This document shows positions 1-64,000 of a stretch of 64,000 nucleotides of DNA, piece after piece. Numbering within the stretch: the stretch's first letter is position 1; every line of letters begins with the position of its first letter. The position numbers and the translations under genes were made by a program. A model generated the notes under the pieces. The model saw only the letters and a list, made by a program, of their open reading frames with translations. It ran no database searches and was not told the origin of the DNA. The stretch covers positions 43,611,363 through 43,675,362 of the forward strand of contig CM026426.1 in NCBI GenBank assembly GCA_014871385.1, read 5' to 3'. Origin of the DNA: Ceratodon purpureus. Lineage: Eukaryota > Streptophyta > Bryopsida > Pseudoditrichales > Ditrichaceae.

Positions 1-113
1 AGGTACATGCATCTGAAAAAATGGAACAAACCGGGGTTATATATGGACTCAGCGCATCACCAATAAGTACACCAAATTATTCAAACTCCTATAGCATCAA
101 CAACACACCGTAC

Positions 114-362
114 CTGAATGGGTGAGTTCAATCCAATCGTGTCATCCCCGGACCCTGGTTCACGATTAGTGGAGCCTCTTGGATTACCCTTGGTTCTGGA
201 TTCCCTGCTAGGACGTCCCTTCAACTTCGGAATGTCGTGTAGAAGTCTCACCCAATCCTCCTCGATCGTACGGACTGCCCTGTCCACTAATTCCTCAAAA
301 GGACCGTCATTTCCAGGTGGCGAAGGTGGCCCAATCAATGTTATGAGCTCCATGCTTTTCTT
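114..362 (-). CDS. Possible internal exon of an unidentified host gene
   Basis: An 83-codon open stretch on the minus strand is bounded by a good acceptor (TTGCAG, exon starts at 362) and a donor (CAG|GTACGG after 114). It is exactly divisible by three, so it would be a phase-0 exon. The product is mixed-charge, with EELVDRAVRTIEEDWVRLLHD followed by a basic, Arg/Ser/Gly-rich stretch. No family is recognised. It lies at the window edge, so the rest of the gene may be to the left. This is inference from splice signals and coding character only. Confidence 0.35.
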
Positions 363-399
363 CTGCAACCCATTCCGACGCAAAGGAGAAGGGCACGGT

Positions 400-3044
400 G
401 GATCCCATTTTCCTTTGATGCACTTGCTCGTACCGAGTTTTCATGGCTTGGTACTAAACGTAGGTTTTTGGAATTTTGAAGCCATTTTTTCCTTTCCGTT
501 CTCCCCATCTTGTAGCACACTCCTCTTCTGATGCGATTGACTGTGGAAGCCCGCCTGGACTAGGTAGGAAACCTCGATGTGGGAGTCCCTTTCCTCATTT
601 AAACCATTTCCGCTCTCCATCGTGAATTGCTCTGTCCATCGTCACCGCACAAGTACCTGCTCTGTCGTTGTCGTCAGTAATTACATACGAAACATACTTA
701 AATGGTTTCATGTTAGTTTAGCATGGTTTAGTACTAAAACCTTGAAGACATGAGTACGATACTTGACCATCACGAAAGACAGATGCTAATGAACCGATGG
801 ACAGAGAAGAGAAGAAGTAAAAAAAAAAAAAAAAATGATGAAGAAAAAAAAACACATATCAAAGCAAAGACAAACCAATAAACAAGTGTAAAGGAACGCA
901 TGAGTGATCCACAGAGGAACATGGACACCGTAAATCGTATCTCACAAATGCACATCAGTATTAACAAAGAATGCAGCATCGCCCTCACCTTGTACCAGAT
1001 TGTGCAACTGCTTCACCGAACAAAATGAGAAATATGTGCTGCAACGGTGAACTGAATGGGAAGGTAAGAATGGGACCCGATTGTAAGCTCAGACCCTCTC
1101 CTCCGGAACAGGTCTTCCCCTCTCACTGTACATGGTAATACATATGTTATACGACCACTCAACTGCGAACAATTCTTCACTCTCGGACTTTTGTGAGACA
1201 GTAAACAAGAACATGTGGCGTGATAAAGTAATGGAAATCGGACTCACATCGCAGGCGGAGTACACCACATTAACGCTGAGTGTCATCGGAGTAAATTATG
1301 GGATCGCAGCATTATGGATCAAAGTTCTTCAAGCAAAACATAGAAACGCGTACTTGACTACCGTCGGACCTTTGAGCAAGCAAATAATCATCGCACTCAC
1401 CTTCGGCAGCAATGTTAGAGCAAACTTCAGGGAAACCTATGCCGACCTCCTCGCTCCGAAAGTGAACTCAGTCCATAAGGGTTCACGCTCAACGATTGTA
1501 AGGGGGAAAACGTTCTCCTCTGGAGCAGACTTCCCCAGTCTCTGTACATGTCGTTGAGCGCACATGTTAAATGGACGCCCGAGTGCAAAGACAATATCAT
1601 TCTCCCAACTTAGCAAAGTAAGAAAAGGCAGACTCCTTCGACATGAAGTACTTGAAAACGGCATCGCATCGCATGTGTACTAAACCATCGCATTAAACAC
1701 TTACTTCAGAAAAGAGCATGGAGAAGAAAGGTTACAGAGAAAACGAGTTCCTACAAACCCAGACAAACTGTGCCCGACGAACTCCCGATGTACAATTAGA
1801 GAATATGGCCTCGCACTTACGTTATAACACACTGTGTCTTTCTCTCCGCAGATCCAGACGTTGATTCACTCGCTGCACTGATGCACTGATGAACAAGGAG
1901 AACATGCGGAACGATTGAATGCGCAACCAGCACCTCTGGACAGCAAACACCAAAAACTGATCTCAGAAAACAGAGGAGGAGAAATTTATGGCCAGGTTTT
2001 GCATGGATTGACGACATCCCACTACTCATGTCAACCGGGTATCTATCAGGAAATGATGACCCTCCTGAAATCTTATTAAATCCACGACGAACCTCTGACA
2101 CTTACCTCTCTTTTCGTAATGATAGTTTGTGAAGCCCAGGTCACATTTTGGGACAATAATGTGGCATTAGATTGAACGTTCAGCTCCTGAAACAATCATC
2201 AAAAATAGAGTTAGCATGTCAAATACCCCACTAATCACATCGATCTCACTCATTACTCTTGGAATGATATCATCCTAACCCTCTCGTTTTTTACTGAATT
2301 GATGTTTAGTGCTCCACTCCAAGTAGGCGGAAGTTATTGTTGTCCAACATGTGATTATTTCTAAATGATGCTATTGTACTCATGTATTCATTGTCTAAAT
2401 TCTTGGCGCGTACTCAGCAGACTCCAACGATGGCGAAGATGCAATGCGATTCCTGAATATGAAACGTGAGAACTTCAGGAAGTCAACATACTGGTACTTG
2501 ATTTTCTGGACACATTCAGTTCTCCAAAGAATTTAGATAAAATAAAATAAAATTGATAAAAGATAACAGAATATGTATTATAAAGACTTTGCACCTATTT
2601 TTAATTTTTTTAATTTTTTAATTTCTGATGAAGACATAACGTGCAGATGAAAGAGATTGTGAAACGAAGTCATTTAATGATGAATACAACTGAAAAGAAT
2701 TTCCAACGTATCTCATAGGGGATTTAGAATAAAAAAGGACCACGGACACAAAACGACTGATATGAATGCGTGTGAAAGAAGGAAAAAATAGATAGAAGAA
2801 ATGAACTAGAGAAAATATAAAGAACAAGAAAAAAGAAAGGGGGGCAACAAGAAAAGGAGAGAGACATATGAGAGAATGGGATTACAGAGACATACAGAGA
2901 CTATTCTGCATTTGGTATACTGAGTCCAGTACAAGGTTCACGTATAATACAGTTATGGAAGCAACGCCTTAGTGCAATGGTAAGTGTCTGAAAATGTCCA
3001 GACCTGTTCTATCATTCTTTATTTTTAACTTAAAGAAAAAGAAA

Positions 3045-3080
<36 letters not shown>

Positions 3081-3996
3081 GGGGGGGGGCAAAAAAATAG
3101 TACCTTGATCTCCTCATGGCAATCGAAGTACAGACATTGATGCAGTAATAGACGCTTCTCATCAATGAACCCTGGGAGTCGAGACTGGCGTGGTTTTACC
3201 GGAGGTTACAAAAGCAAAGATAATACTGCATACCAAATCTTGATCTGTGTAACTTTGTCTACATAGTAATCAGAACGTTTATGAAAAAACATATGGAGCA
3301 CATATCTAAGATACATTCTCATTTCAGACTATGAATAAAGGTAGACTAATTCAGATAACACTGAATGATGTATGTTAGTTTATATGGAGAAGTATTCAAA
3401 AGGATCTCAGAGGACATGTGTAACCAAATAAAACTACCACTGAGTTAACCTCTACAACATTGAAACAACAATTAATACGTGCTCACTTACCTACTTTACA
3501 TTGTCATCGTTCGAGAAAGATGTCGATTCGTCAGGACACTGATAAAATACTGTTATCTTAACACGGGTAACCACGATCGCCAATCAAACATCTCCCTAAA
3601 TCGATTGATAAATAAATAAAATTACACACAGGTTATGGACAATGCGGACTAACTCTCTCAAAACACAGATAAATATTAGTTAATCGGTGTACACAACATC
3701 TTCTAGATTCAAATAAAAGATAGAACAACACAATATTGTCATCACCCACAGACTGTGTTATAACGTATTCTCAATGAATTAAACAACCCAATGGAAAAAA
3801 TTGTGTGCATTGAAAAAGAAAAAGAAAAAATGATTGTCTTCTTAGGCCACTACATCACAGACATCAATGTCAAGCTATTGACTTTAAGCAATTGGATTAC
3901 TCAGAAGTCATCAATGATTAATAACCCTCGAAGAAAGATTTCCAAAAAGAAAAAAACATACTTAGTTAATCACTGTCAACTTCCTCTACTCCAAAC
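400..3996. other. AT-rich flank without a confident gene
   Basis: No long reading frame is present. On the minus strand there is a row of donor-like sites (GTGAGG near 990, GTGAGT near 1248 and 1402, GTAAGT near 1823, 2104 and 3490). One short piece near 992-1042 has an acceptor and a donor 50 bases apart. This could be a multi-exon transcript, but the pieces carry no recognisable protein. Low-complexity A-rich stretches occur at 820-850 and 2580-2630. Confidence 0.3.
3045..3089 (+). repeat. Long G homopolymer outside the hAT element
   Basis: A run of G interrupted once by TT. It resembles the G-runs inside the hAT arrays but lacks the GCGCGAGC core, so it is not counted as one of them. Its length is likely to be unreliable in the assembly. 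Confidence 0.8.
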
Positions 3997-4004
3997 GATT
4001 TACC
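3997..4004. repeat. Left 8-bp target-site duplication of the giant hAT element
   Basis: GATTTACC lies directly against the left terminal repeat and is repeated exactly at 48140-48147. Eight bases is the duplication length typical of the hAT superfamily. Confidence 0.93.
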
Positions 4005-4017
4005 CAGGGTTGTCTAT
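4005..4017 (+). repeat. Left terminal inverted repeat of the hAT element
   Basis: CAGGGTTGTCTAT. The right end read on the minus strand gives CAGGGTTGTTCAT, so 11 of 13 bases match and the first nine are identical. Confidence 0.9.
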
Positions 4018-4019
4018 TC

Positions 4020-4104
4020 GGACGGACATGGGCAAAATTTCCGGACATAGACGGACGGACGGACGGACGGACCGGTCGGTCCCCGGACATAATCGGACAT
4101 TGAG
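4020..4104 (+). repeat. Left subterminal GGAC repeats of the hAT element
   Basis: Directly inside the left end are about ten GGAC/CGGAC tetramers, including a run of tandem GGAC and the palindrome-like GGACCGGTCGGTCC. A similar GGAC-rich block with GGACCGGTCC lies just inside the right end (48080-48117). Short subterminal repeats are known binding sites for hAT transposases, so these are probable transposase sites. Confidence 0.7.
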
Positions 4105-4232
4105 GGGAGGAGGAAAATTACTAAGTTAGTTTTTTTTTTTTACAACTTACCTATAGGGGAAACATATTGATGACATGGACAACGAACGATGACGGGGAAT
4201 TCCACATATGCAAAAGGGGTGCCAGCATGTGT

Positions 4233-4363
4233 AGGGGGGCGAGAGCGGGTACAGGGGGGGGGGGGGGGGGGGGGGGGGGGGCGCGAGCGGGTTCAGGGGG
4301 CGGGGCGCGAGCGGGTTCAGGGGGAATGGGCGCGAGCGGGTTCAGGGGGGGGCGCGAGCGGGT
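4233..4363 (+). repeat. G-array 1 (GCGCGAGCGGGTTC units with a long G-run)
   Basis: Five units of the form GCGCGAGCGGGTTCAGGGGG or a close variant, with one long G homopolymer. The core GCGCGAGC reads on the plus strand. It lies between the left end and the 3' end of the RING-protein gene. Apparent frames through it encode Gly/Arg or Pro/Ala repeats and are not genes. Confidence 0.88.
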
Positions 4364-4620
4364 TTTTCGTGCGGCCCATTTTGTAGATAGTAAATTTTTG
4401 ACAATGCAAAAAAACCTAACATTTTCATCAGAATAATATATTGGGGCTAAGCGCAATGACAAATGTGTAAATTCAGATACTCGTGACCCAAAATACATGG
4501 ACTTTGCAATGTTGTATACATTTATGAAAGTAAAAGCATTTCATTACCAATTCAAACCAAAACATTACAAAAACTGTAGTATATGAAAACTAGTCACTTA
4601 GTACTAAGTTGTAACTATTC

Positions 4621-6906
4621 CTAGTCATCTGCATCTACTCCCGCTGTGCCACTTGGTCCCGCTCCATCGTCCAGCGTCAAGGTACGCCTAGCTCTCGTCC
4701 GTGTCCGCCGGAATGGGCCATCGGTTTCACTGAGAGAACGCAAAATTTGCGAGTTCCTCAATTCTCTCAATGTACGCAATGTCTGTGGAGAGTGTTCCTC
4801 CAGAAGAAAGTCAACAGCTTCATTTTTGAAAACATACTTCCACTCCGAAAGAGACATTTGGACTGCATCTCGGGCGGTCAAAGACATGAATTGACCTTCG
4901 AGGTCTGTAACCAATTCCCCGTCCTTGTTCCATATGAGGCCTTTTGGGTGATTACCAAGTTGGAACTTCCTATTCTTCATATCCCAGTATCCATTCAAAG
5001 TCTGATAGAAGAAATTTCGTTTCCCTTCGTCCTCCTTCTTTGATCCAATTATCTTCTTTGCCACCCTCACAATCTGATTGGGGTCATCCTCCCACCCCAA
5101 CTCGTCACTTACATTGCTCTTGAAGACCGAGTGAGTCTGGGCCCGCCAACTCCAAATCAAATCTTCCCCCCACATGTTGCGATACTGTTCACCTGGTGTG
5201 TTTTCGGGATTTCTCTCATGGCTTGGTGGCATGTATGGAGTGAGTCCAAAAACCTCGTACAAGCGTTCATGGAACGGGGATTTGCACACCGGGCAAAATC
5301 TCCTTACCAAAAAAATGTTAACTAAACACATTGGATGGAACATGTGGGTACATGATCCAACTGCCCATCCACCCTCAGGACCAAATGTATTTAGACACAC
5401 ACTACATTGTTTTGAACCATCCATCACCCATGGTTGAGGATTTGGCCAAAGCTTTCTGCTATTAACTCCTTCCTTCATTTGAAGATCATGGCACGAAGTT
5501 GCGTTCTCCACATCGAAATTCAACAGGGCCCAATCTATGAGTTTAGGATTCGATTCTTGCATTGGCATGTCATCTGGATACATATCATCTGCGTTAATCC
5601 ATGAAGTGAGGCCAAAATCCCTTCGTCTGTTGTGTTGCAAGTACGATTCGTCGATCTTCTTGAACTCTAATGCAATTTGGCGACCGCGATCAACGCTGAG
5701 AATGGTTGCCACTTTCCACTCGTAGTATGCTTTAGCAAACTTAGAAACAAGGAGCCGCAAATCATTATTGGCTCTCATCAATGTCTCCACTTCTCCCGTT
5801 AGAGCATTGGGTGGAAATGACAAGGAATCTTGACTTAATGGTCCATCGATGTCCACATAGGGTCGCGGGTATGGGGCTGGTGGAGGCAATATCACTCCAA
5901 CTCGTCGTCGTTTTGCTGGTGTGGAAATATTCTCCAACACACCGGCCGTCGCAACATCAACCGTGTTGTTGATGTAAGATTCATCCACCAACATGGGATC
6001 CTGAACTACACGTATATCATTGGCTTGAGAACACTGAGGTCTTTCTCGTTCTTGCAATTGATTGCGCAAATCTGATATTACTGCATCTTTTGCTGCTGAT
6101 TCCAATCGTAGTTTTCGGATGGTCTCTTGTAACTCTGCAATGAAGCCATCCTTTTCTATAACCTGTAATTGCAACTCCCCGACCTCCTCGGTTTGGTTAG
6201 ACTGGTCATTTCTAACTACAACCGGCATGCCAAGAACCATCGTAGGTTCAGTTCCGACCACCTCCAAATTAGCTGCCGTATTTGGATCGTTTTCCACGAA
6301 GATGGTGTTCGCATCGTCGTGAGGTTCTATGACGTCCGCTGCATGGTTCATTGGAGGCTCTACAACCATATTTGCTGGTGCTGCAATTCTACGTGGCACT
6401 CTTTCTCCACGACGACCATCGGAATCAGAATCTGGTTCAGACTCTGCTGTATCAGGCTCCCGCACTTGTGTTTTTTCCTTCATTTTTTTTCCCAGGCCAC
6501 CATCTGCGTATTTCCTTTGTTTGGGAATGTCACGCTCTGTCGGCGCCCTAACACTCGGCGTGGATTTGATGGTGGACCAATCCACCACTTTGTGAAGCAC
6601 CACCTCAGCATACACCATTCTGCAAATGAACAATGGTACTTCATTGCGTTCGACACAAGATTGCTTGTATAGATGCTGGTAAACTTGTATAGAACGTTCA
6701 ACAAACTCCGCATTCAAGCAATAATAGAGGTTAGCCTTGTCTGAGATCCTGTGTTTTCTGTGCCGATCGTGTGGAAATATTTTTGTGATGTGGCACCACT
6801 CAATGAATTCCTCGCATGTGGAATATTTCCACGGTTCCGGCTCATCTTGCCAACCTCTAAATGCCAACTTTGTCGGGTTGTTCAACACATGAAGCCGCTT
6901 CTTCAT
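4621..6906 (-). CDS. hAT-borne coiled-coil RING-H2 accessory protein
   Basis: The 761-residue frame has an N-terminal globular region ending near residue 115 with a V-D-W motif, an acidic linker, a coiled coil near 245-290 and a RING-H2 finger near 500-540 (C-x2-C, C-x-H-x2-H-x2-C, C-x2-C all visible). A conserved-looking C-terminal region ends in an Arg-rich, acidic tail. RING-H2 fingers usually mark E3 ubiquitin ligases, so a role in ubiquitin transfer or protein contacts is likely but inferred. Upstream, 32 more codons are open in the same frame from an ATG at 7002 (MEGNPAP start, Lys/Arg-rich end), except for one TAA at 6943-6945. The original start was therefore probably 7002, and this copy may start at the internal ATG. 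It sits alone between G-arrays 1 and 2. The same layout recurs in the MULE protein at 23959-25431. Confidence 0.75.
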   Translation of the reverse strand: MKKRLHVLNNPTKLAFRGWQDEPEPWKYSTCEEFIEWCHITKIFPHDRHRKHRISDKANLYYCLNAEFVERSIQVYQHLYKQSCVERNEVPLFICRMVYAEVVLHKVVDWSTIKSTPSVRAPTERDIPKQRKYADGGLGKKMKEKTQVREPDTAESEPDSDSDGRRGERVPRRIAAPANMVVEPPMNHAADVIEPHDDANTIFVENDPNTAANLEVVGTEPTMVLGMPVVVRNDQSNQTEEVGELQLQVIEKDGFIAELQETIRKLRLESAAKDAVISDLRNQLQERERPQCSQANDIRVVQDPMLVDESYINNTVDVATAGVLENISTPAKRRRVGVILPPPAPYPRPYVDIDGPLSQDSLSFPPNALTGEVETLMRANNDLRLLVSKFAKAYYEWKVATILSVDRGRQIALEFKKIDESYLQHNRRRDFGLTSWINADDMYPDDMPMQESNPKLIDWALLNFDVENATSCHDLQMKEGVNSRKLWPNPQPWVMDGSKQCSVCLNTFGPEGGWAVGSCTHMFHPMCLVNIFLVRRFCPVCKSPFHERLYEVFGLTPYMPPSHERNPENTPGEQYRNMWGEDLIWSWRAQTHSVFKSNVSDELGWEDDPNQIVRVAKKIIGSKKEDEGKRNFFYQTLNGYWDMKNRKFQLGNHPKGLIWNKDGELVTDLEGQFMSLTARDAVQMSLSEWKYVFKNEAVDFLLEEHSPQTLRTLRELRNSQILRSLSETDGPFRRTRTRARRTLTLDDGAGPSGTAGVDADD

Positions 6907-7122
6907 CTTCTTACCACCACGCTTCCTTTCACGATCCCTGATTTATTTCTTTTCCGCCTTGGTGAGTGGCGGTTCCGCTGCCGGAGCTGGGTTTCCCTCC
7001 ATCGTGGTCTACTGGTGAAGTTTTGTGTGTTAAAAAACACACCAACTCCTCAAAACTTCCCCCAAATGATTTTACAAATTTCGTACGTGGTTGATTATGG
7101 TATTCTAACTATACTTTGTGGC

Positions 7123-7282
7123 CCACCCAAGTATTTTGCAATAAGCCACCGTGAGGTAGTTTAGGGCCCAAATTCCCGGATGAGCGTACAAAATACGGTT
7201 GAACGAGGTACGTGGCGTTGTCAAAATGCTGTAGACTCCACCCAAGTACTCAGCAATAAGCCACCGCGAGGTAGTTCAAGGC
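7123..7282 (+). repeat. 46-bp direct repeat upstream of the RING gene
   Basis: Copies at 7123-7168 and 7237-7282 share the core GCAATAAGCCACC.GAGGTAGTT (dot is one variable base) with a few changes, spaced 114 bases apart. They lie in the presumed promoter of the minus-strand RING gene, between its start and G-array 2, so they could be regulatory. That role is inference. Confidence 0.7.
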
Positions 7283-7309
7283 CTGAGTGCCAAGGTGGAG
7301 CTTAAAAAG

Positions 7310-7575
7310 TGGGGGGGGGGAGGGCGCCCCCTTCACTTGTATAGTCGGGGGGGCGCGAGCGGCTTAGGGGGGGGGGGGCGCGAGCGGGATCAAGGGGGAG
7401 GGCGCGCGCGGGTTTAGGGGGGGCGCGAGCGGGTTCGGGGGGGGGGGGGGGGGGGGGGGGGGCGCGAGCGGGTTAGGGGGGCGCGAGCGGGTTTGGGGGG
7501 GGCGCGAGCGGGTTCAGGGGGAGGTGCGCGAGCGGGTATCGGGGGGGCGCGAGCAGGTCCAGGGGTGGGCGCCAG
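7310..7575 (+). repeat. G-array 2 (GCGCGAGCGGG units)
   Basis: About nine units with the core GCGCGAGC(A/G)GG separated by G-runs, including one long homopolymer near 7438-7462. The core is on the plus strand as in arrays 1 and 3. It ends the RING-gene cassette, and the satellite follows after about 400 AT-rich bases. Confidence 0.88.
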
Positions 7576-7984
7576 AGGGTCCAAAATTCTCTGATTTTAC
7601 TAAGGAGTAGCATTGAAGAAGGTTGGAAGACAATAATACAAAGAAATGCACTTGCTTTTTTCACCATTTCTCTCAAAATTAAAATAAAAAATAAAAAATT
7701 ACAAACAGATATTAAAATAAGGAATACTGATTTGAATAATTTGAGGACGAGATATCAAATTATAGAAAAACAATCATGACTATAATAAGAGACTCGGTAT
7801 AAAAAGGGATGAATAACATGGGATGAAAGAAGTTATCAAGATGAATAAATCCATGATGATTAGAAACTGAGTTATGCCATAACGGAATACTGATCTAATG
7901 CACCATGAAAAATATAATGTTGACTACAAAAAAATTAGTGCATTATTATTAGAAGAGATGTGAAAAACTAAAAAAGATAAAACA
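7576..7984. other. AT-rich spacer, no gene seen
   Basis: Purine- and A-rich sequence without a reading frame of note. It grades into degenerate satellite-like sequence (repeated aagagataaagggaataaaat) towards its right end. Confidence 0.6.
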
Positions 7985-10900
7985 TTGGAAGAGACGAAAG
8001 GAATAAAAAAAAATCAATATCATGGAGAGGAAGAGATAAAGGGAATAAAATAAAATCAATAGCATGGATTGGAAAATATAAAGGGAATAAAATAAAATCA
8101 ATAGCATGGTGTGGAAGACAGTTGAATTAGAGTTTAAAAAAATAATCTATATATTTCATTGTACATACGGACCCTACAATGCTCTAACATAAAATAAAAA
8201 TAAAAATAAAAACGTTAGAAAGGGGCTTGATGCAATTGGTTTGGCAGATAAACGGAATAAAATTAAATCAAAATCATTGAGTGGAAGAGATGAAGCGATT
8301 AAAATTAAAAGAATAGCATGGTCTGGAAGAGAGTTGGATTAGAGTTTAAAAAAATAATCTATATATTGCATTGTACATACGGACCCTACAATGCTCTAAC
8401 ATAAAATAAAAATAAAAATAAAAACGTTAGAAAGGGGCTTGATGCAATTGGTTTGGCAGATAAACGGAATAAAATTAAATCAAAATCATTGAGTGGAAGA
8501 GATGAAGCGATTAAAATTAAAAGAATAGCATGGTGTGGAAGACAATTGGATTAGAGTTTAAAAAAATAATCTATATATTGCATTGTACATACGGATCCTA
8601 CAATGCTTTAACATAAAATAAAAATAAAAATAAAAACGTTAGAAAGGGGCTTGATGCAATTGGTTTGGCAAATAAACGGAATAAAATTAAATCAAAATCA
8701 TTGAGTGGAAGAGATGAAGCGATTAAAATTAAAAGAATAGCATGGTCTGGAAGAGAGTTGGATTAGAGTTTAAAAAAATAATCTATATATTGCATTGTAC
8801 ATACGGACCCTACAATGCTCTAACATAAAATTAAAAAAAAAAAAAAAAACGTTAGAAAAGGGCTTGATGCAGTTGGTTTGGCAGATAAACGGAATAAAAT
8901 TAAATCAAAATCATTGAGTGGAAGAGATGAAGCGATTAAAATTAAAAGAATAGCATGGTCTGGAAGAGAGTTGGATTAGAGTTTAAAAAAATAATCTATA
9001 TATTGCATTGTACATACGGACCCTACAATGCTCTAACATAAAATAAAAATAAAAATAAAAAAAGTTAGAAAGGGGCTTGATGCAATTGGTTTGGCAGATA
9101 AACGGAATAAAATTAAATCAAAATAATTGAGTGGAAGAGATGAAGCGATTAAAATTAAAAGAATAGCATGGTCTGGAAGAGAGTTGGATTAGAGTTTAAA
9201 AAAATAATCTATATATTGCATTGTACATACGGACCCTACAATGCTCTAACATAAAATTAAAAAAAAAAAAAAAAACGTTAGAAAGGGGCTTGATGCAGTT
9301 CGTTTGGCAGATAAACGGAATAAAATTAAATCAAAATCATTGAGTGGAAGAGATGAAGCGATTAAAATTAAAAGAATAGCATGGTGTGGAAGACAATTGG
9401 ATTAGAGTTTAAAAAAATAATCTATATATTGCATTGTACATACGGATCCTACAATGCTCTAACATAAAATAAAAATAAAAATAAAAACGTTAGAAAGGGG
9501 CTTGATGCAATTGGTTTGGCAGATAAACGGAATAAAATTAAATCAAAATCATTGAGTGGAAGAGATGAAGCGATTAAAATTAAAAGAATAGCATGGTGTG
9601 GAAGACAATTGGATTAGAGTTTAAAAAAATAATCTATATATTGCATTGTACATACGGATCCTACAATGCTCTAACATAAAATAAAAATAAAAATAAAAAT
9701 GTTAGAAAGGGGCTTGATGCAATTGGTTTGGCAGATAAACGGAATAAAATTAAATCAAAATAATTGAGTGGAAGAGATGAAGCGATTAAAATTAAAAGAA
9801 TAGCATGGTCTGGAAGAGAGTTGGATTAGAGTTTAAAAAAATAATCTATATATTGCATTGTACATACGGACCCTACAATGCTCTAACATAAAATAAAAAT
9901 AAAAATAAAAAAAGTTAGAAAGGGGCTTGATGCAATTGGTTTGGCAGATAAACGGAATAAAATTAAATCAAAATAATTGAGTGGAAGAGATGAAGCGATT
10001 AAAATTAAAAGAATAGCATGGTCTGGAAGAGAGTTGGATTAGAGTTTAAAAAAATAATCTATATATTGCATTGTACATACGGACCCTACAATGCTCTAAC
10101 ATAAAATTAAAAAAAAAAAAAAAAACGTTAGAAAGGGGCTTGATGCAGTTCGTTTGGCAGATAAACGGAATAAAATTAAATCAAAATCATTGAGTGGAAG
10201 AGATGAAGCGATTAAAATTAAAAGAATAGCATGGTCTGGAAGAGAGTGGGATTAGAGTTTAAAAAAATAATCTATATATTGCATTGTACATACGGACCCT
10301 ACAATGCTCTAACATAAAATTAAAAAAAAAATAAAAACGTTAGAAAGGGGCTTGATGCAGTTGGTTTGGCAGATAAACGGAATAAAATTAAATCAAAATA
10401 ATTGAGTGGAAGAGATGAAGCGATTAAAATTAAAAGAATAGCATGGTCTGGAAGAGAGTTGGATTAGAGTTTAAAAAAATAATCTATATATTGCATTGTA
10501 CATACGGACCCTACAATGCTCTAACATAAAATTAAAAAAAAAAAAAAAAACGTTAGAAAGGGGCTTGATGCAGTTCGTTTGGCAGATAAACGGAATAAAA
10601 TTAAATCAAAATCATTGAGTGGAAGAGATGAAGCGATTAAAATTAAAAGAATAGCATGGTCTGGAAGAGAGTGGGATTAGAGTTTAAAAAAATAATCTAT
10701 ATATTGCATTGTACATACGGACCCTACAATGCTCTAACATAAAATTAAAAAAAAAAATAAAAACGTTAGAAAGGGGCTTGATGCAGTTGGTTTGGCAGAT
10801 AAACGGAATAAAATTAAATCAAAATAATTGAGTGGAAGAGATGAAGCGATTAAAATTAAAAGAATAGCATGGTGTGGAAGACAATTGGATTAGAGTTTAA

Positions 10901-13900
10901 AAAAATAATCTATATATTGCATTGTACATACGGATCCTACAATGCTCTAACATAAAATAAAAATAAAAATAAAAACGTTAGAAAGGGGCTTGATGCAATT
11001 GGTTTGGCAGATAAACGGAATAAAATTAAATCAAAATCATTGAGTGGAAGAGATGAAGCGATTAAAATTAAAAGAATAGCATGGTGTGGAAGACAATTGG
11101 ATTAGAGTTTAAAAAAATAATCTATATATTGCATTGTACATACGGATCCTACAATGCTCTAACATAAAATTAAAATAAAAATAAAAACGTTAGAAAGGGG
11201 CTTGATGCAATTGGTTTGGCAGATAAACGGAATAAAATTAAATCAAAATCATTGAGTGGAAGAGATGAAGCGATTAAAATTAAAAGAATAGCATGGTGTG
11301 GAAGACAATTGGATTAGAGTTTAAAAAAATAATCTATATATTGCATTGTACATACGGATCCTACAATGCTCTAACATAAAATAAAAATAAAAATAAAAAT
11401 GTTAGAAAGGGGCTTGATGCAATTGGTTTGGCAGATAAACGGAATAAAATTAAATCAAAATAATTGAGTGGAAGAGATGAAGCGATTAAAATTAAAAGAA
11501 TAGCATGGTCTGGAAGAGAGTTGGATTAGAGTTTAAAAAAATAATCTATATATTGCATTGTACATACGGACCCTACAATGCTCTAACATAAAATAAAAAT
11601 AAAAATAAAAAAAGTTAGAAAGGGGCTTGATGCAATTGGTTTGGCAGATAAACGGAATAAAATTAAATCAAAATAATTGAGTGGAAGAGATGAAGCGATT
11701 AAAATTAAAAGAATAGCATGGTCTGGAAGAGAGTTGGATTAGAGTTTAAAAAAATAATCTATATATTGCATTGTACATACGGACCCTACAATGCTCTAAC
11801 ATAAAATTAAAAAAAAAAAAAAAAACGTTAGAAAGGGGCTTGATGCAGTTCGTTTGGCAGATAAACGGAATAAAATTAAATCAAAATCATTGAGTGGAAG
11901 AGATGAAGCGATTAAAATTAAAAGAATAGCATGGTCTGGAAGAGAGTGGGATTAGAGTTTAAAAAAATAATCTATATATTGCATTGTACATACGGACCCT
12001 ACAATGCTCTAACATAAAATTAAAAAAAAAAATAAAAACGTTAGAAAGGGGCTTGATGCAGTTGGTTTGGCAGATAAACGGAATAAAATTAAATCAAAAT
12101 AATTGAGTGGAAGAGATGAAGCGATTAAAATTAAAAGAATAGCATGGTCTGGAAGAGAGTTGGATTAGAGTTTAAAAAAATAATCTATATATTGCATTGT
12201 ACATACGGACCCTACAATGCTCTAACATAAAATTAAAAAAAAAAAAAAAAACGTTAGAAAGGGGCTTGATGCAGTTCGTTTGGCAGATAAACGGAATAAA
12301 ATTAAATCAAAATCATTGAGTGGAAGAGATGAAGCGATTAAAATTAAAAGAATAGCATGGTCTGGAAGAGAGTGGGATTAGAGTTTAAAAAAATAATCTA
12401 TATATTGCATTGTACATACGGACCCTACAATGCTCTAACATAAAATTAAAAAAAAAAATAAAAACGTTAGAAAGGGGCTTGATGCAGTTGGTTTGGCAGA
12501 TAAACGGAATAAAATTAAATCAAAATAATTGAGTGGAAGAGATGAAGCGATTAAAATTAAAAGAATAGCATGGTGTGGAAGACAATTGGATTAGAGTTTA
12601 AAAAAATAATCTATATATTGCATTGTACATACGGATCCTACAATGCTCTAACATAAAATAAAAATAAAAATAAAAACGTTAGAAAGGGGCTTGATGCAAT
12701 TGGTTTGGCAGATAAACGGAATAAAATTAAATCAAAATCATTGAGTGGAAGAGATGAAGCGATTAAAATTAAAAGAATAGCATGGTGTGGAAGACAATTG
12801 GATTAGAGTTTAAAAAAATAATCTATATATTGCATTGTACATACGGATCCTACAATGCTCTAACATAAAATTAAAATAAAAATAAAAACGTTAGAAAGGG
12901 GCTTGATGCAATTGGTTTGGCAGATAAACGGAATAAAATTAAATCAAAATCATTGAGTGGAAGAGATGAAGCGATTAAAATTAAAAGAATAGCATGGTGT
13001 GGAAGACAATTGGATTAGAGTTTAAAAAAATAATCTATATATTGCATTGTACATACGGATCCTACAATGCTCTAACATAAAATAAAAATAAAAATAAAAA
13101 CGTTAGAAAGGGGCTTGATGCAATTGGTTTGGGAGATAAACGGAATAAAATTAAATCAAAATCATTGAGTGGAAGAGATGAAGCGATTAAAATTAAAAGA
13201 ATAGCATGGTCTGGAAGAGAGTTGGATTAGAGTTTAAAAAAATAATCTATATATTGCATTGTACATACGGACCCTACAATGCTCTAACATAAAATAAAAT
13301 AAAAATAAAAAAAGTTAGAAAGGGGCTTGATGCAATTGGTTTGGCAGATAAACGGAATAAAATTAAATCAAAATCATTGAGTGGAAGAGATGAAGCGATT
13401 AAAATTAAAAGAATAGCATGGTGTGGAAGACAATTGGATTAGAGTTTAAAAAAATAATCTATATATTGCATTGTACATACGGATCCTACAATGCTCTAAC
13501 ATAAAATAAAAATAAAAATAAAAACGTTAGAAAGGGGCTTGATGCAATTGGTTTGGCAGATAAACGGAATAAAATTAAATCAAAATCATTGAGTGGAAGA
13601 GATGAAGCGATTAAAATTAAAAGAATAGCATGGTGTGGAAGACAATTGGATTAGAGTTTAAAAAAATAATCTATATATTGCATTGTACATACGGATCCTA
13701 CAATGCTCTAACATAAAATAAAAATAAAAATAAAAACGTTAGAAAGGGGCTTGATGCAATTGGTTTGGCAGATAAACGGAATAAAATTAAATCAAAATCA
13801 TTGAGTGGAAGAGATGAAGCGATTAAAATTAAAAGAATAGCATGGTGTGGAAGACAATTGGATTAGAGTTTAAAAAAATAATCTATATATTGCATTGTAC

Positions 13901-16900
13901 ATACGGATCCTACAATGCTCTAACATAAAATAAAAATAAAAATAAAAACGTTAGAAAGGGGCTTGATGCAATTGGTTTGGCAAATAAACGGAATAAAATT
14001 AAATCAAAATCATTGAGTGGAAGAGATGAAGCGATTAAAATTAAAAGAATAGCATGGTCTGGAAGAGAGTTGGATTAGAGTTTAAAAAAATAATCTATAT
14101 ATTGCATTGTACATACGGACCCTACAATGCTCTAACATAAAATTAAAAAAAAAAATAAAAACGTTAGAAAGGGGCTTGATGCAGTTGGTTTGGCAGATAA
14201 ACGGAATAAAATTAAATCAAAATAATTGAGTGGAAGAGATGAAGCGATTAAAATTAAAAGAATAGCATGGTGTGGAAGACAATTGGATTAGAGTTTAAAA
14301 AAATAATCTATATATTGCATTGTACATACGGATCCTACAATGCTCTAACATAAAATAAAAATAAAAATAAAAACGTTAGAAAGGGGCTTGATGCAATTGG
14401 TTTGGCAGATAAACGGAATAAAATTAAATCAAAATCATTGAGTGGAAGAGATGAAGCGATTAAAATTAAAAGAATAGCATGGTCTGGAAGAGAGTTGGAT
14501 TAGAGTTTAAAAAAATAATCTATATATTGCATTGTACATACGGATCCTACAATGCTTTAACATAAAATAAAAATAAAAATAAAAACGTTAGAAAGGGGCT
14601 TGATGCAATTGGTTTGGCAGATAAACGGAATAAAATTAAATCAAAATCATTGAGTGGAAGAGATGAAGCGATTAAAATTAAAAGAATAGCATGGTGTGGA
14701 AGACAATTGGATTAGAGTTTAAAAAAATAATCTATATATTGCATTGTACATACGGATCCTACAATGCTCTAACATAAAATTAAAATAAAAATAAAAACGT
14801 TAGAAAGGGGCTTGATGCAATTGGTTTGGCAGATAAACGGAATAAAATTAAATCAAAATCATTGAGTGGAAGAGATGAAGCGATTAAAATTAAAAGAATA
14901 GCATGGTGTGGAAGACAATTGGATTAGAGTTTAAAAAAATAATCTATATATTGCATTGTACATACGGATCCTACAATGCTCTAACATAAAATAAAAATAA
15001 AAATAAAAACGTTAGAAAGGGGCTTGATGCAATTGGTTTGGGAGATAAACGGAATAAAATTAAATCAAAATCATTGAGTGGAAGAGATGAAGCGATTAAA
15101 ATTAAAAGAATAGCATGGTCTGGAAGAGAGTTGGATTAGAGTTTAAAAAAATAATCTATATATTGCATTGTACATACGGACCCTACAATGCTCTAACATA
15201 AAATAAAATAAAAATAAAAAAAGTTAGAAAGGGGCTTGATGCAATTGGTTTGGCAGATAAACGGAATAAAATTAAATCAAAATCATTGAGTGGAAGAGAT
15301 GAAGCGATTAAAATTAAAAGAATAGCATGGTGTGGAAGACAATTGGATTAGAGTTTAAAAAAATAATCTATATATTGCATTGTACATACGGATCCTACAA
15401 TGCTCTAACATAAAATAAAAATAAAAATAAAAACGTTAGAAAGGGGCTTGATGCAATTGGTTTGGCAGATAAACGGAATAAAATTAAATCAAAATCATTG
15501 AGTGGAAGAGATGAAGCGATTAAAATTAAAAGAATAGCATGGTGTGGAAGACAATTGGATTAGAGTTTAAAAAAATAATCTATATATTGCATTGTACATA
15601 CGGATCCTACAATGCTCTAACATAAAATAAAAATAAAAATAAAAACGTTAGAAAGGGGCTTGATGCAATTGGTTTGGCAGATAAACGGAATAAAATTAAA
15701 TCAAAATCATTGAGTGGAAGAGATGAAGCGATTAAAATTAAAAGAATAGCATGGTGTGGAAGACAATTGGATTAGAGTTTAAAAAAATAATCTATATATT
15801 GCATTGTACATACGGATCCTACAATGCTCTAACATAAAATAAAAATAAAAATAAAAACGTTAGAAAGGGGCTTGATGCAATTGGTTTGGCAAATAAACGG
15901 AATAAAATTAAATCAAAATCATTGAGTGGAAGAGATGAAGCGATTAAAATTAAAAGAATAGCATGGTCTGGAAGAGAGTTGGATTAGAGTTTAAAAAAAT
16001 AATCTATATATTGCATTGTACATACGGACCCTACAATGCTCTAACATAAAATTAAAAAAAAAAATAAAAACGTTAGAAAGGGGCTTGATGCAGTTGGTTT
16101 GGCAGATAAACGGAATAAAATTAAATCAAAATAATTGAGTGGAAGAGATGAAGCGATTAAAATTAAAAGAATAGCATGGTGTGGAAGACAATTGGATTAG
16201 AGTTTAAAAAAATAATCTATATATTGCATTGTACATACGGATCCTACAATGCTCTAACATAAAATAAAAATTAAAATAAAAACGTTAGAAAGGGGCTTGA
16301 TGCAATTGGTTTGGCAGATAAACGGAATAAAATTAAATCAAAATCATTGAGTGGAAGAGATGAAGCGATTAAAATTAAAAGAATAGCATGGTCTGGAAGA
16401 GAGTTGGATTAGAGTTTAAAAAAATAATCTATATATTGCATTGTACATACGGATCCTACAATGCTTTAACATAAAATAAAAATAAAAATAAAAACGTTAG
16501 AAAGGGGCTTGATGCAATTGGTTTGGCAGATAAACGGAATAAAATTAAATCAAAATCATTGAGTGGAAGAGATGAAGCGATTAAAATTAAAAGAATAGCA
16601 TGGTGTGGAAGACAATTGGATTAGAGTTTAAAAAAATAATCTATATATTGCATTGTACATACGGATCCTACAATGCTCTAACATAAAATTAAAATAAAAA
16701 TAAAAACGTTAGAAAGGGGCTTGATGCAATTGGTTTGGCAGATAAACGGAATAAAATTAAATCAAAATCATTGAGTGGAAGAGATGAAGCGATTAAAATT
16801 AAAAGAATAGCATGGTGTGGAAGACAATTGGATTAGAGTTTAAAAAAATAATCTATATATTGCATTGTACATACGGATCCTACAATGCTCTAACATAAAA

Positions 16901-19900
16901 TAAAAATAAAAATAAAAACGTTAGAAAGGGGCTTGATGCAATTGGTTTGGGAGATAAACGGAATAAAATTAAATCAAAATCATTGAGTGGAAGAGATGAA
17001 GCGATTAAAATTAAAAGAATAGCATGGTCTGGAAGAGAGTTGGATTAGAGTTTAAAAAAATAATCTATATATTGCATTGTACATACGGACCCTACAATGC
17101 TCTAACATAAAATAAAATAATAATAAAAAAAGCTAGAAAGGGGCTTGATGCAATTGGTTTGGCAGATAAACGGAATAAAATTAAATCAAAATCATTGAGT
17201 GGAAGAGATGAAGCGATTAAAATTAAAAGAATAGCATGGTGTGGAAGACAATTGGATTAGAGTTTAAAAAAATAATCTATATATTGCATTGTACATACGG
17301 ATCCTACAATGCTCTAACATAAAATAAAAATAAAAATAAAAACGTTAGAAAGGGGCTTGATGCAATTGGTTTGGCAGATAAACGGAATAAAATTAAATCA
17401 AAATCATTGAGTGGAAGAGATGAAGCGATTAAAATTAATAGAATAGCATGGTGTGGAAGACAATTGGATTAGAGTTTAAAAAAATAATCTATATATTGCA
17501 TTGTACATACGGATCCTACAATGCTCTAACATAAAATTAAAATAAAAATAAAAACGTTAGAAAGGGGCTTGATGCAATTGGTTTGGCAGATAAACGGAAT
17601 AAAATTAAATCAAAATCATTGAGTGGAAGAGATGAAGCGATTAAAATTAAAAGAATAGCATGGTGTGGAAGACAATTGGATTAGAGTTTAAAAAAATAAT
17701 CTATATATTGCATTGTACATACGGATCCTACAATGCTCTAACATAAAATTAAAATAAAAATAAAAACGTTAGAAAGGGGCTTGATGCAATTGGTTTGGGA
17801 GATAAACGGAATAAAATTAAATCAAAATCATTGAGTGGAAGAGATGAAGCGATTAAAATTAAAAGAATAGCATGGTCTGGAAGAGAGTTGGATTAGAGTT
17901 TAAAAAAATAATCTATATATTGCATTGTACATACGGACCCTACAATGCTCTAACATAAAATAAAATAAAAATAAAAAAAGTTAGAAAGGGGCTTGATGCA
18001 ATTGGTTTGGCAGATAAACGGAATAAAATTAAATCAAAATCATTGAGTGGAAGAGATGAAGCGATTAAAATTAAAAGAATAGCATGGTGTGGAAGACAAT
18101 TGGATTAGAGTTTAAAAAAATAATCTATATATTGCATTGTACATACGGATCCTACAATGCTCTAACATAAAATAAAAATAAAAATAAAAACGTTAGAAAG
18201 GGGCTTGATGCAATTGGTTTGGCAGATAAACGGAATAAAATTAAATCAAAATCATTGAGTGGAAGAGATGAAGCGATTAAAATTAAAAGAATAGCATGGT
18301 GTGGAAGACAATTGGATTAGAGTTTAAAAAAATAATCTATATATTGCATTGTACATACGGATCCTACAATGCTCTAACATAAAATAAAAATAAAAATAAA
18401 AACGTTAGAAAGGGGCTTGATGCAATTGGTTTGGCAGATAAACGGAATAAAATTAAATCAAAATCATTGAGTGGAAGAGATGAAGCGATTAAAATTAAAA
18501 GAATAGCATGGTGTGGAAGACAATTGGATTAGAGTTTAAAAAAATAATCTATATATTGCATTGTACATACGGATCCTACAATGCTTTAACATAAAATAAA
18601 AATAAAAATAAAAACGTTAGAAAGGGGCTTGATGCAATTGGTTTGGCAAATAAACGGAATAAAATTAAATCAAAATCATTGAGTGGAAGAGATGAAGCGA
18701 TTAAAATTAAAAGAATAGCATGGTCTGGAAGAGAGTTGGATTAGAGTTTAAAAAAATAATCTATATATTGCATTGTACATACGGACCCTACAATGCTCTA
18801 ACATAAAATAAAATAAAAATAAAAAAAGTTAGAAAGGGGCTTGATGCAATTGGTTTGGCAGATAAACGGAATAAAATTAAATCAAAATCATTGAGTGGAA
18901 GAGATGAAGCGATTAAAATTAAAAGAATAGCATGGTCTGGAAGAGAGTTGGATTAGAGTTTAAAAAAATAATCTATATATTGCATTGTACATACGGACCC
19001 TACAATGCTCTAACATAAAATAAAAATAAAAATAAAAACGTTAGAAAGGGGCTTGATGCAGTTGGTTTGGCAGATAAACGGAATAAAATTAAATCAAAAT
19101 CATTGAGTGGAAGAAATGAAGCGATTAAAATTAAAAGAATAGCATGGTGTGGAAGACAATTGGATTAGAGTCTAAAAAAATAATCTATATATTGCATTGT
19201 ACATACGGATCCTACAATGCTCTAACATAAAATAAAAATAAAAATAAAAACGTTAGAAAGGGGCTTGATGCAATTGGTTTGGCAGATAAACGGAATAAAA
19301 TTAAATCAAAATCATTGAGTGGAAGAGATGAAGCGATTAAAATTAAAAGAATAGCATGGTGTGGAAGACAATTGGATTAGAGTTTAAAAAAATAATCTAT
19401 ATATTGCATTGTACATACGGACCCTACAATGCTCTAACATAAAATTAAAAAAAAAAAAAAAACGTTAGAAAGGGGCTTGATGCAGTTGGTTTGGCAGATA
19501 AACGGAATAAAATTAAATCAAAATCATTGAGTGGAAGAGATGAAGCGATTAAAATTAAAAGAATAGCATGGTGTGGAAGACAATTGGATTAGAGTTTAAA
19601 AAAATAATCTATATATTGCATTGTACATACGGATCCTACAATGCTCTAACATAAAATAAAAATAAAAATAAAAACGTTAGAAAGGGGCTTGATGCAATTG
19701 GTTTGGCAGATAAACGGAATAAAATTAAATCAAAATCATTGAGTGGAAGAGATGAAGCGATTAAAATTAAAAGAATAGCATGGTGTGGAAGACAATTGGA
19801 TTAGAGTTTAAAAAAATAATCTATATATTGCATTGTACATACGGATCCTACAATGCTTTAACATAAAATAAAAATAAAAATAAAAACGTTAGAAAGGGGC

Positions 19901-20615
19901 TTGATGCAGTTGGTTTGGCAGATAAACGGAATAAAATTAAATCAAAATCATTGAGTGGAAGAGATGAAGCGATTAAAATTAAAAGAATAGCATGGTCTGG
20001 AAGAGAGTTGGATTAGAGTTTAAAAAAATAATCTATATATTGCATTGTACATACGGACCCTAGAATGCTCTAACATAAAATTAAAAAAAAAAAAAAAACG
20101 TTAGAAAGGGGCTTGATGCAGTTGGTTTGGCAGATAAACGGAATAAAATTAAATCAAAATCATTGAGTGGAAGAGATGAAGCGATTAAAATTAAAAGAAT
20201 AGCATGGTCTGGAAGAGAGTTGGATTAGAGTTTAAAAAAATAATCTATATATTGCATTGTACATACGGACCCTACAATGCTCTAACATAAAATAAAATAA
20301 AAATAAAAAAAGTTAGAAAGGGGCTTGATGCAATTGGTTTGGCAGATAAACGGAATAAAATTAAATCAAAATAATTGAGTGGAAGAGATGAAGCGATTAA
20401 AATTAAAAGAGTAGCATCGTGTGGAAGACAATTGGATTAGAGTTTAAAAAAATAATCTATATATTGCATTGTACATACGGACCCTACAATGCTCTAACAT
20501 ATAATTAAAAATATAAAGAATCATTAAGAAGGGGCTCGATGCAATTGGTTTGGCAGATAGACGTTTTAAAATTAAATCAATAGCATGGAGTGGAAGAGAG
20601 CTGAATGAGAGGTTG
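7985..20615 (+). repeat. 12.6-kb array of a 212-bp AT-rich satellite
   Basis: The marker gcattgtacatacgg recurs every 212-214 bases from about 8155 to 20466, which gives about 59 copies. Units are nearly identical and differ at a few diagnostic sites: ggaccc versus ggatcc, tggtctggaagagagt versus tggtgtggaagacaat, and the length of an A-rich tract. These variants form higher-order repeats. The rare variant gggagataaacgg starts at 13131, 15040, 16949 and 17797, spacings of 1909, 1909 and 848 bases, which are nine, nine and four units. The first and last units are degenerate. No coding capacity exists. Unequal exchange of multi-unit blocks explains the pattern. Confidence 0.95.
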
Positions 20616-20761
20616 TGCATGTATAAAATCCCCAGAGTTTCTATTTTTTAATTTTTATTTTTTAGTTTTTATTTTATTTTTTTCTCTTAGAAAGTAGTGT
20701 AGAGATTTGACAATTTCTAGAAGAAAAATAGAAAATAAAAAAAGAAGTTGTAAAACAAAAG

Positions 20762-20763
20762 GT

Positions 20764-20800
<37 letters not shown>

Positions 20801-20976
20801 CGCGAGCGTGTCCGAAGGGGCGTGAACGGGTGAAGGGGGCGCGGACGGGTACGGGCGCGAGCGGGTTCAGGGGCGCGAGCGGGTCGGGGGGCGCGAGCGG
20901 GTAGGAGGGGGGGCGCGAGCGGGTAGGAGGGGGGGCGCGAACGGGTATAGGGGGGGGCGCGAGCGGGTCCGTGGGG
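20762..20976 (+). repeat. G-array 3 (GCGCGAGCGGGT units with a 38-base G-run)
   Basis: About eight units with core GCGCGAGCG(T/G)G or variants on the plus strand, after a very long G homopolymer. A TATA box follows immediately, so the array lies at the promoter of the kinase-like gene. Confidence 0.88.
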
Positions 20977-20979
20977 GAC

Positions 20980-20987
20980 TATATAAG
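20980..20987 (+). promoter_or_regulatory. TATA box of the kinase-like gene
   Basis: TATATAAG lies just downstream of G-array 3 and 157 bases before the ATG at 21144. The transposase cassette has the same arrangement (array 4, TATA at 43910, ATG near 44114). Confidence 0.65.
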
Positions 20988-21143
20988 GTGGGGAGAAGCT
21001 CTCGCCCCCCCCACTCCTTCCCACCGCGGCTCCTTGTCCTGACGTGTGAAAACACGCCTTGCTTGGAACTGCTTATGTGGGAAGTCTTCATTGGGGCGGG
21101 GGGGGGAAGTTGTTGATTTTTTTTTTCAGGGATTTACTTTGCG

Positions 21144-21964
21144 ATGTCTTCTAGACAAGGCTCCGGCAAGCGGCCTATCTATGAGGACTTGGATGCTCCA
21201 GATGCGGTGGACCCTATGAGTTGCGTAAGACCTCATGGTTCTACTGGTTCTACTCCTTCATCTAGCTCGAAGGGTAAAAAGAAGAAGAGTATTCCGGCGC
21301 ACGAGAAGGATGACGGTTATCCACCATTGGAGTATACGCATTTCATCAGGAAGGTGACCGTCGAGTACTACAGGGCCCGTACCATACGAATGTTGAAGGC
21401 AATGTACCTTGATCAAGGAGAGAATGGTATCTACAACCTCCAACGTGATTTGGAAAGGGAATTTTGGAGCGCATTGGAAGGATCAGAGTTGTACATGGAT
21501 TGCAAGACGAAGTATTTTCACAGCCCGAAGTGGTTGACACAACAAGTGAGTAGTGCTACGACAAATGTCATTCATGTGTTTGAATCACATGTGAAGAAAC
21601 CACAAGGCGAAGAATGGAGCAACCAAGACAAAGTGTTTATTCAAAAACTGACAACCGTTCAGGAGGCATGTCAGAGATGTTCTAAGGGGAAAACAAAGAT
21701 TATGCCTTGGAATGAGCAAGCATTGAACTCAGCATTGGAAGCACACATGTATGGTGCATTGATATGGATTCCGGTTACGGCCAAAGTTGTGCCATTATCT
21801 GGCTTCAATGCCGAGGGGGGTATGGCAAAGTGCGAAAAGTGCGAATAGCCAATATGAAGAAAATTCCAATTCACATAGAATTTGCGGGAAAACTTTCCAA
21901 GGCTAAAACCGAAGTGAAGCAGCAAGAGGAACGGGCGATTGAGGCCACGGTTAACCCCGTAGAG
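21144..21964 (+). pseudogene. 5' part of a protein-kinase-like gene, interrupted by the MULE
   Basis: The ATG at 21144 opens 235 codons. These hold a Ser/Lys-rich leader and a region of unknown fold (starting near YPPLEYTHF) that leads up to the kinase glycine loop. At a run of six G (21815-21820) the coding frame shifts: one frame stops at 21848 while the other continues with a glycine-loop-like GGYGKVRKV, a VAIK-like FAGK and an alpha-C-like helix ending NPVE at 21964. There the MULE begins. The remaining kinase lobes are at 42566-43324. The frameshift may be a homopolymer error or true decay. Known family features are the glycine loop, VAIK lysine and C-helix; what it phosphorylates cannot be told. 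Confidence 0.7.
21954..21964. repeat. Left 11-bp target-site duplication of the MULE
   Basis: ACCCCGTAGAG is repeated exactly at 42555-42565. MULEs usually make duplications of 9-11 bases. Joining the flanks through one copy keeps the kinase reading frame (NPVE then HPGVIKFW). Confidence 0.9.
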
Positions 21965-22019
21965 GGGAAAGTTAGCATGCGTGCGGCGAGCGGCGAGCGG
22001 AGAGCGGCGAGCGGAGATG
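21965..22019 (+). repeat. Left terminal inverted repeat of the MULE
   Basis: GGGAAAGTTAGCATGCGT followed by about 35 bases of GCGGCGAGCGG/AGAGCGG units. The right end read on the minus strand has the same unit order with one more AGAGCGGCGAGCGG unit. Confidence 0.85.
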
Positions 22020-22218
22020 GGAGAGCAGAGATTCGACATTTTACAAAGTTTTTGGGAAAAGAAATGCACCCTATAACCGTGGAGCAGTACTAAATTTAGG
22101 GCTCTATTTATAGAAATCAGATAAAAAAAGATAATTAATTCCGTGGATTTATTATTTGAACTACTTTATTTCACATTAACTTATACACGACATCTATATA
22201 GAGAAAGGAAATTAGGGC

Positions 22219-22237
22219 TGACGTCGTGATGACGTCA
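22219..22237. promoter_or_regulatory. Paired TGACGTC(A/G) sites upstream of the F-box-like gene
   Basis: TGACGTCG at 22219-22226 and the perfect palindrome TGACGTCA at 22230-22237. In plants this is a classic bZIP/TGA-factor (as-1-like) element, often seen in pairs. It lies about 250 bases before the TATA box at 22490, so stress- or hormone-responsive control is plausible but inferred. Confidence 0.5.
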
Positions 22238-22489
22238 TAATCCTAGCTAATAAGAGAGAATATTTAAATTAAATGAGCTCTAGGATTTCTTGGCCTCTGT
22301 TACACTGAAAAGAAATTTGCATAGCAGATAATATACCTTTGAAAACTTCTTGGGATATTTCAGAATAGGTGTACAATAATGTTTATAATGAGTCCAAAAT
22401 TATATACCTCCTAGAAATGCCTGAAATTATTGTTAGTCTCTTTGTCTTTGGATAAGATCTGCTGTACCTTTATAAGTCTAGTGTTATAC

Positions 22490-22497
22490 TATATAAA
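22490..22497 (+). promoter_or_regulatory. TATA box of the F-box-like gene
   Basis: TATATAAA, 97 bases upstream of the ATG at 22587. Confidence 0.6.
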
Positions 22498-22586
22498 CCT
22501 AGGTGGGTTGAGTTCAACTTATTTCAATCAGCTATTGGTTTAGGACTTTAGTGTGTGTTGGTTATGGTAGACATAGTTTTGAGAGA

Positions 22587-23099
22587 ATGAGCAATTCTCT
22601 TGAAGTCATAGCTTGTGAAACAATTCTTCAGGATTTGCTACAAAGGATGGCAGATGGACCTAACCCTTGGGAGTCAGTGGGCTCTAGTACAACACAGTGT
22701 TGGTCTCCTCCACTGGTAATTACATTTGAAGATGTTGAGAATGCTCGTGCTGTTTCCAAGCTCTGGAGACGGGAGATTGATAGCAGTACAGAATACGCTT
22801 GCCTCCGACTTGCTAAGTGGGATTATGATTCATACACGGGAGGGCACTGGACTTCCAGGGATGAGTTCCAAGCGGTGCGCTTCAATGTGAACTGGAACAT
22901 TTTTAAGAATTCTTGGTCATTAGCAAATCCAATTGGGAATGACCGGCTACAAACAACGTCACTTGGTGAACTTAGTTGCAGTGAGTTAGATCAATTGAGG
23001 ACATTGTTAAGTGGGAATGGTAACCAATCTCTGTGGCTTGAAGCGGGAGAGAAACTCATTCCAGATGACGGTATTTGGGTCTCACCTAAACATAGATGA
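22587..23099 (+). CDS. Small F-box-like protein of the MULE
   Basis: The frame from the ATG at 22587 gives 170 residues (MSNSLEV start); an upstream alternative at 22551 is not an ATG. It begins with a helix that resembles the start of an F-box, then has V..A.AVSKLWRREI followed by LRLAKW, which recalls the end of an F-box. The rest is an unrecognised, Trp-rich region. If truly F-box-like it would contact Skp1 in an SCF ubiquitin ligase, but this rests on pattern resemblance alone. TATA and TGACGTCA elements lie upstream. It is the first gene inside the left end of the MULE and reads towards the zinc-finger gene. Confidence 0.45.
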   Translation: MSNSLEVIACETILQDLLQRMADGPNPWESVGSSTTQCWSPPLVITFEDVENARAVSKLWRREIDSSTEYACLRLAKWDYDSYTGGHWTSRDEFQAVRFNVNWNIFKNSWSLANPIGNDRLQTTSLGELSCSELDQLRTLLSGNGNQSLWLEAGEKLIPDDGIWVSPKHR

Positions 23100-23958
23100 G
23101 ATAGATATAATTATCAAACTATTAATGCAAGATTTCTGTATATTAGAAACAGAAAATCGATAATTATATAAACTAAAAATTCCTATTCGAATTTTGGTTT
23201 AGCAAATGTATTCACATTTAGTTATGTATGCCTATGAATTGGACAGAAGTCCAATCATTTAATTGTTTCTTTTCTCCAACTGAAAGAAAATAAATTGTAA
23301 CGGTATAGTCCTATTGTTATTTAATTTTTAATTGATTTAATTTTTATGATGTATCTTCGATACACTTGCCATTCAAATCATTTTTTTTTGATGTATCCCT
23401 TTTTAAAAAACCAAATTATTTTAGACTATTGCTACCAGTTTATCATTTGGATTCTACTATTCATTGGTAATATTTCATCCCCTTTTACCCCTGGTCAGTT
23501 GTATTATTTTTCAAACATTCTAGTGATTCTTATATTCATTATTGTTATTTATCCGTTTTGTTGAGTTTCTTTCGTTTTGTTGAACCCTTTTGTTCAGCAT
23601 GATGTTAGCCATTCTGGAATTAGTCACTTATCATTCATTCAATTAACTTATCATTCATTCAATTAACTTATCATTCAGGCTCGGCTCTATGGTGTAAATG
23701 TACAAGTGACACTCTAGGGGTTCTGTAATTAATGGCAATGGCATCTTCAATGTAACTTGGGATTACCATGTCGTTATCGATTCATTAATGTCTACAAGTT
23801 CGTACATTGTCTCGCACACAAGCATCTGGAAACCATGTCGTTACGTCTTTGGCTGTGTCTTAGAAATGTGGCTTCGCACAATTGTTTGTCCATGGTTTTA
23901 AACTTGGCTAAGTTTTCTATTTGTTTCTTTGGAGGACGTATTCCTTGATTACTCGGTC
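23100..23958. other. AT-rich intergenic stretch with a short tandem repeat
   Basis: No supported gene. At 23626-23679 a 20-base unit (acttatcattcattcaatta) is repeated almost three times. The pyrimidine-rich stretch before 23930 could be the end of a 5' intron of the next gene. Confidence 0.55.
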
Positions 23959-25431
23959 ATGACATACAAAAGGTCTAGAGGGTCTCGACAGCAGCGGACC
24001 AAGACCTCTGGTCCAAACGATGCTGCTGAGAGTGGCGAGGAATTGGTCCAGAATTCTGTGGAAGAGACCTCTACCGACCAATGGTATTGTGCAGAGGAAT
24101 TTGACCAGCCTTTCGATCTAGGGGATATTCAAGGAGATGTGCGCGACAAGATGATCGTAGCAGCTCCAATGTTGATGGGTCGGTACGCTGAGTATGGCAG
24201 AGGATTTTTTACAGACGTAGTGGGCTTATGTGATCACGGACCTCTAATCAGGAATGTCGCAAAGGTGTACAGTTTTATAAGGGACGAGGAGATTGGCGCA
24301 GTATGGAAGGAAGGAGCTACAAAGGGGCGCTACGAACTGGCTAGGTGTGAAGATCCTGAGCTGCTCAAGAAGTTTCGACACCATTTCTTTAAGGTATATG
24401 GGAACAAGCCCGACAACACCTACTTTCCTTTACGATTTCTCAAGGCTTGTTATGCAACCTTTGTTCATAACAAGCCGGTCAATTGGTGCGCTGAGGCCCT
24501 TGATCGGCATAGTGCGCGATTGAAGAATGCAAGGAGAAATCCTGCTAAGTTGGGACCGATTGCCACTCGATGTCAAGTAGAGGGCCTTTGTAGAATTATA
24601 CAGGAGCTGTCATGGAAGTCAGGGGAAGATGCCACAAATGTGCAAGAACTGTTAGCTGCTCAGGAGGAAGAACGTGGGCGTAGTAATGAGATGATCTCTG
24701 TCAAGATTGTCTTTGAGGAATCTGTGAAGAAATTCAATGCAGCTTTGGAGAAGATGACCACTGAGGCTACAGATGCCGCGGAGGAGGCTCTGAACTTGAA
24801 GTATTCTGAATTACAAAAGAAGTCAAGGCGCGTCTTAATTGAAGGGGGAGCAGCGCAGGAATACAAGGCTTTAACAAGTGAGATGGAGTCCATTTCAGAG
24901 CAGATTGCTAAGCTACGAGATACTGAGTCAAAACTACAAAGCCGAGTACTTGAACTCAGGTCTGAAGTTAACAAGCAAAAGTTCTCTCTAAATTCATCAA
25001 CTTTGGCATGGGAGAGCGCCAAGGCTAATGTGGAGAAGGTTAGAGGGAAGATGCTTACCATGAAGACTCCAAAAGTTTTCGACTATCCGCATGAGTCAAT
25101 ACCTCCTTTGGGTATTTTGGGGCAGGATACATGCTCTTACTGCAGATTAGGATTTGTTTGGAAAGCCGCGGTTCTATGTTCTTGTGGGTGCTTTTTACAT
25201 CCCTCTTGCGTTGCAGAATTAGTTGCTAGTCAAAATTGGAAGTGTCGAAAGTGTAAGGACCAGCTTCTTGCCTCATCGCCCTTGCATTTTACTGGTCAAT
25301 GGGTTGCTCAGTTTGGTGGAGAGCTGGACCAGCAACAGCGCACCAAATGTGCTGGATTCTCTGATGTTCTTCGGATAGTAAAAGAGCAGGCTCTTAAATC
25401 TGGACCAAGTGCACATGGAGCCAAAGGATAG
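23959..25431 (+). CDS. MULE-borne coiled-coil zinc-finger accessory protein
   Basis: The 490-residue frame from ATG 23959 (MTYKRSRG) has a basic then acidic leader and an alpha-helical N-terminal domain ending near residue 175 in KPVNW. A long coiled coil covers about 240-370, and a C-terminal cysteine/histidine finger covers about 391-431 (C-x2-C, C-x-C, H-x2-C, C-x2-C), of RING or RING-like type. An E3-ligase or protein-interaction role is inferred. The frame is open upstream to 23929 without an ATG, so a spliced 5' exon is possible. The layout (VNW-ending domain, coiled coil, finger) matches the hAT protein at 4621-6906, and the first two parts match the protein at 49186-51210. Confidence 0.75.
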   Translation: MTYKRSRGSRQQRTKTSGPNDAAESGEELVQNSVEETSTDQWYCAEEFDQPFDLGDIQGDVRDKMIVAAPMLMGRYAEYGRGFFTDVVGLCDHGPLIRNVAKVYSFIRDEEIGAVWKEGATKGRYELARCEDPELLKKFRHHFFKVYGNKPDNTYFPLRFLKACYATFVHNKPVNWCAEALDRHSARLKNARRNPAKLGPIATRCQVEGLCRIIQELSWKSGEDATNVQELLAAQEEERGRSNEMISVKIVFEESVKKFNAALEKMTTEATDAAEEALNLKYSELQKKSRRVLIEGGAAQEYKALTSEMESISEQIAKLRDTESKLQSRVLELRSEVNKQKFSLNSSTLAWESAKANVEKVRGKMLTMKTPKVFDYPHESIPPLGILGQDTCSYCRLGFVWKAAVLCSCGCFLHPSCVAELVASQNWKCRKCKDQLLASSPLHFTGQWVAQFGGELDQQQRTKCAGFSDVLRIVKEQALKSGPSAHGAKG

Positions 25432-25446
25432 AAAACAGGTAGAGTA

Positions 25447-26940
25447 TGTTTGAATTGAAAGGGACAATACATTTTGAAGACAATTGTATTTGGTTGTTGT
25501 TTGTTCTTCAATTCCTCGAAACTTATTTGCTTCTTTTAATACTTCTGGATTTAGGCACCTTGTTTTTTAGTACTATTTTGAATATGAACTTTTTGACCCT
25601 TTCTCCTCTAAAATCAGTATTCAAGTTTCTCACTATTATGTTAACTTATAGAATGAAGTATCCATGTTAACATTCTATTGTTGATTATCTTCGTGGAATT
25701 TAAAAAGAGAAACTGTAATATTGTTTCAGCTAAAAAAAAATGTACAGTCACAGTATTGATACAATCTGATTTTAGGGGTTCATCAATTCTTAATTTTATT
25801 CCAAAATGTTATTGTGTTATACAGATTCCCTAATCAACAGATGGAATTACTACTTTGTAGAATTACTGCGGGATGTTATAGTTAAGTAAATGATAATATA
25901 ACCATATATCTTATAACATGGAATATTTAGGATATTAGATGGTAGAAAATAATACCTTAGTATGATGGAGTTGTTGGTGCTTGAATAATAAACGTTTTTT
26001 TTTTTTTAATTGCGTGCAAATGTAATATTTGCAAAACTGTTGGTGCAAATCAAGTTCATGAGTTTATTAACTTGATAAAACAAACAGAACACAGGAGGGA
26101 TTCCAATATAAAAAATGAGCAAAACCAAGAATTTTTTACTCAATGTTCTGTCACCTGATGGATTAAAAAGAGAAAGGGGAGGGGAGGGGAAGGAGACGGG
26201 AGAGGGGAGGGGATGGGAAGGAGACGGGACCAGGGCGATGGGAACGAGACGGGGGAGGGGAAGGGCAGGGGAAGGGGATGCGGAGGGGATGGGGAGGGGA
26301 TGGGGAGGAAAGGGAAGGGGGGAGGGGAAGGGGAAGGGGGGAGGGGAAGGGGAAGGGGATGGGGAGGGGAAGGGGAGGGGGATGGGGAGGGGAAGGGGAG
26401 GGGAAGGAAGGGGGGAGGGGAAGGGGATGGGGAGGGGAAGGTGAGGGCAGGGAAGGGGGGAGGGGAAGGGGAGGGGAAGGGAGGGAAGGGGGGAGGGGAA
26501 GGGGAGGGGAAGGGGAGGGGAAGGGGAGGGGAAGGGGAGGGGAAGGGAGGGAAGGGGGGAGGGGAAGGGGATGGGAGGGAAGGGGGGAGGGGAAGGGGAT
26601 GGGAGGGAAGGGGGGAGGGGAAGGGGAGGGGAAGGGGATGGGGAGGGGAAGGGGATGGAGAGGGGAAGGGGGGAGGGGAAGGGGATGGAGAGGGGAAGGG
26701 GGGAGGGGAAGGGGAGGGGATGGGAATGAAATATAAAAACGGTTAGCCATTAAAATGAAATGAAAGAGACAATACACTTTGAAACCAATTATATCAGGTT
26801 GCTCTTTGTTCTTGAATTCTGCGAATATTATGTACTCCTTTGAATACTTTTGTTTTTCAGAACCTTGTCCCTTCGTACTATTATGAATGTGAACTATTTA
26901 AGCTTTCTTCCCACAAAATCAGAATTCAAATTAACCAGAA
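25447..26940 (+). repeat. Diverged 185-bp direct duplication flanking a GGGGA array
   Basis: About 25447-25630 and 26752-26940 align along their length (for example gacaatacattttgaagacaatt versus its partner, then TTTGTTCTT, TTCAGAACCTTGT-like and AAAATCAGTATTCAA-like blocks). The first copy starts right after the zinc-finger gene, so it is probably its 3' UTR, duplicated. The copies are clearly old. Confidence 0.65.
26170..26730 (+). repeat. GGGGA / GGGGAAGGGGAT microsatellite
   Basis: About 560 bases almost purely of purines on the plus strand, built from GGGGA, GGGGAAG and GGGGAT units. It can form G-quadruplexes or triplex DNA. Long open frames through it on both strands are only Gly/Glu/Arg or Pro/Leu/Ser repeats caused by the composition. 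Confidence 0.95.
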
Positions 26941-28346
26941 TTTGTCAACTAACCAAATTCAAAAATAACATTTAGAAACAATGAAAGTATGTGGCCATTC
27001 CAAAAGATCCACCCATGGGCTGCTTCCAACCATAACTGAAAAGCCCAAAAGAACCTGCAAAATATCAATACAAACATCAACAAGTGTGTTCGGCTTCAAA
27101 CTTCATGGTGATTTTAATAGATGGGAACAATGACCTAGATCAAGAGCAAGAATACCAATTACTTGATCCCTCAAATGAAGACCATCATCGAACATGTCAG
27201 TGTTACAGCTGTCTGCGTTCCTTGATCTTAAATGTGCACTTGATCGAAAACACATTTACTAAAACATATTCGAAAACCCAATCAAGTAAATGCTACTGCA
27301 TACATCACAAGAAATGCTGACAATATATCCTGTGTATCCAGCCTCCATCCATGCCTTTCCAATGGTAACAAAGAAAATCTTAGTGGAAGCATGTACGATC
27401 CTGCAATTAAATGCATAAAACAAGTGTTATCTGTTTGGTCATGGTTTTCTTGTTTGAAAAATCAAAGTAGGAAATGGAAGACTGTGATGCTTACTAAAAA
27501 AATATGCTCACTAATTGTTCCCAAATGAATGTAAGATTTACATTAAAAACATGTGAAATTGTCTTATTATAAAATGCCTAACCCACCTCTTGAAAAAGTT
27601 TCAAAAAAAAGTTGTACGTCCGAAAGTTTGGGTTTCTATCTTTTAACTTCTATTATCTTGTTTTTCATACTATCAGAAAACCATGGAAACCAGACCTGCA
27701 ACAAACAATATCATATAGGCTGCTTTAGCATACCTCATAGAAGTCCAATTCAAGATTTCTTTGTTGCATGGCATTCTTGTGCTCATAGTGTCGATTTCAA
27801 TAATATGACAAATTCCTTGCTGAGTTTTCCACCAAAGAGAGTGTTCGTTTCTGGCATAAACTTGTTCTTCTCAAAGTGCAAAGTTGCCCGGAGACCCTCC
27901 TGGCAATTGTTTAACTGCTAAAGAATGTTCTCAGTCCCACATCATACCAATTGGCTAGTAACTTGTCCCTTTTTTTTTTTTCAGTCAGTCTCTTTCCGCT
28001 CTCCATCTCTACAACGGGATAGTCCAGAACTGTACCAAGTACATTGCTATATGAACATGTGCAGAGGAATTTATGCGTACATACCCAATATATATATAAG
28101 CTTCAACTAAACTTTAATTTCACTGTTATTTGACTTGGACATGCGAATCGTTTGACTTTTTGCTTTTGACTTTTTGGATCCTCCAAGTATTATTTAAAAT
28201 GTTTACAGGGCTGCCTTAGTGTTTACTTTGAACAACTGCAAGGCCACGTTAGACTGAAGCAGAAATTTATGTGGATTGTGGCAATTTGCTTACTGGATAT
28301 GCAACTAAAAACAAGGATTCAAATAGTCGTGTGAGAAGATAGAATG
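26941..28346. other. Intergenic stretch, no gene seen
   Basis: AT-rich sequence. Short open frames occur but without domain character or consistent splice signals. It is the 3' side of the convergent zinc-finger and ParB/methyltransferase genes. Confidence 0.5.
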
Positions 28347-31300
28347 CTATGGAGAAAACATATCGTCACTTTCTATTGCACTGTGGTCAATATATTGCAA
28401 AACTCTAGGGTCATAGCTACGCGGTGACGAGGACGCACTCGAACTATGCTCAGACTCCTCTGCAAGGGCCTGAGCTCTCGCCTCGGCGTATGATGGAAGC
28501 CTCCAGGTATTTTCAAAATCGAAATTCGATTCGCTGGAAGGAGATGTTGCACTCATGCGACTGCAAGACATTTTCATTAATTAGAATTTATGTAGCACAA
28601 TGAGATACAATCAATATTGAAGTGAATGGTATTTTTGTGTCAGTATAAGACTTACTCACATAAATCTATTTTTTCCTCTTCAGGATATGGAGCTTCTTCA
28701 TCAGACAGCTCCTGGACATCGGTCTGATCGGCACCCGAGTTATTTGTAGGGGGCGTTTGGAGTGATAGCAGAACATCCTCATAGATTTCGCTGTCCCCTT
28801 CAAGAGCAACAATATTCCTGTTGGTTGATAATGCAGCACGGACCGAGGCACCTGTAAGAAAAAATTGTTAGATTCATATGGTAGTTATGACATAATATGA
28901 CAGAATATGATCAATATATATTCACTAATGAGTTCAAAATAAAAAACCCTTTGATATGAATTTAAACCTGTTCTAGCTGTTAGGTCGACGATCGTGCCAT
29001 TTAACGGACAAGTTCCAGAAATAAGAGACTGTAGAAGAGCATACGACTTCTCTTTTGGGCCCCTCCATGGCTTGCCGTTACTCCTCTTAAGACAGTCGTT
29101 ATCGGTAACAAAGTTGAATAGCACATCGTCCTTTGCCAGGTTAGTCATGCCCATTCCCTTGCTCGAGGGTAGGAGAAGAGGCTTTGACTGCCTAGGTACC
29201 GATGCCCCTAAGGATCGGACAAGCAGGAATGCCTTGAACTTCAAGGTCTAATAACCAAGACAGAGGAAACATTAGAATCACAACCTCTAATACAATAAAA
29301 GGCAATCATTTCGTAAGAGCAAATAATAAATACTATGCAGATTTGCAGAAAAATCTTACATAGCTGCTGGGGTCAATGGGATGAGTCAAGTGGAGTGCGT
29401 TGATTATAGACCACTCCTTCATCTCTTTGAGATTGTTGTTGTTCAGAAAAGCAATCAACTCCTTCTTGAAGTGTGTGCTATCCGGACCAAAAATCAACAA
29501 CGCTCCATCGTCATGCAAATAACCACCGCAAAAACCAATCACAAATTTAATAAAGGACTTAACTTGCTGGTTCCAAGCGGGGGTACTTGTGTGGGTGGAT
29601 CAGAGACTCCAGGAACCGGGAGGCCGTCTGGAAAATCCGCAATAACGAGGTCCACTCCGGGCTTGAACATTAGCTTTCCAGAAAAATAAAAATCCCGTTT
29701 TTCACCAGTCTGAATTCCCACAAAAGACAATAAGTAATATGATCAATAAAAGAATGTGCTAAATCTAAATACAATGAAGGATTGAACGAATTACCTTCAG
29801 GAGTAAGTAAACCATGTCATAAAAGCTTTTGGGGAATTTCTTGTGCTTGTTCTTGTAGTCCATCATGTTTGGAAACGTGTCGTTCAGGATCAAAACTTGC
29901 GAGCTATGTCCTGAACTCGAGGTTGGCTGGGATATGACCAAGGACTTCAGTGATGGCGGAATGAGTGGGGTACCTGAGTCTGGGTCTTGTACTTCAACAT
30001 GGGGCTTTTTCTGAGGTTGAGGTTTTGGAGCAGGAGACTTCGTATGTATTGGTGCTACCTCAGAAGGAGGTGGTTTCTCAACCATGTCGCCACTCGCGGC
30101 CGTAGTAGCAGGAATATCTTCATCCAGAGTCTCTTCGTCCAAATCTGCAGCTTTGCGTTTGCCACCTCGAGGCTTGGTCGCACCGGCTGCCCTTCTGGTT
30201 TTCTTTGTCGCAGTCGGAGAGACACCTGCTTTTGCTGGAGCAGGGGCAAGGGTCGCAAGAGTAGGCTGGAGCGAGTCCCGGAGTTGCACATCAAAGGGGG
30301 GTGGTTTCTTAACGGGGCAGTCAAGGTACCATCCACAACGATCATAGTGACAGTTGTCCCAAGCCTTTAAAATAGCTGGGATGAACATGCATTCGGGACT
30401 AGTGGTGTCCAAGTAGGTGGGGAAGAAGGCAGGTACCCGAGACACGGCCTTCCTTGGAAGCAAAACGTACTTAAAATATCTGTACAGAATTCTCCTCAGA
30501 GCTGGCTGGAAATTAGGCTGTTGATCCTTTGTTTTGTTCTTGTGAGCCTGATCTGGTCCCATGAATTCTCTGAAAAAAGCGATATCCCAAAGAGAGCATC
30601 GCATGCCCTCGACATAGTCAAATATGCTTTCAATAGGGTTCTCGCCTTCTGGACAGAAATTGATTTTCACCCCGAGGTCGGTAACCACTGCCTCGAAGAG
30701 CTCCTCCGCTTCCACTGCCAACTGAACAATCCAGTATGTAGTTAAGAAACCTCTGGTCATGAAAATACGCACTAGTTAAAATGAAATGACTATTTACAGT
30801 AAGGTTGCAACCCGAATAACTTATCCAAATAAGGGTGGAAACAATCATCATTCCAATCAGTTCACGGTGGTTCAAGAACTCAGGCAAACATACAAAAAAC
30901 GAGCCCAGCGAGCTCTGCATAGCCAACAAAGCCACAAATCTTGAGTAACAAATACTGCTTTGGTACTGCCGTTGACGGCAGTACATGCGAAGTCACCACT
31001 CATGCGAAGTCCCCACTCGTGAAAAATGTACTGCCGTTAACGGCAGTACCAAAGCAGCGAGTCATTAAGTTATAATGATGGAAAGAAAACGAATCAACAT
31101 GAAATAAAAAAAAACCGTGTCTCGACAGAACTATATAAGTCACCAAGATTTAAGGTATTAAACCTAAAAAAAATGGAAGGCATTTGTACTGCCATTAACG
31201 GCAGTATATCTGGAACCCCCTGCCGTCACACAAAAATGGGAAGACTTTGTACTGCCGTTAACGGCAGTACCAAAGCAGCGAGTCATTAAATTATAATTAT

Positions 31301-34300
31301 GTGAAGAAAACGAATCAGCATATAATAAAAAAACCGTGTCTCGACAGATATAAATAAGTCACTATGAATTTAAGTCATTGAACCTAAAAAATTTGAAAGG
31401 CATTTGTACTGCCGTTAACGGCAGTACATCTGGACCCCCCTAACGTCACACAAAAAATGGGAAGAATATGTACTGCCGTTAACGGCAGTACCAAGACAAT
31501 GACTCATTGGTTTCAATGATAAGATGAAGATGAATGAACTCAAACAAATAAAGAACAAAGCTTAGTAACGTGTGCATTGAATACATAGTCTCTCGACTAA
31601 CAATTATGGAGTGCATTTGTACTGCCGTTAACGGCAGTACATATGAAGTCACCTGCCGTGACCCAATAATCGGAAGAAAAACTACTGCCGTTAACGAGAG
31701 TAGCAAAGCTGCGAGTCTTAAACTTTAAATGATTCATAGAATACGAAACAACTTAATCATTCTAAAATCCGTGCTCACTAAATTGTGCCTTGATTTCGAA
31801 GACACTTAACAATATCAAATGGAATATAGTATTACTGCCTTTGACACCATAACAAATTAAGTGATTATGTACTGCTGTTAACGGCAATAGCAAAGCAACT
31901 AATTTCATAATTCAAGATAGGGGTGCAAGGTTATATAAACATCATAAGGCTTTTGCAAAGCATTTAGTACATCTCAAATAAGGAATCAAAATTGATGGAA
32001 AATATGTAGATCTAAATACCTGTGCCCACCATGTGGCTCGGTGAAGCCATGGAGGGAACACTGTATCTGCAAATGACGGCTTTGGAAACCGATGAGATTT
32101 GCGGATGGACTCAGGCGAGTTCCAGCGTTCTAACCACTTGATCTTCATTTTGGTTGGAATGGCAGATGTTGCAAACATGTGGAGTTTCTCTTGCTGCATT
32201 TCGGGAGACTTGTTCTTCTCATAATGGAGCTTTACCTGCTCCAAAAACGCAGGTGTATGCTTCGGATCCGCCACCGGTAGGAATTTTCTGAGCTCTCCTT
32301 GTTGCGTGGCAACAACTTTCTCCACGGCTAATCTAACCCACTCATCCACAGACTTGTTGGTCCACATGTGCTTTTCCGGATACATTTCATAGAATCGCAG
32401 CTCCGCATTTGAAGCCGCTTCCCCTATTTCTTGCTGGTGTATCGCCAAGATATTAAATTAGAATACTCAGAGTTATATTACCAAACAATTCCAATCAAGG
32501 GAACATGAGACTTACAAGTTCAGAATTCGTACCTGGTATAGAAATGCATTCAGGGACTCAAGAGTAAGTGTGTACCAAGTACGCTTAGCCCCAGCCTGTT
32601 TCTTCTTTGCACTCTCAATGGCTGCCGGTGGTACAAGGCCTTCAAAATAGCTGAACGGCTGCGGTGCTACGCTCTGGATCCGAAAAGTTTATGAACCAAA
32701 TTCGTTGTCACGTGTGACTTCTGGTTTCTCCTATTCATCAAACCAGCCATAAGCTTTAGCCATTATTCGATACCAAATTGAAAACAATACCAAACTGAAA
32801 CAAAAGAAGATTACCAATTGACTTCGTGCAAAGCCGCAATGACTGCAGGGATATCGCCTTTTGGATCGAGTATGACGCTCTCAACCCTATAGTGCCAATT
32901 TATGTCCCGGGGGTGGTACTCGTTAATGATCGGATACCACGCTTGCAGGCGGTGATTACCGTCCCACACCTGAAACATCTTGTTAGAAAACATTCTTAAA
33001 TCCTCGTCTTCCTGCAGAGTTTTCTCAAAGTCTTCATTTACTTCTCTCCATTCCGGGCTCCAACTGTTTGTAACAGCCGGTGTGACATCCACGGTGTGGC
33101 CGAGGTTATCCTGGAGAGCAACGTAAAAGAATCCGTTTCCTTCCAGGTAACCAGTCTTCACAAAGAAGGAGGCCAGTTGTGAAACATCGGTCTTCAGATA
33201 TGGCCGCACGACTGGCAACGAAATCATTCTACACAGCGGAATAAACAGTCTGCCCTTAGTCCTTGGCTCCCATTTCAACTGATCAAGCCGCGATGCTGTA
33301 TTCGGTATCTCCTTCTCCACCAAGTCGTGGAGCTTTGCTTTCACCTCACTCTCTGTCAATGAAACGGCTTCTGCAAAACCAGCAATGATAATGTTGTTAG
33401 TGATTCACCATTGAGCATTGAAACTACAATCTATAAAGTATCCTTATGGTCATCCTGAATATAGTAAAACAATGAGAATAATGAAATCAATATCAAGGCA
33501 AAGGTACTGCCGTTAACGACAGTATCATTTAGGTCAAAGTAATATGAATTCAATCAGCAACACCATTAACGGCAGTACGAAAACTTTGTCATATTATTTA
33601 GATTAAAAGTAATACATCGGGAATAAAAGATGAAGCAGAGCAACTACATAAAATTGCGAACAAATCATATGATCATAAAAATTAGCTATGAATCGGTACT
33701 GCCGTTAACGGCAGTACATTATGAGAGAAATAAAAGTTCACTACAAACTACATGAAAATGTACTGCCGTTACCGGCAGTACAGAAGCAGCGTACCATTAG
33801 TTGTAAAATGATTTTATATCATACCTCTATGTCCCCCTTAACCTCACATACCCTCCTCTTGCTAAGCTGAAAGGGCATATAATAACCACATAGAAAATGC
33901 GTGAATTTGTACTGCCGTTAACGGCAGTACCAAAACAGCATATTAGAATAAAAAAAAAATGTTTCTGTACGTAGCTGAATTCACAAGGACCGTTAACAGA
34001 GCCAAAAAGAAACATCAATTATGTACTGCCGTTAACGGCAGTACATTTGGAGACCCTCAAGTTCCCACTGACATCCGCATGATAATGTACTGCCGTTAAC
34101 GGCAGTACATTTGGAGACCCTCAAGTTCCCACTGACATCCGCATGAGAATGTACTGCCGTTAACGGCAGTACATTTGGTTGCCCTCAAGTTCCCACTGAC
34201 ATCCGCATGAAAATGTACTGCCGTTAACGGCAGTACATTTGGTTGCCCTCATGTTCCCACTGACATCCGCATGAAAATGTACTGCCGTTAACGGCAGTAC

Positions 34301-36536
34301 AGAATTGGCTTATCTTCAATTGGAAAATTAGCTCGCTAATTCTAATAATAGTGATAAACATTGCTTGCCAACTATTCAAAAGGCATCATCTCGGTACTGC
34401 CTTTAACGGCAGTACATTTGGAACTACTCCCTTACCCGTCGAAAATGGCAGTAAAATGTACTGCCGTTAACGGCAGTACATAAATTGCGTGTAACAAGCT
34501 GAAAATAATGATACCATACGAAGCAGTAAGCTTAACACATTGCTTCAAAATACATTTAGGATTTCAATTTTGTTTAGTAAAGCAACTCAAATAATGCTGT
34601 AAAAATCATTTGCCGTTAACGACAGTAGTAATAAGTCAAACTACATACAGACTTACTTTAGTTAGAATCCCAGCCAGAGTGCTAACAAAATTGAAATTTT
34701 GGATACAAAATACGTTTGTAAGGTAGCTGCCGTTAAGGAATTTACAATGTCAGCAAATGATGCATCTCAAAAAAAGACATAGAATTCAACAGCCGTTAAC
34801 GGCAATACAAATTAGCTCGTTAAATAAAAAAAAAATATATGTCGAGTCCTATGATACTGCCTCGGTCTTATAGTAACATCTGAAGTGTTACTATAAGATG
34901 AATATCATTTACACTTGCTGAATCCTAAGACAAAACCTAACTCAGAAAGTATACAATGCTTTTCATTAAATTCTTCTCAAAAAGAAAAAATTCAATTTGA
35001 AATGCGAGTAGGTTTTCAGTTTCAGGAACATTTAAAGTAAAGGCCGTGGCGCTACAAAACTAATCGAGCCATTTCAGCCATGAATAAAAACAGCAGTTCA
35101 GATAGAGAACTGCAACCGAAGACAACACCACATTATACATTTGTACTGCCGTTAACGGCAGTAGTATTTTAGAGCTATTAGAATACCTAGACGTCGAAAC
35201 ATCTATGCAAAGAAATAGTCATCATAATGTACTGCCGTTAACGGCAGTACAATGGCGAACACTTTTAAATACTGTCACCACAAATTTTACTACAACTCTT
35301 CTAGATAAAGAGCAGGGTTTAAGCAGAGTTTCGTGTGAGCAAATCATCGAACTTGTACTGCCGTTAACGGCAGTACTATTAGCTGAAGCAAAAATACTGA
35401 AGGAAGAAAATTGAAGCAAGAAATCTGAAGCTAGAAAACTGAAGCAAGAGCAATCAACAGAAGACTATGAACCTCTTCTTTCGCAAGAGCATGAACATCA
35501 AATCTGAAACATCAAATCTGCACCTTGTCGCCATCGAAGAGGTACATCTGATTGGCCCTAACACAAACTGCGGTATAACACAATCGTGAATAGAAAAAAC
35601 ATGCTGCAGAATAAGAACTTGCGCACATACCTTCAGATGGCTCCGGCTATGGCTCAGTCTCTGCGTCATCTTCTGGGTCTTCATTGTCACCGCGATCTCC
35701 TCCCTCTGTTTGTTGCTCGTCCTCCATAGCCTCGTCTTCATCACCGAGTTCAGAATCTTCGTTGCGTGCACTGGAAGGAGGCACTCTTGACGCCTTGTTC
35801 TGCGTCACCTCCTCCTCTGATTGCTCTGGTGCATCAAGCTGAGGCGCCATTCTCTGCGACACAATCAAAGACAGAAATTAGGTGTATGAAAATGACCCAA
35901 ATTTTAAAACCTGCAGAAACTCTTAGGCCCTTCACGGGCCAAACCCACAATTCCAACTTGCAAAAATAATCATATGTGCTTACCCTAAAGTAATGCTGAA
36001 GTGCTCATACACAACAAACTTCAAACGAACCTAAGAACCAAGAAATGAGGTCCGCCCCTAACCCTAAAGGCAGAGCAAGTAATCTAGACTTGCGCAGAAC
36101 TAGCTATCATTAGGAGGCGAAAACGTACCGAGTTGACATTCGAGTGTTTTAAGAGTTCTGTAAATGTTGGCAGATGGAACTACTGATGGTAACCTATCAG
36201 GGTAAAATCCAGTAACCTAATTCATAAAAACATTCGTAAATGATAACATAAAATATCTCATACCTTATTTCCAGCGCTTACACTTGTATCAAATACCACG
36301 ACTTTTGAGTTTTGATGCTTGTTACGTCTTCCGTAACGCAATGTGCTATCTTCTTCAATGCCCCCCAGTGCTGAATCTCCGTCTGTTTTCTCAAAGTCTA
36401 ATGCTCTAGTTATGCCATCCTTCAGAAATCTTTCAGCCTCTTTTCTAAGTCTAGCCATCTTACTACGTCTAAGGGTCTTAGTGCTACTAAAATGTGACGA
36501 CACTTTCTTTCGCCGCTTCTTAGGTATAGCCAGCAT
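28347..36536 (-). CDS. MULE-borne ParB-like / amino-methyltransferase-like fusion protein (10 exons)
   Basis: I built this gene from GT-AG sites that keep phase: 36536-36264, 35853-35631, 33370-32815, 32671-32533, 32433-32020, 30721-29795, 29709-29360, 29247-28968, 28851-28656, 28560-28347 (about 1190 residues). Exon 1 is basic (PKKRRKK), a likely nuclear signal. Exon 3 is ParB-like: LPVVRPYL, then QLASFFVKTGYL, and VWDGNHRLQAW near residue 300. Exon 6 is a Lys/Pro-rich linker. Exons 7-9 read like a beta-class N4/N6 DNA methylase: VDLVIADFPDG in the DPPY place (residues ~869-872), ALLIFGPDS, then VDLTARTGASVRAAL and NIVALEGD as the SAM-binding motifs near 1049-1075. DPPY is replaced by DFPD, so catalysis is uncertain. 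Two defects exist: a TAG at 35647-35649 and a one-base shift at five G (plus strand, about 29586-29590). ParB-methylase fusions are known in bacteria and phages. The first exon could belong to a separate gene. Confidence 0.7.
30963..31888. repeat. Palindrome cluster A, in the large intron between exons 5 and 6
   Basis: Nine copies, five perfect, of a 22-bp palindrome: GTACTGCCGTT followed by its reverse complement (core TGCCGTTAACGGCA). Perfect copies start at 31028, 31249, 31405, 31470 and 31619. One-change or degenerate copies start near 30963, 31185, 31683 and 31867. They lie in intron 30722-32019 of the ParB/methyltransferase gene, and none is in an exon. A perfect palindrome of this size suits a dimeric DNA-binding protein. 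Confidence 0.9.
33504..35376. repeat. Palindrome cluster B, in the large intron between exons 2 and 3
   Basis: About eighteen copies of the same 22-bp palindrome (core TGCCGTTAACGGCA). Perfect copies start at 33696, 33909, 34023, 34087, 34151, 34215, 34279, 34458, 35229 and 35355. Near-perfect copies start at 33760 (GTTACC centre), 34394 (CTTTAA) and 35143. Degenerate ones lie near 33505, 33565, 34611, 34728 and 34790. All are inside intron 33371-35630 of the ParB/methyltransferase gene. Spacer sequence is mostly unrelated, which suggests selection or copying of the palindrome itself. Confidence 0.92.
34023..34300. repeat. Five palindromes in a 64-bp tandem repeat
   Basis: Palindromes at 34023, 34087, 34151, 34215 and 34279 are exactly 64 bases apart. 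The 42-base spacers (catttgg, then ccctcaagttcccac, then tgacatccgcatga) are nearly the same, with a few changes. It is a local tandem amplification of one palindrome unit. Confidence 0.95.
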
Positions 36537-37118
36537 AGCACACTCAAAACATGAAGAGGCAAACAGCAAAATGATAGGTTTCACTCATAACAGCAAAATG
36601 CACACACACCCTAGAAAATAGATGACAAGAGCTTCAGTCAGTTCTTATATAGAGTCCTCTCATAATAACGAAGAATACATGGATGAACGATATCTGTCCT
36701 CTACAACATTGACATTCACTTGAATCTGCAGACTTTCAAATCGTGCAAAGCCGAAATTTAAGGAATTTTCTATTTTCATCTAGAAATAACAATTCCAATG
36801 CCAGATCTAACTACAATTAATATCAAAGACGGCTATGCCTAATAATGTGCAAACATTAGACGACTAGAAAGTGGACCATGATGTGAATATTATAAATACT
36901 TTGGAATGACACGTCTGCACACCAAACGACGGCTCCATAATTGATTCATTCTATTCTCTCTTAGTCCTTTTCATCTACGAATATGAGGTATATAGAATTA
37001 ACTTAAATGAATGTATAATTCCACTTAGAATAAATAGAGTGAGCGCAATGTCCTATTCCTCTCAATTTGTGTTCACAAATTCCTTTAGCACCAGTTCATT
37101 ATATCAGCACATCTTAGT
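36537..37118. promoter_or_regulatory. Shared head-to-head promoter region of the two main MULE genes
   Basis: The ParB/methyltransferase gene (start 36536, minus) and the transposase gene (start 37119, plus) diverge from this 582-base AT-rich interval. No clear TATA box was chosen on either strand. Co-regulation of both genes is inferred from the arrangement. Confidence 0.5.
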
Positions 37119-40100
37119 ATGGCTCATCTCCCTGCAGACAGAGTGTTAGGCATGGCCGTGCTCAGAGCACAGGGTGTTGGTATTCCACTTACAGTACGTG
37201 TAGATGAGGATGGCTTGGCCCTTGTGACGGCACAACGCCTTAGCCTCAGATTTCACTTCAGAGAGGAGACTATCTGTTTAGAGGAAGAGATTTATGATGA
37301 TGAGACAAATGAGATTACACATACGCTAGATCAGGTTTCTGAGAAAGATGATGATGATAACAGGTTCTGGAACCTTTATCCTGGTAGATACAGAGTTTAT
37401 GGTCTTACAGAGTCCCAGATGCAGGCGTCTACTGAGATTCTAACTCCTCGTAGATCATCTACTGTTCAGACTCCTCTGCCTCGTGATGTGAAGGTTAAGG
37501 TAGAGCCTGGCTTGGACACTCCTGATGTAACACCAGTCATCTCCCTCTCATCAGATGAGGAGACTAGTCCTATCAAGGCATCACCTGCTTTGCCTAGAGA
37601 GACTGTAGTATCTAGCACGCCAGCTACACTACCAGAGAAATGTGCCAATACCTCACAGACATCAAAGGAGGAGACTGTCAATGTACTACCACTCATCAGG
37701 ACACTTGCAGAGAGACCTGAGAGGAAAAATATTCTGAAGAGAATAGATTTCTCCACAGTTCGTCAGGAGAAGGTGGAATACTTACCTGCAGTCTTCAACA
37801 ACAATGTGATATTTGAGCTTCCTCCAGTTGGTGACGGGGCTTCCAAGACGCAAGCGAAGGCTATGAAGGGGATGGACAAGCGGTACGACGGCCACATTTG
37901 GACGAAAACAATCACTACCAACATCACTAACGAATTCGGCCTGTCGTTCCGCTATTCCAGCTGCGTTGGTTGGCTGTGCTGCATCAACAAAGAATGTGAA
38001 TTTCTCAACCGTCGACCTCGAATCGTTGAGGTAAACGAGACTGAGTTTGAGGGTAGTACCCTTCAAGCTTTTACAGTGAATCAGCCACCCCCAACGGATG
38101 CAACACTTGTCTGCAAGGTATGTAAAGAACCTCCTGCATGCATTGCTACATGCGGAGCCAAGATTTATTACGTTCTAGGCAAATCCAACCAGACTAGGGC
38201 ATGTATCCATCAAGGAACACATAATCATCCAGTGAAGGTTGGGGACTATAGAGACACTAAGGAGGAGATCAATAGCTTGATTGAAGAACAGGTGGAGAAT
38301 ACTCCCCGGGCTATGAAGAGCGCCGTTGTCTTGGAGGCCAGCAAGATTCTGATTGGGAACTACCTCCTACAGCCTGAGGACGCACCACCGAAGAAGCTCA
38401 CTATGGAGGAGCTCATTCCTGTACTTGACCGGTGCAAGGACATGGCTTCCCCAAATATCCGCAACAAGGTGATGACGGTCAAGCGAATTGGAAGGTACGG
38501 AGTGATGGACGCCATCACCAAACTCCGTGGGATCAGTTTGTGGGCCTTCGTCCAGGAGAACAAGTTCCCGGGCCAAGGAGCTGACAGAGAGAAGGTCTTC
38601 GTCTTCAAGATGTCAGAAGTTGGGCCGGGTTGCGGTGTCGACTTAGTCACCAGAATGCAACCTGGTGGGGATCTTGACAATGCTTGGATTATGTTCGACC
38701 ACGTGAAGCGGGTACGGGATTGGTCCACGATGGCTTGCCATGTATATGACGCCACCTACTGCCGCGTCATGACGATTGCAAGTTGCGACATGCAATCCGA
38801 GGACACCGAGGCTCAGCTGGTCTTCTGGAAGAACCTAAACAGCGTTACGGAGAGGAATGGCGTTGCAGCGCCAAACTTCAAGGGCTTCATGGCGGACAAT
38901 GCACAAGCAAATTGGAATGCGGTGCGTATTCTCTACGGAAACGGCAACAAAGAAGACAAAATGGAGGATCGGGAAAGGTCATGCTTGTTCCACTGGACCC
39001 AGAATATGGTCCAGTACACGGACAAGTACTTCCCCGAAGAGCTCCGGGAACAGCACAAGAAGATGTGCAACCAGTATAGGACAGCAACGACTTTGACAGA
39101 GGCAGACACTCTTTATCACGCGTTGCAGGCATGGTGGATATCTACTGGAGTCCTGGGAGAGAAGGCCCTAACCAATCTGGGGACTTGGCTCGCATTCTGG
39201 CACCACCGCTATCGTCAATGGGGTGGATTCATGTCTGCGGTATGATGCTACTAAACCCTACTGCTGTACTTTTTTCTGTAGAGGTAAATTTACTCGACAT
39301 CACTTCTATAATTGATCCTAATAATTGTAATTGCTCAAACTGCAGAAATTTACTGAAGAAGAACTCACAGAGATGCCGACCTATAACCTCGCCGAAACAG
39401 TTCACAATAAGTGGTTACAAGCATCAGGTAACAACGGCAGCGACCTCTATGTTGCGACTGTGGACGATTACGTTCGGGGCTTCCTGCAGGTTGTAAACTA
39501 CTACCAGTTCCTGAAAGGAGATGTAGGCGGAACTGGACCTTCAAAGAAAGAACTTAAGCTTCGCATGGCGGAACGATTGGCGAAGAAAACAGGAAATCCT
39601 AAAGTCCTTAAAGTTCCCATGCTGGATATGCCTGGTGCAGATGAGTTCTGCACCCGTGAGCCTGTCCTAGCCGGAGCAGAGGTGTTTGGATCACAGAAGC
39701 GTAAGGCGGATGTCCCCATCGGAGCTGACGAGGAGTCACACCGACCAGACAAGGTTAACTTCTCACGTCCTAGAGGTGTTGGACGCAACGTTCGAGCTCG
39801 CACTGTCCAGCTGCCCATCATCGTCGAGGACGATTCTGAAGAAGAAGAGGCCCAAGAATCTCCCGCCCAAGAAGCTTACTCGCCCCCAACGTCTCTTGTG
39901 AACGAGGTCGGCGTTCGCCATGTCAACGCTGTTGAAGAAACCAAGGTTGATGTGAAGGAGTGGCACATTGCAAGACTTCACAAAGCTTCTGCAAAGTGCT
40001 GCTGGGCCCAAAGAGCTGGTACAAAAAAGAAGTGCACTGAGAGAATCGTCAGAGGCCCAAACTTCACTGCTGCACCGACCTACACCGGAGTTTGGACAAA

Positions 40101-40830
40101 CTATCGCAGGAATACGGTTGAGAGGACAGAGTTTTTCTTCTGCTCCGATGATATTGAGCGCTGCGTGAAAGGCACGAGGCGCAAGTGGGTTGCACACTAC
40201 TCCAAGGACCTCGAAGTGCCGCCGATTCCAGAGGTGTGGCCCGTAAAACTAGGTACTAACCTGAAGCTTAATGAGATCCTCGCCCTTGAAGCTGCAGGGT
40301 TCCAACTCCCGCCGAAGAAGCCTGTCTCCCCAAGACGTCTCTTCTCGTCTGCTCCGCCTCCTGCAAACCTCGCTTCGCTGCCGATTCCAGCAGAGGCTGA
40401 CCGCTACCCTGGTAAGCGAGATGGGAAGATGGTCAAACGCACAGCAACTCGACCTAACCCAGCACAGCGACTCTCCATGGGCTCCTCTCAGTCCCTCAAG
40501 GCTCGCCTCCGTTCCATCACCATGATACCTCATCCAGGCCATGGTTGCATCATCGGGCTGGATTCGGGCGTTGCTCCAAACATCACACAGTACAACATCA
40601 CCATCACCTCTTACCCGAGTTGCACTTGTCCAGCATTCAAGAAGACGATGACTAAGTTTCGAGGTAAGATACAGTTTTCATACTGTAAACATATTTATTA
40701 CATCCTTTTAAAGGTCTGCAACCGTAATCCGGAGGCCGAGCTTTTCATCCATGCGCCTACCTTTAGTTTCAACGAAGTCAAGCTAGTCCTAGAGAGCGGA
40801 ATCTTGACACACCCCTTGGCCAAGAAATAG
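37119..40830 (+). CDS. MULE transposase (GCM1/WRKY-like finger, DDE domain, SWIM finger)
   Basis: Two exons, 37119-39239 and 39346-40830, joined in phase 0 (GCG|GTATGA donor, CTGCAG acceptor), give 1201 residues. An acidic Ser/Thr-rich N-terminus is followed by a GCM1/WRKY-like zinc finger (cysteines near 280-290, HNH at ~368-370). The MULE catalytic domain has Asp in YDATYC (residue 544), Asp in ADNAQ (593) and the C-x2-H motif CLFH (622-625). A C-terminal SWIM finger has CTC at 1133-1135 and CKH at 1154-1156. These are the known parts of Mutator-like transposases, which cut and join the element ends in the nucleus. No stop or frameshift was seen, so this copy could be active. The small hypothetical gene downstream is convergent. 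Confidence 0.88.
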
Positions 40831-41083
40831 GAGGCACTATACTATTATGGTCTCAAGTATGCATAGTAGACAGTGGTACATGCGGATACTTAGATGATTG
40901 AATTTTTCCTTGTACTGAGTCAGCAATACAAATCTCGTATTGCCTATTTCAATATAAAGGTTTTGTCATTCACATTTATTACGTTGTATTACAATACCAT
41001 TCATTTCAACAAGTGGCATTTGTTATTTATATCAACCCACAATTGGACTGTACTCACTCCTTGAATACATTCAAATATAGATT

Positions 41084-41535
41084 TTATTCCTTGAACTTAA
41101 TGCGTTTAGGTATCCCCTTCGCATTTTCAGCACAATCACGAACTACCTCCTGCACTACAGGACAAGCTACATTGACATTCATTGTTCGTTCCCTAATTGG
41201 CACTTGTCGTGGGCGGGGACGTTTCAACAATGGAATAGCTTCACTCTTTCCACGTAATGCCTCCCTAGAATAAGTCCCCGGTGGAATCTTCCCGACCTTG
41301 GAGTATGCATGAGGTGCGAAAGGGACAATCGGTTCTTCCTGGGAACTACGAGAACGCGTGGCTCTTCTACAGCCACTATGTCTCCTATCACATCTATTGT
41401 TGCTTGCACGCCATCATTTTCAGAATGCCCTTCATTGCACCCATTCAACTCCTCTTCCCCCTCGACCTCCTCATACGGATGAAATGGGCCAAGGACATCA
41501 CCAAGTGAGATAGTGGTTTCCCCGGCAACTTCCAT
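41084..41535 (-). CDS. Small hypothetical MULE protein, probably frameshifted
   Basis: From ATG 41535 an acidic region runs (MEVAGETTISLG start, many Glu), then at about 41330-41380 the coding character moves to another frame. That frame continues as a Pro/Arg-rich stretch (KIPPGTYSREALRGK, then LLKRPRPRQVPIRER) to a TAA at 41084. A single small indel would join them into about 150 residues; an overlapping pair of short genes or an intron is also possible. No domain is recognised. It is convergent to the transposase and lies next to the right end of the MULE. Confidence 0.4.
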
Positions 41536-41894
41536 ATCACAACACGCTCTTCTTGGAACTTGATTCAAGAAGAGCACGAACAAAGAGGATGAGAGCTTCT
41601 ACTGCCTCTACTTAAATATTGAGGAGGTAGATGCTCGGCGCCCTTGAATAGTGGGATATATAAGAAGGTTTAAAAATTATAACACTCCATGGCATGAGTA
41701 GGTTTGACATCACTGTTTTGATTAATTTGTAGACAAAATACCCTAAACCATCAATGGAGAGTGAACTAGAAGGTCTTTCAAAAGATAAAAGATAAAAAAT
41801 GAAAAGGTAAAGACTTAGAAGATAGTAAACTATAGGACGAATGAAAAAAAAAAAAGTGATTAATAAAAGTCGAAATGAAAGAAGATAAAAGATG

Positions 41895-41978
<84 letters not shown>

Positions 41979-42480
41979 AATGTATATATTTATATATATA
42001 TATATATATAAAATTGAAGAAAAAAAAGAAAACAGTGTAAAATAAACTAAAATTAATGATAATAGAAAATAAAAACAATGAAAAGATAAAAGGTATGAAA
42101 GTTGAAAATAATTAAAAAACGATTAAAGATAAAAAGAATAAATGATAAGAAAGAGCTAAAAGATAAAATGTTAAAAAAAATAAAAAATTAAATAAATATA
42201 AGATAATAAATGCAACTTCTAGATGATGCATTAATAATACCGTAAATAGTATTTAAAATTAAAACCAAGAAGTGAATAACACAAATGAAAAATCAATATT
42301 ATCAGAAATAGTGAATTCCAGTCCACGGTTATAGGGTCATAATTATTACCAAAAATAGTAATATTCTCCGAATATTCTAAAAATATTCTGAGAATGTTCG
42401 AATTTGCTAATAATAGTTTTTATTTTTAGTAATAATATTACTGTTTTTAGATTTAGACCTCTATTTTATGCTCGTCGGTC
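41536..42480. repeat. AT-rich stretch with (TA)n microsatellite
   Basis: No gene is seen. A (TA)n tract with occasional AA interruptions covers about 41896-42012, and A-rich low-complexity sequence surrounds it. It forms the right subterminal region of the MULE. Confidence 0.8.
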
Positions 42481-42485
42481 ACCAA

Positions 42486-42554
42486 ATCTCCGCTCGCCGC
42501 TCTCCGCTCGCCGCTCTCCGCTCGCCGCTCGCCGCTACCATACAAGCTACCCCC
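42486..42554 (-). repeat. Right terminal inverted repeat of the MULE
   Basis: Read on the minus strand it begins GGGGGTAGCTTGTATGGTA and continues with GCGGCGAGCGGCGAGCGG and AGAGCGGCGAGCGG units, as at the left end. It ends directly at the 11-bp duplication. Confidence 0.85.
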
Positions 42555-42565
42555 ACCCCGTAGAG
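42555..42565. repeat. Right 11-bp target-site duplication of the MULE
   Basis: ACCCCGTAGAG, identical to 21954-21964. Confidence 0.9.
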
Positions 42566-43324
42566 CATCCGGGTGTGATAAAGTTTTGGGCCATTCACTC
42601 GAAGACCATGGAAGCTTATACCCTGTGGTGGAATGGAGATTGCCTCCGCAACTTCCTCAAATGAAATGAGAAGGCGTCCGAGGCAACAGATTACAAAGAA
42701 ATTTTGAAGTCGAGGGATATGCCCATGGAAGAGTGCCAAAGAATTGTTGCCTATTGAAAGAACCGGGGAATGTTGGCGTGGAGTCTCATCTACGTTATGG
42801 ACATAGTCCATAAGGCTGAAATCCTCCACAACGACTTAACGCCATCCAACATTCTACTCCACTTTCCACCTCATGACAAGGATAAAGTATATATTGGTGT
42901 GAGCGATTGGGGTATGGCAAGCAGAGTCATTGAGAAGAAGGCCTCCCCTTATGGTGTGATGGACCCCGATGATCTTGTACGAGTAAAGAAGAGGAGTGTA
43001 GGAGTTGCACCGGAGTTGTTCTTTTTATATGGCAAGAAAGATGATGAGGAACGGAATTTGGAGCGCATGAAGAGGATGCATCCATGTACGACGCTATCTG
43101 ATGCATTTTCGGTAGGCCATTTGGCAAAGAAGATATGGAGAGAAGAAGATTGCCCAGAACTCTTCAAGGATTCAATCTCAAAGATTGTATTCTCATCAAA
43201 GGTAGATGGCTTGCTTAACGAAGATCCTACAAAGAGGCTTTCACTTGCAAAAGTTGTGAATGATTTGATGAGCCCCCCTTACAACTTCCAAGCTCCCAAT
43301 GGTTGTTTTAGATACACATTGTAG
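42566..43324 (+). pseudogene. 3' part of the protein-kinase-like gene
   Basis: The frame continues from the left half with HPGVIKFWAIH and the hinge-like TLWWNGDCLRNFL, then the catalytic loop HNDLTPSNILL (42827 onward; Asp at 42833-42835). A DWG in place of the usual DFG lies at 42905-42913, followed by an APE-type VAPELFF and a C-lobe ending at 43324. The catalytic Asp and Asn are kept, while HRD is HND. Two in-frame TGA codons (42662-42664 and 42755-42757) interrupt the region between hinge and catalytic loop. Both could come from CGA by loss of a methylated C. With the frameshift and the MULE insertion this copy is dead as a kinase. It was probably a cargo gene of the hAT, since it has its own array and TATA box. 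Confidence 0.75.
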
Positions 43325-43542
43325 TTCCATAGTGAATTACGTTTGGAACATTTTGATTGCCTATGTGGCCTTGTTTGCAAATTTCTAATATTTTAATAAA
43401 TCGTTTTTTCGGCGTATACATGCCTTGGTGGAACATGAAATGGTATTGTTGGTTTTGTAATGGAATAAAATTGTTTTTAAAAAAAAAATAAAAAAACTGT
43501 ATGGCCCATTCACCGGGACTGCCCCTCGTACAAGGGTGCCTC

Positions 43543-43851
43543 CCCCCCTTACAGAAGCTCGCGCCCCCCCCCCCCCCCTCTGGAAGCTCGCGCCCCCCCC
43601 CCCCCCTTCCAGAAGCTCGCGCCCCCCCCCCCTTCCAGAAGCTCGCGCCCCCCCTCTGAGAAGCTCGCGCCCCCCCTTGCAGTAGGTTGCGCCCCCCCCT
43701 TGGAGAAGCTCGCGCCCCCCCCCCCCCCCCCTGGAGAAGCTCGCGCCCCCCTTGGAGAAGCTCGCGCCCCCCCCCTAGAGAAGCTCGCCCCCCCCCATGG
43801 AGGAGCTCGCGCCCCCCCCTTGGAGAAACTCGCGCCCCCCTGGAGACGCTC

Positions 43852-43883
<32 letters not shown>

Positions 43884-43904
43884 GAGAAGCTCGCGCCCCC
43901 CCTC
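43543..43904 (-). repeat. C-array 4 (GAAGCTCGCGCCCCCC units)
   Basis: About thirteen units. On the minus strand the core is GGGGGGCGCGAGC, the same as in arrays 1-3 but on the opposite strand. Long C homopolymers are included. It separates the kinase gene from the transposase gene, and a TATA box follows directly. Confidence 0.88.
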
Positions 43905-43909
43905 ACGAG

Positions 43910-43917
43910 TATAAATG
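43910..43917 (+). promoter_or_regulatory. TATA box of the hAT transposase gene
   Basis: TATAAATG immediately after C-array 4. An acceptor-like CTTGCAG just before 44077 suggests a short 5' intron ahead of the coding start at 44114. Confidence 0.6.
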
Positions 43918-44113
43918 CCACCAACTTAGCCCAAGCCTAATATCATTTGAAATCATGGCCTCTAGTCCCGGAACTCCTTGTGGGCTCCTTGCTTGAGACT
44001 ATGTGCATCACATTGGCCTGTGGTTGATGTCTACACATACCATTTTTTTCTCACATGTGTCATACTAACACTTGCAGACAGGAGATCATTGTACCTTTTC
44101 AGAGACACGGAGA

Positions 44114-46627
44114 ATGGCAGGTCAACAGCGTCAGTCGACGGCTGAGTGGGCTCCGTGGTGGACGTTCATTGATAAGGACCATGTTAAATGTGTGTGGTGC
44201 AATTTCACTTTTCGTTATAAACGAGCAAGAGCTATGAAGCACTATGGATGGGGTGAAGGTTCAAGCAAGAGTCATTGTACCAAGGCCCCTGCCGCCGTAT
44301 TTAGGCGCTTTGCCAATTGTGGTGATGTAATACCAAAAAGAATGACACATGCGGAGATATACGGCACTGACGGTGGTGATGGCGAGGCACACTTGGCACA
44401 CTTGGCACCATGTTCTAGCCAGTCTATGCCTGCTGAGCAATCTACAGAAGTGCCTCAGAGAACGGAGGAGGTCCAAGAGGAGAGGATTTCCCAAGTTCAA
44501 CCGTCTCAGTCAACTCCGCCTATAAGCAGAGGCGATTCATGTACACCAAGATCTATGCGGCAACAAAGTTTTACCGAGGCCTATCAGATTGGAAAGCGCA
44601 ATGAATTGGATGAGAAATGGGCGTCCTTTTTCTACGAAGCGAATGTGTCTTTCAATGTGGTTAGACATCAATCTTTCATCGAAGCTGTGGAGGCAACATC
44701 GAAAGCAGGTTTTGTCTACCGTCCACCAGCATACAACGCAATGCAAACCAAGCACATCCAGCCAACAAAGCAGCTTCTCAAGATGAAAATAGAGGAGAAA
44801 ATGAAGGAGTGTATTAGCTTGTACGGGGCAACTATTTGCTCGGATGGATGGGACAACGTTGTTCATCGGCCGTTGATGAATGTCATGCTTGTGTGTCCAG
44901 CAGGAGATATATTCCTGGGTTCCATTGATACAACGGGGTACAAGAAATCAAAGGCTTACATGGCTGGGAAATTGAAAGAGTACATCAAAGAAGTTGGACC
45001 GCAGAATGTGGTACAAATTTGCTCCGACAATGCTAGTGCGATGTTGGGAGCCATGGACCAGGTGGTTGAAGCTTATCCTCACATTTACAAGCAAGGTTGT
45101 GCAGCTCACATCATGGACCTCTTACTAGAAGATTGGGGGAAGGAAGCAACCTTCAAAGAGCTGATTGTCTTGGCAAAACGCATACCAAATTTTATACGTC
45201 GCCGTCATGTCACCATGGCTTTGTTTCGCCAATTCAGCCCGAAGTTGTCTCAGTTGTTACCAGCGGAGACAAGATTTGGATGCCAGTACTTGATGATTGT
45301 TCGATTGCTTGAACTGAGGGAGGCACTAATCCAGGTGGTAGCCAGTCCGAAATGGGACGAATATGTGGGTACTTTATTCAATCGGTCAAACGGGTATCGA
45401 GCTCACGCCTTAGCATGTCAAGTACGGAGTACCATTCTCGATGAGACATTTTGGTTACGTTGTGAGGATCTTGTGCATGTTATGAAGCCGGCTGTTGTGA
45501 CCTTGAAGACCTTTGATGGACAAACACCGGCAATGGGGAGGGCATGGTTGGCCATGAATAATTTGAAGAAGCATGTGTTCCGTCTACGGGGTGATCCTTT
45601 TTTCCTAGACCCCGCTATAGCAGGGCGCTTTGAGAAACATTTTACGAAGAGATGGAAGATGATGTTGACAGATCTCCATTACGCAGGCGCCATTTTGAAT
45701 CCCTACATTTTCCCGGAGAGCCACGAGCTATTGACTAACAGTGCTGCGAAGCGTGCACTCCTGCAAGTGCTAATTCATTTGAGTGAGTCCCTTAAACTGG
45801 ACCACGATACTGTGTTGTTCGAGCTAACACAGTTTGAGGAACGCACCGGTCCATTCAGCCCTTTGGAGGCCCCAAACATTCGACAGACTAAGATGCTACC
45901 TCATCAATGGTGGCAGCGGGTTGGCGGCGATGCGTTACCGTTGATAGCAAAGCGCATCCTTTCGTTAACATGCTCGGCATCATCATGTGAGCGAAATTGG
46001 AGCATGTATTCCTTTGTTCACAGTAAGGTTCGCAACCGATTAGCTGTGAAGAAGGCAGAGGACTTGGTGTACATTTACACGAACAGTAAGCTCCTTCGAG
46101 AACGACGTGGAGCGGATCCTGTTCTTTGGTACGAGAACCAAACGTTCTCCGAAGACTCGGATGAAGAAGTTCCAACCATGTACGATGAAGACATATATGA
46201 TGATGATAGAGATGAAGGATTCCACGACGGACTTGAAGATAATGAAGGCGATGGTGATGACGGTGGAGTTCATTACACTCCTGCTACTATGGATGATGAG
46301 TATCAGGAGTTACCCGTGGACAATGCTGATGGTGACATGCCACGCACTGAACCCGTTAACCAGCCGAATGGAGTTTTTGACTGGGCAGGATTTGATGAAG
46401 AGGCAGCTACTTCGCCTCACCACGTTGTCAATGAAATACAAACTAGAGGCAAGGTCGCATACGATCGGGCAGACGATGATATTGACGATGAATTTGAAGT
46501 CAAAATGACTCAGCATCAAAGCGACGATGGTGGCAATAATGATGACATTTACCCCGTTCGTAGCGTTTCGAACAATGACAATGAAGGAGGGGGTAACAAC
46601 ATGGGAGAGCAAATTCCAATTCCATAA
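44114..46627 (+). CDS. hAT transposase (BED finger, DUF659, hAT-C dimerisation)
   Basis: The frame gives 837 residues from ATG 44114 (MAGQQRQS); an ATG at 44072 is also in frame but precedes a likely splice acceptor. A BED zinc finger has Cys 26 and 29 and a later His-Cys pair. The DUF659 RNase-H-like domain has Asp 244 (CSDGWDN) and Asp 305 (CSDNAS), then GCAAHIMDLLLEDWGK. The hAT-C dimerisation region has WWQRVGGDALPLIAKRIL and Glu 626 in CERNWS. The Asp-Asp-Glu triad is complete, so the core looks able to work. An acidic tail follows. The stop is TAA at 46625-46627, yet the same frame stays open and protein-like to 47398 (see next entry). This is the enzyme expected to move the whole 44-kb unit. 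Confidence 0.92.
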   Translation: MAGQQRQSTAEWAPWWTFIDKDHVKCVWCNFTFRYKRARAMKHYGWGEGSSKSHCTKAPAAVFRRFANCGDVIPKRMTHAEIYGTDGGDGEAHLAHLAPCSSQSMPAEQSTEVPQRTEEVQEERISQVQPSQSTPPISRGDSCTPRSMRQQSFTEAYQIGKRNELDEKWASFFYEANVSFNVVRHQSFIEAVEATSKAGFVYRPPAYNAMQTKHIQPTKQLLKMKIEEKMKECISLYGATICSDGWDNVVHRPLMNVMLVCPAGDIFLGSIDTTGYKKSKAYMAGKLKEYIKEVGPQNVVQICSDNASAMLGAMDQVVEAYPHIYKQGCAAHIMDLLLEDWGKEATFKELIVLAKRIPNFIRRRHVTMALFRQFSPKLSQLLPAETRFGCQYLMIVRLLELREALIQVVASPKWDEYVGTLFNRSNGYRAHALACQVRSTILDETFWLRCEDLVHVMKPAVVTLKTFDGQTPAMGRAWLAMNNLKKHVFRLRGDPFFLDPAIAGRFEKHFTKRWKMMLTDLHYAGAILNPYIFPESHELLTNSAAKRALLQVLIHLSESLKLDHDTVLFELTQFEERTGPFSPLEAPNIRQTKMLPHQWWQRVGGDALPLIAKRILSLTCSASSCERNWSMYSFVHSKVRNRLAVKKAEDLVYIYTNSKLLRERRGADPVLWYENQTFSEDSDEEVPTMYDEDIYDDDRDEGFHDGLEDNEGDGDDGGVHYTPATMDDEYQELPVDNADGDMPRTEPVNQPNGVFDWAGFDEEAATSPHHVVNEIQTRGKVAYDRADDDIDDEFEVKMTQHQSDDGGNNDDIYPVRSVSNNDNEGGGNNMGEQIPIP

Positions 46628-47398
46628 GACGTTGAGGGAGGAGAAGAAGTTGAACAACTCCAGGGCACTCTGCCAGTAAATGTTGAGGAAACAATCAGGT
46701 CCGGAGGTTTGGATGAAAGCCCTCCAAGAAATGAACAATCAGAGAGAGTCAGAAATGGACAAGAAGATGAAATTCCTATTGGCGGATTGTTTCAAACACC
46801 CCTGCCCCAGAGTACACCTTCAATCGGAGCGGTACTTGCAGGGTTGGGTCGACCTCCTCCACCTCGTTCAAGCACTTCTACTGGGCATGGTTCATTAACT
46901 CCAACACCGAATACAAGCATTCCACTCACTTCTTCTGGACGAAGTCTACTAGCTGGACCTTCTACGACGCGTCATGGAGTGATACGGTCACGGAAAGGTC
47001 CAACAAACGTTCGCCCTTTTTTTTCAGGATATACTGTTGGAACTACCCCGTCTTTACCTGTAGCTGTGGGTAAACGTAGATTACCCGTAATGAATGTGGA
47101 CGGAATCACTGATAAGACCAAAAGACGGAAGATCAAAAGAATTGTGACCACAGTGGTGGATGGTACAATTGACCACGAATTGCGCAACATTCATTCCACG
47201 GTGGAGGAGTTTGTGCCTAATCAGGGGGGAGATGGAGATGACGAGGGGTCGAAATCCTCAGAAGGATATTACTCATCAGAAGATAGCCGTGAAGAAGCAC
47301 CTGATGATGAAGACATTGTTGTAAGAGTACCATTGGGTATGCCCGGTACTCGAAGGAATCCAGAGCGGCGCACCGCCAAAAAAAATAAAAAAAAGTGA
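46628..47398 (+). pseudogene. C-terminal extension of the hAT transposase beyond an in-frame TAA
   Basis: Directly after the TAA the same frame is open for 256 codons with even composition: an acidic segment, a Pro/Ser/Thr-rich linker, a basic cluster (KTKRRKIKRI) that looks like a nuclear signal, and an acidic then basic end. A single base change could have made the stop, so the original transposase was probably about 1094 residues. Reading from the ATG at 46709 as a separate small protein is the alternative. Confidence 0.6.
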
Positions 47399-47678
47399 TA
47401 CATCTATTAGCATATTACATATAGAAGTTATATAGAGAAAGTATAATATATATGTCTCCAAAATAATTTTAAAAAAACACAAAAAAATATAATATATATA
47501 TATATCTAAATTTTATACGTAGATACTTATATGTTAACCTTAGTCAATGTCCATAAAACATTAGATAAGGCTATTGAATGTAATTTTGTTTCGACATGAA
47601 TTGAAACTTCTCTCATTTATGTCACTATGAAAACTTTAGTCATGTCTTAATTTCCTTCAATGCTTGATTCTTGTTCCC

Positions 47679-47935
47679 CGCTCGCGCCCCCCCCTTTGCA
47701 GGCGCTCGCGCCCCCACCCTAGACCCCTTGCTCGCGCCCCCCCTGCCATCGCAGGCGCTCGCGCCCCCCCCCGCCATCAAAGGCGCTCGCGCCCCCCCCC
47801 CCTTCGCAGGCGCCCGCACCCCTCCTAGTCGCTCGCGCCCCCTCGCTCGCGCCCCCCTTCCCAAGACGCTCGCGCCCCCCCTCTCAGCCGCTCGCGCCCC
47901 CCTCACTCAAGGCGTTGGCGCCCTTCCTCTTAGCC
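47679..47935 (-). repeat. C-array 5 (GGCGCTCGCGCCCCCC units)
   Basis: About ten units whose minus-strand reading is GGGGGCGCGAGC, matching array 1 near the other end in inverted orientation. It lies between the transposase gene and the right subterminal GGAC repeats. Confidence 0.88.
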
Positions 47936-48079
47936 ACGTCATCCCCCGAGTCAACTGTATATGTGGAATATTTGGTGACATGTCAGACGCGTGGCATCCT
48001 AGGTGGCCAAGGTAACTCCCATTTCACCATTTGGGTGGTCAACCGTAAGTCCTGGTCAAACGGACCTCCCCTGACCCCT

Positions 48080-48117
48080 AACGGACGGACGAGCGGACCG
48101 GACGGACGGACCGGTCC
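48080..48117 (+). repeat. Right subterminal GGAC repeats of the hAT element
   Basis: ACGGACGGACGAGCGGACC followed by GGACGGACGGACCGGTCC, just inside the right end. It mirrors the block at 4020-4104 in composition. Confidence 0.7.
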
Positions 48118-48126
48118 TTTTGTCCC

Positions 48127-48139
48127 ATGAACAACCCTG
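48127..48139 (-). repeat. Right terminal inverted repeat of the hAT element
   Basis: ATGAACAACCCTG, the reverse complement of CAGGGTTGTTCAT. Confidence 0.9.
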
Positions 48140-48147
48140 GATTTACC
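48140..48147. repeat. Right 8-bp target-site duplication of the hAT element
   Basis: GATTTACC, identical to 3997-4004. Confidence 0.93.
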
Positions 48148-49026
48148 TGTCCTTACTAGACTGAGAGAGGAACACTTTGGTTAAAAATCAAGGTTCAGTC
48201 TTCTTCATTTATTATTCAAAACGTTTAAGATTTTATTAGGTAACAGTCCGATACAAAGCAATTGAAAAGAAAAGTCACGATAGGTTTGGAATAAAACGTT
48301 TTCCCAAACTCATGGAAGTCCTCAAAGAAACGAGGAATGTCTTTGTAGCGTACGGCCACAGTAGTATATGGACACTGAAAACATGTACTCTGCAAAACCC
48401 AGCCATCATGTTAATGATACACGGTTTCAGTAAAAACAATTTCTTAAGTAATCGGATGATCATATATTTCCAAGCGCTGTATATAGTAATGGGCTTCTGT
48501 CTACAAAAACAGGAACTTCGACAAACAGAACTGCGTATTGCATACATTGATGTTCGACAAACAACTGCTACTGTTAAAGGACCGGTATCGGAGTTTGCAA
48601 GGCATGATGCCAAAAACTTACATTGCAAAACTGAATCCAGATTTTGCCTGTCTGTATTGTTGTGGGATCCGAGAAACTCAGAATAAACCGGAAGAGCCCC
48701 AGCCGGCGTAAGTATTCCATTTATTTTTCATTTTTTTTGGTTAATTAGGTAAAAACTGGCCAGACACTAGCAGCATTAGTAGTTAACGCAAATCGGATAC
48801 TCCAGAAACGTTAAAACAGTTAACGTAGGAAGTGTTCCCGGAACCTGGATTCCGGAAACTCGGAAGATAAGATACGGAACGGGTGGACGATCCGAGTACT
48901 GACCGTTACTGTAACCGCGTCAAGGATCCGAAGCGACGCGGAAGTCATCATGACTCGGATAGGCGTTTACCCCGGTACGTTGGCGGCTGCAATTACGGGC
49001 CGCCACAGCGTTTATTATGCCTGGGG
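48148..49026. other. Flank between the hAT element and the next gene
   Basis: No supported gene. A 124-codon frame at 48312-48686 has no domain character. From about 48830 the base composition becomes GC-rich and CCGGA-rich, as in the gene that follows. Confidence 0.5.
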
Positions 49027-49034
49027 TATATAAG
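49027..49034 (+). promoter_or_regulatory. TATA box of the 674-residue gene
   Basis: TATATAAG, 152 bases before the ATG at 49186. Confidence 0.65.
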
Positions 49035-49185
49035 CGAGGGTGTTAGGGTTTGGAGTTCCTTTTTGCGAACTAGGAGTAGAGAGTGAAAGAGCGGTGAGGT
49101 GTCCTTGTCTTTTCCGATTCACCGGCAGTTGGATTGCCGGGTTTCTTGCTGTCGGATCGTAGAGGGAGAGAAGTGAGGAGTAGAG

Positions 49186-51210
49186 ATGGCGCGCGTACAG
49201 TGTTGCGTCCTTAGCCCCGGAACTCCAGTGAAGGAATCGGATATGGAGGAACTGATCACCGACCTCACTCGGATGAGGTGTGAGGGATTGCTGGCACGGC
49301 CGTGGTTACTGAAGAGTGAGGTGATGGTGAGGGAGGTCCTGGAAGGTCCGGACAACCGGTGGGATAATACGGTCCGAGGCAAGCCCACGCTGTGGAATGC
49401 GGAACAGTGGGCGGAAGCTTACGGTTTCGAGCAGAAGGGACTCCTTTGGGCAACCCGGACGGACCAGTACGTGCAGGATAGGTTCCACGGGAAGATCCAT
49501 AGGAACAATGGATACGAGATAGACGCCTGCAAGGATAGGAGGCAGAGGCAGGTCTTAGCTTTCCTCGTTCCGATCCTGTATCCGCAGAAACCGGCACAAG
49601 TTACCATTACGGTCAGGAATACCATCCTCGGAGCGTATACAGGAGAACGTCCGGTGAATTGGGCTGCACTCATGGCGGAAGTGGTGCAGAAGATGGTTCC
49701 GACGATCGGAAAGAAGCCGACCCCACTCTCCCCTTACCTCTTTCACCTTTACCATACGTATGACTTGCTGACCAATAAGGAGGACGAGACGTATACGCAC
49801 GCGAAGAACTGCCTCAACTTCTCGGAGATTCCGCCCGGAATGGAACCCGATCCGCGAGGTGAGCCCTCGGATACAACGGACTCGGAAGATGAGGACGATA
49901 CGAGGGAGGTTCCGAATCCTGGCGCTACTAGGGCTCAGTCCAGGTCGAGATCGGAGCAGGCTCCGTCACGACACGCGGAGCCGTCTACGGCCCGGGGAGA
50001 TCCGGAACGGAGAGAGGTCAGTTCCGATCGGGGATTTCCGGTGGACCTGTTCCGGGGGATTCGGGAGGAGACTCACCGGGCTCAAGCTTCTTATGATCGG
50101 GTCGAAACCCTGTTCCGGAGGGTCTGTACAGCTCTGGGAGGGTGCTTACCGGAAGAGGTGATCCGAGAAGTGGAGTTGTTGAAGGATGCCCCAACTCTCC
50201 GGAGTGAGAAGAAGCGGCTGGAGCTTCAGTTGCAGGAGTTGACGAAGGAGCTGGCGGCAAAGAGTGACGAGATCCGTAAGTTCCACGCCGAGCAGGAGGA
50301 GACTTTGGGGGAGCTTCGGAAGTTGGTGGGAAGTTCGGGAGCGGTAATCAACAAGGCCCGGCTGTTCGATGAGAACGTAGTGCAGCCGGCTGATTTCGAG
50401 GACAAGCAGAAGATCATCAAGATCCTCTCCAAATGCGAGCACTCGATGAACATGATCCTGAAGAAGGTCCGGCAGCTGCTCAATCCGAGCACCGGAAGTC
50501 CCAGTCTCGTAGTCGCTGGCCGGGGTCTTCCGCTCCCCGGATCGCCCTCTCGGGCCGTGGTAGGAGAATCTCGCGGGGTTGGGTTCCGAACCCCGATAGG
50601 GAGTAACCTCCAAGCAGCAGAACAGATGACGGTCGAAGAGGCCGCCATGACAAATCGGACGATTGCGGAGGCGATCCGGGAAGTCCAAGCACAGGCGGCG
50701 TCACCCGGAACCAGTACAGTCCAGCAGAGCTGCGCGATCCCCAGAGGACAGGTGGAGGTGACCGGAACGACAGTCACCGAGAGGCGGATCGAGGAGAGGA
50801 CGGTTTCGGAACAGGTGACTCGGACCGTGCCGCCGGATGTTCTTCCACGACTCGGAGATGAAGTGATCATTGCGAATTACCGAGGGGAGGTAGCGGGACC
50901 GGAATGGGGACGACCTATTTCACCACCCGGACGGACCCGAGTAACTCAGGAGGGGGGATTGACCCCTTCACCCACAGCCAAGACCGGAACGGTGACGCCT
51001 ACTCCCACCGGAACGCCAGCAGCGGGTTCCCCTCCGAACACTGTCGGTGATTTCCGGAGGTTGCGGAAAAGGAAGGAGCCGATTACGATTTCCGAGTCCG
51101 ACTCAGAGACGCATGGGAGCTCTCCGGTCAGGACCACCGGAACTGAAACTCAGACTCCGACGTCCGGAACTCCTCCCGCACATATGATTCCGAACTTGTC
51201 TCATCTCTAG
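49186..51210 (+). CDS. Transposon-type accessory protein with VNW domain and coiled coil
   Basis: One open frame of 674 residues starts MARVQCC. The N-terminal 210 residues form a globular domain with RPVNW near residue 156, followed by a helical YLFHLYHTYDLL stretch. This recalls the 'putative plant transposon protein' domain seen in plant retroelements and DNA transposons. An acidic, Arg/Ser-rich linker, a coiled coil near 325-380 and a long Pro/Thr/Gly-rich tail follow; no zinc finger is seen. The first two parts match the layout of the accessory proteins at 4621-6906 and 23959-25431. Codon use is unusual: CCGGA occurs very often in all frames. It is likely part of another mobile element whose ends I could not find. 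Function is unknown. Confidence 0.7.
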   Translation: MARVQCCVLSPGTPVKESDMEELITDLTRMRCEGLLARPWLLKSEVMVREVLEGPDNRWDNTVRGKPTLWNAEQWAEAYGFEQKGLLWATRTDQYVQDRFHGKIHRNNGYEIDACKDRRQRQVLAFLVPILYPQKPAQVTITVRNTILGAYTGERPVNWAALMAEVVQKMVPTIGKKPTPLSPYLFHLYHTYDLLTNKEDETYTHAKNCLNFSEIPPGMEPDPRGEPSDTTDSEDEDDTREVPNPGATRAQSRSRSEQAPSRHAEPSTARGDPERREVSSDRGFPVDLFRGIREETHRAQASYDRVETLFRRVCTALGGCLPEEVIREVELLKDAPTLRSEKKRLELQLQELTKELAAKSDEIRKFHAEQEETLGELRKLVGSSGAVINKARLFDENVVQPADFEDKQKIIKILSKCEHSMNMILKKVRQLLNPSTGSPSLVVAGRGLPLPGSPSRAVVGESRGVGFRTPIGSNLQAAEQMTVEEAAMTNRTIAEAIREVQAQAASPGTSTVQQSCAIPRGQVEVTGTTVTERRIEERTVSEQVTRTVPPDVLPRLGDEVIIANYRGEVAGPEWGRPISPPGRTRVTQEGGLTPSPTAKTGTVTPTPTGTPAAGSPPNTVGDFRRLRKRKEPITISESDSETHGSSPVRTTGTETQTPTSGTPPAHMIPNLSHL

Positions 51211-51216
51211 TATCTC

Positions 51217-51746
51217 CTAAACTTCAAGGGGATGGAGGTCCACGAGTCTTCCCTTCGGCCGGTTCCTCATATGCATAGCTGTCTCTGCCGCTACATACGA
51301 TTTCTTCAAATTTGGGATCGAATCATCCACAATGGTCAAGTTCCCTTCCAATGGATGCCAAGTATTACAGTTTCTCTTCAGAGAAGAAGGCGTTCCTTCA
51401 AAAGTGCAAGATGATTTCGCCTCCTCTGCCCCAGCGGCTGCAAGTCTATTTAATCGTATAGCCTTAAGCTTGTCGCTACCTATCTTCGGTCGTTGCTCCC
51501 TCCAACCAGGATACGGTTCATTCAAGGTACTAGCCAATCTGGTTTTGTTGTAAAAAAACCAAAACCAATGTTATCATTCTCCACCACATCGTTTGTATGT
51601 TGTGCAGTCCTGGCTGGACTCGCGTCCTCTTGGCCGCCATCCATTACATCGTTGCCTGTTACACTCGCACCTTCCAGGTCTCCGTTACTAATGACATCAT
51701 TGCTAGTGTCCTCCACAACATCTCCAATTTCGCAACGATCGGCCAT
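51217..51746 (-). pseudogene. Small hypothetical gene with a frameshift at an A-run
   Basis: ATG 51746 (MADRCEIG) opens an acidic frame that stops at 51522. After a shift at the seven-A run 51552-51558, a second frame carries on without stops to 51217 (YNKTRLASTLNEPYPGW, ending VDLHPLEV). Together they would make about 175 residues. No family is recognised. It is convergent with the 674-residue gene and ends seven bases from it, so it probably belongs to the same element. A homopolymer sequencing error could explain the break. Confidence 0.5.
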
Positions 51747-52012
51747 GGAAAACCACTGTGTACCTATGATATAAACAACCGCCGCAAATGGCTAAGAAGC
51801 TCAAATGTTTTGGAAATAGAATAAGAAACACCTGGTATTCTGTATTCCACATAGCACTTTATAATAAGGTTACTCGATTAAGAGCGATGTTTATGAGGAA
51901 CAATTGACCCCAGAAATAGCTACTTCAAGAATCACTTCACATGAACTACAGTGTTCTACTTTCTTGCATGTAAATACATGTGAAGTACTGGTTCATTTGG
52001 TGACAACACGCT
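51747..52012. other. Short intergenic stretch, nothing recognised
   Basis: AT-rich sequence with no feature of note between the small minus-strand gene and the 3' LTR. Confidence 0.5.
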
Positions 52013-52465
52013 TGATAAAGAAAGGATTTAACCACTAAACCGTAGCCTTCACAATCCCATCAAAACCCAACAAAACCCAACTAAACTAAGTGCTCCAAAC
52101 CCTCAAAGAATGCTGGAAATGTACAATAGAAGTCAAAAAGAGGTCAAAATTGCATAAAATGGGTCAAAACAGCCCCAAAGCATGGTACAGCAGCTCCTAA
52201 CAGCTCTCAGACCTCTCTGACTCTACCTGCTCTAGTGTTGAATGATCTTCCAAAACCCTAAACCTGCCTCTTAAACCCTCTGAAAACTAACAGAATCATC
52301 CAGTTGTCTAGGACAGAGTTCATCTAGTCGGCTACGACAGAGTTCACCTAAGTCGGCTATGACAAAGTTCATCCAGCCGACTGGATGATTGTCGAGGACA
52401 GGGATGAAAAAGTGTAAAACAGCTAGTGGAGACTAAGGGAGGAGAGATTAAGGAATCTCCGGTTA
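52013..52465 (-). repeat. 3' LTR
   Basis: 453 bases, direct copy of 57341-57793 with a few per cent difference, beside the polypurine tract at 52466-52482. Confidence 0.88.
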
Positions 52466-52468
52466 CCC

Positions 52469-53542
52469 TTATCCCCTTTTTCCAGTAGTTCTGCCTTCAG
52501 AACGCATGGACACTAAGAGAAAGGATGGTAAATGGAAAGAAGGCAAAGCGACATGTAGTAAAAAACACTGACTAAACCAGTATAGTGGAGAAGAAAACGA
52601 ATCCTTGGTATCAAAAACATGGAATCCCTGCCTAACTAGCAATGATGCGAACTCCTGCTGTGAAGTCATCCGTTGGTGGTGTTGCTCTTGCTTGAGCCCA
52701 TCGGAGGAGCTTAAGTTTGAAACAGTCGGCCCCGTAGAAGTCGGCTGTGCAAAAGTTGGCTTCCTCGAAGCTCGATTGGCGCCCTGATAATCATCCTGAG
52801 AGCCCTCTGAAGAAGATTGTGGCAGTCGGCTATGGAAAGGAGTCGGCTTGCAAGAGCCACCTAGGGAGCTGCCTCCTAGAATTGGGACTTCACTATCAAG
52901 AACAACTGGGTAGTGAAAATGCTCCTGCCGTGCTATTGTCTGCTCTGCTGCCAAGATTGTCTCCCTCAATGCAGTGTTGACAAATAGCAGCCGCTGCTCA
53001 AATTTGATGGCATCCTGTAATGCTTGTACCGTCACCTTCTCCTCTTCTGTAATCAAGCTGACTCTAGAGCTTGCTTCCAGAAGTACGTTCTCAAAGGTCG
53101 AATCCTCCACCTATAGAGGAATCACAAAGAGACCAAGATCAATATCCACAGCTCCGACAACCACTGTAGGCTGTACCTTGGGATCTGTAGATAAATCTGG
53201 TGAAATGTGATTGGCGGTCGGCTCTGCAAGGTCATCCGGTGCAGGCGGCTCGATTGAATCGACAACCGCAGTTGGCTCTGCAAGGTCAGACGGTGGAGGC
53301 GGCTCGACCAAGTCTACAGACGCAGTCGGCTTGATTGCACAATCTGTTTGGACCAGAGTTCGAGGCCAAGGTCGGGCACAATCCTCAGTAGGTGCTGCAG
53401 GCGCCTCCTTTGCAATGTCTCCTAAGCAGTCAGGGTCAGGAAAACCACCCCAGTCACCATCCAAAATTGGTCTTGCAGGAGCATTGGCTTCCAAGTCGGT
53501 CGTGGCCGACTTCTGGTTTTCTTCCTTAGCTTGACAAGCCAA
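52469..53542 (-). pseudogene. C-terminal gag-region frame with an internal TAG
   Basis: One frame with a single TAG at 53111-53113 dividing it. The upstream part is Pro/Ala/Glu-rich with repeated AEPT/VEPP units encoded by the GTCGGCT motif. The downstream part is helical (EEEKVTVQALQDAIKFEQRL). It lies between the zinc knuckles and the 3' LTR, where pol would be in a complete element. Its function is unknown. Confidence 0.5.
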
Positions 53543-53802
53543 CTCGTTCTCCTTGTATATCTATTCTGTGAATGCAATGAACTCCTTCCAAAGACACTCC
53601 TTCTCCCAATCAACGTGCGTATTAGGCTGTCTTGGTTCCAACCCGTTAACTTCTTTATCTTCCGAGGGTAGACCAGCCTTCACCCTAACTGCTCTGGTCA
53701 GCATGACTGCCACCTCCGGATTGTCTAATCCCTGCAACTCCACACTATTGACACCCACACTATATATACATTATTTTCAGTGGCCTGTAGTTGATGAAAC
53801 AT

Positions 53803-56119
53803 TCATCGTAATGGACAATTACACATTTGATGATCAGTCCCCAAGCAGAGGTAGCAGGCATCATTTCTGCTAGAACCACCATTCTGATATTCTCCGGGTC
53901 GGCTGTTGACAGGCCTCCCAGAGCTGCTGGCCTGTTCATGAGCAAAAACAACGTTGACTCCCACCGTTGGTTTATCTTCTGGTCGGAGAAGTCTGTCGTT
54001 GGGGTTGGCTGGATTGAAGAGGCAGTACCCATCCTCATGTCCAAATTTCTTGCACACTGTGCAAAATTTCCGGTTGGCAGTGTCAGCTCCGTCTGTCTGC
54101 ACTGGTGCGGTAGTAGACCGGCTGTTGGTCGGCTCTGTCTTCGTAGGCTGAAAGTATAGGTTCTTCCTTGAAGCATTTGTACAGTGAATCTCACAACGTT
54201 GTGCTAACTCCTTCAGTTCCATGAAGGTTTTGGCTGTAGAACTGCTGGTTGTCACCTTCAAATAATCCAACAGCCCTGCCTTGAAATATGTTAACTTAAA
54301 GCCTTCACCCACCTCAGTTTGGCGACACTTGACCATGTTCATGAAGCGCTCGTAATACTCCTGGACTTTCTCCCCTTCATTCTGTTTGAAAGTCCGCAAG
54401 GTCATGTACACCTGCACATTGGAGTCGTGTTCTCTGTACCGCAACTTAAACGCCTCCTTAGCCTCCTCCAAAGTACAATTGAGGTGATGATCCAGCCAAT
54501 CATCAAACCGGGTCTGGGCCTTATCAGCAAGGGCTGTTCCAAACAAAAGGATGATTACAATCTCATCGGTCTCTCCATTAAACCAAGCACACTTGTCAAA
54601 ATGTCTCAGGTGAGCATCAGGGTCAGTTCCCTCCTTGTATGCCCGATACAGTAATTGCTTCCGCTGTGCACTTACTAGTGGCTGTGGAGGACCAAACTTA
54701 AAGTCGGCTCTGCGCACTACTGGTACTTCAGGGGGAATCCTGTCGAAGTGGCCGGATAAGTCAATTGTATCTTAGTGGCAGTCGACGGCACTGCCCGATC
54801 GGCTCGCAAAAAATCAGCAACACTATAGTTCGGAGGTGCTGGAGTAGATCGAGCATCCACTAGCCGGGCCACCTGAGTTGGACCAGGTATTGAGTCTCTA
54901 ACAGTAGGTTGTGCAAATTGTCGAGGATACCATGCTGACTGAGTTGGCTGTCGATCGTCGTACCCATCACCTGCCAGGTTGCCCAAATATCTAGAAAACC
55001 TGTGTATCGTCAAGGTTGGCTCTGCAAGCAATGGTCTTGAAATGCTCCTACCCATGGTAGATAAATCAGGCGGCCTTGCAAGTATCCCCCCAATGCGCTC
55101 ATGCTCTTGCCTCCTTCGAGACTCCTTCCACCAATCCTTGATTTGCGTATGCTCTTCTTGCTCTCGTTTCTGCTGCTCCTGTTCTTGCTGCTCTGCAGCC
55201 AACTGTTGAGCTGCCAACTGCTGCGCTGCCAACTGCTGCGCTGCCAATTGCTGTGCTGCCTTTAGAACACGCCGGTTGAACTTGGCTTCCTGTAGTGTCG
55301 GGTGCTGCTCCACCGGCCACTGTGGCTGTGTATGCCGCTGATGTGACAATGCTACTACCAACAGTGTAGTCTGCTGCAAGGCTTCCAGCTGTAGGAGATA
55401 TTTACCTTGGTCTCGCCTACTTTGGGCTTGATTCGTATGCTGCTGTCTAGCCCGCTCCCGCTTAGCCAATAGGTCGGCCATGAACGCCTCCACTACCCAT
55501 CGATCCTCCTCATCTAGCTCCCACTCAGCCGGAAGTTGGAACTCATTCAGGAAGTGAACATGCTTACCAGGGATGCCTTGGAGTGGTTCACCGGCCTGTG
55601 CTCTTGAACTGATCGACTCCTTGTTTCTTCCAACTTCTGCCTAAAGTCCAAAAATGCGGCTGGCAGTGTCTTTGGAGTTTTTGGCAGATGCCCTGGAGAT
55701 ACCGGTCGGCTGCGTAGCCGGGTCGGCTCCGCTTCTATGTTGGCTCTGCCATTGATTGTGCTTGGCCACTGTGTCGGCTCTGCAAAGACCTCTTGTGTCT
55801 GACGTCTCTCCTCACAAAATGTTTTGTAGTCGTCCACAGTAGTGGAGAAGTCCCCCCTAAATGAAGCAGTCCTTCTCTTGTCCTGATATCTCCAAGGAGT
55901 GTTGGCTTGATCAAGATGACTGTTCAGTCTATCCCCTTTTTCAAACTGCCTTCCCTCTTCAAATCGCCTCTCCTGTGTCCTCCCATCTGATGGTGGAATG
56001 TCATTTTTGACATCCATGTCAATGAGTTCACCTTCGTGCATAGTTGCACTGCCTTGCGAGCTTAGTCGGCTGCGTACCTCAGGTGACGTCGGCTCTACTG
56101 TTTGCTCCTCATGTTGCAA
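53803..56119 (-). pseudogene. Gag-like gene with frameshifts and two CCHC knuckles
   Basis: Three overlapping minus-strand pieces (56119-55547, 55493-54717, 54717-53803) read as one degraded gag. Frameshifts lie near 55575 and 54745. The first piece is charged. The second has a Gln/Ala repeat (AAQQL units) and a coiled-coil-like stretch. The third has a retrotransposon gag core (near WFNGETDE and YYERFMNMVKC) and two zinc knuckles of type C-x2-C-x4-H-x4-C (CTVCKKFGH and CYLCLGTDH). CCHC knuckles of this kind package the element RNA. The breaks mean this copy makes no full gag. Confidence 0.75.
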
Positions 56120-57340
56120 CTAGCATTTGTACCTCTCCATGGCTTGTCTCTCAGCTTGCAGATCGTTTGATTCACCTCCCTCCATGGGTGTGACGGCTGG
56201 TACTGACGGTATTACAGTAATCAGTCGGCTACGTTCAGTCAGCTATATGTTCTTCCTAGTTTTGGCGGCTGTGACTCCCTGTCTATTGGATGGCTCTACT
56301 TGGTCTCCTCCTCTAAATCAGCTACCAATACTAGGCTCCTTCCCTTACATCTTTATAGTCCTTGCCACTTTAGCACTCAACAATCCAGCAGTTGGCTGTG
56401 CGGCCTAATTAGTGCTTACAGACACTTTTTCTAGCAAAAAGGAACATACCAAGGTAGTTCTGCAAAATTGCCCCTAACTAGTTCCTATCCCTTTTTTCAC
56501 ACTGTATTGACTCTTAGAAAATCTAGTCAAGTGATTACAGTGCTGGTTACACTTCTCACAATACTTCAAACAAAAAGCACCCTAAATCTGCCCAAATACA
56601 CTCAGTAACCCAAATTACCAGTCTGTTCTGACATGTGCCAACCTTAGGTCCAGGTCCCAAATGTCAACCGACGTCCCCAAAAACAACGTCCCACCGCCGA
56701 CCCAAATCCCCAAATCGAGGTCCGCAGAGCCAACCGAGGTCCCAAATTGAGGTCCCAAATTGAGGTCCTAGAATTTGGATTACTTACCTTTCGCCCCTTT
56801 TCACAATGGGAATTCAAATCTGACCTGTAGCAGCCTTATCCCCTTTTTTGCTCGTGAACTGCCCTCAGTTCACAAGGGTCAACGCTAAGGCAAATCTGTC
56901 CCTTCAACTCGTCACAGCACCTGCGCCCACCAGCCTGCAATAGAGCCGCCCCTGCTGCTACTGCTCCCTAAACACGTGTTGGACTGCCACCGTTGCTGCA
57001 CCAATGTTTCCGCCTCTGAAAACACCTGAAACTCTTTGCCGCCACTGCCCTCTCTACTGCAACAGTTTTTCTCCACTTTCAAAAGTCTTGGGACCCTGCC
57101 AGTGGCTGGACAGCACCCTGCCGACCAATTTTAACACTGCAGTGACTCCCTACACCCTGCCTGTAACTGTTCAGCACCTCGGAAATTCAAGTGACAACAT
57201 TTCAGCACCCCTAAACAATCCTGACATGCACTGCTGCACCTCTGCAGACCTAATGTGTGTACTTCAGGACCTCTCTAGTGTGTGGAACAGCCTACAACCA
57301 GCAGGAGATCACATGGTACAAACTAAAGCATGGTCGCCAA
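56120..57340 (-). other. Gag upstream region of the LTR element
   Basis: C-rich leader sequence on the plus strand without a supported gene. Next to the 5' LTR, minus strand from 57340, the sequence TTGGCGACCATGC is the place for the tRNA primer-binding site. A match to a specific tRNA was not established. Confidence 0.5.
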
Positions 57341-57793
57341 TGGTAAAGAGAGGATTTAACCACTAAACCCTAGCCTTCACAATCCCATCAAAACCCAACA
57401 AAACCCAACTAAACTAAGTGCTCCAAACCCTCAAAGAATGCTGGAAATATACAATAGAAGTGCAAAAAGAGGTCAAAACTGCATAAAATGGGTCAAAACT
57501 GCTCCAAAGCATGGTACAGCAGCTCCTGACAACTCTCAGACCTCTCTGACTCTACTTGCTCTAGTATTGAATGATCTTCCAAAACCCTAAACCTGCCTCT
57601 TAAACCCTCTGAAAACTAACAGAATCATCCAGTTGTCTACGACAGAGTTCATCTAGTCGGCTACGACAGAGTTCACCTAAGTCGGCTATGACAAAGTTCA
57701 TCCAGCCGACTGGATGACTGTCGGGGACATGGATGAAAACTGCAAAACAGCTAGTGGAGACTAAGGGAGGAGAGATTAAGGAATCTCCGGTTA
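57341..57793 (-). repeat. 5' LTR
   Basis: 453 bases, direct copy of 52013-52465. The flanks next to the two LTRs (left ...acacgct, right acagagc...) do not show a clear target duplication. Confidence 0.88.
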
Positions 57794-58189
57794 ACAGAGC
57801 GCAATGCAGGTTTTTGCCTAATAAGGAAAATAGAAGACCTAATCTGTCCCGAGATGGGCCTCAGACTGCTCTCAATTTCAGCAGGTACGGAACTTTTTTT
57901 CACTATAGGTCTAGTAATTGTTATCTGTATCTCTTTAATTGTAGAAGCGATTGCCATGCCCATGCTATTCCTCGTGAAAACAACATTCAAATTCTGCTCT
58001 CTTTGTGCTTAGACTGTGGTGATAATGTCTTCTTTTATAGGGTCCACTGTCACAACATCCTGTATACCACTTTGTGCGGCAACTGACATTGTAGAGTCAC
58101 CGTAATCACACTGACTGAACTAGGATCAGCTGTTCACGTGATTAGCAACTCACATTCTCGTTTTCTCCTGTAACGACAGATATAAATGC

Positions 58190-61100
58190 GAGTACGGGCC
58201 AAAGCATTACTTTGGCATTGTCAAACCTATCACTGAGGAACTTCTTCAAAAGCCCCGGAAGCCTGATGTTCCTTCGGAGGGGAATTTGGTAGCGCTGACC
58301 AGAAAGGCAAGAGCTCAGCGAGTGAAGCCTGGCAACGGAAGAAAGCCGCCTCCAAGATTTAAATCAAAGACTCTAGGTGTGTCTGGCGATGCCATGGATT
58401 CAATGGTTCAAAACCTAATACGGTCACCAAAGAAGTGGCCTGCGAGGAAGAAGAAGGGATGCTCTGCCAAAGGTGGTTCGGCAGATGATGGAAATGTGGG
58501 TTCTTGTGGTGGCATCATCCCGGACTTGAACGAGCTCCCAATTGTCTGCTACTCTGATGTGCCACTTCCAAAGGTTGTGAAAAAGCGTGGTCCAAGGAAA
58601 AAAAAATGTGATGCAGACGTTGCCTATGAGGTTGATGGTGCTGCCAGTATCACAGGAACTGTAGCAGATAATAAACCCTCGAAAGGCCGTGGTTCGAAGA
58701 AAAAAATGAATATAGTCATTCAGAGAGGTAACACCGAGAATAGGTGTTCTGGGGTACCTTCAATGCCAGTTGGGTTGGAGAGTGGCGCTACGATTAACAC
58801 GTCGCAAGATCCTTTGACTGCTGGAATAGGAAGCATTTTACCGGACAAAGCCACCTCGGTCCTTCCTCCCTCAAGGGTAATTCGTGTATGGGAATTGCAG
58901 CCACCTCCCACGAGGAAGGCTCGTAAAGTCACGAAGAAGAAAACCAAACCAAAGAATACTGCAGCCGCTAATCAGAAGCCTCAACTTCTAAACGAGTGCT
59001 TCATTAATGGTGACTCACATCATTAAATAGCAGCCGACATCGATCCAATGCTGTCTACCCTCTGTGCCTCTGCTGGAGGACCGACTTCTACAGGAGACTG
59101 ACCAGGGGAGGTGGTTGATCCTGAGGAAGCACCCTCTTTTGACCTTTGCAATGGGAAAGTGGACAGTACTGCGGCTTCTCAACCACGGCCAAAGGGTGTA
59201 AGAGACTCAAAAAAAAATGGGGTGGGTCCATCAAGAGAGGATGTCTCGCCCAGTTTACGGTAATAAGTTTGCTGTATTTGCCACATGTTTATGAAATCTA
59301 TATTCTTCAAGAAAAACACGTCAACTGTAATGGGTTGGTAGTGCATGGAGGGATGAAGGTTGGTGACAGAAGTGCCTTCTCTGCACATCTATCGCCGGAA
59401 ATACGTGCTTTCGTGGAAGAGTGCCTCAGAAGAAAGGACACGGTTAGTCAGATAATGGAGAAGCATTTGGAGATGCTTAAGAAATATAAAGCAGAGGGTA
59501 GAGATATCACCAGAGATTTGCTGCTCAGTACCAAAGACATTCGAAACATCTCTGGCAAGCTTGCACAGGAGACCTACATGCTGCACAAGAACAATGCACA
59601 AAGTGTTAGAGTGTGGGTGCAGAGAAACCCCGTTAAGGTGTTCCACTAGACCGAGTCCAATAAACAAAAACTGGTACCAGTACCAGGTGAATTGAATGGG
59701 CAGAATATGCCCTTCACCATAGGAATTCAGACACAGCGGCAGAAGAGATGATGCTCAAACATGGACATCGTGGGGGTATCTTTGTCGACGCTACATTTGA
59801 CACTAATGACAAGAACGTAAGCAAATATATGTTGAGGGTAGTTCAATGAAACAATTCAATGTTCTGTAGCACAAATGTCACGCTTCTCTCTGTAGCATAA
59901 GTCATGGTCAATGGTTAGGTGACACTGTCGTATTCCGAGTTGTCACTGCTACATGAGACGGTGACACTGTCGCCTATGAATCCTACGCTAACAGCGTATT
60001 TCTACGTTGATGTAGTTTCCGTTGTATACCCTCATGGTGTTTGATGAGTGGTACAATGGTGTCCCGGTTGCTTCCATCTTCACCTCAAAATGTGTGGAAG
60101 CAGACTCAAAGCCCTAGATGAAATCCCTAAATGAGAGAAGGACCGTTGAGCAGCCCGGCTGGAAACCCTCAAGGAGAGATTAATGCCATTAACTAAGTAC
60201 ACCATCAATAACCTATGCGAAAGTCTATAGATTCATCTTTTGGTAATTGATTAATGTTTGCAGTGTTAGAGTAATTGTATGTATGCATATGTACGAAGTT
60301 GATACTGACCTCTTTCGGTCTTGACGTCACAGTGACATCTGGCCCTCAACCGCCATTTTCCTCTACCTGTGGCATGTGCGCCAAGCATGGCAGAAGAATG
60401 CTTGCTACAAGATAGCACATTTACCACGTCGTGCCGCCATCCTGAAGGAACTAGGGTTGTTGATGTATGATCGCACATCTCCTGCGGGAGACGTGAGCAA
60501 GTCCTGGGAGGAAGTGAAGATAGATGAATTAGAGAAGAAGTTCCCACAAGAGTCCGAGTTCTGGGAATACATGAGGACGCAATGGCTTGATAAGGTGCAC
60601 ATGTGGGTGGTTGGGTACAGGAACCTATCCTAGTGCGGTCATAACACGAATGCCGCCATAGAAGGGTATAATGGTTTCACGAAGACAATTCTAAGATTGG
60701 AGCGAAGCAGAATGAGAGGTTGCATAGTGGATAGGTGTATCAATGCACTAACAGAAGACGTTGTTGACCGTTATTGGTATAAGGATTTACGGAAAGAAAA
60801 AGGTTTCACTTACAATAAGAAGCTTCCGGACTGCGTTGTTGACTCCATTCTTAAGGCCTGCGCCATTCTAGATGAAGACGTGACACTGCTAGTCTAGGAT
60901 GGTGACATTGCATTGGTCACATCTACCTCGCATCGGCATCTGCGATATACCGTTCACAACCTGGGCTCTGAATGGGGAGTGTGTACCTGTGTTTGGGCGC
61001 AGCGCGGCAACATGTGGAAACACCTTGTGAAGGTCGTAATGATGATGCATTCCGAAATTGCTCAAGGGACCATAGCACGTTTTCTGTGGTCGATTAGCAA

Positions 61101-61420
61101 GTAACATCAACGAGGGACTACGTCAACTTCTTACCCCTCAACGCGTACAAGCACCACCGGCTGCAAAGAATGAGACTCCGTACTCGGCTCTGAGGCCATC
61201 ACCTATGAAACCAGTGTCACATGATCTACTCGAGATACTCAATCAACAGGTTATACAACTCGACGAGGAGGTTGCAGGTGACACTGTATTGATGGAGCAT
61301 CTTATTGCCGAATTCAATCATACATTGGGATGAATTAGAAGACTCAAGGCGGAAATTAAAGTGGGGGCTGTACATCCTATAAAGGGTTCTCCAGTTTTCG
61401 TGCCCGTGGACAACGGACAA
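58190..61420 (+). pseudogene. Decayed second MULE-type transposase
   Basis: Pieces in order match a MULE transposase. A basic Lys-rich leader (58286-59026) is followed by a DNA-binding region (59146-59649) with GCLAQF, then HVNCNGLVVHGG. After a TAG comes FTIGIQTQ, and after a frameshift HGHRGGIFVDATFDTND (first catalytic Asp, near 59800). Next are an RHAWQKN-type helical segment, WVVGYRN and IEGYNGF (60376-60720), then GFTYNKKLPD. A SWIM-like YTVHNLGSEWGVCTC...KHLVKV follows, in which the third Cys is Trp. A C-terminal region ends near 61420. Stops and frameshifts break it in at least five places. It differs from the intact MULE transposase at 37119-40830 and belongs to another family. Its element ends were not found. 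Confidence 0.7.
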
Positions 61421-63600
61421 GGTTTTAAAAAACATTAATATTGTACGTACAGCAGTAGAAGCTTCATCAGTACTCTTCCAGTTCAGAGATTCTCCTATAA
61501 GAACTAGTAGCTTCAGTTCTTTCATTCCAGTATTGACGATCAAGCGTTATGTTCACAGCGAATGTACTCCCTGTAAGCGCCCAAACAGGGGACAGAAAGA
61601 TGCCTCGCTTCGCGCTTGTATTTGTTGTTGAAGTTCCAGAACCGATTCTCTGGTCTCTTCTTTTGCTGTCTGCTCTCTGGGCGATTATGTTTTTTTTGAG
61701 GGGATCTAGGAGAGTGGTTACCTTTGGGCGATTTGCTAAGGAGAACAGACTGCCGTCAAGGAGTTGTGCAAGGAGGTGGACTAAAACCGTTCGAGTTCCA
61801 GCAAAGGCTCTTGGAGGGAGGCGTCTTCCTGCGACTCCTGCTATGACTTCTGTTCCGGAGAAGGAGAGCAATGCCTCTCTCCGCCGCCATGTTGCAAATG
61901 AAACAAGGGAGGACAGCGGGCGCAATGTGCAGCAAAGAGATGACCGGGTTTTGGAGCAATTTTAAGGGGGGCTAGGCAAAGAGGAGTTGCATAACTTGAG
62001 TGCGTTTAGTGCGTAGACAGGGAGATATTGGGTTCAGAAGACATAGAGCTTCTTTAGTTTTATGTGACGAAGGGTCAACCGGATTATAATGTAATGATGC
62101 CATATGAAATGAGGATAAAATGATTTCTCTACATACCTTACTCACTATCTTCTCATGTTCGCCGTTATCAACCCTAGTGTCAGTGCCGAGAAGTGAATGT
62201 GCTACTGCCTTTCAAATTGTTGCATTATTCAATATGAACATCAGAACCTCTAATTCCACAAGAGATATTGAATACATTCCCCTATGTTAGTGAAGAAACA
62301 AACATAGTGGTGTCTCTGAATTATACACGGGCTTTTATTCTTGGAGATGATTACTCAAAACCTGCTCGTTTTCTAAGAAGACATTAGTGCCACGGATTTA
62401 AAAGGCAGGGCACTTAAGATTAAAAAATGAAGCACACAAACCAATAGAAGACAATAGAAATAAAATGGAAGGGATATTACAATGAAACGAGTACTTATGG
62501 TGTGAAAAAATATAAATTGGTGACTAAAGAAAGTGTGACGTATTGAAGGAAAATATGAAGTCCATCAAAGAAATTCATAAACAAATAATAAAAGTATTGA
62601 ATAGTGGAAAAATTACAAAATGAGAGCACACAAACCCATAGAAGAGAAAAGGAAAACACTAGAAAGGGAATTAAAATGAATTGAGTAGTTATTAAATGAA
62701 AAAATATAAAATTGATGACTAAAAAAAGTGTGACATATAATTGGGAAAATTGAAAAAAAAAAAAAATCAACTACAATTAAGGAAAGTATTGAATAGTGGA
62801 AAGAATGACAAAAATATTAGAATTGAAGTCAAACGAATACCTCTAAGAAGAAAAACAAATCAAAAAATTATTTACAAAAATGAGTGCCATACGAAGGAAA
62901 AATAGCAAAAAAGAAAGAAGTTGAAGTATGAATGATAGAAGTCTATAATAGTTGGAAATGGTGTGGAAAAAAAAAAAAAAAAAAAGTCAAAGAAGTACTT
63001 CTAAGAAGGAAAGAGAAGGACATAAAATATAAAATGTTAATGAAATTCAAATGAAGTATAGGGGAGAAAAACAAGGCAAGTATGAAATAAACAATTTTTG
63101 GTGAGGTCAAAAAAATAGTGGAAAATTATAATTTAGGTCCTTTAGTACTTCAAAGAAGAAGAAGGTTTAATATAAATATAGCAGACTGTTAAATATAGAA
63201 AGGAAAATCCATTAATGAACCGTGACACTATACTCAAAGATTAAAAAACCTCTATATACATAGTACATCGGAAAGAAAAGGCATGCATAGTCATGGAAAT
63301 GTAAATTGAACAGGTCGATGACAACTGAGGACTATCACATCCTACGGAGGGGACTGTGTGACATTGGCACCTAGTGTCACATGCATATGTTCCGACATGA
63401 ATAATGTGAGATGCTCAATTAAAAATCCACAAAAAAAAGTCTTAGGCAAAAAAATGGCATGCTCATCGGCAGAAAGGAGTCACAACTCTATCTTCAAACG
63501 GGTTCTAGAATCCGTGTCGTAACGTTTGGAGACAGAATTAAGTTATTGTCGGTGTGCTTCAGTGTACGTGACACTATAGAGTGACCCGCTTGTGGCACTT
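59900..63600. repeat. Dispersed GTGACACT motif
   Basis: GTGACACT or a one-change form (GTGACATT, AGTGTCAC) occurs on both strands near 59919, 59960, 60320, 60880, 60902, 61217, 61275, 63222, 63357, 63380 and 63567. It is far denser than chance in AT-rich DNA and spans coding remnants and non-coding sequence. Element-specific binding sites are one explanation. Confidence 0.55.
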
Positions 63601-64000
63601 GCAAAACTGTAGAACCGTGTATTTTCTCTACCACATCCACCCTACCACATCTGCACTAAATTTAGGGAGACTATGAAATTCCATAGTGTACGATAGTCCT
63701 TTATCTCCCATCGTTGTCGAAGCTTAGCTCATCTTCATCTGAATTGCACGTTTTTGACAGCTGTGGACCTCGAACACATAGGGGAGCCTTGTATCCTGCG
63801 TCACGACGAGAGGTATCAAGCTCTCTCGCTAACAACAACAGATTCTGAATGTTCACTTCTTTTGTCTTGAAGCGCTCTAATAACTTCACCTTCAGGCCGA
63901 TAAGGGGGCTGTATAAAGGACCTGGCCCATTTCTCCAACATAGCGCTCCCTTTGACGACGCTCTGAAGGCAAGAACTCACACGAGAGGTAACAAGCTGAA
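61421..64000. other. Low-complexity right end of the window, no confident gene
   Basis: Frames at 61549-61965 (plus) and 61467-61925 (minus) overlap each other, and neither shows a domain. At 62478-62830 a degenerate unit of about 190 bases (aaaaaatataaa.ttg.tgactaaa, then agtgtgac) occurs about twice. The region 62400-63200 is A/G-rich. A minus-strand frame at 63701-63889 has no recognisable product. Confidence 0.4.

Follow-up and report, generated by a model that had tools for sequence, protein, structure and literature searches.

What does a spliced accessory gene do for the plant transposon that carries it? In a 64-kb stretch of Ceratodon purpureus DNA (64,000 nucleotides; hereafter the window), a preliminary description had placed such a gene inside a MULE, read its product as a ParB-like domain joined to a DNA methylase-like domain, and suggested that the protein marks the element's DNA or binds it sequence-specifically.

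The element and its accessory gene

We delimited a MULE-like element of 20,591 bp (~20.6 kb) with the hallmarks of MULEs, namely terminal inverted repeats and a target duplication of 8–11 bp, here 10 bp. Its features are as follows.

21955..21964, no strand: left target-site duplication, CCCCGTAGAG
21965..42555, no strand: MULE-like element, both ends flanked by the 10-bp direct repeat
21983..22033, plus strand: core of the left terminal inverted repeat, matching 42485-42535 at 92% over 51 bp
22551..23099, plus strand: ORF182, left arm; its counterpart in the C9 element is 95.6% identical
23929..25431, plus strand: ORF500, second cassette gene; by eye, a coiled coil and, at the C-terminus, a Cys/His cluster
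28347..36536, minus strand: accessory gene, ten exons, start 36536, stop 28347
36537..37118, no strand: intergenic stretch between the divergent genes
37119..40830, plus strand: transposase gene with a SWIM-like CxC..CxH motif, in two exons at about 37119-39239 and 39346-40830
42485..42535, minus strand: right terminal inverted repeat core, pairing with 21983-22033
42556..42565, no strand: right target-site duplication, CCCCGTAGAG

When the element was excised in silico, the rejoined flanks gave a 115-codon stop-free frame spanning the junction. Of 40 matches at the left end, homology to other copies started at base 1 in 39 and at base 2 in one; at the right end it stopped at bases 284-286 of 286 for 25 of 40. 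Profile searches with the transposase identified no MULE domain and gave only a weak match to SWIM that fell short of the cut-off (E 0.053 and 0.15), and Pfam named no domain in ORF500. The transposase adjoins 72 of 89 matches, in divergent orientation in 71 of those.

The accessory gene is predicted to comprise these exons, all on the minus strand.

36264..36536, minus strand: exon 1, N-terminus basic and NLS-like (in L035-L037 basic as well)
35631..35853, minus strand: exon 2, acidic, with an in-frame TAG near its end in the window copy
32815..33370, minus strand: exon 3, DGNHRLQAW, the claimed ParB part and the most conserved part of the gene
32533..32650, minus strand: exon 4, GT/AG borders
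32020..32433, minus strand: exon 5, GT/AG borders
29795..30721, minus strand: exon 6, first half conserved, then a low-complexity linker
29360..29709, minus strand: exon 7, DFPD in the region of methylase motif IV; frame broken in the window copy
28968..29247, minus strand: exon 8, methylase motif X followed by the beginning of motif I
28656..28851, minus strand: exon 9, remainder of motif I and ALEGD
28347..28560, minus strand: exon 10, Ser/acidic C-terminus

This predicted structure agrees with the preliminary description in its start and stop, and GT/AG borders occur at all nine introns; the exon 9 donor is shared by all 10 copies compared and the exon 10 acceptor by all 9 aligned there. 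The motifs that had been named lie where they were placed, with VDLTARTG formed at the exon 8/9 join. Queries with exon 6 and with exon 3 each found at least 150 matches in the genome, and because the same exons recur in this way the gene goes beyond chance. The earlier picture of a spliced gene inside a transposon, basic at its N-terminus, is supported. Median pairwise dN/dS across five exon pieces was 0.049-0.198, with no pair above 1, and was 0.05-0.11 for exons 3, 7, 8 and half of exon 6. We conclude that the accessory gene is under purifying selection.

Judged by its reading frames, the window copy itself is broken. The frame break in exon 7 is common to the window copy and its close copies L006 and L034, and is absent from L007; exon 7 aligned in a single frame in 26 of 29 other loci (L006-L034). 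Exon 2, taken with donor GTATGT, contains the in-frame TAG, which a weaker phase-keeping donor upstream, read by eye, could bypass. Motif I is also damaged, VDLTARTG being peculiar to this copy, where 31 other copies have D-L-T/N-A-G-T.

The methylase-like and ParB-like parts of the protein

A beta-class methylase-like C-terminus was supported by profile matches and motif order. The PF01555 profile matched four of four lineages (best E 5.3e-6), the window copy at E 3.6e-4 and 21.0 bits, below the Pfam cut-off of 26.7. Comparison by hhalign with 80 phage methylases covered 179 columns (E 2.4e-6), and PDB profiles matched DpnA (E 0.0077) and, more weakly, Mbo45V, RsrI and CcrM. Motifs run in the order IV, X, I of beta-class N6/N4 DNA methylases, and relatives retain motif I as D-L-T-A-G-T-G. 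The catalytic D/N/S-P-P-Y/F/W, however, occurs in none of 34 copies, motif IV being mostly [DE]-[FLI]-P-D. The C-terminus is therefore probably a divergent N6/N4-methylase domain that has lost catalysis, and for the same reason the protein is unlikely to mark the element's DNA.

A ParB domain found no such support. Profile searches with five lineages against Pfam, PHROGs, NCBIfam and PDB sequences gave no ParB match, and a profile–profile alignment to 79 phage ParB domains reached 13.8, within the 9.9-15.6 of six control pairings. The best local match, at this control-range score, sets DGNHRLQA opposite the ParB box GHGRLLAA, and a DG-x-x-R box is present as DGN[HY]RLQAW in all five aligned lineages. 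An AlphaFold2 model of exon 3 from the single sequence (mean pLDDT 37.7, pTM 0.27) was too poor to judge. We therefore regard the ParB identity of exon 3 as unsupported. Separately, no viral or bacterial relative was confirmed by pattern scans, in viral contigs (exon 3 and the methylase part) or in genome contigs (exon 3).

Intronic palindromes and exchangeable cassettes

Introns 2 and 5 of the window copy hold 24 copies of a 20-bp palindrome, 16 of them exact, in the following places.

33371..35630, minus strand: intron 2, 15 of the 24 sites, at 33505-35375
34021..34301, no strand: 64-bp tandem array with one palindrome per unit, TACTGCCGTTAACGGCAGTA
30722..32019, minus strand: intron 5, 9 of the 24 sites, at 30964-31889

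The palindrome occurs nowhere else in the window, intergenic stretch 36537-37118 included (expected 0). Across the genome, sites of the form TGCCG-N4-CGGCA lie beside exon 6 in 28 of 30 main-clade loci. We rejected the two site-less loci, L013 and L014, as counter-examples because their intron 5 is interrupted by other DNA. This insert carries a repeat similar to the one in the LTR element at 52-58 kb and is apparently itself an LTR element. Intron 2 carries sites of this type in 25 of 25 gene copies sampled, with 2-27 sites per copy at no more than one core mismatch; the top inverted pair exceeded the maximum of 20 shuffles in every copy, L050 being the weakest (2 vs 1). Flanking bases outside the site-finding pattern were dyad-symmetric in 546 of 712 pairs, against about one quarter expected. 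Genome-wide site counts were 964 for class M1 (at most one mismatch), 240 for M2 and 123 for M3, and reversed controls gave none. Among the places listed, 49 of 50 (M1), 50 of 50 (M2) and 98 of 100 (M3), or 197 of 200, lie no more than 5 kb from a gene copy; such zones make up 0.44% of the genome.

Sites and protein diverge together. Outer and central site bases vary between protein lineages, giving at least six classes within the genome. On the exon-3 tree these classes, defined after the motifs were seen and with L036 ambiguous, require 6 changes (minimum 5; 16.3 after shuffling, with none of 200 shuffles as low). A Mantel test on 21 of 25 introns, the other four having too few strict sites, gave r 0.73 (0 of 2000 permutations as high); neither this nor the tree test removes the effect of descent, which alone would align site classes with the tree since introns are inherited with the gene.

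Near-identical element arms enclose diverged cassettes. The arms of the C9 element are 95.0% and 96.6% identical to those of the window element, and its cassette is 70% identical in exon 3, 53% in exon 8 and 60% and 40% in the two halves of ORF500. Elements with about 95% identical arms have cassettes too diverged for alignment outside exons, and right-arm near-identity with other elements stops at 36801-37119. Transposase dS is 0.15 between the window and L037 and 0.27 between the window and L036; for accessory exons 3-7 in the same comparisons pS is 0.76-0.91. The best reading is that the accessory gene forms half of an exchangeable cassette in a large MULE-like family.

Proposed function, alternatives and known systems

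We favour, with reasonable though far from complete confidence, a nuclear, sequence-specific DNA-binding protein that travels with its own intronic sites as an exchangeable cassette, most likely for VANC-like anti-silencing. In Arabidopsis VANDAL MULEs, according to PMC5735166 and PMC10398659, the anti-silencing protein VANC is encoded by an accessory gene next to the transposase, and its short motifs, which recur in noncoding DNA of the element, partly as tandem copies, vary with the protein among related elements; that of VANC21 is the 9-base YAGTATTAY. The moss cassette gene would likewise encode a nuclear, probably dimeric DNA-binding protein, whose methylase-like domain keeps the S-adenosylmethionine-site motif and, with DPPY lost, would be inactive. 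Its cognate sites would be the intronic inverted repeats, TGCCG-N4-CGGCA with lineage-specific outer and central bases, so that the protein, by binding the arrays, would mark same-lineage elements only. The likeliest effect would be to keep marked elements free of silencing, as VANC does for VANDAL. The lineage-specific sites in its own introns lend strong, indirect support to the earlier suggestion that the protein may bind its element sequence-specifically.

A broader reading, which we hold only tentatively, is that one near-identical chassis mobilises many diverged cassettes, each a degenerate methylase serving as a sequence-specific DNA reader with its intronic palindromes, and that elements coexisting in one genome tell self from non-self, as in the exchange of phage immunity regions. 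In lambdoid phages, a DNA-binding protein and its operators are swapped as one cassette between similar phages. The main alternative to anti-silencing extends this analogy: the protein would bind its own cassette and repress elements of the same group, as self-repression or copy-number control, and cassettes would differ because heteroimmune elements can coexist. Exchangeable cassettes between near-identical arms and a repressor-like layout, with sites in the gene's own introns beside the divergent transposase promoter, fit this account. The sites, however, lie within the transcription unit and not at the transposase promoter, with none in 36537-37118; we give self-repression a small chance.

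We think it unlikely that the arrays are simple repeats that arose through slippage or gene conversion, or host-factor sites, in either case not recognised by the encoded protein. Some arrays are tandem, with 64-bp units, and introns travel with the gene. Yet in window sites with unrelated flanks, unselected adjacent bases are 0.83 identical vs 0.35 for flanks (M4-M6, 0.35-0.67 vs 0.26-0.37), the core is common to lineages whose introns otherwise did not align, and a single host factor would not account for differing classes in one genome.

An RNA-level role, in which intronic hairpins regulate splicing or feed small RNAs, is improbable. Stems are perfect and sites restricted to introns, and in the weakly dyad-symmetric classes M4 and M6 the asymmetric centres show a bias on the transcribed strand (GTGC 28 vs GCAC 8; GCAA 14 vs TTGC 3), so such a role may apply to those two. 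M3 centres, however, are balanced (GCAA 22 vs TTGC 21; 67 vs 56 genome-wide), and although pairing suffices for hairpins, each intron repeats one exact sequence, loop included. A working methylase acting on the arrays or the element is just as improbable, for although the motif order, the motif I of relatives and the CpG and A/T-rich centres of the sites would suit one, DPPY is missing throughout, the window copy has a damaged motif I, and the varying central bases leave no common target base except in the TGCCG half-site.

The preferred reading, a binding protein with its own sites, resembles several known systems in part. As in lambdoid immunity regions, protein and candidate sites appear to be exchanged together between otherwise similar elements; unlike there, the moss case is a eukaryotic transposon, its sites are intronic and repression is only conjectural. 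Phage and bacterial ParB-methylase fusions (80 loci) share a methylase part colinear in profile comparison and preceded by a possible ParB-like part, but in the moss the ParB part is undetectable, several hundred residues of other exons separate the two parts, the gene has ten exons and DPPY is lost. DIRS1-like retrotransposons, as described in PMC3266345, carry a pol methyltransferase domain of unknown function and so also represent, by that description, eukaryotic transposons coding for such a domain, whereas the moss element has a separate gene with candidate cognate arrays. A literature search found no paper on the moss accessory-gene family, PMC6446971 does not mention methyltransferase, methylase or ParB, and VANC was the sole transposon protein found to co-evolve with motif arrays of its own element.

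The moss system is like VANC in layout, with an accessory gene beside a MULE transposase and noncoding motif arrays that diverge with the protein. It differs in that its sites are 20-22 bp inverted repeats, confined in the window to accessory-gene introns, its protein has a methylase-like domain, and its two-gene cassette differs while the arms are near-identical. Near-identical arms around diverged cassettes amount to a natural experiment. If our reading is true, the system would also provide a collection of DNA-binding specificities whose cognate sites are known. A seemingly unrelated protein family, present in 150 or more copies with six or more classes of site in a single genome, shows the same pattern as VANC with inverted-repeat sites.

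Element ends, gene content and chromosomal setting

The element ends in inverted repeats, with a 10-bp direct repeat on both sides, and splicing the flanks in silico without it gives a 115-codon stop-free frame spanning the junction. Among other copies, homology starts at base 1 of the left end in 39 of 40 matches. At the right end, 25 of 40 matches run out at bases 284-286 of 286 and the remaining 15 at 231-256, within the repetitive tail. The right flank is kinase-like (Pfam Pkinase match, E 1.4e-7). The gene content comprises ORF182, ORF500, the accessory gene and a divergent transposase gene. The transposase gave a weak SWIM match in Pfam and nothing else; the putative assignment as a MULE draws on element ends, duplication length and motifs that we take to point to MULEs.

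Features of the window

21965-42555: MULE-like element
23929-25431: ORF500, with a Cys/His cluster; in the C9 element, a complete relative, it and the accessory gene have diverged jointly
36536-28347, minus strand: accessory gene
21144-21848 and 42770-43324: kinase-like gene region hosting the element
4621-6906 and elsewhere: genes similar to ORF500 by eye
8034-20599: satellite made of about 59 units of 212 bp (97% matches)
44072-46627: 851-aa ORF resembling a hAT transposase (judged by eye)
43542-43909 and 47679-47935: C-rich arrays with GCTCGCG, on either side of the 851-aa ORF
near 4234-4364, 7347-7580 and 20797-20977: similar G-rich arrays
52013-52465 and 57341-57793: probable LTR pair of a single retroelement, in direct orientation and 96% identical

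A repeat resembling the last pair (TCATCCAGTCGGCT...) is present in the interrupted intron 5 of two accessory-gene loci, L013 and L014.

The ten-exon spliced gene that the preliminary description placed inside a transposon is borne out by exons running from 36536 to 28347 with GT/AG borders, and the window copy is damaged twice, exon 2 containing a stop and exon 7 a break in the frame. Searched with a read-through protein, the genome gave 88 exon matches; exon 6 and exon 3 each found at least 150 (61-100% and 63-100% identity). For pairs with dS of 0.1-0.9, dN/dS was 0.066 in exon 3 (23 pairs), 0.049 and 0.198 in the first and second halves of exon 6 (167 and 173 pairs), 0.092 in exon 7 (177 pairs) and 0.107 in exon 8 (127 pairs).

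Contig C6, which includes the window, spans 110,524,308 bp of the 362,488,568-bp assembly (30.5%). Since a passage of one review puts each Ceratodon purpureus sex chromosome at more than 100 Mb, about 30% of a 360-Mb genome (PMC8000587), we infer that C6 is probably the U or V chromosome. Against its 30.5% share, C6 accounts for 72 of the 150 exon-3 matches listed and for 40 of 89 transposase matches.

Intronic palindromes and their co-divergence with the protein

Allowing up to three mismatches, TACTGCCGTTAACGGCAGTA has 24 matches in the window (16 exact), confined to intron 2 (15) and intron 5 (9); it is absent from shuffled sequence (count 0). Sites of the form TGCCG-N4-CGGCA were found in intron 2 of all 25 copies sampled (mostly about 1.85 kb; 2 to 27 sites each at up to one core mismatch) and adjoin exon 6 in 28 of 30 main-clade loci. 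They fall into six classes.

Classes of inverted-repeat site

M1: GTAC-TGCCG-TTAA
M2: GCAG-TGCCG-TTAA
M3: GTAC-TGCCG-GCAA
M4: TGCCG-GCAC/GTGC
M5: GCGA-TGCCG-GTAC
M6: TGCCG-GCAA, flanks loose

M5 is a weakly supported class, with only 2-4 sites in four of its five copies; these four were left out of the flank dyad-symmetry and motif-versus-protein distance analyses. Locus L036 mixes M5 and M6 sites. Genome-wide, M1, M2 and M3 total 964, 240 and 123, with 0 for reversed controls, and 197 of the first 200 M1-M3 places in contig order, a non-random sample, have a gene copy no more than 5 kb away. In the 3-kb locus L001 (C1:7084906-7087925) there are six TGCCG-N4-CGGCA sites, not all of one kind, and no accessory exon was found in that stretch.

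On the exon-3 tree the six classes require 6 changes (minimum possible 5; shuffled mean 16.3); M1 alone and M6 alone were non-significant, with 32 and 45 of 500 shuffles equally low. Motif distance correlated with protein distance (r 0.73). The copy at C1:18.07 Mb is 52% identical to the window in exon 6 and carries M1 sites as in the window; a diverged protein thus need not come with a new site. Common descent accounts for part of this co-divergence. It does not account for the uniformity of class-specific bases: all sites of one intron, many of them in unrelated flanking sequence, share these bases in both half-sites.

Conserved arms and diverged cassettes

An exon-3 match lies within 30 kb of 72 of the 89 transposase matches, 71 of these 72 being divergent. 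The other 17 have no nearby partner among the exon-3 matches listed; one of them (C6:65574734) adjoins L037, where an accessory gene is known. The window transposase is 94% identical to that of L037 (dS 0.15) and 91% to that of L036 (dS 0.27), and that of L035 is older (dS 0.57-0.87). Accessory exons of the window are 55-72% identical to those of L037 and L036 (exon 1, 41-47%), and their synonymous sites have reached or are approaching saturation. In three further elements, right-arm near-identity (95%) ends at window 36801-37030, past which only exon 3 aligns (67-68%). The arms of the C9 element match the window at 95.0% (left, 21964-23615) and 96.6% (right, 37119-40528); its ORF500 matches at 60% and 40%, and its accessory gene at 32% in exon 1, 70% in exon 3 and 53% in exon 8. 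On sequence comparison, the simplest reading would be exchange by recombination of a cassette comprising ORF500 and the accessory gene.

A methylase-like protein and the comparison with VANC

The preliminary description read the protein as a ParB-like domain joined to a methylase-like C terminus. The second part stood in outline: PF01555 was matched in all four lineages searched (best E 5.3e-6), with the window copy under the Pfam cut-off, and hhalign against 80 phage methylases aligned motifs IV, X and I colinearly (179 columns, E 2.4e-6). PDB profile matches were weak and pointed to beta-class methylases (DpnA, E 0.0077; Mbo45V, RsrI and CcrM, E 0.26-1.7). DPPY was found in 0 of 34 accessory-gene copies. 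In motif I the window copy stands alone with ARTG; the 31 other copies compared have DL[TN]AGT. The ParB-like domain stays putative: five profile or sequence searches gave it no support, and a single-sequence structure model of exon 3 was of low confidence (mean pLDDT 37.7). The DGN[HY]R box, kept in five of five lineages, aligns onto the ParB box in a local hhalign alignment without significance.

By analogy with VANC, the anti-silencing proteins of Arabidopsis VANDAL MULEs, the accessory protein most likely binds DNA, recognising its own element, and has a methylase domain that is no longer active. It would bind sites of its own element, may act as a dimer and would have lost catalysis; the direction of its effect on its own elements would follow the VANC parallel. 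In passages of two papers (PMC5735166, PMC10398659), VANC binds short motifs in tandem repeats of its own elements' noncoding DNA and brings about methylation loss. The likeness lies in short motifs in the noncoding DNA of the protein's own element, to which the accessory protein is predicted to bind.
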